64,000 bases of DNA from Kineosporia mesophila. Lineage in GTDB: Bacteria > Actinomycetota > Actinomycetes > Actinomycetales > Kineosporiaceae. Positions within the stretch are counted from its first letter, which is position 1. Each line of letters opens with the position of its first letter. This document shows, piece after piece, positions 1 to 64,000 of the stretch. Under the pieces are notes generated by a model. It was given only the letters and a program-made list of their open reading frames with translations, made no database searches and was not told where the DNA came from. The translations under genes and the position numbers were made by a program. The stretch is from NCBI RefSeq assembly GCF_021129235.1, contig NZ_JAJOMA010000003.1, positions 248,001 to 312,000 of the forward strand, in the 5' to 3' direction.

Positions 1-886
<886 letters not shown>

Positions 887-1030
887 GGGTGGGTACGGCT
901 CCTGCGAAAGGTCTGGGACTGAGGTGCCCGGTGTGCAGCAGCAGTCGAACCGGACCAAAGGTGGTGGCAGCATTCTACGCGGGCGCAGGGACCGGCCCGC
1001 TCATTGCTTGTCAGGACAGGAGTAACGCGG

Positions 1031-1948
1031 GTGGGTATCGAGTTCGACGACGATCGGGTGGACGTCGGTGGCGTGGACGACCGCCGCGGCATGGGAGTGG
1101 CCGGCGGTGGCCTCGCCATCGGTGGTGGTGCCGGTGTGGTGGGTCTGGTGATCTACCTGCTGGTGGCCGTGCTGGGCGGTGGGTCCGGCGGCGGCGGTGG
1201 CAGCGGCCTGCCGCAGCTGGGCGCGGGCAGCGCCAACAGCACCGGCAAGCAGGAGTCGAGCCAGGAGCTGTCCGACCGCTGCAACACCAAGGGCGCCCTG
1301 GACGAGTACACCGACTGCCGGCTGATCAAGGTCTACGACATCGCGGACAACACCTGGGAGGAGGAGTTCGCCCGGCGGGGTCTCGACTACCACGCGCCCC
1401 AGCTGGCGTTCTTCGACGACGCCGTGAGCACCGGCTGCGGCCAGGCGTCCTCGCAGGTCGGGCCGTTCTACTGCCCGTCCGGCGAGGAGATCTTCCTGGA
1501 CCTGAACTTCCTCGACCAGCTGCAGAAGGAGTACGGCGCCGAGGGCGAGTTCGCGCAGGCCTACATCCTGGCCCACGAGTACGGCCACCACCTGCAGACG
1601 CTGCTGGGCACGGAGGGGCAGGTGCGCCAGGCCCAGCAGAAGAACCCGAAGCAGGAGAACGAGTACTCGGTGGCGATGGAGCTCCAGGCCGACTGCTACG
1701 CCGGGGTCTGGTCGACGCTGGCCGACCAGCAGAAGAGCGGTATCGACCTGACCCAGGCCAACATCGCCGAGGCGCAGAAGGCCGCGCAGGCCGTCGGCGA
1801 CGACCGCATCCAGAAGAAGGCGACCGGCCAGGTCGACCAGGACTCCTGGACCCACGGCTCGGCGGCCCAGCGCAAGCAGTGGTTCACCACCGGCTACTCC
1901 AGCGGTGACATCGACCAGTGCGACACGTTCAAGGCGATGGGTCTGTAG
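1031..1948 (+). CDS. Neutral zinc metallopeptidase (YpfJ family)
   Basis: A 305-residue protein. The GTG at 1031 is chosen because an AGGAG-like stretch lies just upstream (1018-1022); an in-frame start at 1004 would add nine residues before the conserved N-terminus. After a short acidic stretch comes one Gly/Val-rich membrane segment (about residues 25-50), then a secreted domain with the zinc motif HEYGHH and a later ELQADCYAG, where the glutamate or aspartate supplies the third ligand in this family. CGQASS and PFYCPSGE are also typical of YpfJ proteins. It is probably a membrane-anchored protease facing outward; its substrate is unknown. The last 20 bases overlap the convergent GGDEF gene. 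Confidence 0.9.
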   Translation: MGIEFDDDRVDVGGVDDRRGMGVAGGGLAIGGGAGVVGLVIYLLVAVLGGGSGGGGGSGLPQLGAGSANSTGKQESSQELSDRCNTKGALDEYTDCRLIKVYDIADNTWEEEFARRGLDYHAPQLAFFDDAVSTGCGQASSQVGPFYCPSGEEIFLDLNFLDQLQKEYGAEGEFAQAYILAHEYGHHLQTLLGTEGQVRQAQQKNPKQENEYSVAMELQADCYAGVWSTLADQQKSGIDLTQANIAEAQKAAQAVGDDRIQKKATGQVDQDSWTHGSAAQRKQWFTTGYSSGDIDQCDTFKAMGL

Positions 1949-3173
1949 CGCCGGCGACATCGATGGGATCGAGCATGGCGGGCCGGAACTGGGCGACCTG
2001 GTTCCGGCCGCCCTGCTTGGCCCGGTAGAGGGCGACGTCGGCGAACTCGACGAGCTGCTCACCGGTCGAGAAGCCGTCGTCGACCGCCACGCCGAGGCTC
2101 GACGACACCTGAACCGGGCGTCCGTCCAGCAGGAACGGTTCCTCCAGCACCCGGCGCACCCGCTCGGCCACCCCGACGCCCCCGGTGGGGTCGCTGCGGT
2201 CTCCGGTGAGCACGACGAACTCGTCACCGCCCAGGCGCGCCAGCACGTCACCGCTGCGCAGCACGGCGCTGATCCGGGCCCCGGCCTGGCACAGCAGGTC
2301 GTCACCGGCGCCGTGGCCCAGGCTGTCGTTGACGACCTTGAACCGGTCCAGGTCGAAGTAGATGACACCCAGCCGGCGCCCCACCTGCCGGCTGCGCACC
2401 AGGGCGCTGGCCAGGTGGTCGAAGAACAGGGCGCGGTTCGGCAGGCCGGTCAGCGGGTCCCGGGTGGCCTTGTGCGCGAGCTCGGCGTTGGCCTCGGACA
2501 GCCGCAGGTTGATCTGCTCCACGGCCTCGCGCTCGGTGCGCACCTCGTCGGCCAGCAGAGCGTTCTGCCGGGCCAGTAACCGGGCACCGGCCACCTGCCG
2601 GTAACCGTACCGGGCGAGGGTCGGGGCCCCCAGCGCGCCGAAGACGATGAAGGCCACCAGCGACCAGAACCCCTGGGAGGCCAGGCCCACCGTACTCATC
2701 GTCGCGGCGCTCACGTGATAACCCCGGTAGGCGACGGGGGTGGCGTTGCAGAACAGCAGGTTCGCGGCATTGGCCAGCATCACCACCGCCACCGGCACGG
2801 CGATCAGCTCGGGCCGGTCCTCCCCCGGCCGCACCAGGACGCAGACGCTGCCCCAGATCAGGCCGGAGAAGACCTCGATCACGGTGAACCGGCGGCCGAG
2901 CGTCGCCGGCGAACCCGTCGGCCGGCGAATGATCAGGCGGGGCACGGCATGGTGGAAGAACACCGTCCAGGCCGTCACCAGGGCGCACCACACCAGCACG
3001 CCGGCCCCGGGCGCGTGGGCGGCCACCAGCACCGCGAGAGTGGTGACGACCAGGCCGGCACCGAGCAGGTTGCTGACCCGCGCCGCCTCCGCGGACTGAC
3101 TCAGCAACTCCCGGCGCACGACGTCGTCGATGTCCGGGTCCGGGGCCCGGAGCATCCGCCAGATGTCCTGCAC
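1929..3173 (-). CDS. Membrane GGDEF diguanylate cyclase, tandem copy 1
   Basis: A 414-residue protein. The N-terminal half has about six hydrophobic segments (residues 35-200), then a short coiled-coil stretch (LADEVRTEREAVEQINLRLSEAN) leads into a GGDEF domain beginning near RDPLTGLPNRALFFDHL. The active-site loop is intact, RLGGDEFVVL, with GGDEF at residues 315-319, and FDLDRFKVVNDSLGHGAGD is the metal/nucleotide region. It should make c-di-GMP from two GTP. The gene starts three bases after the stop of its upstream paralogue, with which it shares the N-terminal pattern MxDIWR..APxPxxDDVVR and the whole domain order, so the pair looks like a local duplication. No EAL partner is adjacent. 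Confidence 0.9.
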   Translation of the reverse strand: MQDIWRMLRAPDPDIDDVVRRELLSQSAEAARVSNLLGAGLVVTTLAVLVAAHAPGAGVLVWCALVTAWTVFFHHAVPRLIIRRPTGSPATLGRRFTVIEVFSGLIWGSVCVLVRPGEDRPELIAVPVAVVMLANAANLLFCNATPVAYRGYHVSAATMSTVGLASQGFWSLVAFIVFGALGAPTLARYGYRQVAGARLLARQNALLADEVRTEREAVEQINLRLSEANAELAHKATRDPLTGLPNRALFFDHLASALVRSRQVGRRLGVIYFDLDRFKVVNDSLGHGAGDDLLCQAGARISAVLRSGDVLARLGGDEFVVLTGDRSDPTGGVGVAERVRRVLEEPFLLDGRPVQVSSSLGVAVDDGFSTGEQLVEFADVALYRAKQGGRNQVAQFRPAMLDPIDVAGATDPSP

Positions 3174-3176
3174 CTC

Positions 3177-4418
3177 TCAGGACTCGACAGCCGGAAGGCT
3201 CCAATTGAGGTCCGGCCCGTACTCGCAGACCCGGTCGCGGCCCAGCTGCTTGGCCCGGTAGAGCGCCATGTCGGCCCGTTCCACCAGATCCTCGGCGCTC
3301 AGCCCGGGCTCGTCGAGCGCCACCCCGAGGCTGCCGGAGACGGTCACCAGGTTGCCGCCCAGGTCGAACGGCACCGCCAGCACCGCCCGCACCCGTTCGG
3401 CCACCTGGGTGGCGGCCTGTGGCCCGTCACCGGCGTCGTAGTCGTGGGTGAGCACGACGAACTCGTCACCCCCGAGCCGGGCCAGCAGGTCGGGGCTGCG
3501 CAGCACCGCGCCGGTGCGGTCGGCCACCTGCACCAGCAGGTCGTCGCCGGCGCCGTGGCCGAGCGTGTCGTTGACGGCCTTGAACTTGTCCAGGTCGAAG
3601 TAGATCACCGCCACCGGGGTGTGGTGACGGCGACCGTGGCGCAGCGAGCGCTCCAGGTGGTCGAAGAACAGCGTGCGGTTCGGCAGCCGGGTCAGCGGGT
3701 CGCGCGTGGCCTGGTGCCGCAGCTCGGTGTTGGCCTCGGACAGCTGCAGGTTGACGCGCTCCACCGCCTCGCGCTCGGCGCGCAGGTCCTGCGCCAGCAG
3801 CCCGTTGTGCCGGGCCACCAGCCGGGCCCGGGCCACCTGCTGATAGGTGTACCGGGCCAGCGGAAAGGCCGCCAGCAAGGTCAGCCCGTTCAGGGCCGCC
3901 ACCCCGTACTCACCGTGCCGCACCAGCCCGGCCGAGCCGACCAGCAGGGTCATCACGTGGAAAGCGGCCCACGGACGCGGGGTGGGCGAGCTGAAGATGG
4001 CGTTGGCCGCGGCGGTCAGAGTGATCACGCTGGCCGACACCGACACGGTCGTGGTGTGACCCGGCACCGGCGTGACGATGACCGGCAGCATCCCCCAGGC
4101 CCCACCGGCCAGGACCTGGAACAGGACGAAGATGCGCAGCCGTTCCGCGTACGGCCGGCGGTCCTGGGAGCCGACCACGAACCGGCCGACTCCGGCCAGG
4201 TACAGAACCATGACCAGGAGCACCAGCGCCACCCAGGGCAGGATCTCCCCCCGGGCGGCACCGTCGGCGGCCAGCACGGCCAGCACCACGAACGACAGCG
4301 GTAGCGCGGCCAGGCTGCTCAGCCGGGAGGCCTGCGCGGACTGCACCAGCAGCCCGTCGCGGACGACGTCGTCGAGCACCGGGTTCGGTGCCACCACGAG
4401 CCGCCAGATGTCGAGCAC
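3177..4418 (-). CDS. Membrane GGDEF diguanylate cyclase, tandem copy 2
   Basis: A 413-residue protein starting at a GTG. The architecture is the same as in the downstream paralogue: multi-pass membrane N-terminus, helical linker (LRAEREAVERVNLQLSEANTEL), GGDEF domain. The catalytic loop ARLGGDEFVVL is intact (GGDEF at 316-320), as is FDLDKFKAVNDTLGHGAGD. It is predicted to be an active diguanylate cyclase in the cytoplasmic membrane. The gene opens the two-gene unit; a large hairpin (4427-4475) ends only nine bases before its start codon, so that structure may act on this gene's translation as well as ending the suf transcript. No clear Shine-Dalgarno sequence is visible before the GTG. Confidence 0.9.
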   Translation of the reverse strand: MLDIWRLVVAPNPVLDDVVRDGLLVQSAQASRLSSLAALPLSFVVLAVLAADGAARGEILPWVALVLLVMVLYLAGVGRFVVGSQDRRPYAERLRIFVLFQVLAGGAWGMLPVIVTPVPGHTTTVSVSASVITLTAAANAIFSSPTPRPWAAFHVMTLLVGSAGLVRHGEYGVAALNGLTLLAAFPLARYTYQQVARARLVARHNGLLAQDLRAEREAVERVNLQLSEANTELRHQATRDPLTRLPNRTLFFDHLERSLRHGRRHHTPVAVIYFDLDKFKAVNDTLGHGAGDDLLVQVADRTGAVLRSPDLLARLGGDEFVVLTHDYDAGDGPQAATQVAERVRAVLAVPFDLGGNLVTVSGSLGVALDEPGLSAEDLVERADMALYRAKQLGRDRVCEYGPDLNWSLPAVES

Positions 4419-4426
4419 GTCTGATA

Positions 4427-4475
4427 CTCGTCCGCCCGGGCGCCCGGATTGAGGGAGTGCGCCCGGACGGACGAG
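4427..4475 (-). terminator. Hairpin between sufT and the GGDEF pair
   Basis: Two 17-base arms (4427-4443 and 4459-4475) are complementary with one mismatch, around a 15-base loop. It follows the sufT stop by 14 bases and is probably the end of the suf transcript, though only a weak T-rich tail follows on the minus strand. Its closeness to the GGDEF start leaves a role in that leader possible. Confidence 0.6.
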
Positions 4476-4489
4476 GTACTACCGGGGTG

Positions 4490-4846
4490 CTACAGGTTGA
4501 AGCCCAGGGCCCGCAGCTGCTCACGACCGTCGTCGGTGATCTTGTCCGGGCCCCACGGCGGCATCCACACCCAGTTGATGGCGTGGCCCTTGACGATCGG
4601 GTCCAGCGCGGCGGCCGCCTGGTCCTCGATCACGTCGGTCAGCGGGCAGGCCGCCGACGTCAGCGTCATGTCGATCGTCGCGTGGTTGTTCTGGTCGATC
4701 TGGATGCCGTAGATCAGGCCCAGGTCGACGACGTTGATGCCCAGCTCGGGGTCGACGACGTCGCGCAGGGCCTCCTCGACGTCCGCCACGTCGGCGGGCA
4801 CGTCGGCCGGGCTGGTGTCCACTGCCACATCGATCGCGTCGCTCAT
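4490..4846 (-). CDS. sufT: SufT-like metal-sulfur cluster assembly factor (DUF59)
   Basis: A 118-residue protein. The ATG at 4846 overlaps the sufU stop as ATGA, which decides the start over a longer upstream reading frame. The single DUF59/MIP18 domain shows DPELGINVVDLGLIYGI and TSAACPLTDVIEDQ, the latter holding the conserved cysteine. In Actinobacteria and Firmicutes SufT is the last gene of the suf cluster and helps mature Fe-S proteins after the SufBCD scaffold. It is translationally coupled to sufU, and the C-terminal LGFNL motif matches the family. The hairpin at 4427-4475 follows. Confidence 0.92.
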   Translation of the reverse strand: MSDAIDVAVDTSPADVPADVADVEEALRDVVDPELGINVVDLGLIYGIQIDQNNHATIDMTLTSAACPLTDVIEDQAAAALDPIVKGHAINWVWMPPWGPDKITDDGREQLRALGFNL

Positions 4847-5328
4847 GATTCGTCCTTTGCTGTCGGTCGTGCGGCCTCGATACGCAGCAACGCGTCCTCG
4901 AACGCCGTCCATCCCAGAATGGCGCACTTCACGCGGTTCGCGTGCCGGCTGACCCCGGCGAAGGCCACGGCGTCACCGAGCACCTCTTCGTCGGGCTCGC
5001 CCTCGCCGCGACTACGCAGCATGGTGCGGTAGTCGGCGAGGATGCCGCGGGCCTCGTCGACGGGCCTGCCGACGATCAGGTCGTGCATCACCGAGGTGGC
5101 GGCCTGGCTGATGGAGCAGCCGTCGCCGGTCCAGGCCACGGTCTCGACGTCCGTGCCGCCGAGGGTGATCTGAACGGTCACCTCGTCCCCGCAGAGCGGG
5201 TTGTACTGGTGGCTGCGCGCCGTGCTCAGCGGGTCGAGCACGTCGCCCTCGCCGAGGTCGGCGCGGCCGTGCTTCTCCTTGGAGTGATCCAGGATCACCT
5301 GCTGGTACAGGGATTCGAGAGAGGACAA
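4843..5328 (-). CDS. sufU: SufU sulfur-transfer protein
   Basis: A 161-residue IscU/SufU-fold protein that accepts persulfide from SufS and passes sulfur to the SufBCD scaffold. The three zinc-binding cysteines and the aspartate are visible in NPLCGDEV, GDGCSIS and VKCAILGW. The starting helix MSSLESLYQQVILDHSK is typical. The region between the second and third cysteine motifs is longer than in IscU, as in Gram-positive SufU. It lies three bases after sufS and overlaps sufT by four bases. Confidence 0.95.
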   Translation of the reverse strand: MSSLESLYQQVILDHSKEKHGRADLGEGDVLDPLSTARSHQYNPLCGDEVTVQITLGGTDVETVAWTGDGCSISQAATSVMHDLIVGRPVDEARGILADYRTMLRSRGEGEPDEEVLGDAVAFAGVSRHANRVKCAILGWTAFEDALLRIEAARPTAKDES

Positions 5329-5331
5329 GGT

Positions 5332-6612
5332 TCAGCTCCTGCCGAAGAATCCGCGGACCGAGCCGAGTGCCTGGACGAAGCGCTCGACGTCGGCGTCGGT
5401 GGTGTAGAGGTAGGCGCTGGCGCGGCTGGACGCGTTCACGCCGAACCGGCGGTGCACCGGCTGCGCGCAGTGATGGCCGACACGGACAGCCACACCGGCC
5501 GCGTCGAGCACCTGGCCGACGTCGTGCGGGTGCACCCCTTCGACCTCGAAAGCAACGGTGGCCGTGCGGTTCTCGGCATCGTTCGGGCCGATCACGCGAA
5601 CTCCGGCGACGCTGTCGACACCGTCGAGCAGCAACTGGGCCAGTTGGTGCTCGCGGGCCGCGATGCGGTCCATGCCGACCCGGTCGAGGTAGTCCACCGC
5701 GGCCCGGAGCGCGACCGCCTGGGCCACCGGCGGGGGGCCGGCCTCGAACCGCTGCGGGGCCTCGCGGAAGGTCGCGGTCTCCATCGTGACCCGCTCGACC
5801 ATCGACCCGCCGGTCAGCACCGGGGGCAGGGCGTCGAGCAGGCCCGGGCGCGCCGCGAGCACGCCGATACCGGTCGGGCCGAGCATCTTGTGACCGGAGA
5901 AGACCGCGGCGTCGACACCGAGCGCGCCCAGGTCGACCGGCAGGTGCGGCACCGACTGGCAGGCATCGAGAATCGTCAGGGCGCCGACGGCCTTCGCCTT
6001 CGCGACCAGCTCCGCGACCGGGTTGATCGTGCCGAGCACGTTCGAGGCGTGCGCGAACGCGACCACCTTCGTGCGCTCGTTGATCAGCCCGTCGACGGTC
6101 GCCAGGTCGAGCCGGCCGGCGTCGGTCAGCGGGATCCACCGCAGGGTGGCGCCGCTGCGGGCGGCCGCGCGCTGCCAGGGCACCAGGTTGGCGTGGTGCT
6201 CCATCTCGGTGACGAGCACCTCGTCACCGGGCTTCAGGGTGTACTGCCCGGCTTCGGGATCGGTCAGCGCCGCCGCCAGGACGTTGAGGCCCTCGGTGGC
6301 GTTGCGGGTCCAGACCACGCCGTCGGTGGGAACCCCGACGAACCGGGCCACGGTCTCGCGGGCCGCCTCGAACGCGTCCGTCGCCTCGCTCGCCAGCGTG
6401 TGCGCACCGCGGTGCACCGCGCTGTAGGAGGTGGTGGCGAAGTCGTACTCGGCCTGCAGCACCTGCCGCGGGCGCTGTGAGGTGGCGCCGGAGTCCAGGT
6501 AGACGAGCTGGGCGCCGTCCCCGACCGTGCGGTGCAGGATCGGGAAGTCCGCGCGGATCGCCTCGACCTCGTCGTGATCCAGCGGCGTCGCCTGCGTGGA
6601 CGTGAGGGTCAC
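5332..6612 (-). CDS. sufS: SufS cysteine desulfurase
   Basis: A 426-residue class V aminotransferase-fold enzyme that converts cysteine to alanine and leaves a persulfide on the enzyme. The PLP lysine is in VFSGHKMLGPTG and the catalytic cysteine in the loop RVGHHCAQPVHRRFG near residue 370; the extended, SufU-dependent SufS type has this RxGHHCAQP loop. It starts at a GTG with only a weak purine-rich site before it. It is separated from sufC by 85 bases that hold a strong hairpin, so sufS-U-T may be expressed at a lower level than, or apart from, sufB-D-C. Confidence 0.96.
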   Translation of the reverse strand: MTLTSTQATPLDHDEVEAIRADFPILHRTVGDGAQLVYLDSGATSQRPRQVLQAEYDFATTSYSAVHRGAHTLASEATDAFEAARETVARFVGVPTDGVVWTRNATEGLNVLAAALTDPEAGQYTLKPGDEVLVTEMEHHANLVPWQRAAARSGATLRWIPLTDAGRLDLATVDGLINERTKVVAFAHASNVLGTINPVAELVAKAKAVGALTILDACQSVPHLPVDLGALGVDAAVFSGHKMLGPTGIGVLAARPGLLDALPPVLTGGSMVERVTMETATFREAPQRFEAGPPPVAQAVALRAAVDYLDRVGMDRIAAREHQLAQLLLDGVDSVAGVRVIGPNDAENRTATVAFEVEGVHPHDVGQVLDAAGVAVRVGHHCAQPVHRRFGVNASSRASAYLYTTDADVERFVQALGSVRGFFGRS

Positions 6613-6643
6613 TCTCGCTCAGATCCTTCGGTGTCAGATCGAA

Positions 6644-6686
6644 AATTGAGGACGCCTGTGGGCGCCGCCCACGGGCGTCCTCAATT
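6644..6686 (-). terminator. Strong hairpin between sufC and sufS
   Basis: The arms 6644-6656 and 6674-6686 are perfectly complementary (13 bp). One non-pairing position is followed by a further 6-bp stem (58-63 with 67-72) closed by a 3-base loop. On the minus strand the 3' arm runs directly into AATTTTCG, the arrangement of an intrinsic terminator. It lies inside the suf cluster, after sufC. Confidence 0.75.
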
Positions 6687-6697
6687 CGGGGTTGTTC

Positions 6698-7459
6698 TCA
6701 GACGCTCGCGGAGGTGGTGAAACGGTCGTAGCCGTTGGCCTCGAGCTCGTCGGCCAGCTCCGGGCCGCCCTCGGCCGCGACCTTGCCGTCGACGAAGACG
6801 TGCACGAAGTCGGGCTTGATGTAGCGCAGGATGCGCGTGTAGTGGGTGATCAGCAGAACGCCGACCTCACTGTTCTCCCGCACCCGGTTGACGCCCTCGG
6901 AGACGATCTTCAGCGCGTCCACGTCGAGGCCCGAGTCGGTCTCGTCGAGCACCGCGAAACGGGGCTTCAGCAGCTCCATCTGGAGGATCTCGTGGCGCTT
7001 CTTCTCACCGCCGGAGAAGCCGGCGTTGACGTCGCGCTCGGCGAACGCCGGGTCCATCTTCAGCGCGTCCATGGCGCCGCGGACGTCTTTGACCCAGTGG
7101 CGCAGGGCCGGGGCCTTGCCGTCGATCGCGGTCTTGGCCGTGCGCAGGAAGTTCGACACGGTGACACCGGCGACCTCGACCGGGTACTGCATGGCGAGGA
7201 AGAGACCGGCGCGGGCGCGCTCGTCCACGCTCATCTCGAGCAGGTTCTCGCCGTCGAGCGTGACCGTGCCGGAGGTGATCGTGTACTTCGGGTGCCCGGC
7301 GATGGAGTACGCCAGGGTGGACTTGCCCGAGCCGTTCGGGCCCATGATCGCGTGCGTCTCGCCGGAGGCGATGGTCAGGTCGACGCCGCGCAGGATCTCC
7401 TTGGGACCCTGCTCGGTCTCGACGCTGACGTGCAGGTCGCGGATTTCCAGAGTGGCCAT
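6698..7459 (-). CDS. sufC: SufC ATPase of the SufBCD scaffold
   Basis: A 253-residue ABC-type ATPase. Walker A is GPNGSGKST, the signature FSGGEKKRHE, Walker B FAVLDETDSGLDVD and the switch histidine LLITHYTRIL. The ETDSGLD form, with aspartate-rich spacing, is typical of SufC. It has no membrane domain; it binds SufB and SufD and drives the conformational change that lets a cluster form on the scaffold. The AAGGAG site lies about 13 bases upstream of the ATG. It begins six bases after the Rieske gene. Confidence 0.96.
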   Translation of the reverse strand: MATLEIRDLHVSVETEQGPKEILRGVDLTIASGETHAIMGPNGSGKSTLAYSIAGHPKYTITSGTVTLDGENLLEMSVDERARAGLFLAMQYPVEVAGVTVSNFLRTAKTAIDGKAPALRHWVKDVRGAMDALKMDPAFAERDVNAGFSGGEKKRHEILQMELLKPRFAVLDETDSGLDVDALKIVSEGVNRVRENSEVGVLLITHYTRILRYIKPDFVHVFVDGKVAAEGGPELADELEANGYDRFTTSASV

Positions 7460-7465
7460 GGCGGT

Positions 7466-7831
7466 TCAGTTCTCCTTGGATGCAGCTGAGGATGCAGCTG
7501 ACGAGCTGGCGTTCACGATGATGTCGGTGTCCACGTAGACGTCGTCACCTTCGACAGTGACGGCGTACACGTCCACCGGGGTGATGGCGGGCGGCGCGGT
7601 GGGGGCGCCGGTGCGCAGGTCGAAGGCCGAGCCGTGGAGCCAGCACTCGATCGTGCAGCCCTCCACGTCGCCCTCCGACAGCGACACCGCGGCGTGCGTG
7701 CAGAGGTCGGCGACCGCATGCACCTCGCCCGAGGCCTCCCGGGCCAGAGCGATGTTCCGGCCACCGCTCTTCACCTGGATCGCCTCGCCGGCCTTCAGGT
7801 CGGCGAGACCGGCGACGCGCTCGCGGCTCAC
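7466..7831 (-). CDS. Rieske-type [2Fe-2S] ferredoxin in the suf operon
   Basis: A 121-residue protein. The GTG at 7831 overlaps the sufD stop as GTGA. The cluster ligands CTH and, 16 residues on, CWLH give the C-x-H...C-x2-H Rieske pattern, within a small dioxygenase-ferredoxin-like fold; HGSAFDLRTG follows as in NirD and biphenyl-dioxygenase ferredoxins. Actinobacterial suf operons often carry this gene between sufD and sufC; it is assumed to supply electrons for cluster assembly, but that role is inferred from position. The C-terminal tail is rich in Ser/Ala (SSSAASSAASKEN) and probably disordered. Confidence 0.92.
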   Translation of the reverse strand: MSRERVAGLADLKAGEAIQVKSGGRNIALAREASGEVHAVADLCTHAAVSLSEGDVEGCTIECWLHGSAFDLRTGAPTAPPAITPVDVYAVTVEGDDVYVDTDIIVNASSSAASSAASKEN

Positions 7832-8997
7832 GCGTTCTCCTCGGTGACGGCGCTGATCGCTGCTTCGGGCTCGCCGCCCAGCTCGGCCTCGATCGCGGCC
7901 AGCAGACGGTCCTGCAGGTCGGGGATGCCGATCTTGTGGATCAGCTCGGCGAAGAAGCCGCGCACGACCAGGCGGCGCGCCTCTTCCTCGCTGATACCCC
8001 GGGCCTGCAGGTAGAACAGCTGCTCGTCGTCGAACCGGCCGGTGGTGCTGGCGTGACCGGCGCCGACGATCTCGCCGGTCTCGATCTCCAGGTTCGGCAC
8101 CGAGTCGGCCCGGGTGCCGTCGGTCAGCACCAGGTTCCGGTTCATCTCGTAGGTGTCGGTGCCCTCGGCCGTGGCGCGGATCAGCACGTCGCCGACCCAC
8201 ACGGTGTGCGCGCCCTCGCCCTGCAGCGCGCCCTTGTAGGTCACGTTGCTGCGGCACTTCGGCGCACTGTGGTCGACGAACAGGCGGTGTTCCTGGTGCT
8301 GCCCGGCGTCGGCGATGTAGAGACCGGCCATCTCGGCGTCGCCGCCCGGGCCGGTGTACTCCACGGTCTCGACGAACCGGACCAGGTCGCCGCCGAGGGT
8401 GATCTGGGTGGACGCGATCGAGGCGTCCTTGCCCAGGCGCACGCCGGTGTGCTGGACGTGGACGGCGTCGCTGTCCCAGCCCTGCACGCTGACCAGCTTG
8501 AGCTTCGCGCCGTCGCCGACCAGCACCGACAGCTCACCGGCGTACCGGGCGCTGCCGCTGTGCTCGATCACGACGGACACCTGGGCGTTGGCGCCGATGT
8601 CGAGGATGACGTGACCCCAGACCACGTCGCCGCCGTTCCCCGCCAGGCGGATCACGGCCGGAGCGGACGGCTCGGCGTTCGCCGGGACGCGCAGCACCAC
8701 GGCACCGTCGGTCGCGTTGGCCAGGGTCAGCACACCGACCCGGTCGACCGGCTTGGGCACCGAGCGCAGGTAGGGGTCACCGGCGCCGACCGTGGTCAGC
8801 TCCACACCCTCGGGCAGGTCGGTAGTCCAGCTCAGCCGGCCGTCCGACGGGCCCCCGTCGAGCAGGCCCCGCAGGCGGTCCAGCGGGGTGAACCGCCAGT
8901 CCTCCTCGCGGCCGGTCGGCAGCGGGAAGTCCGCGACGTCGAAGCTCGAGCGGTGCAGCTCGACCGGTCCGCCTTCGATCGTGTATGTCTCAGTCAT
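7828..8997 (-). CDS. sufD: SufD scaffold subunit
   Basis: A 389-residue member of the SufB/SufD family. The N-terminal LPTGREEDWRFTPLDRL is the usual SufD opening, and the C-terminal beta-helix region shows KCRSNVTYKGAL, VWVGDVLI, ETGEIVGAGHASTTGRFDDEQLFYLQARGISEEEA. It pairs with SufB in the SufBC2D complex; the conserved histidine in GAGHAS is the likely cluster ligand supplied by SufD. It starts 49 bases after sufB and overlaps the Rieske gene by four bases. Confidence 0.95.
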   Translation of the reverse strand: MTETYTIEGGPVELHRSSFDVADFPLPTGREEDWRFTPLDRLRGLLDGGPSDGRLSWTTDLPEGVELTTVGAGDPYLRSVPKPVDRVGVLTLANATDGAVVLRVPANAEPSAPAVIRLAGNGGDVVWGHVILDIGANAQVSVVIEHSGSARYAGELSVLVGDGAKLKLVSVQGWDSDAVHVQHTGVRLGKDASIASTQITLGGDLVRFVETVEYTGPGGDAEMAGLYIADAGQHQEHRLFVDHSAPKCRSNVTYKGALQGEGAHTVWVGDVLIRATAEGTDTYEMNRNLVLTDGTRADSVPNLEIETGEIVGAGHASTTGRFDDEQLFYLQARGISEEEARRLVVRGFFAELIHKIGIPDLQDRLLAAIEAELGGEPEAAISAVTEENA

Positions 8998-9046
8998 GGC
9001 TCTCTGTCTACGTTTTCGGTGGGTTTGAAGGACGAGGTGGGGCGGA

Positions 9047-10459
9047 CTAGCCGACCGCGCCTTCCATCTGGAGCTCGATCAGGCGGTTCAGCTCGAGCGC
9101 GTACTCCATCGGCAGCTCCCGGGCGATCGGCTCGACGAAGCCACGCACGATCATCGCCATGGCCTCCTCCTCCGTCATGCCCCGCGACATCAGGTAGAAC
9201 AGCTGGTCCTCGCTGACCTTCGAGACCGTGGCCTCGTGACCCATCGCCACGTCGTCCTCGCGGACGTCGACGTAGGGATAGGTGTCGGACCGGCTGATCG
9301 TGTCGACCAGCAGCGCGTCGCAGCGCACGGTGCTCGCCGAGTGGTGCGAGCCCTCCAGCACCTGGATCAGGCCACGGTAGGAGGTACGGCCACCGCCCCG
9401 GGCGACCGACTTGCTCACGATGCTGGAGGAGGTGTGCGGTGCGGCGTGCACCATCTTGGCGCCGGCGTCCTGGTGCTGGCCCTCACCGGCGAACGCGATG
9501 GACAGCGTCTCGCCCTTGGCGTGCTCACCGAGCAGGTAGATGGCCGGGTACTTCATCGTGACCTTGGAGCCGATGTTGCCGTCGACCCACTCCATGGTCG
9601 CGCCCTCGGCCGCGGTGGCCCGCTTGGTGACCAGGTTGTAGACGTTGTTCGACCAGTTCTGGATGGTCGTGTACCGCACCCGGGCGTTCTTCTTCACGAC
9701 GATCTCGACCACGGCCGAGTGCAGCGAGTCGGAGCTGTAGATCGGCGCCGTGCAGCCCTCGACGTAGTGCACGTACGAGCCCTCGTCGGCGATGATCAGC
9801 GTGCGCTCGAACTGGCCCATGTTCTCGGTGTTGATCCGGAAGTAGGCCTGCAGCGGGATCTCGACGTGGACACCCTTGGGCACGTAGATGAACGAGCCGC
9901 CCGACCACACCGAGGTGTTCAGCGAGGCGAACTTGTTGTCGCCCACCGGGATCACCGAGCCGAAGTACTCCTGGAACAGCTCCGGGTACTCGCGCAGGCC
10001 CGTGTCGGTGTCGACGAAGATGACGCCCTGCTTCTCGAGCTCCTCGTTGATCTGGTGGTAGACCACCTCGGACTCGTACTGCGCGGCGACACCGGCGACC
10101 AGGCGCTGCTTCTCCGCCTCGGGGATGCCGAGCTTGTCGTAGGTGTTCTTGATGTCGTCCGGCAGGTCGTCCCAGGAGGTGGCCTGCTTCTCGGTGGAGC
10201 GGACGAAGTACTTGATGTTGTCGAAGTCGATGCCCGACAGGTCGGAACCCCAGGTCGGCATGGGCTTCTTGGCGAAGAGCTTCAGGCCCTTGAGACGCTG
10301 GTTCAGCATCCATTCCGGCTCGTTCTTCTTGGCCGAGATGTCCCGGACCACGGCCTCGGACAGACCGCGCTGCGCGGTCGCCCCGGCGTCGTCGGAGTCG
10401 GCCCAGCCGAACTCGTAGCGCCCGATGCCCTCGAGTTCAGGATGCGAAACGGTGCTCAT
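9047..10459 (-). CDS. sufB: SufB scaffold subunit
   Basis: A 470-residue protein, full length for the family, on which the nascent Fe-S cluster is built. Landmarks are [63 protein letters not shown] and [19 protein letters not shown], the last holding the cysteine used for cluster assembly. The AGGAG site about ten bases before the ATG lies inside the 3' end of sufR, and the reading frames overlap by 23 bases, so the two are translationally coupled. Confidence 0.97.
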
Positions 10460-11225
10460 CGGCGGCTTTCTCCTCAGGTGACGTGACTTCCGGCCCGGGT
10501 GCTGACGCGGGCCGGCCGGCTGGACTGCGACCGTCGAGCGAGGCCGAGACCGCGCTCAACGGGATGTGCGTGGTGCAGACGTGCTCGCCGTGGGCCAGGG
10601 TGGCCAGGCGCTGGACGTGAACCCCCAGGAGACTGGAGAACGCGTGCGTCTCGGCCTCGCAGAGCTGGGGGAACTGCGCGGCTACCTGCTGCACCGGGCA
10701 GTGACCCTGGCACAGCTGTTTTCCGGTCTGGGGAGCGGCTTGGTCTTCTTTGGCGCGACCTCGTTCGTCCAGTGAACGCACACTGGCCGCGTACCCATCC
10801 GTGCTGAGTGCCTGCGCCAGCGCACCGGCGCGGCGATGGGTGTCTTCCCCGACCGCCTCGACGGCGGGCCGGTACCTCTGGGCGAGCCGTTCGGCCCGCA
10901 CCACGGCGAACTCACGCACGGCATCGGGACCGGCCGTCTGCGCCAGGAACTCCAGCAGCTGGACGGCCAGGTCGTCATAGGCGGTCGACATCACCGAGTG
11001 ACCGGCGTCCGTCAGCACGAAGAGTCGTGCCGGACGGCCGCGGCGCCGGGGAGCGCCCTCGGGCGGGTCCCAGGTGCACACGAGGCCCTGGTCTGTCAGG
11101 GTGTCCAGGTGCCGGCGCACCGCTGCGGGGGTGAGCCCCAGGGTGGCCGCCAGGTCACTCGCGGTGACAGGACCGTGGTGCAGGATCTCGCGGGACACCC
11201 GGTTCCGGGTACCCCGATCCTCCAT
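10437..11225 (-). CDS. sufR: SufR-type Fe-S-sensing transcriptional repressor
   Basis: A 262-residue protein from the ATG at 11225, chosen because GAGG lies eight bases before it; a GTG at 11252 is possible. The N-terminal winged helix-turn-helix ([29 protein letters not shown]) is DeoR/ArsR-like. The C-terminal half holds C-x3-C-x12-C followed by HVCTTH, the cysteine arrangement that binds a cluster in SufR. By analogy with mycobacterial and cyanobacterial SufR it represses the suf genes when it holds a cluster and releases them under iron limitation or oxidative stress. It is the first gene of the cluster. Confidence 0.92.
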
Positions 11226-11247
11226 GCGATCGGCCTCAGTCAATTCC

Positions 11248-11262
11248 ACCACATCAGTGTGA
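11248..11262. promoter_or_regulatory. Possible SufR operator
   Basis: Just upstream of the chosen sufR start lies ACCAC-N5-TGTGA, which contains the imperfect dyad CACA-TCAG-TGTG (11250-11261). The TGTGA half matches the half-site I recall for mycobacterial SufR; the other half is weaker. The position fits autorepression. No footprint evidence is available from sequence alone. Confidence 0.35.
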
Positions 11263-11328
11263 CGTTATTCGACGCCCGGCTCAAGCCGAGAACCCACGAC
11301 GAACCCTCACGGGTTCTGTCTGGTGCGT

Positions 11329-11354
11329 CACGGAAGGTAAGCCTAAGTTCCGTG
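11329..11354. promoter_or_regulatory. Dyad with a DtxR/IdeR-like core upstream of the ABC-2 exporter
   Basis: The 7-base arms 11329-11335 and 11348-11354 are perfect inverted repeats (CACGGAA / TTCCGTG). The centre read on the minus strand, TTAGGCTTACC, resembles the 3' two thirds of the DtxR/IdeR box. It sits about 130 bases upstream of the exporter ATPase gene. A second small hairpin (11301-11316) lies beside it. Confidence 0.35.
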
Positions 11355-11483
11355 TCCACCGCCCCCGTGAACACCGTTTGCCGCCGGTTCCCGCGCCGCG
11401 CCGGACCGGACGACCCTGTCGCCGGGCCGGGTGGACGGCGGGGTCGTGCCGAAGTACCCGCCGCACTTCCCTATGGTGGACAT

Positions 11484-12461
11484 GTGCCAGGAACATCCGC
11501 GCCACCCGCAGGTCCCGCCGCCGTCGAGGTGACCGGGCTGGTGAAGCGTTACGGCTCGAAGGTCGCCGTCGACGGGGCGACGTTCAGCGCGGCCGCGGGT
11601 GCGGTGACCGCCGTGCTCGGCCTCAACGGCGCCGGCAAGACGAGCACCGTCGAGTGCTGCGAGGGGCTGCGCCGCCCCGACGGCGGCACGGTGCGGGTGC
11701 TCGGCCACGACCCGGTCACGGACGGTGCCTGGCTGCGGCCCCGCGTCGGCGTCATGCTCCAGGACGGCGGCCTGCCCCAGGCCGCGCGGGCCGGCGACGT
11801 GCTCTCCCTGGCCGCCGCGATGTACGCCCGGCCCCTCGACGTGCCTGAGCTCGTGGCCACCCTCGACCTGGGGTCACGCCTGCGCACCCCCGTGCGGCGC
11901 CTGTCCGGCGGCGAGCGCCAGCGCCTGGCCCTGGCCGTGGCCCTGGTCGGCCGCCCCGACGTGGCGTTCCTCGACGAGCCGACCGCCGGTCTCGACCCGC
12001 AGGCCCGGCTCGCGGTCTGGGACCTGATCGGCGGGCTGCGCCGCTCGGGCGTCGCCGTCGTGCTCACCACACACCTGCTGGACGAGGCCGAGCGCCTCGC
12101 CGACCACGTCGTCCTGATGGCCGCCGGCCGGGTCGTCGCCGCGGGCACCCCGCGCGAGCTGACCGGTGGCAGCGACCACACCCTGGCCTTCGGCGGCCCG
12201 CCCGGCCTGGACCTGACCGAGCTGGCGCCCCTGCTGTCCGCCGGGATCGCCGTCACGCAGGTGCGTCCCGGGCATTACGTCGTCGCCAACCGCACACCCG
12301 AGGCGCATCTGCTGCCCGCCGACGTCGCCGCCACCACCGCGTGGTGCGCCCGGCTCGGGATCATGCCCGAGGGTCTGGTGCTCGGCCGGAGGAGCCTGGA
12401 AGACGTGTTCCTGGAGATTGCGGCCCGGCAGACCGGGGCCGCTGAGGTGATCGGGGCGTGA
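11484..12461 (+). CDS. ABC transporter ATPase, ABC-2 (DrrA-like) type
   Basis: A 325-residue protein. The GTG at 11484 follows GGTGGA; the nearby ATG is out of frame. Walker A is GLNGAGKTS, the signature LSGGERQRLAL, Walker B VAFLDEPTAGLDP and the switch TTHLLDEAE. After the core (about residues 10-215) comes the C-terminal extension typical of DrrA/CcmA-type exporters, ending with the LEDVFLEIA motif. It would power the adjacent permease, with which it overlaps as GTGA. The substrate is unknown: this family exports drugs, lipids or peptides. The DtxR-like dyad upstream hints at iron control but is weak. Confidence 0.92.
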   Translation: MPGTSAPPAGPAAVEVTGLVKRYGSKVAVDGATFSAAAGAVTAVLGLNGAGKTSTVECCEGLRRPDGGTVRVLGHDPVTDGAWLRPRVGVMLQDGGLPQAARAGDVLSLAAAMYARPLDVPELVATLDLGSRLRTPVRRLSGGERQRLALAVALVGRPDVAFLDEPTAGLDPQARLAVWDLIGGLRRSGVAVVLTTHLLDEAERLADHVVLMAAGRVVAAGTPRELTGGSDHTLAFGGPPGLDLTELAPLLSAGIAVTQVRPGHYVVANRTPEAHLLPADVAATTAWCARLGIMPEGLVLGRRSLEDVFLEIAARQTGAAEVIGA

Positions 12462-13258
12462 GCGCGATCGAGGTGACCGTGCCCGGATCCCCGGCCTCGG
12501 TGCGGGACACCGGTGCCGACCGAGCCGCCCCGGTGCTGCGCCGGGTGCTGGCCCAGACGAAGTTCGACGCGAGCGCCATGCTCCGTAACGGTGAGCAGCT
12601 GCTGCTGACCGTGATCCTGCCGCTGTTCGTGCTGGCCGGTCTGGCCCGGAGCGGCGTCGTCGACCTGGGCGCGGGCCGCCGCATCGACCTGGCCACGCCC
12701 GGGGTACTGGCCCTGGCCCTGATCTCCACCTCGTTCACCGGTCAGGCCATCAGTACCGGCTTCGACCGTCGCGCCGGTCTGCTGCGCCTGCTCGGCACCA
12801 CTCCCCTGGGCCGCTCCGGCCTGATCGCCGGGCGGCTGGGCGCCGTGGCCGTGGTCTCCGCGATCCAGGTGCTGCTGCTCGGCGCCGTGGGTCTGCTGCT
12901 GGGCTGGCACCCCTCCCTCGCCGGGCTGCTGCCGGCCCTGGTCGTCGGGCTGCTGGGCTCGGCCGCGTTCGTCAGCATCGGCCTGCTGCTGGCCGGAACG
13001 CTGCGCGCGGAGGCCGTTCTCGCGGCCGCCAACCTGATCTGGGTGCTCCTGCTGGCCGGCGGTGGCGTGGTGCTGGCCCCCGACCAGCTCGGCCCCCTCG
13101 GCGACGTGGTGCGCTGGCTGCCCTCCGGCGCCCTCGGCGACGGGCTGCGCACCACCCTCGCCCACGGCGACTGGCCCTGGCGCGACCTCCTGGTCCTGGC
13201 CGCCTGGACCGTGGCCGGCACCGCGGCCACCGTCCGCTGGTTCCGCTGGGACAGCTGA
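12458..13258 (+). CDS. ABC-2 type permease
   Basis: A 266-residue integral membrane protein with six hydrophobic segments, the first preceded by a cytoplasmic stretch of about 45 residues. It matches ABC-2 permeases: the reading FTGQAISTGFDRRAGLLRLLGTTPLGRS lies between the second and third segments, where the coupling helix contacts the ATPase. The GTG start overlaps the ATPase gene by four bases, so the two form one exporter. A compact hairpin at 13266-13282 follows the stop directly. Confidence 0.9.
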   Translation: MSAIEVTVPGSPASVRDTGADRAAPVLRRVLAQTKFDASAMLRNGEQLLLTVILPLFVLAGLARSGVVDLGAGRRIDLATPGVLALALISTSFTGQAISTGFDRRAGLLRLLGTTPLGRSGLIAGRLGAVAVVSAIQVLLLGAVGLLLGWHPSLAGLLPALVVGLLGSAAFVSIGLLLAGTLRAEAVLAAANLIWVLLLAGGGVVLAPDQLGPLGDVVRWLPSGALGDGLRTTLAHGDWPWRDLLVLAAWTVAGTAATVRWFRWDS

Positions 13259-13265
13259 AGCGCCT

Positions 13266-13282
13266 CCCGGCCTCCGGCCGGG
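13266..13282 (+). terminator. GC-rich hairpin after the ABC-2 permease
   Basis: The arms CCCGGCC and GGCCGGG (7 bp, perfect) enclose a 3-base loop eight bases past the permease stop. There is no T-tract, as is common for actinobacterial terminators. Confidence 0.5.
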
Positions 13283-13284
13283 AC

Positions 13285-13334
13285 AGGTTTGCCTGATCAC
13301 GAACAGAAGCATGCAAACCTTCCCCCCGTGATCA
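13285..13334. repeat. Two interleaved inverted repeats with H-type pseudoknot topology
   Basis: Arm A (13285-13292, AGGTTTGC) pairs with A' (13313-13320). Arm B (13294-13301, TGATCACG), inside the A loop, pairs with B' (13327-13334) beyond it. Both stems are 8 bp and perfect. The order A-B-A'-B' with linkers of 1, 11 and 6 bases is the geometry of an H-type pseudoknot on either strand. It lies between the exporter terminator and the flavoprotein gene. It may be an RNA element or a dispersed chromosomal repeat; no second copy was noticed in this window. Confidence 0.55.
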
Positions 13335-13415
13335 TGCGAATTCTCCCCGCCACCGACCGACCTGACCTCGCCCCCGGAAGCTCGTGGTCGTCCGCAATCA
13401 CCGTTGGGGGGCACC

Positions 13416-13958
13416 GTGGCTGAGGGACGGGTTCTGAGCCTGGTGGCCTGTGCCGCCGGCGGGATCGCCGGACTGCGGCCGCATCTCGTGACGCCGCTCG
13501 TCGAAGCCGGCTGGCGGGTCGCGATCACGCTGACCCCCACCGCGGGCACCTGGCTGACGGACGACGGCGAGGCGTCCCGCCTGGAGACCCTCACCGGGCT
13601 GCCGGTGCGCTGGGAGACCCGCCTGCCCGGGCGTCCCCGGCCGCACCCCGAACCGGACGCCTGCGCGGTCGTGCCGGCCACGGCGAACGCGGTGGCCAAA
13701 CTCGCCCTGGCGATCAGCGACAACCAGGCGATGACCGTGGCCAACGAGATGATCGGCCGCGAGGAGGTACCGGTGCTGGTGTTCCCCTGCATCAACCTGG
13801 CCCACACCCGGCACCCGGCCTGGGACGGGCACGTCGCGACCCTGCGATCGGCCGGGGTACGGATGATGACGGGTGAGGACGTCTGGCCGCTGCGCTCGCC
13901 GCGCCGGGAGCGGGGACTGCCCTGGGACCGGATCATCCAGGAGATCCGGTCTCTTTGA
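13416..13958 (+). CDS. Flavoprotein (PPC decarboxylase-like fold)
   Basis: A 180-residue protein. The GTG at 13416 follows a GGGGG tract; a TTG twelve bases upstream is in frame. The fold is that of HFCD flavoproteins, the phosphopantothenoylcysteine decarboxylase group: VLSLVACAAGGIAGL at the start, ITLTPTAGTWL, VVPATANAVAKLALAISDNQAM (the PATANT-like FMN loop) and VPVLVFPCINLAHTRHPAWDGH. It is a stand-alone domain without the synthetase half of CoaBC, so it may act on another peptidyl-cysteine or simply bind FMN. There is no obvious operon partner. Confidence 0.8.
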   Translation: MAEGRVLSLVACAAGGIAGLRPHLVTPLVEAGWRVAITLTPTAGTWLTDDGEASRLETLTGLPVRWETRLPGRPRPHPEPDACAVVPATANAVAKLALAISDNQAMTVANEMIGREEVPVLVFPCINLAHTRHPAWDGHVATLRSAGVRMMTGEDVWPLRSPRRERGLPWDRIIQEIRSL

Positions 13959-14111
13959 GAGTTATCCCGCACCGACGTACGGGACATTTCCCCAGGTAGT
14001 GCTCTCGACTCGCTCCGCCCGCCGGGAAACAATCCAGTGTTGAACTACATCGGGTTTCCCGCGCGGCAGCGCCGACGCCCGGGGATCCGGGCGAGAGCAA
14101 GGAGTACCACC

Positions 14112-14633
14112 ATGACGCGAAGCACCCTCGACCTCGGACTGCTCGGCCTGCGGGTCGGCGTCGGCGCCACCCTCTTCGTGCACGGCGCGCAGAAACTGTT
14201 CGGCTGGTTCGGTGGTGGCGGCCTGGCCGGCACCGCCAAGGGTTTCGAGAGCATGGGCTTCACCCCGGGCCACCCCAGCGCCCTGGCGGCCGGGCTCGGT
14301 GAGGCCGGGGGCGCCCTGCTCGTCGTCGGTGCGGCCACCCCGCTCGCCGCCTCCGCCTCGGTCGGCGCGATGATCGGCGCGGCCTCGGTGCACACACCCA
14401 ACGGCTTCTTCAACACCGAGGGCGGCCTGGAGTACCCGGCCGTCCTCGGCCTGGCCGCCGGTGCGATCGCCCTCACCGGGCCGGGCCGGTACTCGGTCGA
14501 CCACCTGCTCGGCAACCGCCTCAACCGCGGCTGGCAGGCCTCCCTGGCCCTGTCCGCCGCGGCCGCCGGCGGTGCGTTCGTGGTGGCCCGGCGCAACAAG
14601 ACCCTGGCCGCCGCGAGCGCTCCCGCGGCCTGA
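14112..14633 (+). CDS. DoxX family membrane protein
   Basis: A 173-residue protein with four hydrophobic helices. The ATG at 14112 follows AAGGAG at a normal distance; upstream in-frame codons lack a site. The typical DoxX opening LDLGLLGLRVGVGATLFVHGAQKLFGWFGGGG is present, followed by the second motif LGEAGGALLVVGAATPLAA. DoxX proteins are membrane subunits linked in some species to redox or thiol-stress complexes; nothing adjacent assigns a role here. A perfect 21-bp hairpin follows, so it is probably monocistronic. Confidence 0.85.
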   Translation: MTRSTLDLGLLGLRVGVGATLFVHGAQKLFGWFGGGGLAGTAKGFESMGFTPGHPSALAAGLGEAGGALLVVGAATPLAASASVGAMIGAASVHTPNGFFNTEGGLEYPAVLGLAAGAIALTGPGRYSVDHLLGNRLNRGWQASLALSAAAAGGAFVVARRNKTLAAASAPAA

Positions 14634-14639
14634 GATCGG

Positions 14640-14690
14640 CCGACCGGGGAACATCCGCGCGGCCTGCGCGCGCGGATGTTCCCCGGTCGG
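14640..14690. terminator. Perfect 21-bp hairpin after the DoxX gene
   Basis: The arms 14640-14660 and 14670-14690 are perfectly complementary over 21 bases, with a 9-base loop that can pair further. It starts six bases after the DoxX stop. There is no T-tract. It separates DoxX from the importer/hydrolase operon. The rest of the 385-base gap to 15018 contains a direct-repeat pair (14839-14882) and no coding sequence that I can support. Confidence 0.7.
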
Positions 14691-14838
14691 GACGGTCCGC
14701 TCTCCCACCAGGCGCTGCACGGCCTGTTATCGCACCCATTGCGAGGGGCCGCTCCCCGCGACTCCCGGGGGAATGGGGCCGAAGGCTGGGGGATTGAATG
14801 ATCACGGACGAGGTGGGGGCGGCCGCCTTTCCATCCGG

Positions 14839-14882
14839 CAGGCGAAACACCCCGCGCCAGGTGCCTTTACCCAGGCGAAACA
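14839..14882. repeat. Direct 11-base repeats upstream of the importer operon
   Basis: CAGGCGAAACA occurs at 14839-14849 and again at 14872-14882, a 33-base spacing or about three helical turns on the same face. They lie 137-180 bases before the first gene of the 12-gene operon and may be an operator or activator site. Confidence 0.4.
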
Positions 14883-15018
14883 ACTCCGTGCATCCGTTGG
14901 GTCACCCTAGACGCGCTCGCCCATTCAGGATACGTTCCACTTCTAGATGGATCCAATCTGCGTCGATTGCTATCCAGCGCCCCACCCTGCCGACCTGCCC
15001 GTCTCGTAGGAGCCCCCC

Positions 15019-16683
15019 ATGCCGCGTCCCACCTCCGCCGCACCCCAGTCCTCGCCGGACACCCCCGATGTCTCCCGTCGCACCATGCTCCGCGGTGCCG
15101 GACTGCTGGGTATGGGAATGACTTTCGGCCTCAGCGGCCTGCTCTCGGCGTGCGGCGTGGCCGCCGACGACGACCAGGACTCGGGGGGCGCCCAGAAGGG
15201 CGGCACCCTGACCATGGCCATCGACGGCACCAGCGCAGTCAACGACCCCGCCTTCTACACCACCCTGGGTGACTGGATGGCGGTCGACTGCATCTGCCGC
15301 GGCCTGACCTTCATCTCCTTCGAGGACAACACCCCGCAGCCCGACCTGGCGGAATCCTGGGAGATCTCGGACGACCAGCTCACCTACACGTTCAAGCTGC
15401 GCAGTGGTGTCACCTTCCACGACGGCACCACCTTCACCTCGGCCGACGTGCTGGCCAGCCTGGGCCGGCAGTTCGACGAGAAGGACAAGACCCTCCCCGA
15501 CGGCGCCTCCCGCCCGCTGAACAGCCTGGGCGCGAACGTGAAGTCGCTCAAGGCCAAGGACGACCTGACCGTCGTCATGGTGCTGCTCAAGCCCGACCGC
15601 ACCGTGCTCTCGCGGCTGTCCGACATCGGCGGCCGGATCATCTCCAGCGCGGCGCTGAAGGAGAAGGGCGCGGACATCGGCAAGGGCCTGGTCGGCACCG
15701 GCCCGTTCAAGTTCGTGTCGTCCACCTCGGGCCAATCCGTGGTGCTGGAGGCGTTCGACGGCTTCCGCCTGGGCCGCCCCCCGATCGACCGGCTCGTCCT
15801 GCAGCAGGTGACCGACCCGTCCACCATTGTGAGTTCGCTGATCTCGGGCGACATCTCGGCCACCCAGTTCACGCCCTACTCGTCGCTGGCCTCGCTGGCC
15901 AAGAACGACGCGGTGACGGTCTACGACACCTCGCTGGGCTTCGACGCGATCATGATGGTCGACGCGCGCCGCATCCCCGAGCTCGAGGTGCGCCAGGCCA
16001 TCAACCTCGCGGTCGACCGCAACGCCATTGTCTCGCAGGCGTTCTTCGGTAAGGGCCAGACGCCCGACGGCTACACCATCCCGCCGTCGCAGAACGGCTA
16101 CGACGCCTCGCTGAAGGATCTCAGCACGCAGGACATGGCCAAGGCCAAGGAATTGCTGAAGGCGGCCGGGGCCGCGGGTCGCACCGTGAAACTGATGGCC
16201 GCGAGCGACAGCTGGCACCCCAAGGCCGCGCAGATCGTCGAGCAGAACCTGACCGACCTGGGCCTCAAGGTCGAGGTCGACTCGGTCGACCCGGCCACGT
16301 ACTTCGGCCGCGTCATCGACCCGGACGACGACTACCACGACCTGATGATCTGGGAGCGCAACTCGTACGTGCCCGACCCGGACAACATGATCGGCGCGAT
16401 GGCCAAACCGTCCGGCGTGTACGGCGACTTCGCCACCGGTTTCGCGAGCCTGAAGGGCGCGGACGCGTTCGAGAACGACCTGTACGAGGCCAAGAACCTG
16501 CCCGACGGGGCCGAGCGCACCGCCAGGTACACCGAGATCCAGCGCCGCTGGGCCGAGAAGTACATGGTGCTCGTGATGCTGGGCTACTCCACCAACCCGG
16601 TGGTGAGCGGCTCCGGAGTGAAGGGCTTCAACTCGAACGCCCTCGGCAACCACCGGTGCTTCATGGAGAAGGCGAGTGTCTGA
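15019..16683 (+). CDS. Family 5 extracellular solute-binding lipoprotein (Opp/Dpp type, Tat-exported)
   Basis: A 554-residue protein; TAGGAG lies seven bases before the ATG. The N-terminus carries the twin-arginine motif SRRTML (residues 19-24), a hydrophobic stretch and the lipobox LLSAC with Cys45, so it is a Tat lipoprotein anchored outside the cell. The SBP_bac_5 domain is complete: PDLAESWEISDDQLTYTFKLR, GVTFHDGTTFTSADV, VGTGPFKFV and the C-terminal lobe with VRQAINLAVDR. It would deliver a peptide, oligopeptide-like or other amide compound to the adjacent permeases. It is the first gene of the operon; its stop overlaps the next start by eight bases. Confidence 0.94.
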   Translation: MPRPTSAAPQSSPDTPDVSRRTMLRGAGLLGMGMTFGLSGLLSACGVAADDDQDSGGAQKGGTLTMAIDGTSAVNDPAFYTTLGDWMAVDCICRGLTFISFEDNTPQPDLAESWEISDDQLTYTFKLRSGVTFHDGTTFTSADVLASLGRQFDEKDKTLPDGASRPLNSLGANVKSLKAKDDLTVVMVLLKPDRTVLSRLSDIGGRIISSAALKEKGADIGKGLVGTGPFKFVSSTSGQSVVLEAFDGFRLGRPPIDRLVLQQVTDPSTIVSSLISGDISATQFTPYSSLASLAKNDAVTVYDTSLGFDAIMMVDARRIPELEVRQAINLAVDRNAIVSQAFFGKGQTPDGYTIPPSQNGYDASLKDLSTQDMAKAKELLKAAGAAGRTVKLMAASDSWHPKAAQIVEQNLTDLGLKVEVDSVDPATYFGRVIDPDDDYHDLMIWERNSYVPDPDNMIGAMAKPSGVYGDFATGFASLKGADAFENDLYEAKNLPDGAERTARYTEIQRRWAEKYMVLVMLGYSTNPVVSGSGVKGFNSNALGNHRCFMEKASV

Positions 16684-17512
16684 TCTTCTGAGAAACCGCA
16701 CCATCGCCACGAACTGGCTGTCCGCCGTGTCGTGGCTGGTGCTGGCGTTCTTCGTGCTGGTCGCGCTGATCGGGCCGTTCCTGATCAGCGCCGACCCGCT
16801 ACGTCAGAGCAACAGCCCGCTGCTGCCGGTCGGCAGCGGCGGGCACCTGCTGGGCACCGACGACCTGGGCCGGGACGAACTGGCCCGGCTCGTGCACGGT
16901 GCCCGGCCGCTGCTCACCGTGGCCGTGCTGGCGACCGTGCTGGCGACCTTCATCGGCACGCTGATCGGTCTGGCGGCGGGCTATTTCGGTGGCCTGGTCG
17001 ACGCGACCGTGATGCGCCTGGTCGACCTGGCCCTGGCGTTCCCGTCGATCCTGCTCATCATCCTGCTGGTCGCGGGGGCCGGGGCGGGCACGACCACGCT
17101 GGTGATCGGCATCGGCATCTCGCTGGCGCCCGGTCTGGCCCGGCTGGCCCGGGCCCTGAGCGCCCGCGAGGCGGCCCGGGACTACGTGCTGGCCTCGAAG
17201 CTCGGGGGTGCCCGGGGGCCGCGCATCATGCTCCAGGAGATCCTGCCCAACATTGCCGGCACGATGCTCGCCCAGGTGGTCATGACCCTCTCCATCGCAG
17301 CCGGTTTCGCGGCGGGTCTGTCGTACCTCGGCCTGGGTATCCCGGCCTCGACGCCGGACTGGGGAAACATGGTGCAGGCCGGGCAGGAGTTCGTGCTCAC
17401 CACACCGTCGCTGACCCTGCTGCCGGCCCTGGCCACCCTGATCTTCGTCGTCGCCTGCAACTTCGCCGGTGACGACCTGCGCGACGCACTCGACCCGCGG
17501 GGGCTCTCATGA
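16676..17512 (+). CDS. ABC importer permease, DppC/OppC-like
   Basis: A 278-residue protein starting at a GTG that overlaps the binding-protein gene by eight bases. The OppC-type N-terminal segment is followed by the HLLGTDDLGRDELARLVHGARPLL signature and a BPD_transp_1 domain with about six helices in all. The EAA coupling motif is EAARDYVLASKLGGARGPRIMLQEILPN. The gene order is unusual, since the C-type permease precedes the B-type. It overlaps the next gene as ATGA. Confidence 0.93.
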   Translation: MSDLLRNRTIATNWLSAVSWLVLAFFVLVALIGPFLISADPLRQSNSPLLPVGSGGHLLGTDDLGRDELARLVHGARPLLTVAVLATVLATFIGTLIGLAAGYFGGLVDATVMRLVDLALAFPSILLIILLVAGAGAGTTTLVIGIGISLAPGLARLARALSAREAARDYVLASKLGGARGPRIMLQEILPNIAGTMLAQVVMTLSIAAGFAAGLSYLGLGIPASTPDWGNMVQAGQEFVLTTPSLTLLPALATLIFVVACNFAGDDLRDALDPRGLS

Positions 17513-18588
17513 CGACCACCACCGTGGCCGCCCGTCAACCGCCCCGGCGCAGCCTGGGTGGCCTGCCGCGCATGATCGCCCTGCGCCTGCTCACCATCCC
17601 CCTGGTGCTGTGGGCCCTGGCGACCCTCGTCTTCGTCGCCCTGCGGCTGCTGCCCGGCTCCCCCGCCACCAGCCTGGCCGGTGGCGGCTCGACCGACCAG
17701 AGCGCGGCCCAGCTCACCGCCAACGCCGCCGAGATCAGTGCCAACCTCGGCCTGGACAAGTCGCTTCCGCAGCAGTACCTGATCTACCTGCGCGACCTGG
17801 TGACCGGCGACTTCGGCTCGTCCTACTTCGGTGGCAACGACGTCCTCGGGCTGATCGGCAACGCGCTTCCCGCCACCATCGAGCTGACCGTGGCGGCCAT
17901 GCTGATCGCGGTCGTCCTGGGTGGCGTCACCGGCCTGTGGGCGGCGCTGCGCAAGGACACCTGGGTCGACACCACCACCCGGGCCGCCGCGACCGTCACC
18001 TTCAGCCTTCCCTGGTTCGCCCTGGGCGTGCTCGGCATCGTGGTGTTCGGGGTCTGGCTGGGCTGGCTCCCGGTGATCGGCCGGGTGCCGAACCAGCTAA
18101 GCTACCAGCCCCTGACCAACTTCGTGCTGGTGGACGCGATGCTCCAGGACCGGCCCGAGCTGATCTGGCCCTGGATCCAGCACCTGATCCTGCCCGCGTC
18201 CACCCTGGCGCTGTCCACGGCCGGTTTCATCACCCGGATCGTGCGCGCCAGTGTGCTGGAGGTGCTGGGCGACGACTTCGTCCGCACCGCCCAGATGAAG
18301 GGCCTGGACGAGAACCAGGTGGTGCGCCGGCACGTGCTGCGCAATGCCTCGCTGCCCATCATCACCGTGCTCGGGCTCCAGTTCGGCACGCTGCTGGGCG
18401 GTTCCACCGTCACCGAGACGGTCTTCTCCTACCCGGGTGTCGGTGTGCTGCTCGTGGACGCGGTGCTGCAGCGCGACTACCCGGTCGTGCAGGGCGCCGC
18501 ACTGGCGATCGCCCTGCTGTTCACACTGGTCAACGCGGCCGTCGACATCCTGTACCTGGTGCTGGACCCACGGCTGGGAGAGAGCTGA
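17509..18588 (+). CDS. ABC importer permease, DppB/OppB-like
   Basis: A 359-residue protein. The N-terminal helix is followed by a periplasm-side region with RLLPGSPAT, then a five-helix permease domain. The EAA motif is ASVLEVLGDDFVRTAQMKGLDENQVVRRHVLRNA, and the conserved GGSTVTETVFSYPGVGVLLVDAVLQRDYPVVQG marks it as OppB-type. It should form the channel with the preceding C-type permease. It is translationally coupled to it by four bases; the hydrolase start follows one base after this stop. Confidence 0.93.
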   Translation: MTTTTVAARQPPRRSLGGLPRMIALRLLTIPLVLWALATLVFVALRLLPGSPATSLAGGGSTDQSAAQLTANAAEISANLGLDKSLPQQYLIYLRDLVTGDFGSSYFGGNDVLGLIGNALPATIELTVAAMLIAVVLGGVTGLWAALRKDTWVDTTTRAAATVTFSLPWFALGVLGIVVFGVWLGWLPVIGRVPNQLSYQPLTNFVLVDAMLQDRPELIWPWIQHLILPASTLALSTAGFITRIVRASVLEVLGDDFVRTAQMKGLDENQVVRRHVLRNASLPIITVLGLQFGTLLGGSTVTETVFSYPGVGVLLVDAVLQRDYPVVQGAALAIALLFTLVNAAVDILYLVLDPRLGES

Positions 18589-18589
18589 C

Positions 18590-19270
18590 ATGGAAATCGT
18601 TCTGGTGCACGGCGCCGGCGGAACCCCCCGGACCTGGGCCCGGGTCCTCCCGCTGCTGGAGGAAAGCGGTTACGCCGTCAGCGCGGTGACGAACCCGATG
18701 ACGTCGCTCCTGGACGACGTCGCCACCACCACCGCCTGGATCGACGAGCACACCACCGGCGACGTGCTGCTGGTGGGTCACTCCTACGGCGGCGCGGTGA
18801 TCGGCGGCGCCGGGGTGCACCCCCGGGTGCGCGGCCTGGTCTACGTGGCCGCCTGGGGCCCCGACGCCGGTGAGTCGATCCAGGACATCCTGGTGCGCTA
18901 CCCCCCGGCCGAGGTCTCCCAGCACATGCTGCGCGGGCCCAACGGCGAGTGGACGTCGGCGGACACGCCGGAGTACTGGGCGGAGATCAACCCCGACGTC
19001 TCCCCCGAGATGCGCGTGCTCTGGAAGAGCGACACCCGGCCCAGCGCCAATGCCGTCTTCGAGCAGAAGGCCCCGGCCGCCGCCTGGCGTGACCGGCCGC
19101 GCTGGTACCTGGTCGCGGCGCAGGACAAGACGCTGCGCACGGACACCCAGCGGGACATGGCCGCGCGGATGGAGGCCGTCACGTACGACGTGCCCGGCAG
19201 CCACTCCGTACCCCAGGTCAGCCCCGGCCGGGTGGTGGAACTCATCGACGAGGCCGTGAAAGCCCTATGA
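18590..19270 (+). CDS. Alpha/beta hydrolase within the importer operon
   Basis: A 226-residue protein; a GGGAGAGAG stretch precedes the ATG at 18590. The oxyanion loop is VLVHGAGGTPRTW, the nucleophile elbow GHSYGG, and the C-terminal histidine lies in PGSHSVPQVSPG; the acid residue is probably the aspartate in AAQDKTL. It resembles short esterase/salicylate-ester hydrolases (EstC/MES type). There is no signal peptide, so it is cytoplasmic. Its place between permease and ATPase genes suggests it acts on the imported compound or an ester derivative of it. Confidence 0.88.
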   Translation: MEIVLVHGAGGTPRTWARVLPLLEESGYAVSAVTNPMTSLLDDVATTTAWIDEHTTGDVLLVGHSYGGAVIGGAGVHPRVRGLVYVAAWGPDAGESIQDILVRYPPAEVSQHMLRGPNGEWTSADTPEYWAEINPDVSPEMRVLWKSDTRPSANAVFEQKAPAAAWRDRPRWYLVAAQDKTLRTDTQRDMAARMEAVTYDVPGSHSVPQVSPGRVVELIDEAVKAL

Positions 19271-20270
19271 GCGAGACCGTGCTGAGCATCCGGGACCTCA
19301 AGGTCGAGTTCGACGTGCCCTCGGGCCGGCTGCCGGCCGTGAACGGGGTCAGCCTGGACCTGCGCGCCGGTGAGCTGCTGGCCCTGGTCGGCGAGTCCGG
19401 CTCGGGCAAGTCGGCCCTCACCATGGGCCTGACCGGGCTGAACCGTGGCCCTCGCACGCACATCTCGGGCACGGCCGACTACCGGGGCACCGATCTGGTG
19501 GCGGCGAGCCGGAAGCAGCTGCAGACCATCCGCGGCGCCGACATCGCGGTGGTGTTCCAGGACGCGCTGGCCGCGCTGAACCCGGTGCAGCGGGTCGGCA
19601 AGCAGGTCGCCGAGATGATCCGCCAGCACCAGAAGATCTCCAGGGCCGACGCCCTGACGAAGGCCCAGACCCTGCTCGGCGACGTCGGCATCCCCAACCC
19701 GCAGCAGAGTGCCCGGGCCTACCCGCACCAGCTCTCCGGCGGTATGCGCCAGCGCGTGATGATCGCGATCGCCCTGGCCAACGACCCGGGCGTGCTGATC
19801 GCCGACGAGCCCACCACCGCGCTCGACGTGACCATCCAGGCCCAGGTGCTGGCCCTGCTCAAGCGCATGCAGGCCGAGCACGGCAGCGCGATCGTGCTCA
19901 TCACCCACGACCTGGGCGTCGTCGCGGAGGTCGCCGACCGGATCGCCGTGATGTACGCCGGGCGCATCGTGGAGGTGGGCACCCGCGACGAGGTGCTCAA
20001 CTCCCCGCAGCACCCGTACACGATCGGCCTGCTCAACTCGATGCCCCGGATCGACGGTCCCCGGCCGCGCCGGCTGGCCGCGATCAAGGGCAGCCCGTTG
20101 TCCGGGGTGAAGCGCCCCGACGGCTGTGCCTTCGCCGCGCGCTGCGAGTTCGTCCACGACGCCTGCGCGGAACGGCCCGAGCTGGCGCAGCGCACCGCCG
20201 AACCGGACCATCTCGACGCCTGCTTCCTGCCCGCCGAGGCCAAGTCGGCCGCCCTGAGAGCCGGTGCCGC

Positions 20271-20274
<4 letters not shown>
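19267..20274 (+). CDS. ABC importer ATPase, DppD/OppD-like
   Basis: A 335-residue protein, coupled upstream by ATGA. Walker A is GESGSGKSA, the signature [12 protein letters not shown], Walker [17 protein letters not shown] and the switch [15 protein letters not shown]. The C-terminal oligopeptide-transporter extension has the usual cysteine cluster ([14 protein letters not shown]...C) that may bind an Fe-S cluster in Opp/Dpp ATPases. It forms a heterodimer with the next gene's product. Confidence 0.94.
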
Positions 20275-21261
<987 letters not shown>

Positions 21262-21272
<11 letters not shown>

Positions 21273-22020
21273 TGCCTACAACACCACCCAGGACGTCCGC
21301 GGCCGCTCCGACTACCTGACCGGCGCCAAGCCCGGTGAGAAGCCGCCGGCCCACGTGCCGTTCGACCCGCAGCGCATCCTCACCCGGATGGACGCCGCCG
21401 GCGTGGACATGGCCATGGTCTGCTCGCTGGCCCAGCGCATCGAGAACGACTTCCTCATCGACATGGTGAGCAAGCACCCCACCCGGTTCATCGGTTTCGG
21501 CCAGGTGATGCCGCAGGCCGACAACGCGATCGACGAGATCGAGCGCTTCGCCGCGGCCGGGCTGAAGGGCCTGAAGCTGCACCCGAGCATGCACGGCTAC
21601 CACGTGGCCGACCACGGCCTGCTCGACCCGGTCTTCGAGAAGTGCGCTTCGCTGGGACTTCCGGTCCTGATCAACGCTCTGGACGACGCGTTCTGCGCAC
21701 CGCTGGCCATCGAGGAGATCGCCAAGGACCACCCGAACGTGCCGACGATCATCGCGCACATGGGTGCGGTCTGGAACGTGCCCGAGGCGATCATCGTGGC
21801 CGAGCGCCAGCCGCACGTGTACCTGGAGACCTCGGCCACCCTGATGTCCGACGTGCGGCGGGCCTACGCCCGCCTGGGCGCCTCGAAGATCCTGCTGGGC
21901 AGCGAATGGCCGGGCTCCGACTTCGATCTCGAGCGCTTCAAGATTGCCAAGGCGATCCCCGACGAGGCCGACCGCGCGCTGGTCGAGGGCGGGAACTTCG
22001 CGAAGATCCTCGGCCTGTGA
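21262..22020 (+). CDS. Amidohydrolase-fold protein lacking the usual metal ligands
   Basis: A 252-residue TIM-barrel protein of the amidohydrolase-2 type. The TTG at 21262 is preceded by AAGGAG (21246-21251) and gives MIIDAYNT; the gene overlaps the ATPase by eleven bases. The family normally begins IDAHxH, but here both histidines are replaced (Tyr6, Thr8). The usual LIHxG after strand 5 reads LINALDD, and the usual GSDxP reads GSEWPGSD. GLKLHPSMHGY and IIAHMG are kept. It therefore looks like a divergent or non-hydrolytic family member. It is coupled to the deaminase-like gene by GTGA. Confidence 0.82.
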
Positions 22021-22442
22021 TCCGGGTTTCCGCGGCGGGCCTGTCCCCGGACGACGTTGAGCTCCTGGACACGGCCCAGGACCTGCTGGGACGAGTCTGG
22101 GTGCACGGCCGCCACGAGGTGGCCACCGCCCTGCGCACCCGGGACGGGAAGATCCACACCGGCGTCCACGTCGAGGGGTCCTGCCGCCGCAGCTCGATCT
22201 GCGCCGAGGGCATCGCCATCGGCACGGTGCTGAGCAACGGCAGCGCGCTCGACATCGAGGCCGTGGTCTCGGTGCAGATCAAACCGGCCGACCGCTTCCG
22301 GGTGATCGCGCCCTGCGGTGTTTGCCGCGAGCTGATCAGTGACTACAGCCCGGACGCGCGGGTCTGGGTGACCGCCGGCGAGACCCTGGAGACCTACCAG
22401 GCTCTCGACCTGCTGCCCGAGAAGTCGCGCCGGGTCTGGTAA
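22017..22442 (+). CDS. Cytidine/blasticidin-S deaminase-like protein
   Basis: A 141-residue protein from a GTG that overlaps the previous stop. The zinc-deaminase pattern is complete: CAE (Cys62-Ala63-Glu64) and PCGVC (Cys100, Cys103). The preceding ATALRTRDGKIHTGVHVEG and the C-terminal LLP...VW resemble blasticidin-S deaminase as much as cytidine deaminase: the asparagine of the NVE nucleoside-binding motif is His51 in HVE. It should deaminate an aminated heterocycle, but the substrate cannot be read from sequence. It is cytoplasmic and part of the importer operon. Confidence 0.85.
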   Translation: MIRVSAAGLSPDDVELLDTAQDLLGRVWVHGRHEVATALRTRDGKIHTGVHVEGSCRRSSICAEGIAIGTVLSNGSALDIEAVVSVQIKPADRFRVIAPCGVCRELISDYSPDARVWVTAGETLETYQALDLLPEKSRRVW

Positions 22443-22459
22443 ACAAAAATGGAGGACGC

Positions 22460-23218
22460 ATGAACAGCCCGGTTTTCTGGGAACGCCAGACCTCGCCGGA
22501 GGCCGGCGAGATGGTGAAGCGCACCGACGCCGTGATCATCCCGGTCGGCGCGATCGAACAGCACGGCCCGCACCTGCCACTGGCGGTCGACACGCTGATC
22601 TGCCAGGCCGTGGCCGAGGCCGTCTCGGCGCAGACCGGTGTGCCGGTGCTGCCGCCGGTCACCTACGGCGTGTCCGGTTCGCACGGTGACTTCCCGGGCA
22701 CCGTCGCGCTGCGGCCCGAGACCATGATCGCCGTGATGGAAGACCTGATCGACTCGCTGCACGCCAGTGGCGTGCGGCAGTTCGTGCTGCTGAACGGGCA
22801 CATCTGGAACAACGGCGCGCTCGACGTCACCGCCGAGAAACTGCGCGTGCGGCACCCGGACTCGCGGGTGCGGGCCCTGGGCTACGTGACCATGTACCCC
22901 GGCCCGGAGGTCAACGGCCGGGTGCAGTTCGGGCGCGGCCTGATGCACGCCAACTTCTTCGAGACCTCGGTGATGCTGCACCTGCACCCCGATCTGGTAC
23001 GGATGGAGCGGGCCACCTCGCACGTCGACGTGGACTCGTTCTGGGACTACCGGATGGACCAGGTCAGTGACACCGGTGTCTGGGGCCGCGAGGTCCAGGA
23101 GGCCAGCGCCGGGCACGGCCGGGAGGAGTTCGACCGCTGTGTGCAGACCACCGCGAAGGCCGTCGCCTCCGCCGTCGCCGAGCCCTGGCCGGACCCCACC
23201 CACCGGCCCACCGTCTGA
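22460..23218 (+). CDS. Creatininase-family amidohydrolase, divergent metal site
   Basis: A 252-residue protein; GGAGG precedes the ATG. The first metal motif is intact: GAIEQHGPHLPLAVDT with Glu33, His35 and Asp44. The second motif NGHxxN is present as NGHIWNNG, with His114. The position used for Glu122 in creatininase is Trp116 here, and the HAGE motif of other family members reads HANF (163-166). One ligand of the second metal therefore seems lost or moved, perhaps to Glu168. The family opens cyclic amides or cleaves formamides and peptides. It lies 17 bases after the deaminase gene. Confidence 0.87.
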   Translation: MNSPVFWERQTSPEAGEMVKRTDAVIIPVGAIEQHGPHLPLAVDTLICQAVAEAVSAQTGVPVLPPVTYGVSGSHGDFPGTVALRPETMIAVMEDLIDSLHASGVRQFVLLNGHIWNNGALDVTAEKLRVRHPDSRVRALGYVTMYPGPEVNGRVQFGRGLMHANFFETSVMLHLHPDLVRMERATSHVDVDSFWDYRMDQVSDTGVWGREVQEASAGHGREEFDRCVQTTAKAVASAVAEPWPDPTHRPTV

Positions 23219-23231
23219 AAGGCATTCCCGC

Positions 23232-23864
23232 ATGAAGATCTACGACATCACCCTGCCGATCCACCCGAAGATGCTGCACTGGGGCCGCAAGCCCGAGGTC
23301 GAGGTGGTCGAGTCGCTGGAGAACGGCGACGCGAGCAACGTGACCCGCTGGCGCCTGGGCGCGCACACCGGCACCCACGTCGACGCCCCCGCGCACTTCG
23401 TCGACGGCGCCACGCCGATCGACAAGGTCTCGCTGTACTCGATGGTCGGCCCGGCCATCGTCGCCGACTGCACCCAGGTCGAGGGTGAGGTGCTGCCCGA
23501 GCACCTGGAGGCCGCGGGTGTCGCCGGGCACCAGCGGGTGCTGCTGAAGACCACGAACTCGGCCGGCCCGCTGAAGGAGACCGAGCGGGCACAGACCTGG
23601 GTGGGCGTCGGCCCGGCCGCCTCGCAGTGGCTGGTGGACCACGGCGTCGAGCTGATCGGTACCGACTACATGACCCTCGAGCACCACACCCGCACCGACA
23701 CCTGGGACTCCCACCACGTCCTCCTGAACGCCGGCGTCCTCATCCTGGAGAACGCCGACCTGGACGAGGTGCCCCCGGGCGAGTACGAATTGGTGTGTCT
23801 GCCGACGAAACTGGTCGACGCCGACGGCGCCTTCACCCGCGCCATCCTGATCGAGAGGGACTGA
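23232..23864 (+). CDS. Cyclase-family (kynurenine formamidase-like) metal hydrolase
   Basis: A 210-residue protein of the PF04199 cyclase fold. The signature HTGTHVDAPAHF supplies His45, His49, Asp51 and His55, the usual metal ligands and general base of kynurenine formamidase and isatin hydrolase. The N-terminus IYDITLPI fits the family. It should hydrolyse an amide, formamide or lactam ring. It lies 13 bases after the creatininase gene in the same operon. A second, distantly related member occurs at 56792-57607. Confidence 0.88.
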   Translation: MKIYDITLPIHPKMLHWGRKPEVEVVESLENGDASNVTRWRLGAHTGTHVDAPAHFVDGATPIDKVSLYSMVGPAIVADCTQVEGEVLPEHLEAAGVAGHQRVLLKTTNSAGPLKETERAQTWVGVGPAASQWLVDHGVELIGTDYMTLEHHTRTDTWDSHHVLLNAGVLILENADLDEVPPGEYELVCLPTKLVDADGAFTRAILIERD

Positions 23865-23872
23865 GACCCGTC

Positions 23873-25387
23873 ATGCCTGAGGTAGCGATCGCGGCACCCC
23901 ACCCCGACGCGGTGGCGGCCGCCCGCACGGTGGTCGCCGGCGGCGGTGGGGCGGTGGACGCCGCGATCGCGGCCGCGGCCGCCCTGACCGTGGCCTACCC
24001 GCACCAGTGTTCGGTGGGCGGTGACCTGATCGCCCTGATCCGCAAGCCCTCCGGTGAGGTGCGGGCGGTGATCTCCGCCGGTGCGGCGGCTTCCGCTTTC
24101 GACCCGGCGTCCGTCGCCGGTCTCGACCGGATGCCGCCCGGTGGTCCCCTGGCCATCACGGTGCCGGGGGTCGTGGCCGGCTGGGCCGAACTGGCCTCGC
24201 TCGGCGCCCGGTTGCCGCTGTCCGACCTCCTGCAGCCGGCCGTCGGGCTGGCGGCGGACGGGGTCGAGGTGAGCCCCGGCCTGGTGCGGGGCACCGTCGA
24301 CCGGCTCCCGGTGGTCCGCGCCGATCCGGGTCTGTCGGCGTTGCTGCTCGATGACGACGGTGAGCCCCGGGCGGCCGGGTCACCTCTCGTGCAGCCCGCC
24401 CTGGCGGGCACCCTGACCCAGATCGCCCACGACTGGCGCTCGTTCTACACCGGCCCGCTCGCCGAGCGGGTCGCGGCCGCGCTGGAGCGGTTCGGCAGCC
24501 CGCTGCGGGCCCCGGACCTGGCGGCCCACCGGGCCGAGGTCTGCGAACCGCTCCGCCGCACTGAAAACGACGTGGTCTGGTCGGTCGCTCCCCCGCCCAG
24601 CCAGGGAGCGGCTCTGCTGGCCGTGCTCGCCGCCCCGCCGGCCGGACGGCTCGCCGCCGCCCGCCAGGCCGAGCTGCGCCGTGACGCCCTGCTCGGCGAC
24701 CCCGCGAAGGGCCCGATCGACGTGGAGGCACTGCTCGGCGCGTCCGCCGCGTCCGTCTCCCAGCTGCCGACCGGCCCCAAACCGGCCGGCGACACCGTGG
24801 CCGTGACCGCCGTGGGCTCCGACGGCACCGCGGTCACGCTGATCCAGAGCGTGTTCCAGACCTTCGGTTCCGGCCTGCTCGACCCGGGGACCGGCATCGT
24901 GTTCCACAACCGGGGCTCCGCGTTCAGCATCGACGAGGCCCACCCGGGCCGCGTGCAGCCGGGCGCCCGCCCCCCGCACACCCTCTGCCCGGTGATCGCG
25001 GTCAGTGGCGACACCGTGATGGCCCTGGGCTGTCAGGGCGGCCGCGCCCAGGCCTGGATCCTCTCCCAGGTCGCGGAAGACGCCCTGGTGACGGACGACC
25101 TGAGCGCGGTCCTGGACCGCCCGCGCTGGGTGATCGGCTCCCGCGACCTCGGCATGCCCTCCCCCACCCTGCTGCTGGAGCCCGGCGTCCCCGGTACGGA
25201 AGCTCTTTCGTCCGCCGCGACCGACCTGGGCCTGACCGTGGTGACCTCCGGCACCAAGCGCGACGACGCGGGCCACGTCCAGGTCAGCCGCCTGACCAGG
25301 ACCGGCCTGGCCGCGGCCGCCGACCCCCGGGCCGACGGGGTGGGAACCGTCCTGACCAGCCCCCGGAGTGCCCGGCACCATGCCTGA
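23873..25387 (+). CDS. Gamma-glutamyltransferase-family Ntn hydrolase
   Basis: A 504-residue protein. The N-terminal nucleophile is Thr308 in GDTVAVTAVGSDG, aligning with the T of TTHYSVVD in E. coli GGT; FGSGLLDPGTGIVFHNRGSAFS and the PGARPPHTLCP stretch follow as in the family. Self-cleavage before Thr308 would give chains of about 307 and 197 residues. No signal peptide is visible, so unlike most GGTs it is probably cytoplasmic. It may remove a gamma-glutamyl or similar acyl group from the imported compound. It overlaps the next gene by eight bases. Confidence 0.86.
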   Translation: MPEVAIAAPHPDAVAAARTVVAGGGGAVDAAIAAAAALTVAYPHQCSVGGDLIALIRKPSGEVRAVISAGAAASAFDPASVAGLDRMPPGGPLAITVPGVVAGWAELASLGARLPLSDLLQPAVGLAADGVEVSPGLVRGTVDRLPVVRADPGLSALLLDDDGEPRAAGSPLVQPALAGTLTQIAHDWRSFYTGPLAERVAAALERFGSPLRAPDLAAHRAEVCEPLRRTENDVVWSVAPPPSQGAALLAVLAAPPAGRLAAARQAELRRDALLGDPAKGPIDVEALLGASAASVSQLPTGPKPAGDTVAVTAVGSDGTAVTLIQSVFQTFGSGLLDPGTGIVFHNRGSAFSIDEAHPGRVQPGARPPHTLCPVIAVSGDTVMALGCQGGRAQAWILSQVAEDALVTDDLSAVLDRPRWVIGSRDLGMPSPTLLLEPGVPGTEALSSAATDLGLTVVTSGTKRDDAGHVQVSRLTRTGLAAAADPRADGVGTVLTSPRSARHHA

Positions 25388-26978
25388 CCTCCTCATCACC
25401 GGCGACATCCACACCCTGGCGCCGGAGCACGAGATGCCGGCCCGGGTCGAGGCGATCGGCGTGCGCGACGGGGCCGTCGTGTCCTGGGGGTCACGGGGGT
25501 GGGTGCGGGCCGAGCTCGGCGGGCGGGTGCGCGAGATCGACCTGCCCGGAACGGTCCTGCCGGGCTTCACCGACAGCCACGTGCACGTGCTGTGGGCCGG
25601 CCGGCGTCAGGACCGGTGCGACCTCAGCGATGTGCGCAGCGTCGAGGAGATCGGGCGGCGGCTGGCCGAATTCGCGGCGGGCCACCCGGGCTGGATCGAG
25701 GCCGACGCCGAGTTCGAGGCGATCGACCTGGCCGAGGGCCACCTGCCCGACCGCTTCGACCTCGACCGGGCCTGCCCGGGCCGGCGCGTGGTGCTCGACC
25801 GCAAGGGCCACGACGCGATCGTCAGCTCACCGGTGCTGCTCGACGCCGGGATCACCGCCACCACCCCGGACCCGGCCGGCGGCCGGATCCACCGCGACCG
25901 CACCGGCCGCCCGACCGGGCTGCTGATCGAGCACCCCGCCGTGGCCCTGGTCCGGACCGTGCAGCCCGCACCGGATCTCGAGACCCGCATCCGCTGGATC
26001 CGGCTCGGCCAGGCCGAGCTGCTGCGCCAGGGCATCACCACCGCGATGGACCCGGCCGTCACCCTGGCCGAGCTCCCGGCCTGGATCAGCGCCGCCCAGG
26101 AGGGCTGGCTGGGTCAGCGCTCGGTGGTCATGCCGCTGGGCTCGGACGACGTGAGCCCTCTCGAGATTGCCTCTTTCCTGGACGCTTCCGGGATCGACGA
26201 CGTCGACCCCGGCCGGCTCCGGACCGGGCCCACGAAACTCTTCCTGGACGGCGGCGGTTCGCTGGGCACGGCGTGGCGTTCCAGTCCCTGGCCGGGTCCC
26301 GGGAAGCCGGACCACGGCAACCAGAGCATCACCCTCGACACCCTGCGCGCGCACTGCTCGGCCGGTCTGCGCGGACGGGGCGTCGGGGTGCACGCGGTCG
26401 GCGACGCCGCGATCGACGCCCTGCTCGACGTGCTCGAGGTGCTGAACTGGGCCGGCGACCAGCCCTACCGGGGCAGCGGGTTCCACATCATCCACGGCTA
26501 CCTCTCCCCCAGCGGTTCGGCGTTGTCGCGGGCCGCCCGCCTCGGCGTACCCGTCTCCGCCCATCCAGCCCTGCAGTGGGCCTTCGGCACCGCCCTGATC
26601 GACCGGCTCAGCGAGGCCGAGGCCGCCCAGGCCAACCCCCTGCGTTCCTGGCTCGACGCCGGGGTACTGGTCGGTGGCGGCAGCGACGGCCCGGGCCCGC
26701 CCCTGTCCCCGCTCTTCGGCATGTGGCAGGCCCGCACTCGCATGGTGCGAGGCCGCGCCACCCCGCTCGGAACGTCCCAGGCCATCACCCCCGCCGAGGC
26801 CCTGACGCTGTTCACCACCGGCGCCGCCGCGATCACCGGAACCCGCGGCCACCTGTCCCCGGGCGGCCCCGCCGACCTGGTCGCCCTCGACGTCAACCCC
26901 CTGACCTGCGACGACGAGGAGCTACGGCAGGGCCGGGTGCTGACCACCCTGGTGGACGCCCGGCCGGCCCTGACCTGA
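25380..26978 (+). CDS. YtcJ-like amidohydrolase (amidohydrolase-3 family)
   Basis: A 532-residue protein; the ATG at 25380 lies within the last codons of the previous gene. The metal motifs are intact: GFTDSHVHVLWAG (HxH), IIHGYLSPSG, VGVHAVGDAAIDALLDVL and GGGSDGPGPPLSPL (Asp ligand). It ends with the beta-sandwich motif LSPGGPADLVALDVNPL. The family includes N-substituted formamide deformylase and many uncharacterised amidases. It is the last gene of the operon, 27 bases before the convergent PilZ gene. Confidence 0.9.
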   Translation: MPDLLITGDIHTLAPEHEMPARVEAIGVRDGAVVSWGSRGWVRAELGGRVREIDLPGTVLPGFTDSHVHVLWAGRRQDRCDLSDVRSVEEIGRRLAEFAAGHPGWIEADAEFEAIDLAEGHLPDRFDLDRACPGRRVVLDRKGHDAIVSSPVLLDAGITATTPDPAGGRIHRDRTGRPTGLLIEHPAVALVRTVQPAPDLETRIRWIRLGQAELLRQGITTAMDPAVTLAELPAWISAAQEGWLGQRSVVMPLGSDDVSPLEIASFLDASGIDDVDPGRLRTGPTKLFLDGGGSLGTAWRSSPWPGPGKPDHGNQSITLDTLRAHCSAGLRGRGVGVHAVGDAAIDALLDVLEVLNWAGDQPYRGSGFHIIHGYLSPSGSALSRAARLGVPVSAHPALQWAFGTALIDRLSEAEAAQANPLRSWLDAGVLVGGGSDGPGPPLSPLFGMWQARTRMVRGRATPLGTSQAITPAEALTLFTTGAAAITGTRGHLSPGGPADLVALDVNPLTCDDEELRQGRVLTTLVDARPALT

Positions 26979-27005
26979 GGGGTCAGCGGTGTCCGGGCGG
27001 GTCGA

Positions 27006-27746
27006 TCACCTCGGGCTTGTCCTGCGGCCGGAGAGAGTTCCCCGTTCGCGGTTGAACACCAGGCGCACCAGGCGTTCGCGGTCGATGGGTGAGATGTCGG
27101 TGAACTCGGCGCGGAAGCCCTTGCGGGTCTCCTCCAGCACGATCATCAGCACCGGCACCAGGTCGCCGCCGGGCAGGGTGACCTCGCCGTAGATCTGGAC
27201 GCCGGGGGCGATCGGGGCGCTCCCCTCCAGGTCGGCGCACAGTCCACCGGCCGAGATGGACGTGGTGACGCCGATCAGGGTGGCCATCGCCTCGGGGCCC
27301 GGGCCCATCGCGGCCAGCGAACCCGGCTGCAGGGGGCGGCGGGTCGGTGAACCCCGGTGGGCACCCGTCTGTGCCGGGCGCCCCATCAGTGTCCCGCGGA
27401 ACTCCAGGTTCACCGGCCCCCGGACGTTCTCCCGGCGCTGGTCGGTGAGGGAGGCCGGGCGGATCGCCTTCGACGGCTGGGGCTTCGGCGAGCGCAGCAT
27501 GAGATCGCCCGCGGTGGCGACGATCTCGACGTCCATCTGCATCGGGCCGGAGTCGGTGGAGAGGTCGACGGTGAGCGGGCCGGACGCGGGGCCCGGGAGC
27601 CCGGCGTCCTGAAGGCTGCGCAGGTCGGCCAGCACCGGGATCGCCCAGCCGGGCCCGGTCAGGTCCACGGTGCGCAGCGAGCGCATCGACACCTCGACGT
27701 CACCGGCCCGCACGACCAGCTTGCTGCCCCCGGCGATCGACGCCAT
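27006..27746 (-). CDS. PilZ-domain-like protein (probable c-di-GMP receptor)
   Basis: A 246-residue protein from the ATG at 27746 (MASIAGGSKLVVR); an in-frame extension upstream shows no conservation. The layout is a YcgR-like N-terminal domain (about residues 1-95), then RRENVR, matching the PilZ RxxxR switch, and after a variable, basic Pro/Gly-rich insertion TSISAGG in place of the (D/N)xSxxG motif. The first residue of that second motif is Thr, so binding may be weaker. With four GGDEF proteins in the window, a c-di-GMP effector is plausible. There is no membrane segment. Confidence 0.72.
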   Translation of the reverse strand: MASIAGGSKLVVRAGDVEVSMRSLRTVDLTGPGWAIPVLADLRSLQDAGLPGPASGPLTVDLSTDSGPMQMDVEIVATAGDLMLRSPKPQPSKAIRPASLTDQRRENVRGPVNLEFRGTLMGRPAQTGAHRGSPTRRPLQPGSLAAMGPGPEAMATLIGVTTSISAGGLCADLEGSAPIAPGVQIYGEVTLPGGDLVPVLMIVLEETRKGFRAEFTDISPIDRERLVRLVFNRERGTLSGRRTSPR

Positions 27747-27871
27747 CTGAACCCCATCCTCGTTCCGGCCCACCTCTGCCGGATCCAGTGTGGGGCCGTC
27801 ACAGCCTGTTGTCCGGTGATGGACGAACTGATCACCCGAACGCAGCAGGCCGTGACGTCCGGTCACGAATT

Positions 27872-28507
27872 TCAGGGCTGGAGCACCTTGTCGATGAGGT
27901 AGACGGTCGCGTTGGCGGTCTTCACGCCGCCGCAGATCACGTTCGCACCGTTGACCTTGATGGTGTTGCCCTTGCCGGTCACGTCGAGGTCCTGGCCCTG
28001 CACGCTGACCTGCCGGCCGACCACCTCGGAGGGATCCAGCTCCTCGGCCACCACGTGGTAGGTGAGTACCTTGAGCAGGGCCTGCGGGTTCTTCCTCAGG
28101 TTGTCCATCGTCTTCGTGTCGAGCTGGGCGAAGGCGGTGTCGACCGGCGCGAAGACGGTGTAGTCCTTGCCGTTGAGGGTGTCCCTGAGGTTCACCTTGG
28201 CGTTGAGCTTGCCGGTGAGGGCCTGCGTGAGCGTCTTCAGCATCGGGTTGTGGCTCGCGGCGGTGACGACCGGGTCATTCGCCATGCCCTCCACCGAGCC
28301 CTTCCCGGTGGGCACCTGGGTGACGTAGGCGCTGCAGCCGGGGCCGACCAGGTTGGCCTGCTCCACGGAGAGGTTCGCCGGGGCGGTGGTGGAGGCCGCT
28401 GTCGGGGTGGCGCTCGACGTGCTGTCGCTGCCGCCGCACGCCGCCAGCCCGACGGTCGCCGTGAGCATGGCACCGAGAGCAATCGTCCGGCGGATCTGCG
28501 TGTTCAT
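27872..28507 (-). CDS. Fasciclin-domain lipoprotein (MPT83/MPT70-like)
   Basis: A 211-residue protein; the ATG at 28507 follows GAAGAAGG. The signal peptide ends in the lipobox LAAC (Cys24), then a Ser/Thr/Ala linker and one fasciclin (FAS1) domain: GKDYTVFAPVDTAFAQLD, ALLKVLTYHVV and VYLIDKVLQP. It is a surface lipoprotein, probably adhesive. It lies downstream of rskA and sigK; in M. tuberculosis SigK controls mpt70 and mpt83, which encode proteins of this type, so it is the likely regulon member here. Confidence 0.92.
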   Translation of the reverse strand: MNTQIRRTIALGAMLTATVGLAACGGSDSTSSATPTAASTTAPANLSVEQANLVGPGCSAYVTQVPTGKGSVEGMANDPVVTAASHNPMLKTLTQALTGKLNAKVNLRDTLNGKDYTVFAPVDTAFAQLDTKTMDNLRKNPQALLKVLTYHVVAEELDPSEVVGRQVSVQGQDLDVTGKGNTIKVNGANVICGGVKTANATVYLIDKVLQP

Positions 28508-28631
28508 GGAACGAGCCTTCTTCCCCTGGCGGACATCGATTTCCGGCTCCACCCTCCCCCGGGGGGCAGCCACGCCGGCCAGAGCGACACACCTGGTCGG
28601 GAAATCGTCCGATCGTTGGAGAGAGCAGGAT

Positions 28632-29348
28632 TCAGGACGCGCCGAGCTCCACCACCGGGGTGGTCGTCGGTCGTTCCGATCCCCCCGCCGGCTCGACCGA
28701 CACCGCCAGGCGGACGTCGGTGCTCAGGCCCGTCATGAAGGCGGAACCGTCACCGTCCTGGACGCTGAGGATCCCCCCGGACTGAACCGTCCCGTCCCGC
28801 ATCACCCACATCTGGTACTCGTGGCCGCTGGGGGCGTCGGGCACCCCGCGGGTGGACAGCACGGCTCCGCCGTCGGCCATCACCATCGTGGCCCGGCCAC
28901 CGCCGGACACCTCCCGGGTCGTCTCGATCCGGTCGGGGTCGGTGAGGACGCGGGTGATCCCGGCGGCCGTGGTGCGGGCCTCCTGGGCCAGGCGGTGCTC
29001 GCGCCAGGCCGTCCCGCCGAGCCCCGCCACCCCGGCGATCACGAGCAGGACCGCGGCGGCCCCGGCGAGAAGGCGACCCTGACCGAAACGGCGAGCGGGA
29101 CGTCCACTGCTGGAAGACAATTGCCGGGTACGGCCGATCTCGGACATCACCGCGCTGTGCAGGCGGGCCGGGGCCGGCTCGGCGACCCGGGCGGCCAGGG
29201 AGGCCGTGGCCTCGGAGAACTCCCGCACCTCGAGGGAGCAGGACTCGCAGTCGTGCAAATGCCGCTCGAAGGCACGGCGTTCCAGATCGTCCAGCGCGTC
29301 CAGCGCGTAGGCGGCCGACAACGTGTGCAGATCGTGCAGGTCAGGCAT
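28632..29348 (-). CDS. rskA: RskA-type anti-sigma factor
   Basis: A 238-residue protein. The cytoplasmic N-terminal zinc anti-sigma domain has H30-x3-C34-x2-C37 (HLHDCESC). One membrane segment lies near residues 92-112 (LLAGAAAVLLVIAGVAGLGG), and the extracellular RskA domain contains GHEYQMWVMRDG and a C-terminal SVEPAGGSERPTTTPV, as in M. tuberculosis RskA. It should hold the sigma factor at the membrane until regulated proteolysis releases it. The start overlaps the end of sigK by eight bases. Confidence 0.93.
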   Translation of the reverse strand: MPDLHDLHTLSAAYALDALDDLERRAFERHLHDCESCSLEVREFSEATASLAARVAEPAPARLHSAVMSEIGRTRQLSSSSGRPARRFGQGRLLAGAAAVLLVIAGVAGLGGTAWREHRLAQEARTTAAGITRVLTDPDRIETTREVSGGGRATMVMADGGAVLSTRGVPDAPSGHEYQMWVMRDGTVQSGGILSVQDGDGSAFMTGLSTDVRLAVSVEPAGGSERPTTTPVVELGAS

Positions 29349-29943
29349 CTGAGCCCACCCCCAGGCAGTCGCGCAGACGGATCAGGCCGTCGCGCATCCT
29401 CGTCTTCACCGTGCCCAGCGGGAGCTTGAGCAGGCCGGCCACGTCGGCGTACGAGCGACCGCCGTAATAGGCCAGGGTGACCGTGTCCCGCTGCCGCGGG
29501 GTCAGGCCGTCCAGGCAGTGACGCACGCGCTCGGCGTCGAGCGTGCGTTCCACCTTCTCGACCACCTCGTCGTACTCGCGCTCGTTGCTGCGCGAGGCCA
29601 CCGCCTGGTCCCGGTTGCGCGAAGCCTGGGAGCTGCGCACCCGGTCGACGGCCCGGCGGTGGGTGAGGGTGGCGATCCAGGCGCGGGCGCTGCCCTTGGC
29701 CGCGTCGAAGCGGGCGGCGCTGCGCCAGACCTCGAGCAGCACCTCCTGGGCGACCTCCTCGGCCTGGTGCGGGTCGCGCAGGACCGACCGGGCCAGGCCG
29801 AACACCACGTCGGCCACCCGGGCGTACACCTGCTCGAAGGCGGCCTCGTCACCGCGCCCCACCCGCTCCAGGAGCGCCTCGGTCGTCTCGCCCGGTTCGG
29901 GAACCGAGCTCAGACCGGGCGCGACCTCTTGCCGTCCCACCAT
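29341..29943 (-). CDS. sigK: ECF sigma factor SigK
   Basis: A 200-residue sigma-70 family protein. The ATG at 29943 is chosen because GGGAGG precedes it; an in-frame GTG at 29964 lacks such a site. Region 2 shows VFGLARSVLRDPHQAEEVAQEVLLEVW and region 4 GLTPRQRDTVTLAYYGGRSYADVAGLLKLPLGTVKTRMRDGL. The GTVKTRMRDGLIRLRDCLG tail and the rskA neighbour fit the SigK group. A possible self-regulated promoter lies at 29975-30002. Confidence 0.92.
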   Translation of the reverse strand: MVGRQEVAPGLSSVPEPGETTEALLERVGRGDEAAFEQVYARVADVVFGLARSVLRDPHQAEEVAQEVLLEVWRSAARFDAAKGSARAWIATLTHRRAVDRVRSSQASRNRDQAVASRSNEREYDEVVEKVERTLDAERVRHCLDGLTPRQRDTVTLAYYGGRSYADVAGLLKLPLGTVKTRMRDGLIRLRDCLGVGSDA

Positions 29944-29974
29944 TCGTGCCTCCCAGTTCCGCACTCTGGCGTCA

Positions 29975-30002
29975 GTTCGGAGCGCCCCCGCCCGCGGATT
30001 GG
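29975..30002 (-). promoter_or_regulatory. Possible SigK-type autoregulatory promoter
   Basis: On the minus strand CCAATC (30002-29997), a 16-base spacer and CCGAAC (29980-29975) resemble the CCATCC-N16/17-CCGAAT motif I recall for mycobacterial SigK. Transcription would start near 29968, about 25 bases before the sigK ATG. The match is imperfect and GC-rich DNA gives chance hits. Confidence 0.35.
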
Positions 30003-30010
30003 TGACTCTC

Positions 30011-31090
30011 TCAGAGCCACTTGTTGTGCTTGAACAGGCCCCACAGCCCGGCGCTGATGCCGAAGATCGCGGTGAGGGCGAAGTAGTACCCGTAGTGCCA
30101 GGTCAGCTCGGGCATGTACTGGAAGTTCATCCCGTAGATCCCGGCGATCGCGGTGGGCACCAGGCCGATCGCGGCCCAGGCCGAGATCTTGCGCATGTCC
30201 TCGTTCTGCCGCACCGAGACCTCGTTCTGCGTCACCGACAGCCGGGCCACGTTGGCCTGGAGCACGTCGGACAGCAGGCTGTCCTGGCGCTCGATCTCGT
30301 CGGTGACCCGCATGATGTGGTCGTGCACGTCGCGGAAGTACTGCCGGGCCCTGTCGTCCATGCCGGGCAGTGAGCCGGTCATCAGCTTGAACATCGGCTC
30401 GCCGAGCGGCAGCACGGCGCGGCGGAACTCCAGCACCTCGCGCTTGAGCTTGTAGATGCGCTCGGTGTGGTCGGCCTCCCGCTCGCCGAACACCTGCTGC
30501 TCGATCTCCGCGATGTCGTCGTCGATCGACTGCGCCACCTCGGCGTACTCGTCCACGATCAGGTCGGCCACCCGGTGCAGCACCGCGATCGGGCCGCGCT
30601 CGCTCGACTCCAGCTTCCCGGCGTCCAGTTCCTTACGCACCCGGGTGAGCACGTCGGTCCGGCCGTGCCGCACCGACACCAGGAAGTGCGGGCCGATGAA
30701 GAGCGCGATCTCCTCGACGTCGACGATCTCGTCCTTGTCCACGTACCGCACCGGGCGCAGCACCATGAACCACAGGTCTTCGTACACCTCGAGCTTGGCC
30801 CGCTGGTGGGCGCTGATCGCGTCCTCCACGGCCAGGTCGGGCAGCCGGAACTCCTCGGCCACGTGCAGCACGTCGTCGGCGGACGGGTTCTGCAGGCCGA
30901 TCCAGACGAAACCGTCGGTGCGGCGGGCGGTTTGGGCGGCCTGCTGCATGGGCAGCCGGGTGCTGCGCCGCAGGCCCGGCTCGTAGACCGCGCAGTCGCC
31001 GATCACGTCCTCGACGTTGCGGTGCCGCTGACGACGCGGGATGTCGTCCGTCTGCTCATCCTCCACGGGCCGCCTGTCCCTCGTACTCAT
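30011..31090 (-). CDS. corA: CorA-family Mg2+/Co2+ transporter
   Basis: A 359-residue protein from the ATG at 31090. A large cytoplasmic N-terminal domain and long helix (about residues 40-295) are followed by two C-terminal membrane helices. The pore signature GMNFQ is at about residues 320-324, just after the first helix, and the C-terminus KHNKWL is basic, as expected for the gating region. The family forms pentamers that carry magnesium down its gradient. Genes on both sides are on the same strand but separated by 46-129 bases. Confidence 0.93.
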   Translation of the reverse strand: MSTRDRRPVEDEQTDDIPRRQRHRNVEDVIGDCAVYEPGLRRSTRLPMQQAAQTARRTDGFVWIGLQNPSADDVLHVAEEFRLPDLAVEDAISAHQRAKLEVYEDLWFMVLRPVRYVDKDEIVDVEEIALFIGPHFLVSVRHGRTDVLTRVRKELDAGKLESSERGPIAVLHRVADLIVDEYAEVAQSIDDDIAEIEQQVFGEREADHTERIYKLKREVLEFRRAVLPLGEPMFKLMTGSLPGMDDRARQYFRDVHDHIMRVTDEIERQDSLLSDVLQANVARLSVTQNEVSVRQNEDMRKISAWAAIGLVPTAIAGIYGMNFQYMPELTWHYGYYFALTAIFGISAGLWGLFKHNKWL

Positions 31091-31219
31091 CCACACCGGC
31101 CGCGCCGCGCGCAGGCGCTCCACCGCGAGATCCCGGTTCTGCAACCCACGCGCGAACCAGCGCTGAGGCGTCCTCAATTGAACTCCAGCCCACATACCCG
31201 AACACCGAACCCCGTGAGG

Positions 31220-32707
31220 CTACGGCAATGACCAGGTGTGTACCGGCTCATTCGCGTGCATACCCTCGCAGTAACGCTCGGTCATACGGCGCAGCGCCTC
31301 GGCGCGATCCATCCCGGACGAGCCCCCGGTTCCCTGTTCCAGCCGCTCCACGGCCGCCACCTGCCAGGCCGCGCCGTTCAGGCCGGACTTCACCCGGTCC
31401 TCGATGATGCCCAGGTACCGGTCCACGTCACTGCCCGGGACCCCGGCCGAGGCCAGGCCCTCGGCGGCCATCGGCAGCATCCGCCGCAGCACCAGCTCGT
31501 CCACCCCGGACTGCCCCAGGCCGGGTGTGTACACCGTGGCCTCCAGACCATCCTTCGCACAGGCCAGGAAATTGTCCTCGGCCGCCGCGAACGACATCTT
31601 CGACCAGACGGGCCGGGACTCCTCCATCAGCGTGCGCAGCACCCCGTGGAAGAACGCCGCGTTGGCCACCGTGTCCACCACCGTCGGGCCGGCCGGCAGC
31701 ACCCGGTTCTCCACGCGCACGTGCGGCTCACCGTCGACCACCGCGTAGATCGGCCGGTTCCAGCGGTAGACGGTGCCGTTGTGCAGCCTCAGCTCCTGGA
31801 GCGTGGGGGCGTTGCCGGCGTCGAGCATCGCCACCGGGTCCTCCTCGCTGAGTTCGGGCAGCAGCGAGGGGAAGTACCAGCCGTTCTCGGCGAACAGGTC
31901 GAAGATCGAGGAGATCCACTTCTCCCCGAACCAGACCCGCGGACGCACGCCCTGGTTCTGCAGTTCCTGGGGACGCGTGTCGGTCGCCTGCTTGAAGAGC
32001 TCGATCCGGGTCTCGGCCCAGAGCCGGCGCCCGAAGAAGAACGGCGAGTTCGCGCCCACCGCCAGCTGCGGGCCGGCCAGCACCTGCGCGGCGTTCCAGG
32101 CGCGGGCGAAGTCGTCCGGGTGCACCTGCACGTGCAATTGCACGCTGGTACAGGCGGACTCGGGCGCCAGCGAGTTCGCGAAGGTGGAGAGCCGTTCGGC
32201 GCCGGTGATGTCCAGATGCAGGTTCTCGCCGCGCGCGGCCAGGATCGAGTCGTTGAGGGCCTTGTACCGCGGCGAGGCGGTCATCCACTCCGGATCGCTC
32301 AGGTGCTCGGGCATCGTCGTGGGCAGGATGCCCACCATCACGATGTGCGCGCCGTGCTCGTTCGCGGCGCTCTCGGCCTGGTTCAGCACCTCCCGCAGGC
32401 GGCCCTCCATGCGGGCCAGCTCACCCAGCGGCGAGGGCTCGACGTTCAGCTCGATGTTGTAGGCGCCCAGCTCGGTCTGGAAGTTCGGGTCACCGATCCC
32501 CTCCAGCACCGCGGCGTTCCGCAGCGTCGGCCGGTAGTCGCCGCCGACCAGGTTCAGTTCCATCTCCAGACCGGTCATCGGCCGGTCGTCGTCGAAGTTC
32601 CAGGTCGCCAGGACCCGCTCGAACACATCGAGACAGAGATCCACCTTCTCGCGGTAGCGCTGCCTCTCCTCGGCCGTGTAACGACTCGCGGAGATCTCGT
32701 CACCCAT
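31220..32707 (-). CDS. Glutamate-cysteine ligase family protein (GCS2)
   Basis: About 495 residues from the ATG at 32707; a TTG at 32719 with GGAG at a shorter distance is an alternative. The substrate-binding motifs GLEMELNLVGGDY, TELGAYNIELNVEP, LQLHVQVHPDDF-like SVQLHVQVH and VRVENRVLPAGPT are those of the carboxylate-amine ligase/GCS2 family, here in its roughly 500-residue actinobacterial form. It would form an amide or gamma-glutamyl bond using ATP. Its exact substrate is uncertain, since mycothiol replaces glutathione in most Actinobacteria. Confidence 0.8.
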   Translation of the reverse strand: MGDEISASRYTAEERQRYREKVDLCLDVFERVLATWNFDDDRPMTGLEMELNLVGGDYRPTLRNAAVLEGIGDPNFQTELGAYNIELNVEPSPLGELARMEGRLREVLNQAESAANEHGAHIVMVGILPTTMPEHLSDPEWMTASPRYKALNDSILAARGENLHLDITGAERLSTFANSLAPESACTSVQLHVQVHPDDFARAWNAAQVLAGPQLAVGANSPFFFGRRLWAETRIELFKQATDTRPQELQNQGVRPRVWFGEKWISSIFDLFAENGWYFPSLLPELSEEDPVAMLDAGNAPTLQELRLHNGTVYRWNRPIYAVVDGEPHVRVENRVLPAGPTVVDTVANAAFFHGVLRTLMEESRPVWSKMSFAAAEDNFLACAKDGLEATVYTPGLGQSGVDELVLRRMLPMAAEGLASAGVPGSDVDRYLGIIEDRVKSGLNGAAWQVAAVERLEQGTGGSSGMDRAEALRRMTERYCEGMHANEPVHTWSLP

Positions 32708-32829
32708 ACTCTCGACCAAACCACACTCCAGCCGTGCTGGCGAGAGCAGGTGATCAATGGTGATGCGGCGTCACACCACGCCATGCATGTCCGAGACGCT
32801 CCGTTTTTGTCCGCATTTCCGGAGTGGCG

Positions 32830-34134
32830 ATGACAGAACTGTCGGTGGGCGAGCCTACGGTGTTCGTCGTGCGCATCCTCCACAGCTCCGACTGGCACCT
32901 GGGCCGGTCGTTCCACCGGGTGGATCTGCTGGCCGCGCAGGCGGCCCAGTTCGATCACCTGGTCGAGGTGGTGCGGGCCGAGAAGATCGACGTGGTGCTG
33001 GTCGCGGGCGACATCTACGACCGGGCGCTGCCGGGGGTCGATGCGGTGGCCCTGCTCGACGAGGGCCTGCACCGGCTGATCTCGGCCGGGGCGCAGGTGG
33101 TGCTCTCCAGCGGCAACCACGATTCCTCGCGCCGGCTGGGGTTCAACGCCCGGCTGCTGTCCGCGGCCGGGCTGCACATCCGCACCGACCCGGCCGCCGT
33201 GGGCACGCCCGTGCTGCTGCCCGACGAGCACGGTGAGGTGGCGTTCTACCCGATCCCCTACCTGGAGCCCGCGCTGGCCGCCGGGGCGCTGGGGTCCGAG
33301 CGCAGTCATCCGGGGGTGCTCGGGGCGGCCCTCGACCTGGTCCGGCACGACCTGGCGGCCCGGCCCGGCGTGCGCTCGGTGATCTCCGCGCACGCCTTCG
33401 TGATGGGCGGCGCGGCCTCCGACAGCGAGCGGGAGCTGTCCGTCGGGGGTCTGGGCCAGGTGCCGCTGGGGTTGTTCGACGACATCGACTACGTGGCGCT
33501 GGGGCATCTGCACGGGCGCCAGCAGCTGGCCCGTCCGGTGCGGTACAGCGGCTCCCCGCTGGCGTTCTCGTTCTCCGAGGCGGCGCACGTCAAGGGCAGC
33601 TGGATGGTACATCTGGACGCGGACGGCCTGCGGTCGGTCGAGGAGGTCCCGGCGCCGGTGCCACGGCGGCTGGCCCGGTTGCGCGGTCGCCTCTCCGAGG
33701 TGCTGGGTTCAGAACGCTTTAATGACGACGAGAGCAGCTGGGCCCAGATCACCCTCACCGATCCGCAGCGCCCGGCCGAGCCGATGGAGCAGTTGCGGCG
33801 GCGTTTTCCGCATCTGCTGGAGCTCCGGCTGGAACCGGACCGTTCGGCCGGCGCCGGGCCCGCGTCGTACACCGAGAAGATCGCCGGGCGGCCCGATCTG
33901 GACGTCTGCTGCGGCTTTCTCGAGCACGTCCGCGACCGGCCGGCCACCCCCGCCGAGACGGTGCTGATGCAGCAGGCGCTGGAGGCCGCGCTGATCGAGA
34001 GCATGGAGGGCGTCGCTCCCGGCCCGGCCTACCGTGACCTGGCGGCGATGGCCGCGGAGACGGTGTCCGACGCGGAGCTGCACGCCCTGCTCTCGCCCCG
34101 GGGCAAGGGGCGCCGCCCGGGCCGGTCCGCCTGA
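32830..34134 (+). CDS. sbcD: SbcD exonuclease subunit
   Basis: A 434-residue calcineurin-like nuclease, the Mre11 homologue. The ATG at 32830 follows CCGGAG; the family's usual start would be the GTG at 32869 (VRILHSSDWHLG), so the first 13 residues are uncertain. The metal motifs are complete: DWHLG, GDIYDRA, GNHDSSR, SAHAFV and GHLHGRQ. With SbcC it cleaves hairpins and blocked double-strand ends. The stop and the sbcC start share one base (TGATG). Confidence 0.95.
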   Translation: MTELSVGEPTVFVVRILHSSDWHLGRSFHRVDLLAAQAAQFDHLVEVVRAEKIDVVLVAGDIYDRALPGVDAVALLDEGLHRLISAGAQVVLSSGNHDSSRRLGFNARLLSAAGLHIRTDPAAVGTPVLLPDEHGEVAFYPIPYLEPALAAGALGSERSHPGVLGAALDLVRHDLAARPGVRSVISAHAFVMGGAASDSERELSVGGLGQVPLGLFDDIDYVALGHLHGRQQLARPVRYSGSPLAFSFSEAAHVKGSWMVHLDADGLRSVEEVPAPVPRRLARLRGRLSEVLGSERFNDDESSWAQITLTDPQRPAEPMEQLRRRFPHLLELRLEPDRSAGAGPASYTEKIAGRPDLDVCCGFLEHVRDRPATPAETVLMQQALEAALIESMEGVAPGPAYRDLAAMAAETVSDAELHALLSPRGKGRRPGRSA

Positions 34135-37100
34135 TGCGTCTGCACCGGCTGGAGATCACCGCGTTCGGGCCCTTCTCCGAGCGTCAGAGCATCGACTTCG
34201 ACGAGCTCAGCGACGCCGGGCTGTTCCTGCTGCACGGCCCCACCGGCGCGGGCAAGACCAGTGTGCTCGACGCCATCTGCTTCGCCCTCTACGGCCGGGT
34301 GCCGGGCAGTCGCGGCGCCGGGGCCCGCTACCGCAGCGACCACGCCGACCCGGCCGCGAAGTCCGAGGTGGTGTGCGAGTTCACGGTCTCCGGGCGGCGT
34401 CTGGAGATCACCCGCTCCCCCGAGTGGCAGCGCCCGAAGAAGCGCGGCACCGGCTTCACCCGCGAGCAGGCGCGGGTGGTGGTGCGCGAGCGGGCCGGTG
34501 ACGACTGGGTCGGTCTCACCCATCGCATGGACGAGGCCGGCGACCTGATCGGGCAGCTCATCGGGCTGGGGCCCGACCAGTTCACCAAGCTGGTGCTGCT
34601 GCCCCAGGGCGAGTTCGCGGCGTTCCTGCGGGCCACCGCCGAAGAGCGCCGTCCTCTGCTCCAGAAGCTCTTCGGCACCGACCGTTTCGCCGCCGTCGAG
34701 GGCTGGCTGGGCGAACGGCGGCGCGAGGCGGCGGGTTCGGTGAACGCGGCCCGTGAGGAGACCGTCCGGCTCTTCGCCCGGGCGTCGCAGGCCAGGGTCG
34801 GGCCGTCCGTCCCCGCGGATCCCGCACCCGATCCCGGCGACACCGAAGCCGTCGCCGGACTGGTGCGGGCCTGGGCCCGGCAGGCGCACGGTGAACTACG
34901 CAGTGCCCACACGGCTGTGGGCCGGGCCGAGACCGCCCACGAGAAGGCCCGTCTCGCCAGTGACGCGATCACCGAGCGGGTGCGCCGGCGCGACCGCCGG
35001 CGCGAGCTGGGCACCGAACGTGATCTACTGACCGCGCACGCCCAGGAACAGCACGAGCGCAGGGCCCGCTTACAGGCCGCCGGGCACGCCCCGGTGCTGC
35101 TGCCGTTGCTGGCCGAGCTCGACGCGGCGTCGGCGGAGGTCGAGACCGCCGAATTCCGCGTCGAATCGGCCGCGACCGGGGTCCGCAAGACCGGTGAGGC
35201 CGCGGTGCTGGAGGCCGTTCCGGCCACCCGGCTGGCTCAGCTGCGGGCCGAGCTGGGCGCCCTCTCCACGCTGCTCTCCGCCGAGTTCGAGCTCAAGCGT
35301 CTCGACCACGAGTTCACCACGCGGCACGACCAGGTGACCCGCGCCGAGCAGGAGCGGGCCGTCGCCGAGCGGGCCGGGCTCACGCTGGCCGGGCAGGTCG
35401 AGCAGTTGCTGGCGGCGCGTAACGACAGTGAGGTGCTGGCCTCGTCCGCCGGTGACCGGCAGCGTGACCTGGAGCGCGCCAAGCGGGTGGCCGAGGCCGT
35501 GCTGACCGCGCAGCACCTCGCGCAGGAGCAGAACGCGCTGGAAGACACGCTGCGCGCGGTGATCGATGTGCACCAGGCGGCGGTCTCGGCGCAGCAGGAG
35601 CTCCAGGCGCGGCGCCTGGCCGGGATGGCTGCCGAGCTGGCGGCGGGTCTGGGCCGGCACAACGCGTGCCCGGTGTGCGGGTCGCCAGACCATCCCCGCC
35701 CGGCCCGGCACCACGGCGGCCTGGTGACCGACCAGGAGCAGGAGCGCGCCGCCGAGCGCGAGGCGCAGACCGCGGCCCGCCGGGAGAAGGCGCGCCAGCG
35801 GGTGGAGTCGGGGCGCCAGGAGATGGCCGCGCTGACCGCCATGACCGACGGGGCCGATGCCGAGTCCGCGATGGACGACCTGTCCGCCGCCCAGGCCCGG
35901 CTCACCGAGGCGAACCGGGCGCAGGCGCGGGTGACGCAGCTGAACGACGAACTGGCCGGGTTGCAGGCGGCGCTGGAGGCCGCCCGCTCCCGCATCGAGG
36001 CCGCCACCGACGCCGCCTCCTCCGGCCGGGAAGACCTGGCCGCGCTCGACAGCCGCCGCGACGACCTGCGGGCCCGCCTCGACCAGGCCCGGGGTGAAGA
36101 CGCCGGTCTCCAGGCCCGGCACAACCGCCTGGTCGACGCGGTCGAGACCCTGACCGAGTACGAAGACGCCTCCCGGGCCCTGATCGCGGCGCTCTCCCGC
36201 CTCCAGCGGGCCCGGGCCGCGGCCGACGATGCCTCTGCCGCAGCCGGTTTCCCCCACCGCGAGGCCGCTGCGGCGGCAGCCCTGACCGAGCCCGAGCGCG
36301 AGGAACTGGCCGCGCTGATCACCGACCACGACACCCGGCTGGCCCGGGTCACCGCGCTGCTCGACGAGCTGACGCGGGCGGAACAGGCCGCCGCCGGGCC
36401 CGCCCCGAAACCGCGGCCGGTGAGGAAGCCGCGCCGCAAGAGGCTCACGCAGGACCAGCCCATGCTGGGCCTCTGGGAAGAGACCGGGCCCGGGCTGGAC
36501 ATTCCGGATGCGGCGCGGCCGGAGATCGGGTCATCGCAAGACGGTGAGATTCGCAACGGCGAGCTCGAGGACGTCCGGGTCGGGCGGGGCCGGGAAGGCG
36601 GGGCCGGGAAGGCCGGTGGGAACGGACGGATCGGCCGGACCGGGAAGGCCGTCGCGGCTGGGGACGATGCTCCGGACGGGGTGGGGACCGCCCCGGGAAC
36701 CGGGCGGGCGGGCGTCCCCCATTGGGTCGAGGCCGCCGATCTCGACACCCTGGCCGACGAGCTGACCGAGGCCTTCGCGGCCGCGCGGGCGGCCCACCAG
36801 GCGGCGCAGGAGCGGCACACGCTGGCCACCCGGGCGGCCCGGGCCCTCAGCGGACTGGCCGACGAGCTGGAGCTGCACGCCACCGAGACAGCCCCGTTGC
36901 GCAGCTCTTTCGCCACGCTGGACGCCGTTTCGCGTTGTGTCGAGGGCACCGGTGGGGACAACCAGATGCGGATGCGGCTGAGCGCGTACGTCCTGGCCGC
37001 GCGGCTGGAACAGGTGGCGCAGGCGGCCAGTTCACGGCTGGCGGCGATGTCCGGCGGGCGGTACGAACTCGTGCACACCGACGGCCCCTCGAAGGGCGGC

Positions 37101-37472
37101 GCCCGCTCCGGCCTGGGGCTGGCCGTGGTCGACGGCTGGACCGGGCAGCAGCGCGATCCGGGCACCCTGTCCGGCGGCGAGACGTTCTGTACCTCCTTGG
37201 CCCTGGCCCTCGGTCTGGCCGACGTGGTGCAGGCCGAAGCGGGCGGTGCCACTATCGAGACCCTGCTGGTGGACGAGGGTTTCGGCAGTCTCGACCAGGA
37301 CACCCTGGACGAGGTGATGGACGTGCTCGACGGCCTGCGCAGCGGCGGGCGGGCCGTCGGCCTGGTCAGCCACGTGGCCGACCTGCGCGACCGGATCCCG
37401 GCCCAGCTCGAGGTGGTCAAGACCCGTGCGGGTTCGCATCTACGAGTCGGCGTGGCGGCTGCTGCAATATGA
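34134..37472 (+). CDS. sbcC: SbcC SMC-like ATPase with a low-complexity insertion
   Basis: A 1112-residue Rad50 homologue. Walker A GPTGAGKTS lies near residue 38, then a long coiled coil to the zinc hook CPVC (Cys512, Cys515), a returning coiled coil, and at the C-terminus the signature TLSGGETFCTSLALALGLADV with Walker B TLLVDEGFGSLDQDTLDEV. Residues about 755-865 interrupt the returning coil with a basic Pro/Lys/Arg segment (PRPVRKPRRKR) and a Gly-rich stretch, not expected in SbcC. The head domains are intact, so the protein should be functional with sbcD. Confidence 0.94.
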   Translation: MRLHRLEITAFGPFSERQSIDFDELSDAGLFLLHGPTGAGKTSVLDAICFALYGRVPGSRGAGARYRSDHADPAAKSEVVCEFTVSGRRLEITRSPEWQRPKKRGTGFTREQARVVVRERAGDDWVGLTHRMDEAGDLIGQLIGLGPDQFTKLVLLPQGEFAAFLRATAEERRPLLQKLFGTDRFAAVEGWLGERRREAAGSVNAAREETVRLFARASQARVGPSVPADPAPDPGDTEAVAGLVRAWARQAHGELRSAHTAVGRAETAHEKARLASDAITERVRRRDRRRELGTERDLLTAHAQEQHERRARLQAAGHAPVLLPLLAELDAASAEVETAEFRVESAATGVRKTGEAAVLEAVPATRLAQLRAELGALSTLLSAEFELKRLDHEFTTRHDQVTRAEQERAVAERAGLTLAGQVEQLLAARNDSEVLASSAGDRQRDLERAKRVAEAVLTAQHLAQEQNALEDTLRAVIDVHQAAVSAQQELQARRLAGMAAELAAGLGRHNACPVCGSPDHPRPARHHGGLVTDQEQERAAEREAQTAARREKARQRVESGRQEMAALTAMTDGADAESAMDDLSAAQARLTEANRAQARVTQLNDELAGLQAALEAARSRIEAATDAASSGREDLAALDSRRDDLRARLDQARGEDAGLQARHNRLVDAVETLTEYEDASRALIAALSRLQRARAAADDASAAAGFPHREAAAAAALTEPEREELAALITDHDTRLARVTALLDELTRAEQAAAGPAPKPRPVRKPRRKRLTQDQPMLGLWEETGPGLDIPDAARPEIGSSQDGEIRNGELEDVRVGRGREGGAGKAGGNGRIGRTGKAVAAGDDAPDGVGTAPGTGRAGVPHWVEAADLDTLADELTEAFAAARAAHQAAQERHTLATRAARALSGLADELELHATETAPLRSSFATLDAVSRCVEGTGGDNQMRMRLSAYVLAARLEQVAQAASSRLAAMSGGRYELVHTDGPSKGGARSGLGLAVVDGWTGQQRDPGTLSGGETFCTSLALALGLADVVQAEAGGATIETLLVDEGFGSLDQDTLDEVMDVLDGLRSGGRAVGLVSHVADLRDRIPAQLEVVKTRAGSHLRVGVAAAAI

Positions 37473-37498
37473 TGTAGCGACCTAAAATCCTTGCCATA

Positions 37499-37504
37499 TA
37501 TAAT
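37499..37504 (+). promoter_or_regulatory. TATAAT -10 element in an AT-rich patch
   Basis: A perfect TATAAT lies in a locally AT-rich stretch (37469-37515) after sbcC. No clear TTGACA sits 16-18 bases upstream. Transcription from here would give a leader of about 120 bases for the PPOX gene. Confidence 0.4.
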
Positions 37505-37634
37505 CTTTCATTGATCCAACCTCACACGCCACTCAAGTTTCGCCGGTCTTGCCTGCACGTTTCTGGCGTAGGCCAGAACGCCTGCCCGAACCACGAGTGC
37601 GGGGCCCCGGCTCGCCACCCACCATCGGAGAATC

Positions 37635-38051
37635 ATGCCCGTTCTCACCCCCGCCGAGTCCCGCGAGCGCTTCCTGGCCGAGCGCGTCGCCCGTCTGGCC
37701 ACGGTCTCGGGCGACGGGGTGCCGCATCTGGTGCCGTTGGTCTTCGCGGCCGCGGGGCCGGATGTGCTGGTGAGCGCGGTCGATCACAAACCCAAGCGGA
37801 CTTCGTCCTTACGCCGTCTGGCCAACATCGGCGAGAACCCGGAGGTGAGCCTGCTGACCGACCGGTACGACGAGGACTGGTCGCAGTTGTGGTGGGCGCG
37901 GGCCGATGGTGTGGCCACGGTGCTGCCGGCCGACGAGAGCACCCCGGAGCTGGATGCTCTCGTCGCGCGCTACGGGCAGTACCGGGATCGCCGGCCGCAG
38001 GGGCCGGTGATCATCGTTCGGGTGCGGCGGTGGTCGGGCTGGAGTGCGTGA
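37635..38051 (+). CDS. PPOX-class F420-dependent oxidoreductase (Rv0121 type)
   Basis: A 138-residue split-barrel flavin/deazaflavin protein; GGAG precedes the ATG. The opening FLAERVARLATVSGDGVPHLVPLVFA and the KPKRTSSLRRLANIGENPEVSLLTDRYDEDWSQLWWARADG stretch match the Rv0121 group of PPOX-like, F420-binding proteins. The reaction is unknown. The last 41 bases overlap the convergent SnoaL-like gene. Confidence 0.87.
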   Translation: MPVLTPAESRERFLAERVARLATVSGDGVPHLVPLVFAAAGPDVLVSAVDHKPKRTSSLRRLANIGENPEVSLLTDRYDEDWSQLWWARADGVATVLPADESTPELDALVARYGQYRDRRPQGPVIIVRVRRWSGWSA

Positions 38052-38391
38052 CGACGTCGTCCGGGCTCCAGAAGGCCCGCATGCTGGTAATTTTCGCCTC
38101 GGTGTCGAAAGTCATCACCTCGACCACGTCGATCTCGTGGGCTCCGGCCGAGAGGGTGAAACCGAACACTGCGGAAGGGCCACCGACCCGCAGCCAGTGC
38201 AGGTCGGTGGCGCGCCGCCGGCCTTCGAGACTGCCGTAGAGCTTCTCCAGCTCGGCCGGTCCGGTCAGGACGGGCCCACCGGCCGGGTCTTCCACCGTGG
38301 CGCCGGGGGCGAAGCAGTCGATGATCTCGGCTGTCGTCCCGGTCGCCAGGAGGGCCAGGTAGCGGCGTACGGTCTGCTCGAAGGCGTCCAC
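38011..38391 (-). CDS. SnoaL/NTF2-like protein (ketosteroid-isomerase-type fold)
   Basis: A 126-residue protein. The GTG at 38391 lies ten bases after AGGAG, which itself overlaps the gcvP stop. The fold is indicated by the initial helix FEQTVRRYLALLATGTTAEIIDCFAPGATVEDPAG and by later strands, HWLRVGGPSAVFGFTL and EIDVVEVMTFD, as in steroid delta-isomerase-like proteins; the acid residues fit but the substrate is unknown. It sits 13 bases behind gcvP, so it is likely transcribed with it. The 3' end overlaps the PPOX gene. Confidence 0.8.
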   Translation of the reverse strand: MDAFEQTVRRYLALLATGTTAEIIDCFAPGATVEDPAGGPVLTGPAELEKLYGSLEGRRRATDLHWLRVGGPSAVFGFTLSAGAHEIDVVEVMTFDTEAKITSMRAFWSPDDVVTHSSPTTAAPER

Positions 38392-38404
38392 AGTTGTGCT
38401 GCTC

Positions 38405-41347
<2,943 letters not shown>

Positions 41348-41449
41348 CGGAGGCTCCCACGCAAAGGGCGTAGCGACCACGGATCGGGTCGCTCGGATAC
41401 CTCCCCATCCGTCGGGCCACGTCGCCCTTCGGAGCTGCCTCGCCCATGC

Positions 41450-41530
41450 GGTCCTTGGCGCCTGAGAGGTTCCGGGGAGAGTTGCCCCTTCGGCGCCCCT
41501 GTGACGGGGTCTCTCCCGCGGGGGTCTTCA
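41450..41530 (-). ncRNA. Glycine riboswitch aptamer in the gcvP leader
   Basis: Read on the minus strand, GCGGGAGAGAC, GCGCCGAAGGGGCAA and CTCTCAGGCGCC occur in the order and spacing of the glycine aptamer core. It ends about 100 bases before the gcvP ATG. The stretch between (41348-41449) contains CTCCGAAGGGCGA, recalling the core of a second aptamer, but lacks CTCTCAGG; it may be a degenerate second aptamer or the expression platform. It probably turns on gcvP when glycine is high. Confidence 0.88.
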
Positions 41531-41787
41531 GCTGCCGGTCCTTGACGGTGACCGGCGCCGATGACGTTACCAGCGCTCGATGTCTCTCTCATCCCGTGCC
41601 CCCGATGCGCCCCGGCCGGCGTACGGCAGGCGAACGGAGGGTTGCGAGCGAGCACGGCGACAAGATGCAATTGGGTCGGCCAGAAGGAGAGCCCGTCGCC
41701 TGTGACCCCGCGTGGAATATCGATCACGCGGTTCCCACCGGCCGGGTTCGTCCGCGGGGACTTGATAACGAGGTAGCGTCGAACACC

Positions 41788-42624
41788 GTGATCGTCGTCA
41801 GCGTGTGCAGTTTGAAGGGTGGCGTCGGGAAGACGTCAGTGGTCCTGGGACTGGCCTCGGCCGCGCTCGCCCGGGGCGTTCCCACCCTCGTCGTCGACAT
41901 CGACCCACAGGCCGATGCGACGCTCGGGCTGGACATCACCGCCGAGATCACGACCAATGTCGCCACCGTGATGGGTGCTTCGCGCCGCAACGCGCAGAAG
42001 GTGAACGTCGTGCCCAGCGGCTGGGCCTCCAGCGGCGGCACGCTCGACGTGCTGCCCGGCTCCCACGACATGGCCGCGCTCGACCGCCCCACGGGTAGCG
42101 AGCGCACCCTGGCCCGGCTCTCGCACGCGATCCATCAGCTCGAGGGCTACCAGCTCGTCCTCATCGACTGCCCGCCGTCGCTGGGCACGATCACCCGCTC
42201 CGGCCTGGCCGCGAGCCAGCGCGCCCTGGTGGTGTCGGAACCCGCGCTGTTCTCCGTGACCGCCGCCGACCGGGCCCTGCACGCGATCGACGAGGTGCGC
42301 CGCAACATCGCTCCCACCCTGCAGCCGCTGGGCGTGGTGGTGAACCGTTACCGCGAGCGCTCCCCCGAGCACCGCTACCGCCTGCAGGAGCTCTCGGACA
42401 TGTTCGGCCCGCTGGTGCTGGGCCCGTCCATCCGTGAGCGCAGCGCCCTCCAGCAGGCGCAGGGGGCGAGTCAGCCGATCCACCGCTGGCCCGGCGCCCC
42501 GGCCCAGGAACTGGCCCATGCCTTCGACGCCCACCTGGCCCGCGTCCTGCGCGCCAACACCCGGGGCCGGCGCCCCGCACCGGCCGAGGGCGGGCCCGTC
42601 CGGGCCGAAGCCAGTCCCGCCTGA
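41788..42624 (+). CDS. ParA/MinD-like ATPase
   Basis: A 278-residue protein from the GTG at 41788 (VIVVSVCSLKGGVGKTS); GAGGT lies 13 bases upstream. The deviant Walker A has both the signature Lys10 and Lys15, then DIDPQADATLGLD (Walker A') and LVLIDCPPSLG (Walker B). No parB is adjacent, so this is an orphan ParA rather than the chromosome-partitioning copy. The C-terminal tail is Pro/Ala-rich. It is convergent with the MerR gene, with a bidirectional terminator between. It diverges from gcvP and shares its 440-base upstream region, about half of which is the riboswitch leader. Confidence 0.85.
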   Translation: MIVVSVCSLKGGVGKTSVVLGLASAALARGVPTLVVDIDPQADATLGLDITAEITTNVATVMGASRRNAQKVNVVPSGWASSGGTLDVLPGSHDMAALDRPTGSERTLARLSHAIHQLEGYQLVLIDCPPSLGTITRSGLAASQRALVVSEPALFSVTAADRALHAIDEVRRNIAPTLQPLGVVVNRYRERSPEHRYRLQELSDMFGPLVLGPSIRERSALQQAQGASQPIHRWPGAPAQELAHAFDAHLARVLRANTRGRRPAPAEGGPVRAEASPA

Positions 42625-42667
42625 GCCGACACCGCCCGAGCCGACCCCGCCCGAGCGACGGGAGCAA

Positions 42668-42709
42668 AGCAGAAGAGCCCCGGGGTACCGGACCCGGGGC
42701 TCTTCTGCT
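42668..42709. terminator. Bidirectional terminator between parA-like and MerR genes
   Basis: Perfect 17-base arms (42668-42684 and 42693-42709) around an 8-base loop lie between convergent genes. The arm AGCAGAAGAGCCCCGGG has an A-rich outer part, so a U-containing tail is produced in both directions. Confidence 0.85.
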
Positions 42710-42723
42710 GATCTGCCGGACGG

Positions 42724-43308
42724 CTAGCTGATGGCCCGCTGGCGGCGTCGGGCCGAGAGTTCGTCGTCGCCGGTTCCGGTGGTCATGTCGTCGTCCACGC
42801 GCTCGGCGGGCAGCTCGGCGAGGGTGCCCTCGACCTCCCGCCAGACCCGGCCGACGGCGATGCCGAAGACGCCCTGACCGCCCTGGACGAGATCTATGAC
42901 CTCGTCTGCCGACGTGCACTCATAGACGCTGGCGCCGTCACTCATCAGGGTGATCTGGGCCAGGTCTTCCACCCCGTGGTCACGCAGGTGGTTCACCGCG
43001 ATGCGGATCTGCTGCAGCGAGACACCGGTGTCCAGAAGGCGCTTGACCACCTTGAGCACGAGCACGTCACGGAAGCTGTAGAGCCGTTGCGTGCCCGAGC
43101 CGGTCGCGTTGCGGACGGTCGGCTGCACCAGCCCGGTGCGCGCCCAGTAGTCGAGCTGGCGGTAGGTGATTCCGGCCGCACGGCAGGCGATCGGACCGCG
43201 GTAACCGGCCTCCTCGTCGAGCTCGGGCAGGTCGTCGGTGAAGAGCATGCCCTGCGCCTGCGCGACGACGTGACCGGGCACAGCATCTCGCTCGCTACGC
43301 TCGCTCAC
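42724..43308 (-). CDS. MerR-family regulator (Rv1830-like)
   Basis: A 194-residue protein; the GTG at 43308 follows GGAG at five bases. The MerR helix-turn-helix begins GYRGPIACRAAGITYRQLDYWARTGLVQPTVRNATGSGTQRLYSFRDVLVLKVVKRLLD, followed by a dimer helix and the domain with SDGASVYECTSADEVIDLVQGGQGVFGIAVG. Both length and order match Rv1830 of M. tuberculosis. It has no effector cysteines in a metal-binding pattern. It lies 279 bases after the DUF151 gene, in a gap with no further gene. Confidence 0.9.
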   Translation of the reverse strand: MSERSERDAVPGHVVAQAQGMLFTDDLPELDEEAGYRGPIACRAAGITYRQLDYWARTGLVQPTVRNATGSGTQRLYSFRDVLVLKVVKRLLDTGVSLQQIRIAVNHLRDHGVEDLAQITLMSDGASVYECTSADEVIDLVQGGQGVFGIAVGRVWREVEGTLAELPAERVDDDMTTGTGDDELSARRRQRAIS

Positions 43309-43587
43309 GGCGGCTCCATTTCAACGTTCCTGGTCCGGCACGCTGGTCCGAGGGAGACGGATCGCAGCGGGAGAACTACACCGGGGTCGTTTCATTTGAA
43401 CCGTAGGCCGCCCACCGGGCGTCGTCAACGAGGCGGCATCCGAGGGGAGCGGCGTGTCGGCAGATCACCCCTCTTTCGGACCAATCGGAACACCCCGATA
43501 CCCGCCGGTGTCCCGGCCGAGACCTCTTCGGTACCGCCTCGGCAGGGGTGGCGCGTTGACACCGACCCGACGGTGATGCCCGGCCGT

Positions 43588-44076
43588 TCAGGAGTTCTCG
43601 GAGCCCTGTCCGCCCTCGCCGAAGTCTTCCGGCGAGATGTTGTCGAGAAACTCGCGGAACTTCTCGACCTCGTCCTCGTCCTCGTCCGGCACCGAGACGC
43701 CACCGGCCTCCAGCACCTCTTCCGCCCCCACGATCGGGCAGCCGACGCGCAGCGCCAGGGCGATCGCGTCGGACGACCGGGAACTCACGGTCAGCCCGCC
43801 GTCGAAGACCAGCTCGGCGTGGAAGACGTTCTCCTTCAGGGCGACGATGCGCACCTCGGAGAGCCGCCGGCCGAGGGCCTCGATCACGTCTTTCATCAGG
43901 TCGTGCGTCAGTGGTCGCGGTGGCACCAGCCCCTGCTGGGCGTTCGCGATCGCATTCGCCTCAGGCGCCCCGACCCAGATCGGGAGATAGCGATCCCCGT
44001 CCCGCTCCTTGAGCAGCACGATCGGGTTGTTCGAGGGAACCTCGACCCTGACACCAACCACATCAAGCTCCCGCAC
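43588..44076 (-). CDS. Bifunctional nuclease-family protein (DUF151, Rv1829-like)
   Basis: A 162-residue protein. The DUF151 core is complete: MRELDVVGVRVEVPSNNPIVLLKE, YLPIWVGAPEANAIANAQQG, RPLTHDLMKDVIEALG and SSRSSDAIALALRVGCPIV. An acidic C-terminal tail (PDEDEDEVEKF) follows. Plant and bacterial members have been described as having RNase and DNase activity. It sits between two MerR genes, as in mycobacteria. Confidence 0.9.
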   Translation of the reverse strand: MRELDVVGVRVEVPSNNPIVLLKERDGDRYLPIWVGAPEANAIANAQQGLVPPRPLTHDLMKDVIEALGRRLSEVRIVALKENVFHAELVFDGGLTVSSRSSDAIALALRVGCPIVGAEEVLEAGGVSVPDEDEDEVEKFREFLDNISPEDFGEGGQGSENS

Positions 44077-44151
44077 CCCGCAAACGTACCCCGGCGCCGC
44101 GTGGCGCGGCGACCGAGAGACGTTTTCGGTGAAATTAGAGCTGGGGCGGGC

Positions 44152-44937
44152 TCAGGACCGGCCGCGCTCCAGCGCCGCCTTCAGCAGCACCGCGTGCAGC
44201 TGCACGGTCAGGTTCGACAGCTCCTGCGCCACGTCGTCGGCCCTGGCCCCGGAACCGTCACCCCGGGCCCGGATCGGATTCGTCACCTGCTCGATCAGCC
44301 CGGCCTCACGGTCGGCGGCCGTGCGGAAGGCCCGCAGGTGACGTGGCTCGACTCCGAAGATTGCCAGTTCACCCGCCGTCCGGGCCACCGTGATCGCGTC
44401 CGCGTCGAACTGCCCGGACGGCCGGGGCGTCACCAGGCCGTGCGCCTGGAGTGCCGTCAGCACGTCGTCGTCGATCTCGGCCGCCATCAGCACCTGGGCC
44501 CGGCTGAACCGGCGCTGCGGTTGCGGCCGGGGTTCCTCGGGCACCACCTCGACCAGCCGCGGCGCGAACTGGCCCTGGGCCACGCCCGCACCGAACCGGC
44601 CGACCGGTGGCTCCAGACCCGCGTCCACGGCGTCGAGATGCTCCCGGATCACCCGCAGCGGCATGTAGTGATCACGTTGAACCCCGAGCACGTACCGCAG
44701 GCGGTCGACGTGCCCGGGGGTGAACTTCCGGTACCCCGCAGCCGTGCGCTGGGGTTCGACCAGCCCCTGGTCCTCCAGATAACGGATCTTCGAGATCGAG
44801 ATGTCGGGGAAGTCCTGCCGCAGCAGTTCCAGCACCGCTCCGATACTCATCGCCCGAGGGGCCGCCGCCCGGTCGGCCCGGCCTGCCGGACTGCCGGCCG
44901 GACCACTCGCGCGGCCCCTCGCTGCCGCGCTCACCAC
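44152..44937 (-). CDS. ftsR: MerR-family regulator, FtsR/Rv1828-like
   Basis: A 261-residue protein from the GTG at 44937, seven bases after the garA stop; an ATG at 44850 (MSIGAVLELL) is the alternative start. The N-terminal HTH reads SIGAVLELLRQDFPDISISKIRYLEDQGLVEPQRTAAGYRKFTPGHVDRLRYVL, the signature of Rv1828 and corynebacterial FtsR, a regulator of ftsZ. The C-terminal domain (about residues 120-260) is the usual effector or dimerisation part. The symbol rests on homology and conserved order. Confidence 0.88.
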   Translation of the reverse strand: MVSAAARGRASGPAGSPAGRADRAAAPRAMSIGAVLELLRQDFPDISISKIRYLEDQGLVEPQRTAAGYRKFTPGHVDRLRYVLGVQRDHYMPLRVIREHLDAVDAGLEPPVGRFGAGVAQGQFAPRLVEVVPEEPRPQPQRRFSRAQVLMAAEIDDDVLTALQAHGLVTPRPSGQFDADAITVARTAGELAIFGVEPRHLRAFRTAADREAGLIEQVTNPIRARGDGSGARADDVAQELSNLTVQLHAVLLKAALERGRS

Positions 44938-44944
44938 GGCGGCT

Positions 44945-45433
44945 TCAGGGCGTACGGCGGCTGGGGTGGAAGACCAGCCGGTACTTGCCGATCTGGACCT
45001 CGTCGCCGTCCTTCAGCAGCGCCTCGTCGATCCGGTCGCCACCTACGTAGGTGCCGTTGAGGCTGCCGGCGTCGCGGACGTAGAAGCCGCCGTCTCGCCG
45101 CACGAACTCGGCGTGCTTGCGGGACACGGTGACGTCGTCCAGGAAGATGTCGCTGGCCGGCCGGCGACCGGCGCTGGTGCGCTCGGCGTTCAGCAGGAAG
45201 CGGGCCCCCGCGTTCGGACCCCGCTGCACCACCAGCAACGCCGAGGCCTCGGGCAGCGCATCGACCGCGGCCTGCTCCGCACCGGAGAGCCCCGTGGGCC
45301 GGTCTTCGTCATTACCGGTCAGCCCGGGCAGACCGGCAATGGAGATCGTCGTCTCGACCAGAGGGGTGGTGTCGTACTGCCCACTGCTGGCGCCCTCCGG
45401 CCCCTGACCGCTCAGGAACCTCGGTTCCGACAT
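44945..45433 (-). CDS. garA: GarA-like FHA-domain protein
   Basis: A 162-residue protein; AGGAG precedes the ATG at 45433. A disordered N-terminal part holds VETTI (Glu27-Thr28-Thr29), which corresponds to the ETT motif phosphorylated by PknB/PknG in mycobacterial GarA. The FHA domain follows with GRRPASDIFLDDVTVSRKHAEF and DAGSLNGTYVGGDRI. GarA controls glutamate and 2-oxoglutarate enzymes; phosphorylation makes the FHA domain bind its own tail. Its place beside gcvH is conserved. Confidence 0.93.
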   Translation of the reverse strand: MSEPRFLSGQGPEGASSGQYDTTPLVETTISIAGLPGLTGNDEDRPTGLSGAEQAAVDALPEASALLVVQRGPNAGARFLLNAERTSAGRRPASDIFLDDVTVSRKHAEFVRRDGGFYVRDAGSLNGTYVGGDRIDEALLKDGDEVQIGKYRLVFHPSRRTP

Positions 45434-45607
45434 CTCGATCTCCTGTCTCGTGACATCTTGATTAGCGTAACCCTCACCTGATGGTCGAGGCATGTGCGTC
45501 GTCCCCTGTCCCCCGTCGGCCTGCTCGGTGGTCTCCGGGGAGACTTCCTGAACGACCGCGGGGCTCGCCTTGTGCCGGCGAACGCGAAACCCGAACGTGG
45601 CTAGTCC

Positions 45608-45994
45608 TCAGTCGAGCTGGGACTGGTACTCGGCCGCGCTGAGCAGACCCGTGAGGGCTGTCGCGTCCGGCACGGTGACCTCGAACATCCAGCCCTCGCC
45701 GTACGGGTCGGAATTGACCAGCTCAGGCGTGGTGTCGAGCGCTTCGTTCCGCTTCGTCACCGCACCGGTCACCGGGGCGTACACGTCGCTCACGCTCTTG
45801 GTGGACTCCACCTCGCCGCACGTCGTGCCGGACTCCACCTGCGCGTCCTGGTCGGGCAGGGTGACATAGACGATGTCACCGAGCGCCTCCTGGGCGAACG
45901 CGGTGATGCCGACCCGGACGACATTGCCGTCGACCTTCATCCACTCATGGTCGGTGGTGTACTTCAGGTCGTCGGGGTACTCGAAATCGCTCAC
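45608..45994 (-). CDS. gcvH: Glycine cleavage system H protein
   Basis: A 128-residue lipoyl carrier. The lipoylated lysine is in GEVESTKSVSDVYAPVTG, and HEWMKVDGNVVRVGITAFAQEALGDIVYV opens the domain. It shuttles the aminomethyl group between GcvP (38405-41347) and GcvT, which is not in this window. It lies 20 bases downstream of the DUF881 gene and 174 bases before garA. Confidence 0.97.
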   Translation of the reverse strand: MSDFEYPDDLKYTTDHEWMKVDGNVVRVGITAFAQEALGDIVYVTLPDQDAQVESGTTCGEVESTKSVSDVYAPVTGAVTKRNEALDTTPELVNSDPYGEGWMFEVTVPDATALTGLLSAAEYQSQLD

Positions 45995-46014
45995 TGCGTC
46001 CTCATGGTCCTTTC

Positions 46015-47469
46015 TCAGTTCTCGGTACGGGGCACGGCGTAGGTCGGGCTGGTGACCTCTCGCACCGCGGACACGGTGAGATCTTGCCTGCGCGCAACCG
46101 TACCGCTAGCACCCACCTGGTGCAGCGTCTCCAGCACGCCGCCCGGGATGTTCAGGGCAGACTCCATGGTTGCCGGATCACCGATGGCGAGAATCCGGTA
46201 GGGCGGTGACTGCTCGACGCCGTCCGTGATGATGGCGCCGCCGGTGTCCGGGTCGGTGAAGGAGGTACTCGCCACCACTCTCACCTGCCCGAACTGGATC
46301 GCCTCGGCCCCCGCGTCCCGCAGTTCCTGCACAGTGTCGAGCAGCGCGGCCGAATCGACCAGAGCCTGCGGGTCCTCGATCTTGATCGTGATCCCCGGCC
46401 CCTGAGCCGGCTCGGTGCCCGCCAGGATCCCCAGCACGCTCAGGCGCTCGCGGGTCGCCTTCTCCGCCGCGGCCGCCCGGTCGGTGCCGGACCGCAGGTC
46501 GTTCTGGGTCTGCTCCAGGTCACGGGCCTCGGCGTCGAGCCGTTCACCGTGCCTGCTCACGTCGTCGAGGATGCGCACCAGCTCGCTCTGACTCAGCGAC
46601 GACAGGTCACCCGACTTCGTCTGGTTCGCCTGCACCACCAGCCCGAACCCGAGCGCCGCCAGCAGCAGGGCCGCCAGCAGCTGCCCCCTCGTCAGCCGGG
46701 TCAGGCGGGTCAGCGGAGCCAGCCGGGCCCGGGTACTGACCGGTTCGGCCTGCGCCGCCGATGCAGCGTCGGCGCCCGAAGAGCCGGCCGGAACAATGGA
46801 CGAGGCATCCCCCCGCCCAGGCCCCTCACCTCGCGGAGGTGCGGGCTGAGTGGTGTCGGGGCCGGTGGGCCCGGTCGCCTGGGTGGTCTTGATGATGGAC
46901 GAAGTGCGCACCTCCCCGGGGCCCCCCGACAGCGGACCCCCGGGCAGTTCGCCCGCGGACCCTGGTCCTGCTGACCTCGGGTTCCCGGATGCCGCGTTCC
47001 CCGGCTCCGAGTTCCCCGGCTCCGAGTTCTCAGGGCCGCCGCTACCGGACCGCGGACCCTCGCCAGCCACGTTCCTGACCCCCGGCTTCACCGGCCCGGC
47101 GCCACCGGACCGCGGGTCCTCGGCCGCCGGGTCTCCCGGCGCCAGGCTCCCCGATCCTGAGTTCCCGGACGAGTGCGACTGCGCGGGACGACGCCCGCCC
47201 GCAGGCCGGATCACCCGCGTCCGGCCGGCCGAGGGACGGGCGAACAAGTTGCCCGGGTTGCCCGAGTTGCCGGGCGCCGCCGATTCTCCGGACGGGGCCG
47301 GCCGATCCGGGTCGTCTTCGTTCACGCCGCCTTCCGGATCCCTTAGGGTGGGGTCCGGTCCACCACCCGCGGGGGTCGCAGGGGTTGCGGGGGTCACGGG
47401 GATCGGGCGGGTGTCCTCGTGGTCCTGAGGGTCCCGCGGATCCTGGATGTTCGCGTCGTCGGTCGGCAT
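46015..47469 (-). CDS. DUF881 membrane protein with a long disordered N-terminus
   Basis: A 484-residue protein. Residues 1-245 are Pro/Gly/Ser/Asn-rich with short near-repeats such as EPGNSEPGN and GNSGNPGN and almost certainly disordered and cytoplasmic. One membrane segment follows near residue 260 (LLAALLLAALGFGLVVQ), then a coiled coil and the DUF881 domain (LGILAGTEPAQGPGITIKIEDP, AIQFGQVRVVASTSF, PYRILAIGDPATMESAL). Its length is about 150-200 residues more than usual because of the N-terminal tail. It corresponds to Rv1825 in order. Confidence 0.87.
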   Translation of the reverse strand: MPTDDANIQDPRDPQDHEDTRPIPVTPATPATPAGGGPDPTLRDPEGGVNEDDPDRPAPSGESAAPGNSGNPGNLFARPSAGRTRVIRPAGGRRPAQSHSSGNSGSGSLAPGDPAAEDPRSGGAGPVKPGVRNVAGEGPRSGSGGPENSEPGNSEPGNAASGNPRSAGPGSAGELPGGPLSGGPGEVRTSSIIKTTQATGPTGPDTTQPAPPRGEGPGRGDASSIVPAGSSGADAASAAQAEPVSTRARLAPLTRLTRLTRGQLLAALLLAALGFGLVVQANQTKSGDLSSLSQSELVRILDDVSRHGERLDAEARDLEQTQNDLRSGTDRAAAAEKATRERLSVLGILAGTEPAQGPGITIKIEDPQALVDSAALLDTVQELRDAGAEAIQFGQVRVVASTSFTDPDTGGAIITDGVEQSPPYRILAIGDPATMESALNIPGGVLETLHQVGASGTVARRQDLTVSAVREVTSPTYAVPRTEN

Positions 47470-47470
47470 C

Positions 47471-47803
47471 TCAGGCCTTGAAGATGTGCCGGCGGATCGC
47501 GGCCGCGTTGGAGAAGATCCGGATGCCCAGCACCACCACGACGCCGGTGGACAGCTGCGCGCCGACGCCCAGGTGGTCGCCCAGGAACACGATCAGCGCG
47601 GCCACGACCACGTTGGACAGGAACGACACGATGAAGACCCGGTCGTCGAAGATGCCGTCGAGCAGGGCGCGCACACCGCCGAACACCGCGTCCAGCGCCG
47701 CCACCACGGCGATCGGGAGGTAGGGCTGCAACCAGAGCGGGACCTCGGGCTGCAGCACCAGGCCCGCCACCACCCCGATCAGCAGACCGATCGCCGCGAT
47801 CAC
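47471..47803 (-). CDS. Small basic family protein (Sbp, Rv1824-like)
   Basis: A 110-residue membrane protein with three hydrophobic segments (near residues 3-18, 28-45 and 58-90) and the typical VLDAVFGG-like motif ALDAVFGGVRALLDGIFDDRVF. It ends with a short basic tail (RRHIFKA). The gene overlaps the upstream DUF881 gene by four bases and is one base from the downstream one. The family is almost always found with DUF881 proteins; its function is unknown. Confidence 0.92.
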   Translation of the reverse strand: MIAAIGLLIGVVAGLVLQPEVPLWLQPYLPIAVVAALDAVFGGVRALLDGIFDDRVFIVSFLSNVVVAALIVFLGDHLGVGAQLSTGVVVVLGIRIFSNAAAIRRHIFKA

Positions 47804-48678
47804 GTACGTCCTCCAGTGTCTGATTCTTCCGGTGCGGGGCTCTCTTCTACCGGTTCTGCCTTCCGCAGCACGAACTGACCCGCTCCGGGCAGGGTCAGAC
47901 GGTCTGCCCGGGCGATGTCGACCTTGATGCCGTTGTTGTCACGCAGCGACTGCACGTACGGCCCGGCCGGGCCCTCGGCGAAGCCGGTCTGCAGCTTCGC
48001 CTGGTCACCGATCACCGACACGACGTACGGCGGAACCAGCGGACGGAAGTCGACGAGGATGGCCTCTCCGGCCGAGCGGATCGCCGACACAGCCGTCAGC
48101 CGCTCCCCGTTGATCGAGATCGCCTCGGCCCCGGCCGCCCACAGCCCGTTGACCACCACCTGCACGTCGGCGTCGAGCACCACGCCCTCGTAGTACTCGG
48201 TGTCGGACCGCGGGTCGCCGCCGACCTCCTCGCGGCCCGGCGCATCGTCGAGCGTGACCGTCAGGCCCTTGCCGCCGACCGCGATCTCGCCGGTCAGGGC
48301 CCCGAGGTCACGCACCTGCTGACCGAGGGCCGCGCCCCGGGTACCGAGCAGCGCCTGCTGCGACGCCGTGATCGAGGCCGCCAGGTCGGCGTTGCGCTGC
48401 TCCTGCCGGTCCACCGCCTCGCCGCGGTGCTCGATCTCCTGCCGCAGCTCCTGGCTGACCTTCTCCGACTCACGCTGCGGCACCCGGATCGAGCCCACCG
48501 CCACGATGAAACCGGCACCCGCGACGATCGAGAGCACCAGGGTCAGGGCGGTGCGCACCCGGGTGCGCGGGCGCGGGTGGGACGCGGCCGCCGCGTAGCC
48601 GGGGTCGAGAGGCCTCTCCATCACCTCACGCAGCAGCGTCATCGAGGCGTCGAGCGGCCGGGAGGAGGGCGACGTCAT
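47800..48678 (-). CDS. DUF881 membrane protein (Rv1823-like)
   Basis: A 292-residue protein from the ATG at 48678, which overlaps the phosphatidyltransferase stop as ATGA. A 40-residue cytoplasmic N-terminus leads into one membrane helix (ALTLVLSIVAGAGFIVAV), a coiled coil rich in Glu/Arg/Gln, then the DUF881 domain with GGKGLTVTLDDAPG, LWAAGAEAISINGERLTAVSAIRSAGEAILVD and PPYVVSVIGD. It shares the domain order of the second copy at 46015-47469 but lacks the long tail. Confidence 0.9.
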   Translation of the reverse strand: MTSPSSRPLDASMTLLREVMERPLDPGYAAAASHPRPRTRVRTALTLVLSIVAGAGFIVAVGSIRVPQRESEKVSQELRQEIEHRGEAVDRQEQRNADLAASITASQQALLGTRGAALGQQVRDLGALTGEIAVGGKGLTVTLDDAPGREEVGGDPRSDTEYYEGVVLDADVQVVVNGLWAAGAEAISINGERLTAVSAIRSAGEAILVDFRPLVPPYVVSVIGDQAKLQTGFAEGPAGPYVQSLRDNNGIKVDIARADRLTLPGAGQFVLRKAEPVEESPAPEESDTGGRT

Positions 48679-49286
48679 CCGGCGGCCTTTCCGGACGGAC
48701 GCGTCCGCAGCCGTTCGCGGCGGGCCAGCACGGCGGACGCCTGACGCAGGTAGAGCAGGGCCGACCACCAGTACAGCGACGTGCCCCACCAGGCGAAGGC
48801 CCAGCCGACGGGCTGCGCGACATCGGCGACCCCACCGTCGAAGTCGCCGAGCAGCAGCAGGGGGAAGGCGTAGAGCAGGCAGGCGGTGGCCGCCTTGCCC
48901 AGGAAGCTGACCTCGAGGGGACGGCGCTCGTCGGGCGTCATCAGCAGCAGCGAGCAGACCAGCACCGCGTCGCGGGCGATCAGCAGCAGCACCAGCCACC
49001 ACGGGATCACCTCCCGGTAGGCCAGGCCCAGCAGGGTGGTGAGGATGTAGAGACGGTCGGCGATCGGGTCGAGCATCTGCCCGAGCCGGGTCGTCTGCCC
49101 CCAGCGCCGGGCCAGATTGCCGTCGAGGTAGTCGGTGAAGCCGCTGATCATGAGCACGGCGATCGCCCAGCCGTTCTGCCCCACGACGATCAGCACGGCG
49201 AACACCGGCACCAGCATCAGACGGCCGAAACTGAGCAGGTTGGGGATGTTGAGCACCCGTGCGCCGCCCACCGGGTTCTCTCCCAC
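48675..49286 (-). CDS. CDP-alcohol phosphatidyltransferase (PgsA-type)
   Basis: A 203-residue membrane enzyme. The GTG at 49286 is decided by AGGAGG eight bases upstream (49300-49295). The catalytic motif D-G-x2-A-R-x8-G-x3-D-x3-D is intact in DYLDGNLARRWGQTTRLGQMLDPIADR. About five or six membrane helices are predicted. It joins a CDP-activated lipid to an alcohol such as glycerol-3-phosphate; Rv1822 (pgsA2) holds the same place in M. tuberculosis. It is the first gene of the block. Confidence 0.9.
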   Translation of the reverse strand: MGENPVGGARVLNIPNLLSFGRLMLVPVFAVLIVVGQNGWAIAVLMISGFTDYLDGNLARRWGQTTRLGQMLDPIADRLYILTTLLGLAYREVIPWWLVLLLIARDAVLVCSLLLMTPDERRPLEVSFLGKAATACLLYAFPLLLLGDFDGGVADVAQPVGWAFAWWGTSLYWWSALLYLRQASAVLARRERLRTRPSGKAAG

Positions 49287-49624
49287 CTGTAGTTCCTCCT
49301 CCGACGATCTCCCCCGGTCACGCACCCGCAAGGCCGACATCACCTCGAAGATCTGCGCGGCACAGCCTACGGGCAGGCACCGACAGCCTTGGGCAAGGGA
49401 GGGGCGGACCGGCCCGGCCGATCGCGAACCGTTGCCGACTGCGGTCAGGCCAATACCACATCGCACTCATCCGTGTCCCGCCGAAACCCCGCGTGGAAAC
49501 CACCCGGGTGACCCGCGTCCGGTATAAATCTCTTTCGGGTTTATCGGGCATCGGGCATCATTCACTCCTTATGCTGTGTTCGAAGCTGCACTCGGTGTAA
49601 CCGGCCAGGGCGAGGGAGGGCAGC
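49287..49624. other. 338-base divergent intergenic region
   Basis: It separates the phosphatidyltransferase (minus) and the GGDEF protein (plus). I see no gene in it. It contains TATAAA at 49523-49528 and TATGCT at 49570-49575, both possible -10 elements for the plus-strand gene, and a tandem TCGGGCA repeat (49544-49557) between them. Confidence 0.5.
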
Positions 49625-52549
49625 GTGAGCTCGATACCTGGCGGTGCCGTTCCCGTACCCGGGGTGGATCTGCCCGGAGTGGATCTGCCCGGTGCCATCA
49701 GTTCCGGTGTGACCAGCTCCGGTGTGACCAGGGTCCCCGGCATCGTCCAGATCGTCGGGATCGCCCTCGCGGGCCTCACCGTCATCTCCCTCACCGGCCT
49801 GCTCGACGACTTCGCCGACCACACGCTCGACGACGTGAACCGGCTGCTCGCCGGCGGCCTGGCCACGGGCTGCATGCTGTACGCCCGGCCCCCGGCGGCC
49901 CGGGTCCGGGGCGGCGACCGTAGCTGGCGCCTCCTGCTGGCCGGCGGCACGGGCATCTGGACCACGACCCAGCTGATCGGTCACCACCTCGGGTCCCCGG
50001 CCCTCACCGTCACCGGCCGGCTGGCCCTGCCCGCACTCGCTCTGCCCGCGCTGATCCTGCCCGCGCTCCGGCCCGCGCCGCCCCGTCCGCCGCATCGGCA
50101 CCGACCCGCCGAGCCGACCGACCGGCCGTTCCACGAGGTCGTGGGCGCGCTCGACACCGTCGTCGTGATCAGCTCCCTGTTCCTGCTCTTCTGGGTGACC
50201 ACGTTGCGCGCCACCCTCCGGACCGGCGCGCTCGACCTCATCGCCGCCCTGGCCGACCTCGTCCTCGTCGCGCTGGTGCTCCTGACCGCCCGCTTCCGTT
50301 CCCTCGACCGCGCCCAGACACCTTCCCTGCTCGGTCTCGGCCTGGTGACGCTCGCGGTGGCCGACAGCCACGTGGGCCGCCCGGCCGCCCCCGCGGTCCC
50401 GAACCTTCTTGACCTGGTCCTGCTCACCGGGCTGGGTCTCATCGCCGCCGGGGCTCTCACCGACGCAAGCCCGCGGCGCCCGGGCGTCACACTCCCGGAC
50501 CGCTTCTTCCACCGGCTGCCCTACCTGTCCCTGATACTCGCCTCCGTCCTGGTGGCCGGGCAGTTGCTGTCCCGGTCGGCCCTCGATCCGGTCGAGACCG
50601 TCCTGGCCACCGCTCTGGTGGTGGCCGTCGTGCTGCGGCAGCTGTTCACCGGTCTCGACAACGTGCGCCTGGTGGCGCAGCTACGTGAGAGCCAGGACCG
50701 GCTGCGCGCCCAGGCCTTCCACGACTCCCTCACCGGCCTGCCCAACCGCGCGCTGTTCGACCAGCGGCTGCGCCACGCCATCCGGGGCGGGCGGCCGCTG
50801 GGTCTGCTCTTCTGCGACCTCGACGACTTCAAGGCGGTGAACGATCGCCTCGGTCACACCGTCGGCGACGATCTGCTGCGCGCGGTGGGCGACCGGCTGC
50901 GTGACTGTGTGGGCCCCGGCGACACCGTCGCGCGGCTGGGTGGCGACGAGTTCGCCGTCCTGATGGAAGACGCCACCGAGGGGCCTGATGTGATCGGCCG
51001 CCGTATCCTCGCATCGGTCGGAAAACCTTTTCAGCTCACGCATCACGGCCAGGAGGCACGGGTGCGGGTCGGAGCCAGCGTGGGAGTGGCCGTGCTGGAC
51101 CGGGTGGCCCCCGACGCATCCCCCGAAAGTCTGCTCGCGGGCGTCGATCAAGCGATGTACGCGGCCAAGAGACGAGGCAAGAACCAGTTGGTCACCTTCC
51201 GCACCGGTTCCGGCGATCGCACCGGCCAGGACCGTTACCTGCCCCTGCTCGACCCGGCGGCACCCCCGGAACAGCCTGTCCCGGAACAACAACGAGCAGA
51301 GGACGCCGCCCCAACGCCAGTGGTCGGCTCACCGACACCTCCTCCCGGGCTGCCCCGCCTGATGGACCCGCCGACCGGGCCGATCCCCCGCCCCGGGTCC
51401 CGTCCGGTGACCGGTGGGCTGACCACCCCGGCCGCCGTCTACCGCGCGTCCGGCCAGGCCCGGCCGGAACCGCCGAGGCCGGTGCCCTCACCGGAAGACG
51501 CGAAGGAGGCGGAGAAGGAGAAACTCGTCGCCGCCACGCAGCGCGACACCGAGCGCTGGATGGCCGACTACGAGGAGTCCGAGCGCCGCGAGTCCGAGCG
51601 GAACGCCGCCGAGATGCGCGCTTTCGAGGCACTGCAGATCGAGGCCGAGGTGCGGGCCGGCACCCGGCCGGAGGCCGAGATCATCCCGTTCGGCCGGGCC
51701 GCCGAACTGAAACAGAAGGCGCGCGAGAGCGCCGGGGCGACCACCTCGTCCTCTGTTGATGCTGTTGACGAGACCCTGGAGCGCGCGGACCAGCTGGCCA
51801 CGCTCTCGCTCGACCACATCGACGTGCTGTACCGCCCGGTGCTCGACCTGAAGACCGGCAAACTGCAAGCCCTCTCGTCGACGGTGCGCTGGCGCCACCC
51901 GGTGCACGGAATGATGGCCCCCGACTCCCTGATGGCCGCCGCGGAGCACGCCGGTCTCCGAAGGGCACTGGAAGAGCGGCTCTTCGACGCGATCTGCCAC
52001 GACATCGCCCTGCTGCGCAAGGCCCCGGCCTGGGACACCCTGACCGCCCACGTGCCGCTGAACGCGTCCTACATCACGCAGGAGCGCCTGGTGATCGTGG
52101 TCGAGCGCACTCTGCGGCGACACGAACTGCCCGGCAGCGCCCTGGTGCTGCACCTCACCGAGACCCGCCCGGTGAACAACCTGACCTCTGCCGCGAGCGT
52201 TCTCGACCGCATCACCGCTCTCGGCGTGGGCGTCGGCCTGGACGCGTTCGGCGCGGGCGCGAGCGGTCTGGGCCTACTGACCCATCTGCCCATCGGCTCG
52301 ATCGTGCTGGACGAGTCGCTGACCACGGCCGATCCGGACAGCCGGGCCGCCCGGGTCCTGGCCGGCACGATCGCCATGACCCCGGGCCTCGACCTGCTCC
52401 TGATCGCCGACGGCGTCGATCATCAGGAGCAGGCCGACCGGCTGAGCGCCCTGGGCGTGCACCAGGCCCAGGGACCGCTCTACGGACAGCCGGTGCCGCT
52501 GCCGGAGCTCGACCTCCGGCGACTGCTGACGGCCCCTAGTCGCCCTTGA
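49625..52549 (+). CDS. Membrane GGDEF protein with a degenerate EAL domain
   Basis: A 974-residue protein from the GTG at 49625, preceded by GGGAGGG. An N-terminal region with 15-base repeats leads into about eight membrane helices (residues 38-345), then a GGDEF domain with an intact LGGDEFAVL (439-443). A long Pro/Glu/Arg-rich linker (about 515-715) is followed by an EAL-like domain (about 725-970) in which the motifs are altered: EAL reads ALS, LEITE reads LHLTE, DDFG reads DAFG, and EGVE reads DGVD. It is probably a cyclase that senses c-di-GMP through the inactive EAL part. Confidence 0.9.
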   Translation: MSSIPGGAVPVPGVDLPGVDLPGAISSGVTSSGVTRVPGIVQIVGIALAGLTVISLTGLLDDFADHTLDDVNRLLAGGLATGCMLYARPPAARVRGGDRSWRLLLAGGTGIWTTTQLIGHHLGSPALTVTGRLALPALALPALILPALRPAPPRPPHRHRPAEPTDRPFHEVVGALDTVVVISSLFLLFWVTTLRATLRTGALDLIAALADLVLVALVLLTARFRSLDRAQTPSLLGLGLVTLAVADSHVGRPAAPAVPNLLDLVLLTGLGLIAAGALTDASPRRPGVTLPDRFFHRLPYLSLILASVLVAGQLLSRSALDPVETVLATALVVAVVLRQLFTGLDNVRLVAQLRESQDRLRAQAFHDSLTGLPNRALFDQRLRHAIRGGRPLGLLFCDLDDFKAVNDRLGHTVGDDLLRAVGDRLRDCVGPGDTVARLGGDEFAVLMEDATEGPDVIGRRILASVGKPFQLTHHGQEARVRVGASVGVAVLDRVAPDASPESLLAGVDQAMYAAKRRGKNQLVTFRTGSGDRTGQDRYLPLLDPAAPPEQPVPEQQRAEDAAPTPVVGSPTPPPGLPRLMDPPTGPIPRPGSRPVTGGLTTPAAVYRASGQARPEPPRPVPSPEDAKEAEKEKLVAATQRDTERWMADYEESERRESERNAAEMRAFEALQIEAEVRAGTRPEAEIIPFGRAAELKQKARESAGATTSSSVDAVDETLERADQLATLSLDHIDVLYRPVLDLKTGKLQALSSTVRWRHPVHGMMAPDSLMAAAEHAGLRRALEERLFDAICHDIALLRKAPAWDTLTAHVPLNASYITQERLVIVVERTLRRHELPGSALVLHLTETRPVNNLTSAASVLDRITALGVGVGLDAFGAGASGLGLLTHLPIGSIVLDESLTTADPDSRAARVLAGTIAMTPGLDLLLIADGVDHQEQADRLSALGVHQAQGPLYGQPVPLPELDLRRLLTAPSRP
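49664..49731 (+). repeat. Two pairs of 15-base tandem repeats inside the GGDEF gene
   Basis: GTGGATCTGCCCGG occurs at 49664 and 49679, and TCCGGTGTGACCAG at 49703 and 49718, each with a 15-base period. They encode VDLPG-VDLPG and SSGVT-SSGVT in the protein's N-terminus and may vary in number between strains. Confidence 0.75.
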
Positions 52550-53723
52550 CGTTCAGGATCTGGTGCAGCGTGTGCTGCACCTCGACCAGGTCGGCGGCGT
52601 CGGCCATCACCTGGTCGATGTCCTTGTACGCCGCCGGGATCTCGTCGATGAACGCGTCGGTGTCCCGGTACTCGATGCCCTTCATCGCCACCCGCAGGTC
52701 GTCGATGCTGAACTTCTTCCGGGCCGCGGTCCGGGAGAAGTTCCGGCCCGCACCGTGCGGCGAGGAGTTGAGCGAGAGCTTGTTGCCCTTGCCCGTCACC
52801 ACGTAGCTGGCCGTGCCCATCGACCCCGGGATCAGGCCCGGCCGGCCCTCGTCGGCCTGGATCGCACCCTTCCGGCTGATCCAGAGGTTCTTGCCGTAGT
52901 GGTTCTCCTGCTGGGTGAAATTGTGATGGCAGTTGATCAGTTCGAGGTCCTGCACCGGCTCATCCATGAAGTCGGCGACGCACAGCATCAGCCGGTGCAT
53001 CATCTCCTCCCGGTTGGCCAGCGCGAAGTCCTGGGCCCAGCGCATCTGGTTGATGTACGCCCAGAACTCGTCCGTGTCCTGCACCAGGTAGGCCAGGTCG
53101 AGGTCGGGCAGGTTGATGTGCCACTTCTCCATCTGGGCCCGGGCGACCTTGATGTGCCTCTGCGCGATCAGGTTTCCCACCCCCCGCGAACCCGAGTGCA
53201 GGAACAGCCAGACGGTTCCCGTCTCGTCCGCCGTCACCTCGATGAAGTGGTTACCCGAACCGAGGCTGCCCAGCTGCCGCTTCCACTTCCCGGTGTAGGA
53301 CGCCGGGTCGAAGCCCACCTTGTCGGCCTTGGCGGCCAGCTCGTCCACCCGCTGCGCGACCACCGGCTCGAGCACCCGCTGATCCGTGTTGTAACCACCC
53401 GCCGACAGCGGAATCTCGCGTTCGATCGCAACCCGCAGCACGCTCAGGTCACCCTGGGCGCGGATCTGCTCCTCGGTCCACTGCGTGCGCACCGCGATCA
53501 TGCCGCAGCCGATGTCCACCCCGACCGCGGCCGGGATGATCGCCCGGTCGGTCGGGATGACCGAGCCGACGGTCGCCCCCTTGCCCAGGTGGGCGTCGGG
53601 CATCAGTGCGAGATGCGGGAAGATGAAGGGCATCTGGGAAGCACGGACGGCTTGGTCCCGCGTCTTCTCCTCCAGGATGCTCGCCCAGTTGAAGATCTTC
53701 TCTCCCAGACGCTGCACAGTCAC
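52536..53723 (-). CDS. rtcB: RNA ligase RtcB
   Basis: A 395-residue protein with the full RtcB motif set: DIGCGMIAV (metal cysteine), GSLGSGNHFIEV, HSGSRGVGN, HHNFTQQENHYGKNLWISRKGAI and PGSMGTASYVVTGKGN. The guanylated histidine is in SSPHGAGRNFSR. It joins 2',3'-cyclic phosphate or 3'-phosphate RNA ends to 5'-OH using GTP and manganese. No rtcA, archease or rtcR gene is adjacent. The 3' end overlaps the convergent GGDEF gene by 14 bases. Confidence 0.95.
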   Translation of the reverse strand: MTVQRLGEKIFNWASILEEKTRDQAVRASQMPFIFPHLALMPDAHLGKGATVGSVIPTDRAIIPAAVGVDIGCGMIAVRTQWTEEQIRAQGDLSVLRVAIEREIPLSAGGYNTDQRVLEPVVAQRVDELAAKADKVGFDPASYTGKWKRQLGSLGSGNHFIEVTADETGTVWLFLHSGSRGVGNLIAQRHIKVARAQMEKWHINLPDLDLAYLVQDTDEFWAYINQMRWAQDFALANREEMMHRLMLCVADFMDEPVQDLELINCHHNFTQQENHYGKNLWISRKGAIQADEGRPGLIPGSMGTASYVVTGKGNKLSLNSSPHGAGRNFSRTAARKKFSIDDLRVAMKGIEYRDTDAFIDEIPAAYKDIDQVMADAADLVEVQHTLHQILNVKGD

Positions 53724-53878
53724 CTTGCCACCTCCCAGTCATGTCTCACCCCAGCGGTAAGTTCGGACCGAGCATGACGGGCGATTCAGGTAACAGTCCA
53801 GTTAATTAGCGCCGGGCCCCGGCCTGCCGTTCGGCGCTTCATCCGGTTGTGACCGTTAGGTGCTGGTGCCGGAAATGA

Positions 53879-53903
53879 GGCAGGGCGAAGGTGGCGCCCT
53901 GCC
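53879..53903 (+). promoter_or_regulatory. Leader hairpin before the amino-acid permease
   Basis: The 9-base arms GGCAGGGCG and CGCCCTGCC are perfect, with a 7-base loop, ending 37 bases before the permease ATG. It may be a leader structure or a weak terminator. The rest of the 217-base gap to rtcB shows no gene. Confidence 0.45.
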
Positions 53904-53940
53904 TGAAAGCCCTGCACGCTTCTCACGCTCGAGGAGTCCG

Positions 53941-55542
53941 ATGTCTGACAGCACACCCGGCGACGACGAATCCGTCCTCGCCGGCCTCGGCTACAAACAG
54001 GAGCTGCACCGTTCCTGGTCCGGTTTCTCGAACTTCGCCATCTCGTTCAGCATCATCTCGATCCTGGCCGGGTGCTTCACCACCTTCGGCCAGGCCTGGA
54101 ACAACGGTGGCCCGATCGCCATCTCGATCGGCTGGCCGGTGATCTCGGCCTTCATCCTGATCATCGGGTTCTGCATGGCCGAGCTGGTGTCGGCCTACCC
54201 GACGTCCGGCGGGATCTACTGGTGGGCGGCCAAACTCGGCGGGGCCAAGGCCGGTTACTACACCGGCTGGCTGAACCTCGTCGGCCTGGTCGCGATCCTG
54301 GCATCGGTGGCGTACGGCGCGGCGATCTACCTGAACACGTTCATCGACCTGTTCTCCGACGGGTACGCCACCGGCTTCCTCGGGGGCAACTACCTCTACC
54401 AGCAGTTCTTCTGGTTCGCCGCGCTGATGGTGCTGATCACGGCGGTGAACATCTTCAGCTCGCACCTGCTGGCCGTCATCAACAACGTGTCGGTCTGGTG
54501 GCACGTGTTCGGCGCGCTGATCGTGGTGCTCGTGCTGATCTTCGGGCCGGACTCGCACCAGAGCCTGTCGTTCGTGTTCACCGAGCGCATCAACAACGCC
54601 GGCATCGGCAAGGACGGCGACGTCACCTTCTGGTTCTACGTGCTGCCGCTGGGCTTCCTGCTCACGCAGTACACGATCACCGGGTACGACGCCTCGGCCC
54701 ACCTGTCCGAGGAGACTCAGGGGGCGGCGAACGCCGCGGCCAAGGGCATCTGGCAGTCGATCCTCTACTCCGCGATCGGCGGCTGGATCCTGCTGCTGGC
54801 CTTCCTCTTCGCGGCGACCGAGACCGACGTCATCAATTCGTTCGATCCGGAGGTGAACCCGTACGGCGGCGGCAGCGTGCTGTCGGTGCTGGCCACCTCG
54901 CTCTCCCCGGCGCTGTTCAAGCTGGTCGTCTTCATCAGCATGAGCGGCCAGATCTACTGCTCCACGGCCTGCATGACCTCGACCTCGCGGATGCTGTTCG
55001 CCTTCAGCCGCGACCGGGCCGTCCCGGGCTCGGGTCTGTGGTCGAAGGTCGACGCCAAGGGGGTGCCGCGCAACGCCGTTCTGGCCGGCGCCGGTGCGGC
55101 CGTGGTGCTGACCCTGCCCGCGCTGTACGAGAGCCCGTCCGGGGCCCCGACCGCCTTCTACGCGGTGGTCTCGATCGGCGTGATCGGCCTGTACCTGGCC
55201 TTCGCCATCCCGATCTACCTGCGCTGGAAGGCCGGCGACGGATGGCAGCCGGGTCCGTGGACCCTGGGTTCGAAGTACCGCTGGATGAGCCTGCTCGCGG
55301 TCGCCGAGATCGCCGTGACCTCGGTGTACTTCGTACTGCCGTTCTCACCGGACGGCTGGCCCGGGGACACCTTCACCTGGACCGCCGTCAACTACGCGCC
55401 CATCGTGCTCGTCGCGCTGCTGCTCGCCCTGTTCATCGGCTGGCACGTCTCGGTCAAGCACTGGTTCACCGGGCCGCGCAGCAACGTCGACCTCCCGGAC
55501 CGGCAGATCGAGGCCCCGGCCGTGACCGAGACCGACGTCTGA
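53941..55542 (+). CDS. Amino acid/GABA permease (APC superfamily)
   Basis: A 533-residue protein; GAGGAG lies six bases before the ATG. Twelve membrane segments are readable. The opening YKQELHRSWSGFSNFAISFSIISILAG is typical of the amino acid/choline transporter branch, which includes GABA permeases. GYDASAHLSEETQGA in the middle is the conserved loop of that branch, and CMTSTSRMLFAFSRDRAVPGSGLWSKV follows. It imports an amino acid, choline or GABA-like compound. It ends 18 bases before the convergent MFS gene. Confidence 0.9.
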   Translation: MSDSTPGDDESVLAGLGYKQELHRSWSGFSNFAISFSIISILAGCFTTFGQAWNNGGPIAISIGWPVISAFILIIGFCMAELVSAYPTSGGIYWWAAKLGGAKAGYYTGWLNLVGLVAILASVAYGAAIYLNTFIDLFSDGYATGFLGGNYLYQQFFWFAALMVLITAVNIFSSHLLAVINNVSVWWHVFGALIVVLVLIFGPDSHQSLSFVFTERINNAGIGKDGDVTFWFYVLPLGFLLTQYTITGYDASAHLSEETQGAANAAAKGIWQSILYSAIGGWILLLAFLFAATETDVINSFDPEVNPYGGGSVLSVLATSLSPALFKLVVFISMSGQIYCSTACMTSTSRMLFAFSRDRAVPGSGLWSKVDAKGVPRNAVLAGAGAAVVLTLPALYESPSGAPTAFYAVVSIGVIGLYLAFAIPIYLRWKAGDGWQPGPWTLGSKYRWMSLLAVAEIAVTSVYFVLPFSPDGWPGDTFTWTAVNYAPIVLVALLLALFIGWHVSVKHWFTGPRSNVDLPDRQIEAPAVTETDV

Positions 55543-55560
55543 CCGGTGACGGCTGCCGCG

Positions 55561-56793
55561 TCAGCGTGATCGACGCGGCAGCCGTCCGGCCAGCAGGGGA
55601 ACACAGGCGAAGACGGCCAGCCCCATGACCGTGAAGTAGAGACCGGCGGTCGGCAGCATCACCCCGCCCAGGGACGGCCCGGCGAAGAAACCGAGGTAAC
55701 GGATCTCGGCCACGCCGAAATAGGTTCCCTTGCGGTCGTCGTCGGCCAGTTCGTGCACGGCGATGTCGGGCAGCGGCAGCAGAACGCCCTCACCGAGCGT
55801 CCAGAGCACGATGCCGAGGTAGAGCAGGGGAAGGCCCAGCGAGGCACTGGCCCAGAAACATCCGAACGCCAGGGCGAAACCGACGCATCCGGCCAGGATC
55901 AGGCGGGCCCGGGGCACCCGGTCGGACAGCCAGGCGATCGGCATCTGGAACACCAGGGCCAGCACGGCATTGGCGATGAACAGCCCGGCGAACAGGTGCG
56001 CCGCCCGATCGCCCCATTCCCGCGCCATGAACAGCGGGATCATCGAGTCCAGCTGGGAGAACACGAAGAAGATGACGATGCCGGCGCCACTGGCCGCCAG
56101 CAGCCGCCGGTCCCGCAGGGCCTCCCGTAGCGGGAAGCGGCCCGCGCTGGTGGCCCGGGCGGTCTCCAGCGCCGTGAGCCGGGCCCGGAACAGCACGACG
56201 AACACCAGGTACGCGGTGTAGAACACCGCCGGAACCGCGAAGAACGCGGTGATGCTGGTCGTGTAGAGCACCCCGCCGATGGCCGGCCCGACGATCGCAC
56301 CGGCGCAGAGCACCATGTACCGCACCCGGAAGATCCGCCCGTCCGGATCCGCCGCCAGCGACATCAGTTTCTTGCCGCCGGGTTCCACGAGCAGCCGCGC
56401 CGCCCCCAGCCCGAGCAGGAGGGGCACGATCGCAGCGGTGGTGGACGCCTGAGCGAGGCCCGCGTAGATCAGGACATACCCGACGAGCCCCAGCAGCATC
56501 AGCGGGACGGCGCCGAACCGGTCGATCAGCAGACCCCCGAGCATCCCGCCGACCGAGGCGATCAGGGCGATCCCACCGACCACCCCACCGATGACCACCG
56601 CGGACAGGTCGGTGACGGCGTCCAGGTAGAGCGAGGCGAAGGGCAGCGCCGAGAAGAAGGCGATGGCGTTCAGCAGGGAGCCGGCGGTCAGCAGCCACTG
56701 GATGCCGTCGAGCTTCCACAAGGGTGCGGGCGCCGGGATGAGCTCGCCCAAGACGTGTTCCTTCCACCGCTGCGCCGACACTTCCTGGGCCAT
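55561..56793 (-). CDS. MFS transporter
   Basis: A 410-residue protein from the ATG at 56793; a start at 56838 is possible and has a G-rich stretch before it. Twelve hydrophobic segments are arranged as two sets of six. The loop between helices 2 and 3 reads GGLLIDRFGAVPLMLLG, a variant of the MFS GxLaDrxGrr motif, and the second-half copy is IAWLSDRVPRARLILAG. It is most likely an exporter, as the branch is similar to drug/solute efflux proteins; the substrate is unknown. It is divergent from a cyclase-family gene with overlapping starts. Confidence 0.85.
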   Translation of the reverse strand: MAQEVSAQRWKEHVLGELIPAPAPLWKLDGIQWLLTAGSLLNAIAFFSALPFASLYLDAVTDLSAVVIGGVVGGIALIASVGGMLGGLLIDRFGAVPLMLLGLVGYVLIYAGLAQASTTAAIVPLLLGLGAARLLVEPGGKKLMSLAADPDGRIFRVRYMVLCAGAIVGPAIGGVLYTTSITAFFAVPAVFYTAYLVFVVLFRARLTALETARATSAGRFPLREALRDRRLLAASGAGIVIFFVFSQLDSMIPLFMAREWGDRAAHLFAGLFIANAVLALVFQMPIAWLSDRVPRARLILAGCVGFALAFGCFWASASLGLPLLYLGIVLWTLGEGVLLPLPDIAVHELADDDRKGTYFGVAEIRYLGFFAGPSLGGVMLPTAGLYFTVMGLAVFACVPLLAGRLPRRSR

Positions 56794-57607
56794 GCTAATC
56801 ACCGTGATACCCCGAAGCCTGCGCCGCCCCTCCGCCATCCCCCGCGGCTATGACCAGGTCGATCCCCGCACGGCCACCCGCGTACCGCTCGGGCACGAGC
56901 TGTCCGGCACCAACCCGGTGTTCGACGGCGATCCGCCCTTCGCGGCCCGGGTGTTCGCCACGGTGCCCGAGGCCGGCTATCTGGTCGAGCAGATCACCAG
57001 CCTGGGAACCCATCTGGGCACCCACATCGACGTCCCCGCCCACTTCGTGCCGGGCGGCGCACGGCTCAGCGACCTGGACGAGTCGTGGACCCTCATGCCG
57101 CTGGCGGTGTTCGATGCCCCCGAGCCCGGTCGTTCGATAACTATGGACGACGTACACGCCTGGGAGCGCCGCTGGAGCCCGATTCCTTCCGGGGCCTGCG
57201 TGGTGCTCCGGACCGGCCACGCCCAGCTCTTCGGAACCCCCGAATACAGCATTCAAGCGGCCGGTTTCAGCGCCGACGGGGTCTCCTGGCTGTTCGGGAC
57301 GCGGCGGGTGCGGGCACTGGGCAGCGACACCTTCGGCCCCGACACCGACTCGTCGTTCGCGGCCACCCGGACCGCACTGGAAGCCGGCGGGGTGGTCCTG
57401 GCCAACCTCGGCCCCGGCCTGAACCGGATGAGAACACACGGCGACTGGATATCGGTCAACGCCCCCCGTCCCGCCTTCTCCGGATTCCCGGTCGGGGTGA
57501 CGGGTTTCACCGTCCCGGCGGCCGCTCACCGGCCTCCCCGAGCAGACCCCGCGACCGCCTCACCTCGTCCACCAACCGAGGCACCGCCTCAGGGGCCATC
57601 GCAATGA
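56792..57607 (+). CDS. Cyclase-family metal hydrolase, second copy
   Basis: About 271 residues from the ATG at 56792; a GTG at 56804 is the alternative, and neither has a clear ribosome-binding site. The signature HLGTHIDVPAHFVPGG gives the metal ligands, as in kynurenine formamidase, and LGHELSGTNPVFDGDPPF, LRTGHAQLF and GSDTFGPDTD fit the fold. The C-terminal Pro/Arg/Thr tail (about 30 residues) is unusual and lies in the region that overlaps the small convergent gene. It probably hydrolyses an amide or lactone. Confidence 0.82.
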   Translation: MLITVIPRSLRRPSAIPRGYDQVDPRTATRVPLGHELSGTNPVFDGDPPFAARVFATVPEAGYLVEQITSLGTHLGTHIDVPAHFVPGGARLSDLDESWTLMPLAVFDAPEPGRSITMDDVHAWERRWSPIPSGACVVLRTGHAQLFGTPEYSIQAAGFSADGVSWLFGTRRVRALGSDTFGPDTDSSFAATRTALEAGGVVLANLGPGLNRMRTHGDWISVNAPRPAFSGFPVGVTGFTVPAAAHRPPRADPATASPRPPTEAPPQGPSQ

Positions 57608-57869
57608 AAGCCGCATTCTCGTCCCACTGCCCATCCACAACATCCATGTATCGCGGATGCTGGACCAACGTGGCCGCGACCATCTCGCCGTTCTCGTGAT
57701 CCGGCCACCTCTCCCCCTTGCCCGTGTTTGTGCCCGGAACCGTACTGATCGCCACCAGATTCATCGCGGAGGCGTCGTCCAGGAACCGGACGAACCACGG
57801 ACCAGGAGTGGCCACCGAAGCCAGCCCTTCGATCTCTTCGAGCCCAGCCTCGTCCAGAGGATCCGTCAT
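57507..57869 (-). CDS. Small ATPGPW-type hypothetical protein
   Basis: A 120-residue protein starting at an ATG. LEEIEGLASVATPGPWFVRFLDD and the C-terminal AFIAMAPEAVPRLVDEVRRSRGLLGE follow the pattern of small proteins with an ATPGPW motif seen in actinobacteria and their phages; no function is known to me. The frame is supported by this motif. Its last 101 bases run under the C-terminus of the convergent cyclase-family gene, so one of the two ends may be misread. Confidence 0.7.
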   Translation of the reverse strand: MTDPLDEAGLEEIEGLASVATPGPWFVRFLDDASAMNLVAISTVPGTNTGKGERWPDHENGEMVAATLVQHPRYMDVVDGQWDENAAFIAMAPEAVPRLVDEVRRSRGLLGEAGERPPGR

Positions 57870-57974
57870 ACCCGGCCTCGCCCCGACTGAAGCTGGATAG
57901 TGGCCCTCAGCAGGAGACCTTGATTCCGGTTCCTCCCTCCGCCCGGGCAGCCGTCGGCAACTACCCCATTGAGG

Positions 57975-60323
57975 TTACGGTACCGGGTCATTCAGAGAGG
58001 AAGCGGGCGACAGCTGCGGATCGGCCGCGGACGGGTGGGCTCCCATCGTCGCCTGCGGCCGGGAGAACAGATAACCCTGGGCCGAGTCGCAGCCCACGCG
58101 TTGCAGGGCGGGGACCTGGTCCTGGCGCTCGACGCCCTCGGCGATGACGTTGAGGCCGAAGGCGTGGGCGGCGCGGACGACGAGCTCGACCAGTTCGACG
58201 GCGCCCGGGCGGCTGGAGGCCACCAGGCTCTTGTCGATCTTCAGGGTGTCCGCGTTCAGGTACTGCAGCTGACCGATCGAGGTGTAGCCGGTGCCGAAGT
58301 CGTCGATGCTGATCCTCACCCCCAGCTCCCGTAGTGCCCGCAGGTGCGGGGCGGCCGCCGGCTCGTCGAGCAGAACGGTCTCGGTGATCTCCAGGACGAG
58401 CCGTTCCGGGCGCAGGTTGGCTGCCAGCAGGGCATTTTTCACGTCCGCGACGATGCTCGCACTGGCCAGGTGGCGACCCGAGATGTTCACCGCGACCGTG
58501 AGGTCGTCCTCTGCTCCGATCTCTCCTTCTTCGAGCCAGTGGGCGAACTCGCGGGTCGCCTCGTCCAGGACCCAGCGACCCAGGTGGCAGATCAGGGTGG
58601 ACTGCTCGGCCGTGGGGATGAACGCGTCCGGCATCACCAGCCCCCGGCCGGGGCGTTCCCAGCGCAGGAGGGCTTCGTAACCCTGCAGCGCGGCGGTGGT
58701 CATGTCCACGACGGGCTGGTAATACAGCACGAACTCGCCCGCGGGCAGGCCGTCACGGATCGCCTGCTCCAGTTGCGCCCGGTCGTGCAGCTGACGGCGC
58801 AGTGACTCGTCGAAGACCTCGACCCGACCCCGGCCGCCGGCCTTGGCCCGGTAGGCGGCGGCGTCGGCCTCGTGCAGGAGCCCCGCTGCGTCGGTCCCGC
58901 CGTCCCGGTTGATGGCCACCCCGATACTCGCGCCGACCACCACATTCTGGCCGGCCGCGTCCATCGGTGCCGAAATGCTGGCCACCAGACGCTCCGCCAG
59001 GTCGATCAGGTCGCGCTCGGAGGCCAGCGACTCGATGAGCACGACGAACTCGTCACCACCCAGACGACCGACGGTGTCCCCGGTGCGGATGAGCCGCTTC
59101 ATCCGGGCCGCGGTCTCGCGCAGGACGTCGTCGCCCGCGCGATGGCCATGGGTGTCGTTGACCGCCTTGAAGTGGTCCAGGTCGATGAAGAGCAGGCCCA
59201 CCAAACCGCCGGAGCGCTGACCCCGGTGCAGCCCGGCCTCGATCAGCTCCAGAGCCCGCGCCCGGTTGGCCAGTTCGGTCAGGGAGTCGTGGGCCGCCTG
59301 GTGGGCGAGGTCGTCCTGCAGACGCTCTCGTTGCGCGGTGGAGACGACGACCTGCTGAAGGGCCGCGTTCATGCGCACCACCACCAGGCTGAACAGCACG
59401 ATGGACGCCAGGGCCACCGCCCACACGCTGGGAGCGATTCCCGAGAGCAACTGGACGATCAGCGTCACCGGCGCCAGCAGGACCGCGACGGTGAGCAGAG
59501 CCAGGCGCAGGCGCGTGAACGGCACCGCGTTCTGCTCGCCCGGCTCGGACAGCTTGCGCATCGAGGGGTGCAGCGCGGCAGCTCCCCATAAGACGTAAGA
59601 GCCCAGCCAGAGCAGATCCAGCGCGCTGCTCCGGTAACCGGTGCTGGCGATGAGCACCGCGTACACGGCGTCCGCCACCAGTAGCAGGGAAGCGGCGCCG
59701 GCCAGCATCCGGAAGGCGGGTGTGCGGGCCCCGGGCACGATGACCAGGCGCATCAGCACGGCCAGGAGCAGGATGTCGGCCGCCGGATAGGCCACCCCCA
59801 CCGCCCTTTCGAACAGCGGCAGGTCGGTCGCGCGGGTGATCGGGGCAGCCAGCACCACCCACGACACCAGAGCCAGGCTCGCGGTGAGAACACCGCTGTC
59901 GATCGCCCCAGCAAGATCGCGTCGGCGCTGCCGGGCCCGCAACAGGATCACGAAGCCCAGGGACATCACCGGATAGGCCAGCAGGTACGGGACATCGGCC
60001 GGGGAGGGGAAAGCATCCGTGTGGGCAACGTCCTCGTACCAGCTGAACAGTGTGTCGGCGGAGACCCAGAGCAGTTGGCCGCACGCCATCGCCCACCAGG
60101 CCCGGGCCCGGAGCGGGCGGTTCAGACGGATGCCGACGACGATGGCCGCCACGCTCGACAGGCCCACCACCCCGTACACCAGGTCGCGCGGAACCCCTTC
60201 CGGGAGGCACAAATACACCGCAACGACGAGGAGGCCGCTGCCGAGGTAGGCCTTCCAGTACCGCTCCATCCCCAGCTCGGTCGGCAGAAACGGCCCGGCC
60301 CTGAGCCGGCCACGCCACATCAC
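57975..60323 (-). CDS. Membrane GGDEF-EAL protein, both domains intact
   Basis: A 782-residue protein; an internal ATG at 60269 (MERYWKAYLGSG) may be the real start since it directly precedes the first helix. Nine or ten membrane segments fill residues 20-320. The GGDEF domain has RLGGDEFVVL (422-426) and the EAL domain GYEALLRW (EAL at 550-552), VNISGRHL, LEITET, DDFGTGYTS, KIDKSLV and EGVE, all consistent with an active phosphodiesterase. It may make or break c-di-GMP. It is divergent from the siderophore-binding gene, with 44 bases between. Confidence 0.92.
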   Translation of the reverse strand: MMWRGRLRAGPFLPTELGMERYWKAYLGSGLLVVAVYLCLPEGVPRDLVYGVVGLSSVAAIVVGIRLNRPLRARAWWAMACGQLLWVSADTLFSWYEDVAHTDAFPSPADVPYLLAYPVMSLGFVILLRARQRRRDLAGAIDSGVLTASLALVSWVVLAAPITRATDLPLFERAVGVAYPAADILLLAVLMRLVIVPGARTPAFRMLAGAASLLLVADAVYAVLIASTGYRSSALDLLWLGSYVLWGAAALHPSMRKLSEPGEQNAVPFTRLRLALLTVAVLLAPVTLIVQLLSGIAPSVWAVALASIVLFSLVVVRMNAALQQVVVSTAQRERLQDDLAHQAAHDSLTELANRARALELIEAGLHRGQRSGGLVGLLFIDLDHFKAVNDTHGHRAGDDVLRETAARMKRLIRTGDTVGRLGGDEFVVLIESLASERDLIDLAERLVASISAPMDAAGQNVVVGASIGVAINRDGGTDAAGLLHEADAAAYRAKAGGRGRVEVFDESLRRQLHDRAQLEQAIRDGLPAGEFVLYYQPVVDMTTAALQGYEALLRWERPGRGLVMPDAFIPTAEQSTLICHLGRWVLDEATREFAHWLEEGEIGAEDDLTVAVNISGRHLASASIVADVKNALLAANLRPERLVLEITETVLLDEPAAAPHLRALRELGVRISIDDFGTGYTSIGQLQYLNADTLKIDKSLVASSRPGAVELVELVVRAAHAFGLNVIAEGVERQDQVPALQRVGCDSAQGYLFSRPQATMGAHPSAADPQLSPASSLNDPVP

Positions 60324-60367
60324 CCGATCGGCTCGTCCCGGGCGGCGGGTGAACTACCCTTCCATGC

Positions 60368-61465
60368 ATGAATCGCCCATATCGCGCCCTGGCCTTGGTC
60401 GCCGTGGGTGCCCTGGTCGGGACGCTCACCGCCTGCACGTCTGATGCGAAGCCGGTGAACGGGCACGCCGGGCCGGCGGCGGTGACGGTGGCTCCCGCAG
60501 CGCGGTTCCCGGCCACGGTCGAGACCTTCTACGGCGACATCACGATCAGGAAACAGCCCGAGCGGGTGGTGGCGCTGGGCTACGGCGACGCGGACGCCCT
60601 CCTGGCGCTGGGGACCACCCCGGTCGCGATGAAGGGCTGGCCACAGTTCGGCAACCGGGGCAGCGGGCCCTGGATGAACGAGCACCTGGACTCCACCCCG
60701 CAACTCATTCCGAGCCAGCAGATGAACGCGGACGACGACGAGAGCCGGCTGGTCGCCCAGCTGAACCCTGACCTCATCATCGACACGGACCTCGACCGCG
60801 ACCCCGAGCGCTACAAGAGCCTGGCGAAGATCGCTCCGGTGATCGGCGCGCCGAAAGGACTGGGAGAGTTCGGCTCCCCCGACCTGGAAGAACAGACCAT
60901 GCTGGTTGCCCGGGCGATGGGGGTTCCCCGGCAGGGTCAGGAACTGCTGGACGACCTGAAGACCAGAACGGTCTCGGTGGCCCGGGAGCATCCCGAGTTC
61001 GACGGACGGACGATCTCCCTCGCCCAGAAGATCGAGACCAGCTGGTTCGCCTACGTCTCCACCGTCGAACGGATGCAGTTCTTCATCGATCTGGGGTTCC
61101 GGGTGAACCCGGCGCTGGCCGGTGAGGCGAACAAGACCAAGCTGGAAGATGTCTCGGACGTGCGCCTGACACCGAAGAACTTCACGGCTCTGGACGCCGA
61201 CCTCGTCGTCGTCGACGCGACCTACTCCGACAGTCCCGAGGCGGTCCCCCGGAACGGCGACGGAACGGTGACCAGGAGCGGCGTCGGGGCGGTCACGGGG
61301 AGCAAACGCTTCGCCGCCCTTCCCGCCACCCGCGACGGCCGTTCCCTGGTCCTCCCCGCCGATCCCGAACTCCCGTACTGGCCGGCCCTCGACCGCCCCA
61401 GCGTGCTCTCGGCGAACTGGCTGCTCGACACCGTGGTTCCGGAGATCTCCCGGCGGATCGGCTGA
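60368..61465 (+). CDS. Iron-siderophore-type ABC substrate-binding lipoprotein
   Basis: A 365-residue protein. The signal peptide ends in the lipobox LTAC with Cys23. The periplasmic-binding domain of the FepB/CeuA type shows PERVVALGYGDADALLALGTTPVAMKGW, LVAQLNPDLIIDTDLDRD and FIDLGFRVNP. It should capture a ferric siderophore or similar ligand. The permease and ATPase genes are not adjacent, so it may depend on a transporter elsewhere. It ends four bases before the convergent VWA gene. Confidence 0.88.
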   Translation: MNRPYRALALVAVGALVGTLTACTSDAKPVNGHAGPAAVTVAPAARFPATVETFYGDITIRKQPERVVALGYGDADALLALGTTPVAMKGWPQFGNRGSGPWMNEHLDSTPQLIPSQQMNADDDESRLVAQLNPDLIIDTDLDRDPERYKSLAKIAPVIGAPKGLGEFGSPDLEEQTMLVARAMGVPRQGQELLDDLKTRTVSVAREHPEFDGRTISLAQKIETSWFAYVSTVERMQFFIDLGFRVNPALAGEANKTKLEDVSDVRLTPKNFTALDADLVVVDATYSDSPEAVPRNGDGTVTRSGVGAVTGSKRFAALPATRDGRSLVLPADPELPYWPALDRPSVLSANWLLDTVVPEISRRIG

Positions 61466-61469
61466 GACC

Positions 61470-62756
61470 TCAACCGATCCGGATCGTCCGGGCCCACGCC
61501 GGTGGCCTTTTCGGATGCCACTCGCCGTCGTCGTCCAGCTCCGGTTCCGGCCCGAACACCCCGATGACGACCGGCACCTGCGGTGCGCTCTCCGGCCAGC
61601 CGGTGTGCCCGTCGGTGAGGATCACCATGACGTCGGGGACGGGGCGGGACGCCAGGGCCCGGCGGATGCCCTGGCGCAGGTCGGTGCCGCCGCCCCCGGC
61701 CAGGGTGATCTGCCGGGCCGAGGCCACCTGCTGCGCCGTCTGCACGGCGGAGTCGCAGCTGTAGACGGTGACCCGGCGCCCACCGGCCGCACTGATGATG
61801 CCGGCGGTCTCAGCCAGGGCGCAGCCGAGCTCGTCGTCGCTGACCGAGCCGGAGGTGTCGATGACCACGGCCACCTCCGGGGCGGGCCGGGTCAGGGCGG
61901 GCAGCACGACCCGCCCACCCAGGGCCGCCGACCGGCGCCCGGGCCGGTTGAAGGTGTGGTCACCCGATCCGCCCCCACTACCCAGTCTCGCCCGCACCGC
62001 CGCCCCGAGGATCCGGTGCCAGTCCTGCTTCGGCCGGCCGACCTCGTCCGCCCACCGGCTCCAGCGACCGGGGGTACGGCCCCGGCCGCGCTTGATCTGC
62101 TCGGCCGTGCGGATCCGGATCACCTCGGCCTCGGCCGCACCGAGCGGATGACCGTCGTCCGGACCGAGGTCCCAGGGCGCGTCCCCTCCGTGCGCCCCGG
62201 AACCGCAGTCGAGCCAGGCCAGGTAGCCGTTCACCACGGTGGCAGGCAGCTCGCGCAGATAGGACTCGAACGGGCGGCCCTCCGGCAACCCGAACTGTAT
62301 GGGAACGAGACTGCCCGCCGGTAGCCGGATTCCGCCGGGACCCGGCGTCTTCTGCTCGTCGTCGTTGATCTCGCAGTCCATCGCGATGTTCATCCGCAGG
62401 CGTTCCCGGCCGGGTTGGTCCGCATCGAGCCACGATCCTCCCGCCAGGCTCCTGGCGTAGGCCACAGAGGGATCGCACGAGCCGTGCCCCGCCCGCGAAC
62501 GTTCCCACAGGTCGTCTCCCCGGGCATGGTGCTCGCGCAGCAGATGACCCACCTCGTGGATCCAGGCCCCGGCGAGTTCGCCCACGTCGCAGGCCTCCAC
62601 GAACGAGGGCGAGACGTAGCAGCGCCAGTAGCGGTCCACCGCCATGGTGAAGAGCCGACGATCAGGGACGATGGTCAGGGCGAAGAGGGCACCGGCCAGA
62701 TACGGATGGGCCTGGGCGGCCAGGAGTCTTCCCGCCAGAAGTTTCTGATGGTCCAT
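61470..62756 (-). CDS. DUF2201 protein: metallopeptidase-like domain with VWA domain
   Basis: A 428-residue protein from the ATG at 62756, sharing one base with the upstream stop (TGATG). The N-terminal domain has a zinc-type HEVGH (residues 67-71) within AGAWIHEVGHLLREHH. The C-terminal VWA-like domain has the MIDAS residues DTSGS (300-304), GGGGTDLR and LTDGH. This pair of domains is typical of DUF2201 proteins encoded beside a MoxR AAA+ ATPase and thought to act as a chaperone-like unit. Here the AAA+ gene is interrupted, so the pair may not work. Confidence 0.88.
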   Translation of the reverse strand: MDHQKLLAGRLLAAQAHPYLAGALFALTIVPDRRLFTMAVDRYWRCYVSPSFVEACDVGELAGAWIHEVGHLLREHHARGDDLWERSRAGHGSCDPSVAYARSLAGGSWLDADQPGRERLRMNIAMDCEINDDEQKTPGPGGIRLPAGSLVPIQFGLPEGRPFESYLRELPATVVNGYLAWLDCGSGAHGGDAPWDLGPDDGHPLGAAEAEVIRIRTAEQIKRGRGRTPGRWSRWADEVGRPKQDWHRILGAAVRARLGSGGGSGDHTFNRPGRRSAALGGRVVLPALTRPAPEVAVVIDTSGSVSDDELGCALAETAGIISAAGGRRVTVYSCDSAVQTAQQVASARQITLAGGGGTDLRQGIRRALASRPVPDVMVILTDGHTGWPESAPQVPVVIGVFGPEPELDDDGEWHPKRPPAWARTIRIG

Positions 62757-63955
62757 CAGGAGGCACCCGCCTCGGCCAGCGACCGCGACAGCTTCACCAG
62801 ACCGGGCAGATCCGCCAGACCCCGCATCGTGGTCAGATCCACCGGGGCGGGCCAGTTCGGGGCCCGCATGGCGGAGAGCTGCAACGCGCTGGCGGCCACC
62901 AGGTCGAGCGAACGCACCTGCGCCACCCGGTCCAGCACCCGCCAGGCCGCGGTCCACCGTTCCTGGCTGCTGCGCCGCGACACAGCGTCCACCACCGACT
63001 GCAGAACGGCCTGCACCCGGTCGCCACGCTCCGGTACCTCGAACGAATACGGCAGCAGAAGAACGTCTTCCGGGTCAGGAAGGTCTTGCCGATCCAGGTG
63101 GGCCAGCAGCTCCAGAGCAGCGCCGTCACCCACCGTGCCCCGCAGCGCCACCGAGATCGTCTCCCGGTCAGCCCCGCTCGCATACCCGAAAGCCAGCAGC
63201 CTCAGGGCCATCTCCCAGGTCCGTGGTGAGGGCCAGGCGCCACCCCGGCCGACGTCGTCCTTCGGCAGGCGATGGGTGTAGTCGGGGCGCACGGTGAGGA
63301 ATCCGGTCACGGCCGCCCGGGCCCTGGCCACGGACGCCTCCAGCCGGTCGGGATCCAGCTGCGGCGGGCTGACGTGCGGCCAGCAGCCCCCGAGCCCCCG
63401 GACCACCACGGCCGGGTCGTGACGCCAGGGCAGGTGCACGAAACGGTTGGCCAGCGGCGGAGTCAGCGACCAGCCGTTGGCCGCGCACTCGGGCGGGTTC
63501 GCGGCGGCGACGACACGGACCTCGCGGGGAAGAGCGAGGCTGCCCACCTTCCGTTCCAGCACGACTCTCAGCAAGGCCGCCTGCACGGCCGGGGTGGCCG
63601 AGGACAGCTCGTCGAGGAAGAGCAGGCCCCCGGCCGGGTTCCGGTGCAGACGCACGGCCCAGTCCGGCGGCGCCATCGGCACACCGTCGCGGGCGGGGTC
63701 CGCCCCGGGCACGGGCAGACCGTTGAAGTCCGTGGGGTCGTGGACGCTCGCGACGACGGTCTCCAGCGGCAGACCGAGGTCGTCGGCCAGACGTTCCAGG
63801 GTCGCGGTCTAACCGATTCCCGGTGCGCCCCAGAGCAGTACGGGCAGATCGGCCTGAACGGCCAGAGACATGGCACTGAGGTAGGGATCGGTTCCGGGTT
63901 CGCTGGAGGCTTCCCGGGTGAGGCGGATCAACGTGTCGGCAGTCTTCATCTGCAT
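62756..63955 (-). pseudogene. MoxR-type AAA+ ATPase broken by an amber codon at the Walker A lysine
   Basis: The frame from the ATG at 63955 (AAGGA five bases before it) runs 400 codons and is uninterrupted except for one TAG at 63809-63811. Just before it the protein reads VLLWGAPGIG and just after it T-ATLERLADDLG, so the stop stands where Walker A GxPGxGKT needs its lysine; AAG to TAG is a single change. The rest is intact: Walker B GGLLFLDELSSA, sensor VVAAANPPE and the lid. A GTG at 63712 could restart translation but would give a protein without Walker A. Codon use is unchanged, so the lesion is recent or a sequence error. Confidence 0.88.
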
Positions 63956-64000
63956 CACCATCCTTGGTATGAGGGTTTGAGAGGCGCTCCTTTCCGGCGT

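Follow-up and report, generated by a model that had tools for sequence, protein, structure and literature searches.

A conserved twelve-gene operon of Kineosporia looks like the uptake-and-hydrolysis half of a larger actinobacterial pathway

Introduction

What would an actinobacterium take up through an Opp-type importer whose genes are interleaved with those of seven hydrolases and deaminases? The question is raised by a run of 12 genes in Kineosporia mesophila, which we studied within a window of 64,000 nucleotides (contig NZ_JAJOMA010000003.1, positions 248,001 to 312,000). A reading made from the letters alone (the sequence-only reading) had known of no described pathway with this set, and our search of the full text of open-access papers likewise found neither such a pathway nor its compound. 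By computation we established the gene order, its conservation, a second locus, a shared DNA word and the catalytic motifs; from these we infer that the genes serve a single pathway, what its reactions are and which class of substrate it acts on.

Results

A compact operon with a complete importer

All 12 genes lie on the forward strand, and every consecutive pair is joined by an overlap of 4–11 bases or a gap of at most 17 bases, just as the sequence-only reading had described (Table 1). The overlaps are 8, 4, 4, 4, 11, 4, and 8 bases and the gaps 1, 17, 13, and 8 bases; an alternative GTG start of the YtcJ-type gene at 25368 would lengthen the final overlap to 20 bases. The longest frames for ABH, AH2, CDA, CYC, GGT, and YtcJ extend 5' of the likely starts, and these over-long frames served as queries in the first family searches and the GGT searches. 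Pfam confirmed the family of each of the 12 genes, and the earlier description of a complete importer with seven hydrolase- and deaminase-type proteins holds.

Table 1. Genes of the operon and the operator-like word, with positions in the window
Feature	Position	Strand	Evidence
Operator-like word TGGATCCAAT / ATTGGATCCA	14948..14957	.	61 bases before SBP start
SBP, substrate-binding protein, family 5 (SBP_bac_5)	15019..16683	+	PF00496 252.5 bits, cut-off 32.4
Permease, C type (BPD_transp_1)	16676..17512	+	best NCBIfam Opp4C 215.6 bits, under cut-off 350
Permease, B type (BPD_transp_1 + N-terminal domain)	17509..18588	+	best NCBIfam Opp2B 286.6 bits, under cut-off 350
ABH, alpha/beta hydrolase, GHSYGG nucleophile elbow	18590..19270	+	PF12697 78.3 bits; motif read
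ATPase D (ABC_tran + oligo_HPY)	19267..20274	+	Pfam
ATPase F (ABC_tran + oligo_HPY)	20271..21272	+	Pfam
AH2, Amidohydro_2 fold, without most usual metal ligands	21262..22020 (TTG)	+	PF04909 116.9 bits, cut-off 26.4
CDA, cytidine/blasticidin-S-deaminase-like, C-A-E + PCGVC zinc motif	22017..22442 (GTG)	+	family match, motif
CRN, creatininase-family hydrolase	22460..23218	+	PF02633 228.3 bits
CYC, cyclase-family (kynurenine-formamidase-like) metal hydrolase	23232..23864	+	PF04199 85.6 bits; metal motif
GGT-family Ntn hydrolase, GDT-type catalytic Thr	23873..25387	+	PF01019 278.7 bits
YtcJ-type amidohydrolase (Amidohydro_3)	25380..26978	+	PF07969 226.9 bits

On the 5' side the run is bounded by a DoxX-family gene and then a gap of 385 bases, which holds a strong hairpin (14636–14700, z −6.4) without a T tract; on the 3' side a convergent PilZ-domain gene begins at 27006. 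A simple scan of 14600–27100 found no terminator-like or promoter-like site. The 12 genes look like a real operon, presumably read as a single transcript. Farther upstream, genes for an ABC ATPase, an ABC2 protein, and a flavoprotein stay beside the operon in Kineosporia genomes, and the DoxX gene adjoins it in 2/4 Kineosporia relatives. Since loci of other genera returned just weak ABC cross-matches, we left these genes out of the system.

The importer has the full Opp/Dpp-type set of a family-5 binding protein, two BPD permeases, and two oligo_HPY ATPases. A substrate-specific NCBIfam cut-off was reached by none of the 11 matches of the binding protein or the 14 and 20 of the permeases, nor, for either ATPase, by any of the 25 matches listed of 189. 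Import of nickel, glutathione, or oligopeptides was considered and, by model score, rejected, all listed matches being under the cut-off; against the GsiB model, for example, the binding protein scored 138 bits (cut-off 594). Binding proteins of three or more kinds occur across loci that carry AH2: the window type, SBP_bac_8, and a second type, assigned without a Pfam scan and 24–26% like the window protein where matched.

Enzymes of known families under specific cut-offs

CRN, CDA, CYC, and GGT all score under the NCBIfam equivalog cut-offs. CRN reaches 141 bits against the creatininase model TIGR04448 (equivalog cut-off 235). The metal ligands of Pseudomonas creatininase are E34, H36, D45, H120, and E122; CRN keeps E33, H35, D44, and H114 in 45/45 relatives, and the position of E122 is W116 in all 45. 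We therefore rejected true creatinine degradation, as CRN lacks the E122 ligand and scores under the cut-off. Model scores identified neither a bona fide creatininase nor a creatinine deaminase, and the resemblance is at the family level. CDA, which resembles cytidine and blasticidin-S deaminases, reaches at best 112.7 bits against the NCBIfam cytidine deaminase equivalogs (cut-off 131). Its zinc motif (C/H-A-E + PCxxC) is present, with C62, A63, C100, and C103 in 80/80 loci and E64 in 76, the other four having an alignment gap there. CYC scores 137.3 bits against the kynurenine formamidase model TIGR03035 (KynB; cut-off 223.05) and has the metal motif HTGTHxDxPxH, with its three His in 48/48 matches and D51 in 47. 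GGT scores 185.7 bits against the gamma-glutamyltransferase model TIGR00066 (cut-off 357.85), and T308, the catalytic Thr with which the small subunit begins, is found in 48/50 matches; among the relatives of GGT is one named cephalosporin acylase.

AH2 departs from its superfamily at the metal site. Metal ligands of the amidohydrolase superfamily are an HxH pair, a His after strand 5, a His after strand 6, and an Asp after strand 8. In all 80 loci AH2 lacks three of these four sites: its residues are Y6/T8, N138, H166 (kept), and E215, the HxH pair being replaced by Y-x-T. As MAFFT had shifted the N-terminus, the HxH column was aligned by eye. DTHLH, H, H, and D are all retained in three canonical members taken from sister loci. 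The sequence-only reading had called AH2 an amidohydrolase-fold protein; the fold stands, with PF04909 above its gathering score, and the metal ligands are mostly lost, so that "amidohydrolase" is not a safe name. LigI is a metal-independent member of the amidohydrolase superfamily. LigI-type members belong to the same broad superfamily as AH2 and show that an enzyme of this kind can work with no divalent metal, but in AH2 the HxH itself is gone. If AH2 works without the usual metal site, it extends the chemistry of a large enzyme superfamily.

The gene set recurs across Actinobacteria

A genome scan with two short AH2 peptides (MIIDAYN and HMGAVWN) gave 117 relatives, of which the best 80 were kept. 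The order of all 12 genes is kept in 7 of these 80 loci and that of the first nine in 32, and in other loci the same families come together in a different arrangement. Selection by AH2 makes its presence in 80/80 true by construction and favours its high conservation (73–94% identity). A CDA relative lies near AH2 in every locus, under 33 genus labels, nearly all of them Actinobacteria; the labels come from record titles, unnamed records and MAGs counting as labels of their own, and 17 of the loci are from Streptomyces and not independent. Genes were called by a simple script, which took the longest frame and applied a GC-by-position filter, and were labelled at ad hoc thresholds, stricter ones giving AH2 in 79, CDA in 64, CRN in 33, and CYC in 33 loci and looser ones 80, 80, 45, and 48. 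The YjgF label given to some genes corresponds to a Pfam match under the cut-off. Each locus extends at most 10 kb per side and several end at contig ends, so absences are weak evidence.

CRN (45 loci) rarely shares a locus with a phosphotriesterase-fold (PTE) gene (20 loci) or an isochorismatase-fold gene (16 loci): it occurs together with either in 2/80, and none of the three is found in 6/80. Fisher's test gives p = 1e-13 for this exclusion, an overstated value because the exclusion partly follows clades.

The sequence-only reading had suggested looking for the same set in other Actinobacteria; it does co-occur there, with its order kept in other species and other genera, which makes the adjacency more than chance. 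The genes very probably form one conserved catabolic system. Plasmids yielded only short DNA matches, the 20 listed of 186 records matching at the ATPase genes, and at the protein level all 507 GGT records (top 37.5%) and all 220 AH2 records (27.6% in the 25 listed) were below 60% identity. A scan of viral contigs found no CDA relative.

A second, oxidative locus and a shared DNA word

In all five Kineosporia genomes with the operon there is a second locus, in the window's assembly on another contig, that encodes a Rieske oxygenase, an EgtE-like PLP enzyme (AT5), a sarcosine-oxidase-like oxidase (DAO), a copper amine oxidase (CuAO), and an FCD-GntR regulator. Cluster-type AT5, DAO, and CuAO stand side by side in all five. 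An aldehyde dehydrogenase gene (ALDH) adjoins AT5 in four (not in genome G006), and our script saw a gamma-glutamyl-ligase-like gene (GS-like) in three (G006, G007, and, in part, G000). The single operon-less Kineosporia genome (G005) has no close Rieske, AT5, DAO, or CuAO homologue: its relatives are distant for CuAO (38%) and weakly matched for AT5 and DAO, and at E 1e-60 Rieske has no match there. Many other Actinobacteria hold both halves in one cluster. The 12-gene operon thus looks like the uptake-and-hydrolysis half of a larger pathway: the earlier view of an importer tied to hydrolases was sound and the tie is conserved, but it was incomplete, the oxidative half and the regulator gene lying elsewhere in the assembly.

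In a sample of the order (396 genomes per search), AH2 was found in 12 genomes and a Rieske orthologue in 7, all among those 12; the same 7, from two genera, have an AT5 orthologue at 61% identity or more. AT5 relatives at 36–45% occur in four AH2-negative genomes. The oxidative arm is not obligatory, as the other 5 of the 12 AH2-positive genomes (four of the genus Demequina and one Bifidobacteriaceae MAG) are without Rieske and AT5 orthologues. Specific assignments again fall short: AT5 scores 172.5 bits against the EgtE model TIGR04343 (hercynylcysteine sulfoxide lyase; cut-off 400; locus L085), and the best NCBIfam match of GS-like is gamma-glutamylputrescine synthetase, at 247 bits (cut-off 650). 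DAO is nearest to sarcosine oxidase.

Both loci share a palindromic word, ATTGGATCCA(AT), upstream of SBP and of AT5 in 5/5 Kineosporia genomes; its backward-read control has no copy in six genomes. The exact word is present in 69 of the 80 loci and missing from 11, and the 10-mer lies 5' of cluster genes under 24 of the 33 genus labels. We counted 165 copies in 1.58 Mb, whereas 100 shuffled words averaged 0.46 copies and reached at most 15. A control on related words was weaker: ATGGATCCAA has 24 copies and ATGGATCCCA 8, and 200 shuffles of ATGGATCCCA gave a mean of 1.2 and a maximum of 38. An FCD-GntR regulon would show this pattern: one of the loci encodes the regulator, and the two have a palindromic word in common. 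On the strength of these sequence patterns the FCD regulator probably controls both loci, the word being its putative site.

Sister loci and the closest known systems

Genes in sister loci bear on the substrate. In one Demequina locus (L123) a urea carboxylase gene reads towards AH2 across a 16-base gap and an allophanate hydrolase is also present (Pfam), so that the urea amidolyase route stands beside AH2-CDA-CRN; long frames of urea amidolyase size lie at the corresponding place in L064, L109, and L122. This route was noticed in the Demequina clade only and lies outside the window operon. HyuA/HyuB was noticed in locus L124 only, near GS-like-AH2-CDA-CRN. The isochorismatase-fold proteins are nearest to N-carbamoylsarcosine-amidase-related and biuret hydrolases. 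Urea carboxylase, hydantoinase, and the N-carbamoylsarcosine-amidase relatives point to a cyclic ureide or guanidine; together with allophanate hydrolase they suggest a creatinine- or hydantoin-like cyclic ureide carrying an amine. A possible substrate is an amide rich in nitrogen that combines an amine with a cyclic urea- or guanidine-like part. The sequence-only reading had proposed ring opening, deacylation, and deamination, and this chemistry, applied to a nitrogen-rich amide, fits this wider gene set. Its guess of a peptidyl-nucleoside compound has fared worse: CDA likeness aside, we saw nothing that favours it, and the sister-locus genes point to a cyclic ureide or guanidine.

Among the closest described systems is creatine and creatinine utilization in Corynebacterium glutamicum ATCC 14067, for which the part of the account used here gives CreT, CrnA, CshA, and HyuB, with CodA degrading creatinine, sarcosine as a named product, and AmtR as regulator (PMC8864220). 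With the genes given there, the surroundings of AH2-CDA share a creatininase family member, an MFS transporter, an N-carbamoylsarcosine-amidase-type isochorismatase, and, in one locus, a HyuB-type hydantoinase; a sarcosine-oxidase-like flavoprotein near AH2-CDA recalls the sarcosine product. The Kineosporia system differs in a CRN under the creatininase cut-off, an ABC importer, and an FCD-GntR regulator gene where the other has AmtR, and AH2, CDA, CYC, GGT, copper amine oxidase, Rieske, EgtE-like, and GS-like proteins are not among the genes given in that part.

Two further systems share families with our loci. The Puu pathway is the gamma-glutamylated putrescine route, and AtdA-type systems are aniline dioxygenase systems. 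Like them, our loci combine a GS-like ligase, a flavoprotein amine oxidase, an aldehyde dehydrogenase, a Rieske oxygenase, and a GGT-family hydrolase; unlike Puu, they have a GS-like protein far under the equivalog cut-off and no PuuD- or PuuE-type protein among the labelled families. The comparison leaves the other hydrolases unexplained.

Discussion

We give about an even chance to the following account. The importer would take up a nitrogen-rich small compound, the window operon would carry out the hydrolytic part of its breakdown, and the second locus the oxidative part, through ALDH, AT5, the sarcosine-oxidase-like flavoprotein, CuAO, the Rieske oxygenase, and the gamma-glutamyl-ligase-like protein. 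The FCD-type GntR regulator from the second locus would bind ATTGGATCCAAT-like sites and control both loci. Tentatively, we propose a substrate whose "head" is a cyclic guanidine or ureide and whose "tail" is an amine. CDA would deaminate the head. Opening it and breaking it down to urea or ammonia would fall to AH2, through a metal-poor or metal-free mechanism, and to CRN, whose role elsewhere would pass to an enzyme of the phosphotriesterase or isochorismatase fold. CYC, GGT, ABH, and YtcJ would cleave further amide bonds. CuAO, the flavoprotein, and the aldehyde dehydrogenase would oxidize the tail, which may first be gamma-glutamylated in a step that GGT reverses. The scores of CRN, CDA, CYC, and GGT under their NCBIfam equivalog cut-offs, and of AT5 and GS-like far under theirs, count against this account.

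The same families could instead form a broad nitrogen-scavenging cluster, wide-specificity hydrolases and amine oxidases co-regulated for ammonia release with no single substrate. Gene content is fluid outside AH2-CDA, CRN seldom shares a locus with the PTE-fold or isochorismatase-fold genes, binding proteins come in three or more kinds, and for most of the families ammonia or an amine is a possible product. We consider this reading unlikely, since a CDA relative near AH2 in 80/80 loci and an AH2 73–94% identical are unlike a loose collection, the loci have a DNA word in common, and the presence of an FCD regulator gene inside the cluster speaks for a specific inducer more than for general signalling of nitrogen status. 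Chance adjacency of genes from unrelated processes is barely credible: the families do belong to many pathways elsewhere, but the conservation contradicts it: other genera repeat the order, and the same families also come together in different arrangements.

Two readings that name a substrate are improbable to much the same degree. For a pterin or folate type of compound, family chemistry could match CDA to the 2-amino group, the Rieske oxygenase and GS-like to the aromatic amine, GGT to gamma-glutamyl links, and urea carboxylase to urea from the pyrimidine ring, the amine oxidases also fitting folate parts; the families scanned, however, include none known for pterin deaminases or for p-aminobenzoyl-glutamate hydrolases, and the EgtE-like enzyme and CuAO have no clear place. 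Breakdown of a peptidyl-nucleoside or other amide antibiotic, which we rate marginally lower still, would suit a CDA that resembles cytidine and blasticidin-S deaminases, the peptide importers among family-5 importers, and the cephalosporin acylase name among GGT relatives. But CDA is under the cytidine deaminase cut-offs, the recurrent families scanned and labelled include no nucleoside hydrolase, phosphorylase, or ribose gene, and urea carboxylase, hydantoinase, and the amine oxidases would be left unexplained.

Returning to the two-part pathway with a cyclic head and an amine tail, it is conceivable, though we hold it short of probable, that the pathway is undescribed, widespread in Actinobacteria, and passed from genus to genus, with at least one transfer to a Gammaproteobacterium, and that it includes a new metal-ligand-poor AH2 branch and a dedicated CDA acting on the cyclic guanidine or ureide of a common, unrecognized natural compound. 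That a pathway of about twenty genes is conserved in many Actinobacteria implies that its compound is common enough to sustain selection. Through the regulator and the binding protein, the shared word and the division into two loci in Kineosporia offer a handle on the substrate. Some copies of the word lie at other genes, including an FCD paralogue near a P450 and a ferredoxin reductase (L192) and a G6PD/DUF1275 pair (L189), and several FCD regulators may therefore read similar words.

Conservation of the operon and its core

The sequence-only reading had described twelve genes joined by short overlaps or gaps, and open frames and coordinates bore this out in the window's 7.78-Mb assembly, as Pfam did the gene families it had named. 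None of the seven operon enzymes reached an NCBIfam cut-off, so they cannot be named more precisely. Ahead of the operon, 3' of a DoxX-family gene, lies a highly stable hairpin of 22 pairs (z -6.4) without a T tract, which is likely a boundary.

Features of the operon and related loci
Feature	Coordinates	Strand	Family or content
Hairpin	window 14636-14700		
Operon	window 15019-26978	+	twelve genes
SBP		+	SBP_bac_5 (Pfam)
Permeases		+	BPD_transp_1, two (Pfam)
ABH		+	Abhydrolase_6 (Pfam)
ATPases		+	ABC_tran + oligo_HPY, two (Pfam)
AH2		+	Amidohydro_2 (Pfam)
CDA		+	dCMP_cyt_deam_1 (Pfam)
CRN		+	Creatininase (Pfam)
CYC		+	Cyclase (Pfam)
GGT		+	G_glu_transpept (Pfam)
YtcJ type		+	Amidohydro_3 (Pfam)
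Second locus, window's assembly	contig C1 527010-529282; 529261-531204		AT5, DAO and CuAO together
L085	13473-16094		AT5 and DAO domains in a single open frame
L124, Gammaproteobacteria MAG	39-14375		GS-like, AH2 (84% identical), CDA, CRN
L192	G000:C19:73001-83500		FCD paralogue
L189	5743-8136		perfect ATTGGATCCAAT palindrome

Within the genus Kineosporia, the whole operon occurs in the same order in the window's own assembly (G000) and in G006, G007, G008 and G009, and is absent from G005. We used an AH2 alignment to scan 84,980 species genomes, kept the best 80 of 117 relatives and gave their loci 33 genus labels; they come from Kineosporia, Actinoplanes and relatives, Streptomyces, Pseudonocardia, Nonomuraea, Microbacteriaceae, Demequina, Amycolatopsis, Rhodococcus and others, including one Gammaproteobacteria MAG. 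Both the gene set and its order recur across genera: with loci read on the + strand, all 12 genes stand in order in 7/80 loci under 6 labels; 17 loci (9 labels) keep the first 11, 32 (10 labels) the first 9, 40 (15 labels) AH2-CDA-CRN and 74 (28 labels) AH2-CDA. Every one of the 80 AH2-chosen loci contains a CDA relative, and the pairing is not just inherited order, because CDA is on the strand opposite AH2 in six of them (L127-L132). AH2 is 73-94% identical to the window copy across these AH2-chosen loci and is better conserved across genera than the other operon proteins, a comparison that the selection by AH2 favours; within Kineosporia, CYC and the permeases are conserved about equally to AH2. 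CRN seldom shares a locus with its PTE-fold or isochorismatase-fold alternatives (2/80).

The AH2 tree, midpoint-rooted, joins Kineosporia with one Pseudonocardia (support 0.89), places Jiangella inside Microbacterium and Promicromonospora inside Microbacteriaceae, and puts the Gammaproteobacteria MAG next to Streptomyces and Nonomuraea (0.96). These groupings across genera suggest, with several nodes weak, that AH2 has moved between lineages by transfer. The MAG locus, where HyuA/HyuB, P450 and Rieske genes adjoin a TonB receptor, suggests that the core was transferred from Actinobacteria to another lineage, provided that the bin is not a mixture.

In the open-access literature searched, the gene combination, the DNA word described below and the AH2 group seem not to have been described, and nothing relevant was found for the combination or the word; the examined passages of PMC4617892 and PMC8864220 do not describe the AH2 gene set. 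Within that scope, the sequence-only remark that no described pathway with this set is known stands. The single enzyme families are already known.

Catalytic residues

Residues were counted over the AH2-chosen loci having a match to each protein. CDA keeps C-A and PCGVC in 80/80 and its Glu in 76, with an alignment gap in 4. CYC has all three motif His (48/48), GGT its Thr (48/50), and the YtcJ-type protein its HxH in all 12 matches spanning that motif, 24 more stopping short of it. AH2 differs: in 80/80, Y-N-T stands in place of the HxH pair (a column assigned by eye, MAFFT having displaced the N-terminus in the alignment with canonical proteins), Asn138 replaces the His after strand 5 and Glu215 the Asp after strand 8, and His166 is the sole remaining ligand residue. 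In three canonical Amidohydro_2 proteins taken from sister loci, unlike AH2, the usual residues are intact. CRN keeps E33, H35, D44 and H114 (45/45) and has Trp, also in 45/45, at the place of the creatininase metal ligand E122. Judged by this Trp and by its score below the NCBIfam cut-off, CRN is not a creatininase.

A probable second, oxidative half

Clustering and relabelling the proteins within 10 kb of AH2 at the 80 loci gave recurrent families absent from the window operon: an FCD-GntR regulator (53 loci), the copper amine oxidase CuAO (45), the sarcosine-oxidase-like flavoprotein DAO (41), the class V PLP enzyme AT5 (32), aldehyde dehydrogenase (30), amidase AS and Amidohydro_1 (26 each), YjgF-like (23), metallo-beta-lactamase fold (21), and Rieske oxygenase and GS-like ligase (10 each). 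CuAO of L054 exceeds the NCBIfam primary-amine oxidase cut-off (734 vs 651 bits) and DAO of L085 that of N-methyl-L-tryptophan oxidase (285 vs 257 bits); AT5 falls below the EgtE cut-off (172.5 vs 400 bits). In sequence, the closest relatives of the Kineosporia DAO are sarcosine oxidases; those of AT5 are cysteine desulfurases, and its matches also include hercynylcysteine sulfoxide lyase.

In the window's assembly, AT5, DAO and CuAO are surrounded by genes for ALDH, a Fer2 protein, a cupin, an FCD regulator, Rieske and GS-like proteins, and AT5, DAO, CuAO, FCD and Rieske are likewise together in G006-G009. The operon-less G005 has only distant relatives of CuAO, AT5 and DAO and no Rieske match at E 1e-60. 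Of 396 genomes from the order, 12 have AH2 (E 1e-40); the Rieske orthologue (E 1e-60) occurs in 7, all within those 12, and the AT5 orthologue (at least 61%) in the same 7, which represent two genera only. The five AH2-positive genomes lacking both orthologues are four of the genus Demequina and one Bifidobacteriaceae MAG; four AH2-negative genomes hold AT5 relatives at 36-45%.

AT5 and DAO are separate frames in Kineosporia, and the single frame of L085 is a possible natural fusion; similarly long frames occur in 12 more loci (9 Streptomyces, L127, L128, L132), domains having been scanned in L085. Four Demequina loci (L064, L109, L122, L123) hold the smallest version of the system: a urea-carboxylase-sized gene, AH2, CDA, CRN, an MFS transporter and an FCD regulator. 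An importer is encoded on the opposite strand, and no amine-oxidising arm was found inside these loci.

Clues to the substrate

The following accessory genes were noticed at individual loci. In Demequina L123, 16 bases separate the end of a 1194-aa urea carboxylase from AH2, and the FCD gene has an allophanate hydrolase next to it; at the urea-carboxylase place, L064, L109 and L122 carry frames of 1218, 1200 and 1202 aa, respectively, and they too have relatives of the allophanate hydrolase. The MAG locus has HyuA/HyuB, P450, SDR and GGT genes near GS-like-AH2-CDA-CRN, and L131 an M24 peptidase, a fold family that includes creatinase. The isochorismatase-fold protein is closest to N-carbamoylsarcosine-amidase-related and biuret hydrolases. 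Gene families around AH2-CDA are similar to those of creatine/creatinine catabolism in C. glutamicum ATCC 14067; the amine-oxidising genes of the AH2 loci are not described in the examined passages of that account (PMC8864220). We therefore tentatively propose as substrate a cyclic compound of the guanidine or ureide type that bears an amine arm, a reading we hold with somewhat less than even confidence.

A shared DNA word

In the stretches of up to 250 bases that precede labelled cluster genes (89,525 bases in total), ATTGGATCCA was the 10-mer found in most genus labels (24/33, 121 copies). All 1,580,716 bases hold 165 copies, vs a mean of 0.46 and a maximum of 15 for 100 shuffled words; an earlier control with related words was weaker (24 and 8 copies, vs a mean of 1.2 and a maximum of 38 for 200 shuffles). 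The word occurs in 69/80 loci; of 123 merged centres, 97 precede a labelled gene by at most 300 bases, 12 fall within such a gene and the other 14 lie elsewhere. Comparing word places with protein match starts, we found that the exact word precedes SBP by about 58-76 bases and AT5 by about 100-190 bases in 5/5 Kineosporia operon genomes; the backward word has 0 copies in 6/6 Kineosporia genomes, and G005 has one copy of the exact word. Near copies such as TTGGGATCCATT stand in the FCD-Rieske spacer of four genomes (G008 left out).

The exact word stands at seven places in the window genome, and three of these belong to the operon and second locus. Because it also stands at an FCD paralogue near P450 and ferredoxin reductase genes and between G6PD and DUF1275 genes, the word may be common to several related regulators, which counts against a simple one-regulator reading. 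The FCD paralogue of L192, 54% identical and with its own word copy near cytochrome P450 and ferredoxin reductase, perhaps marks a sister regulon. The palindrome of L189, also in L190, lies in the divergent spacer between glucose-6-phosphate dehydrogenase and DUF1275 and is kept in two Kineosporia genomes.
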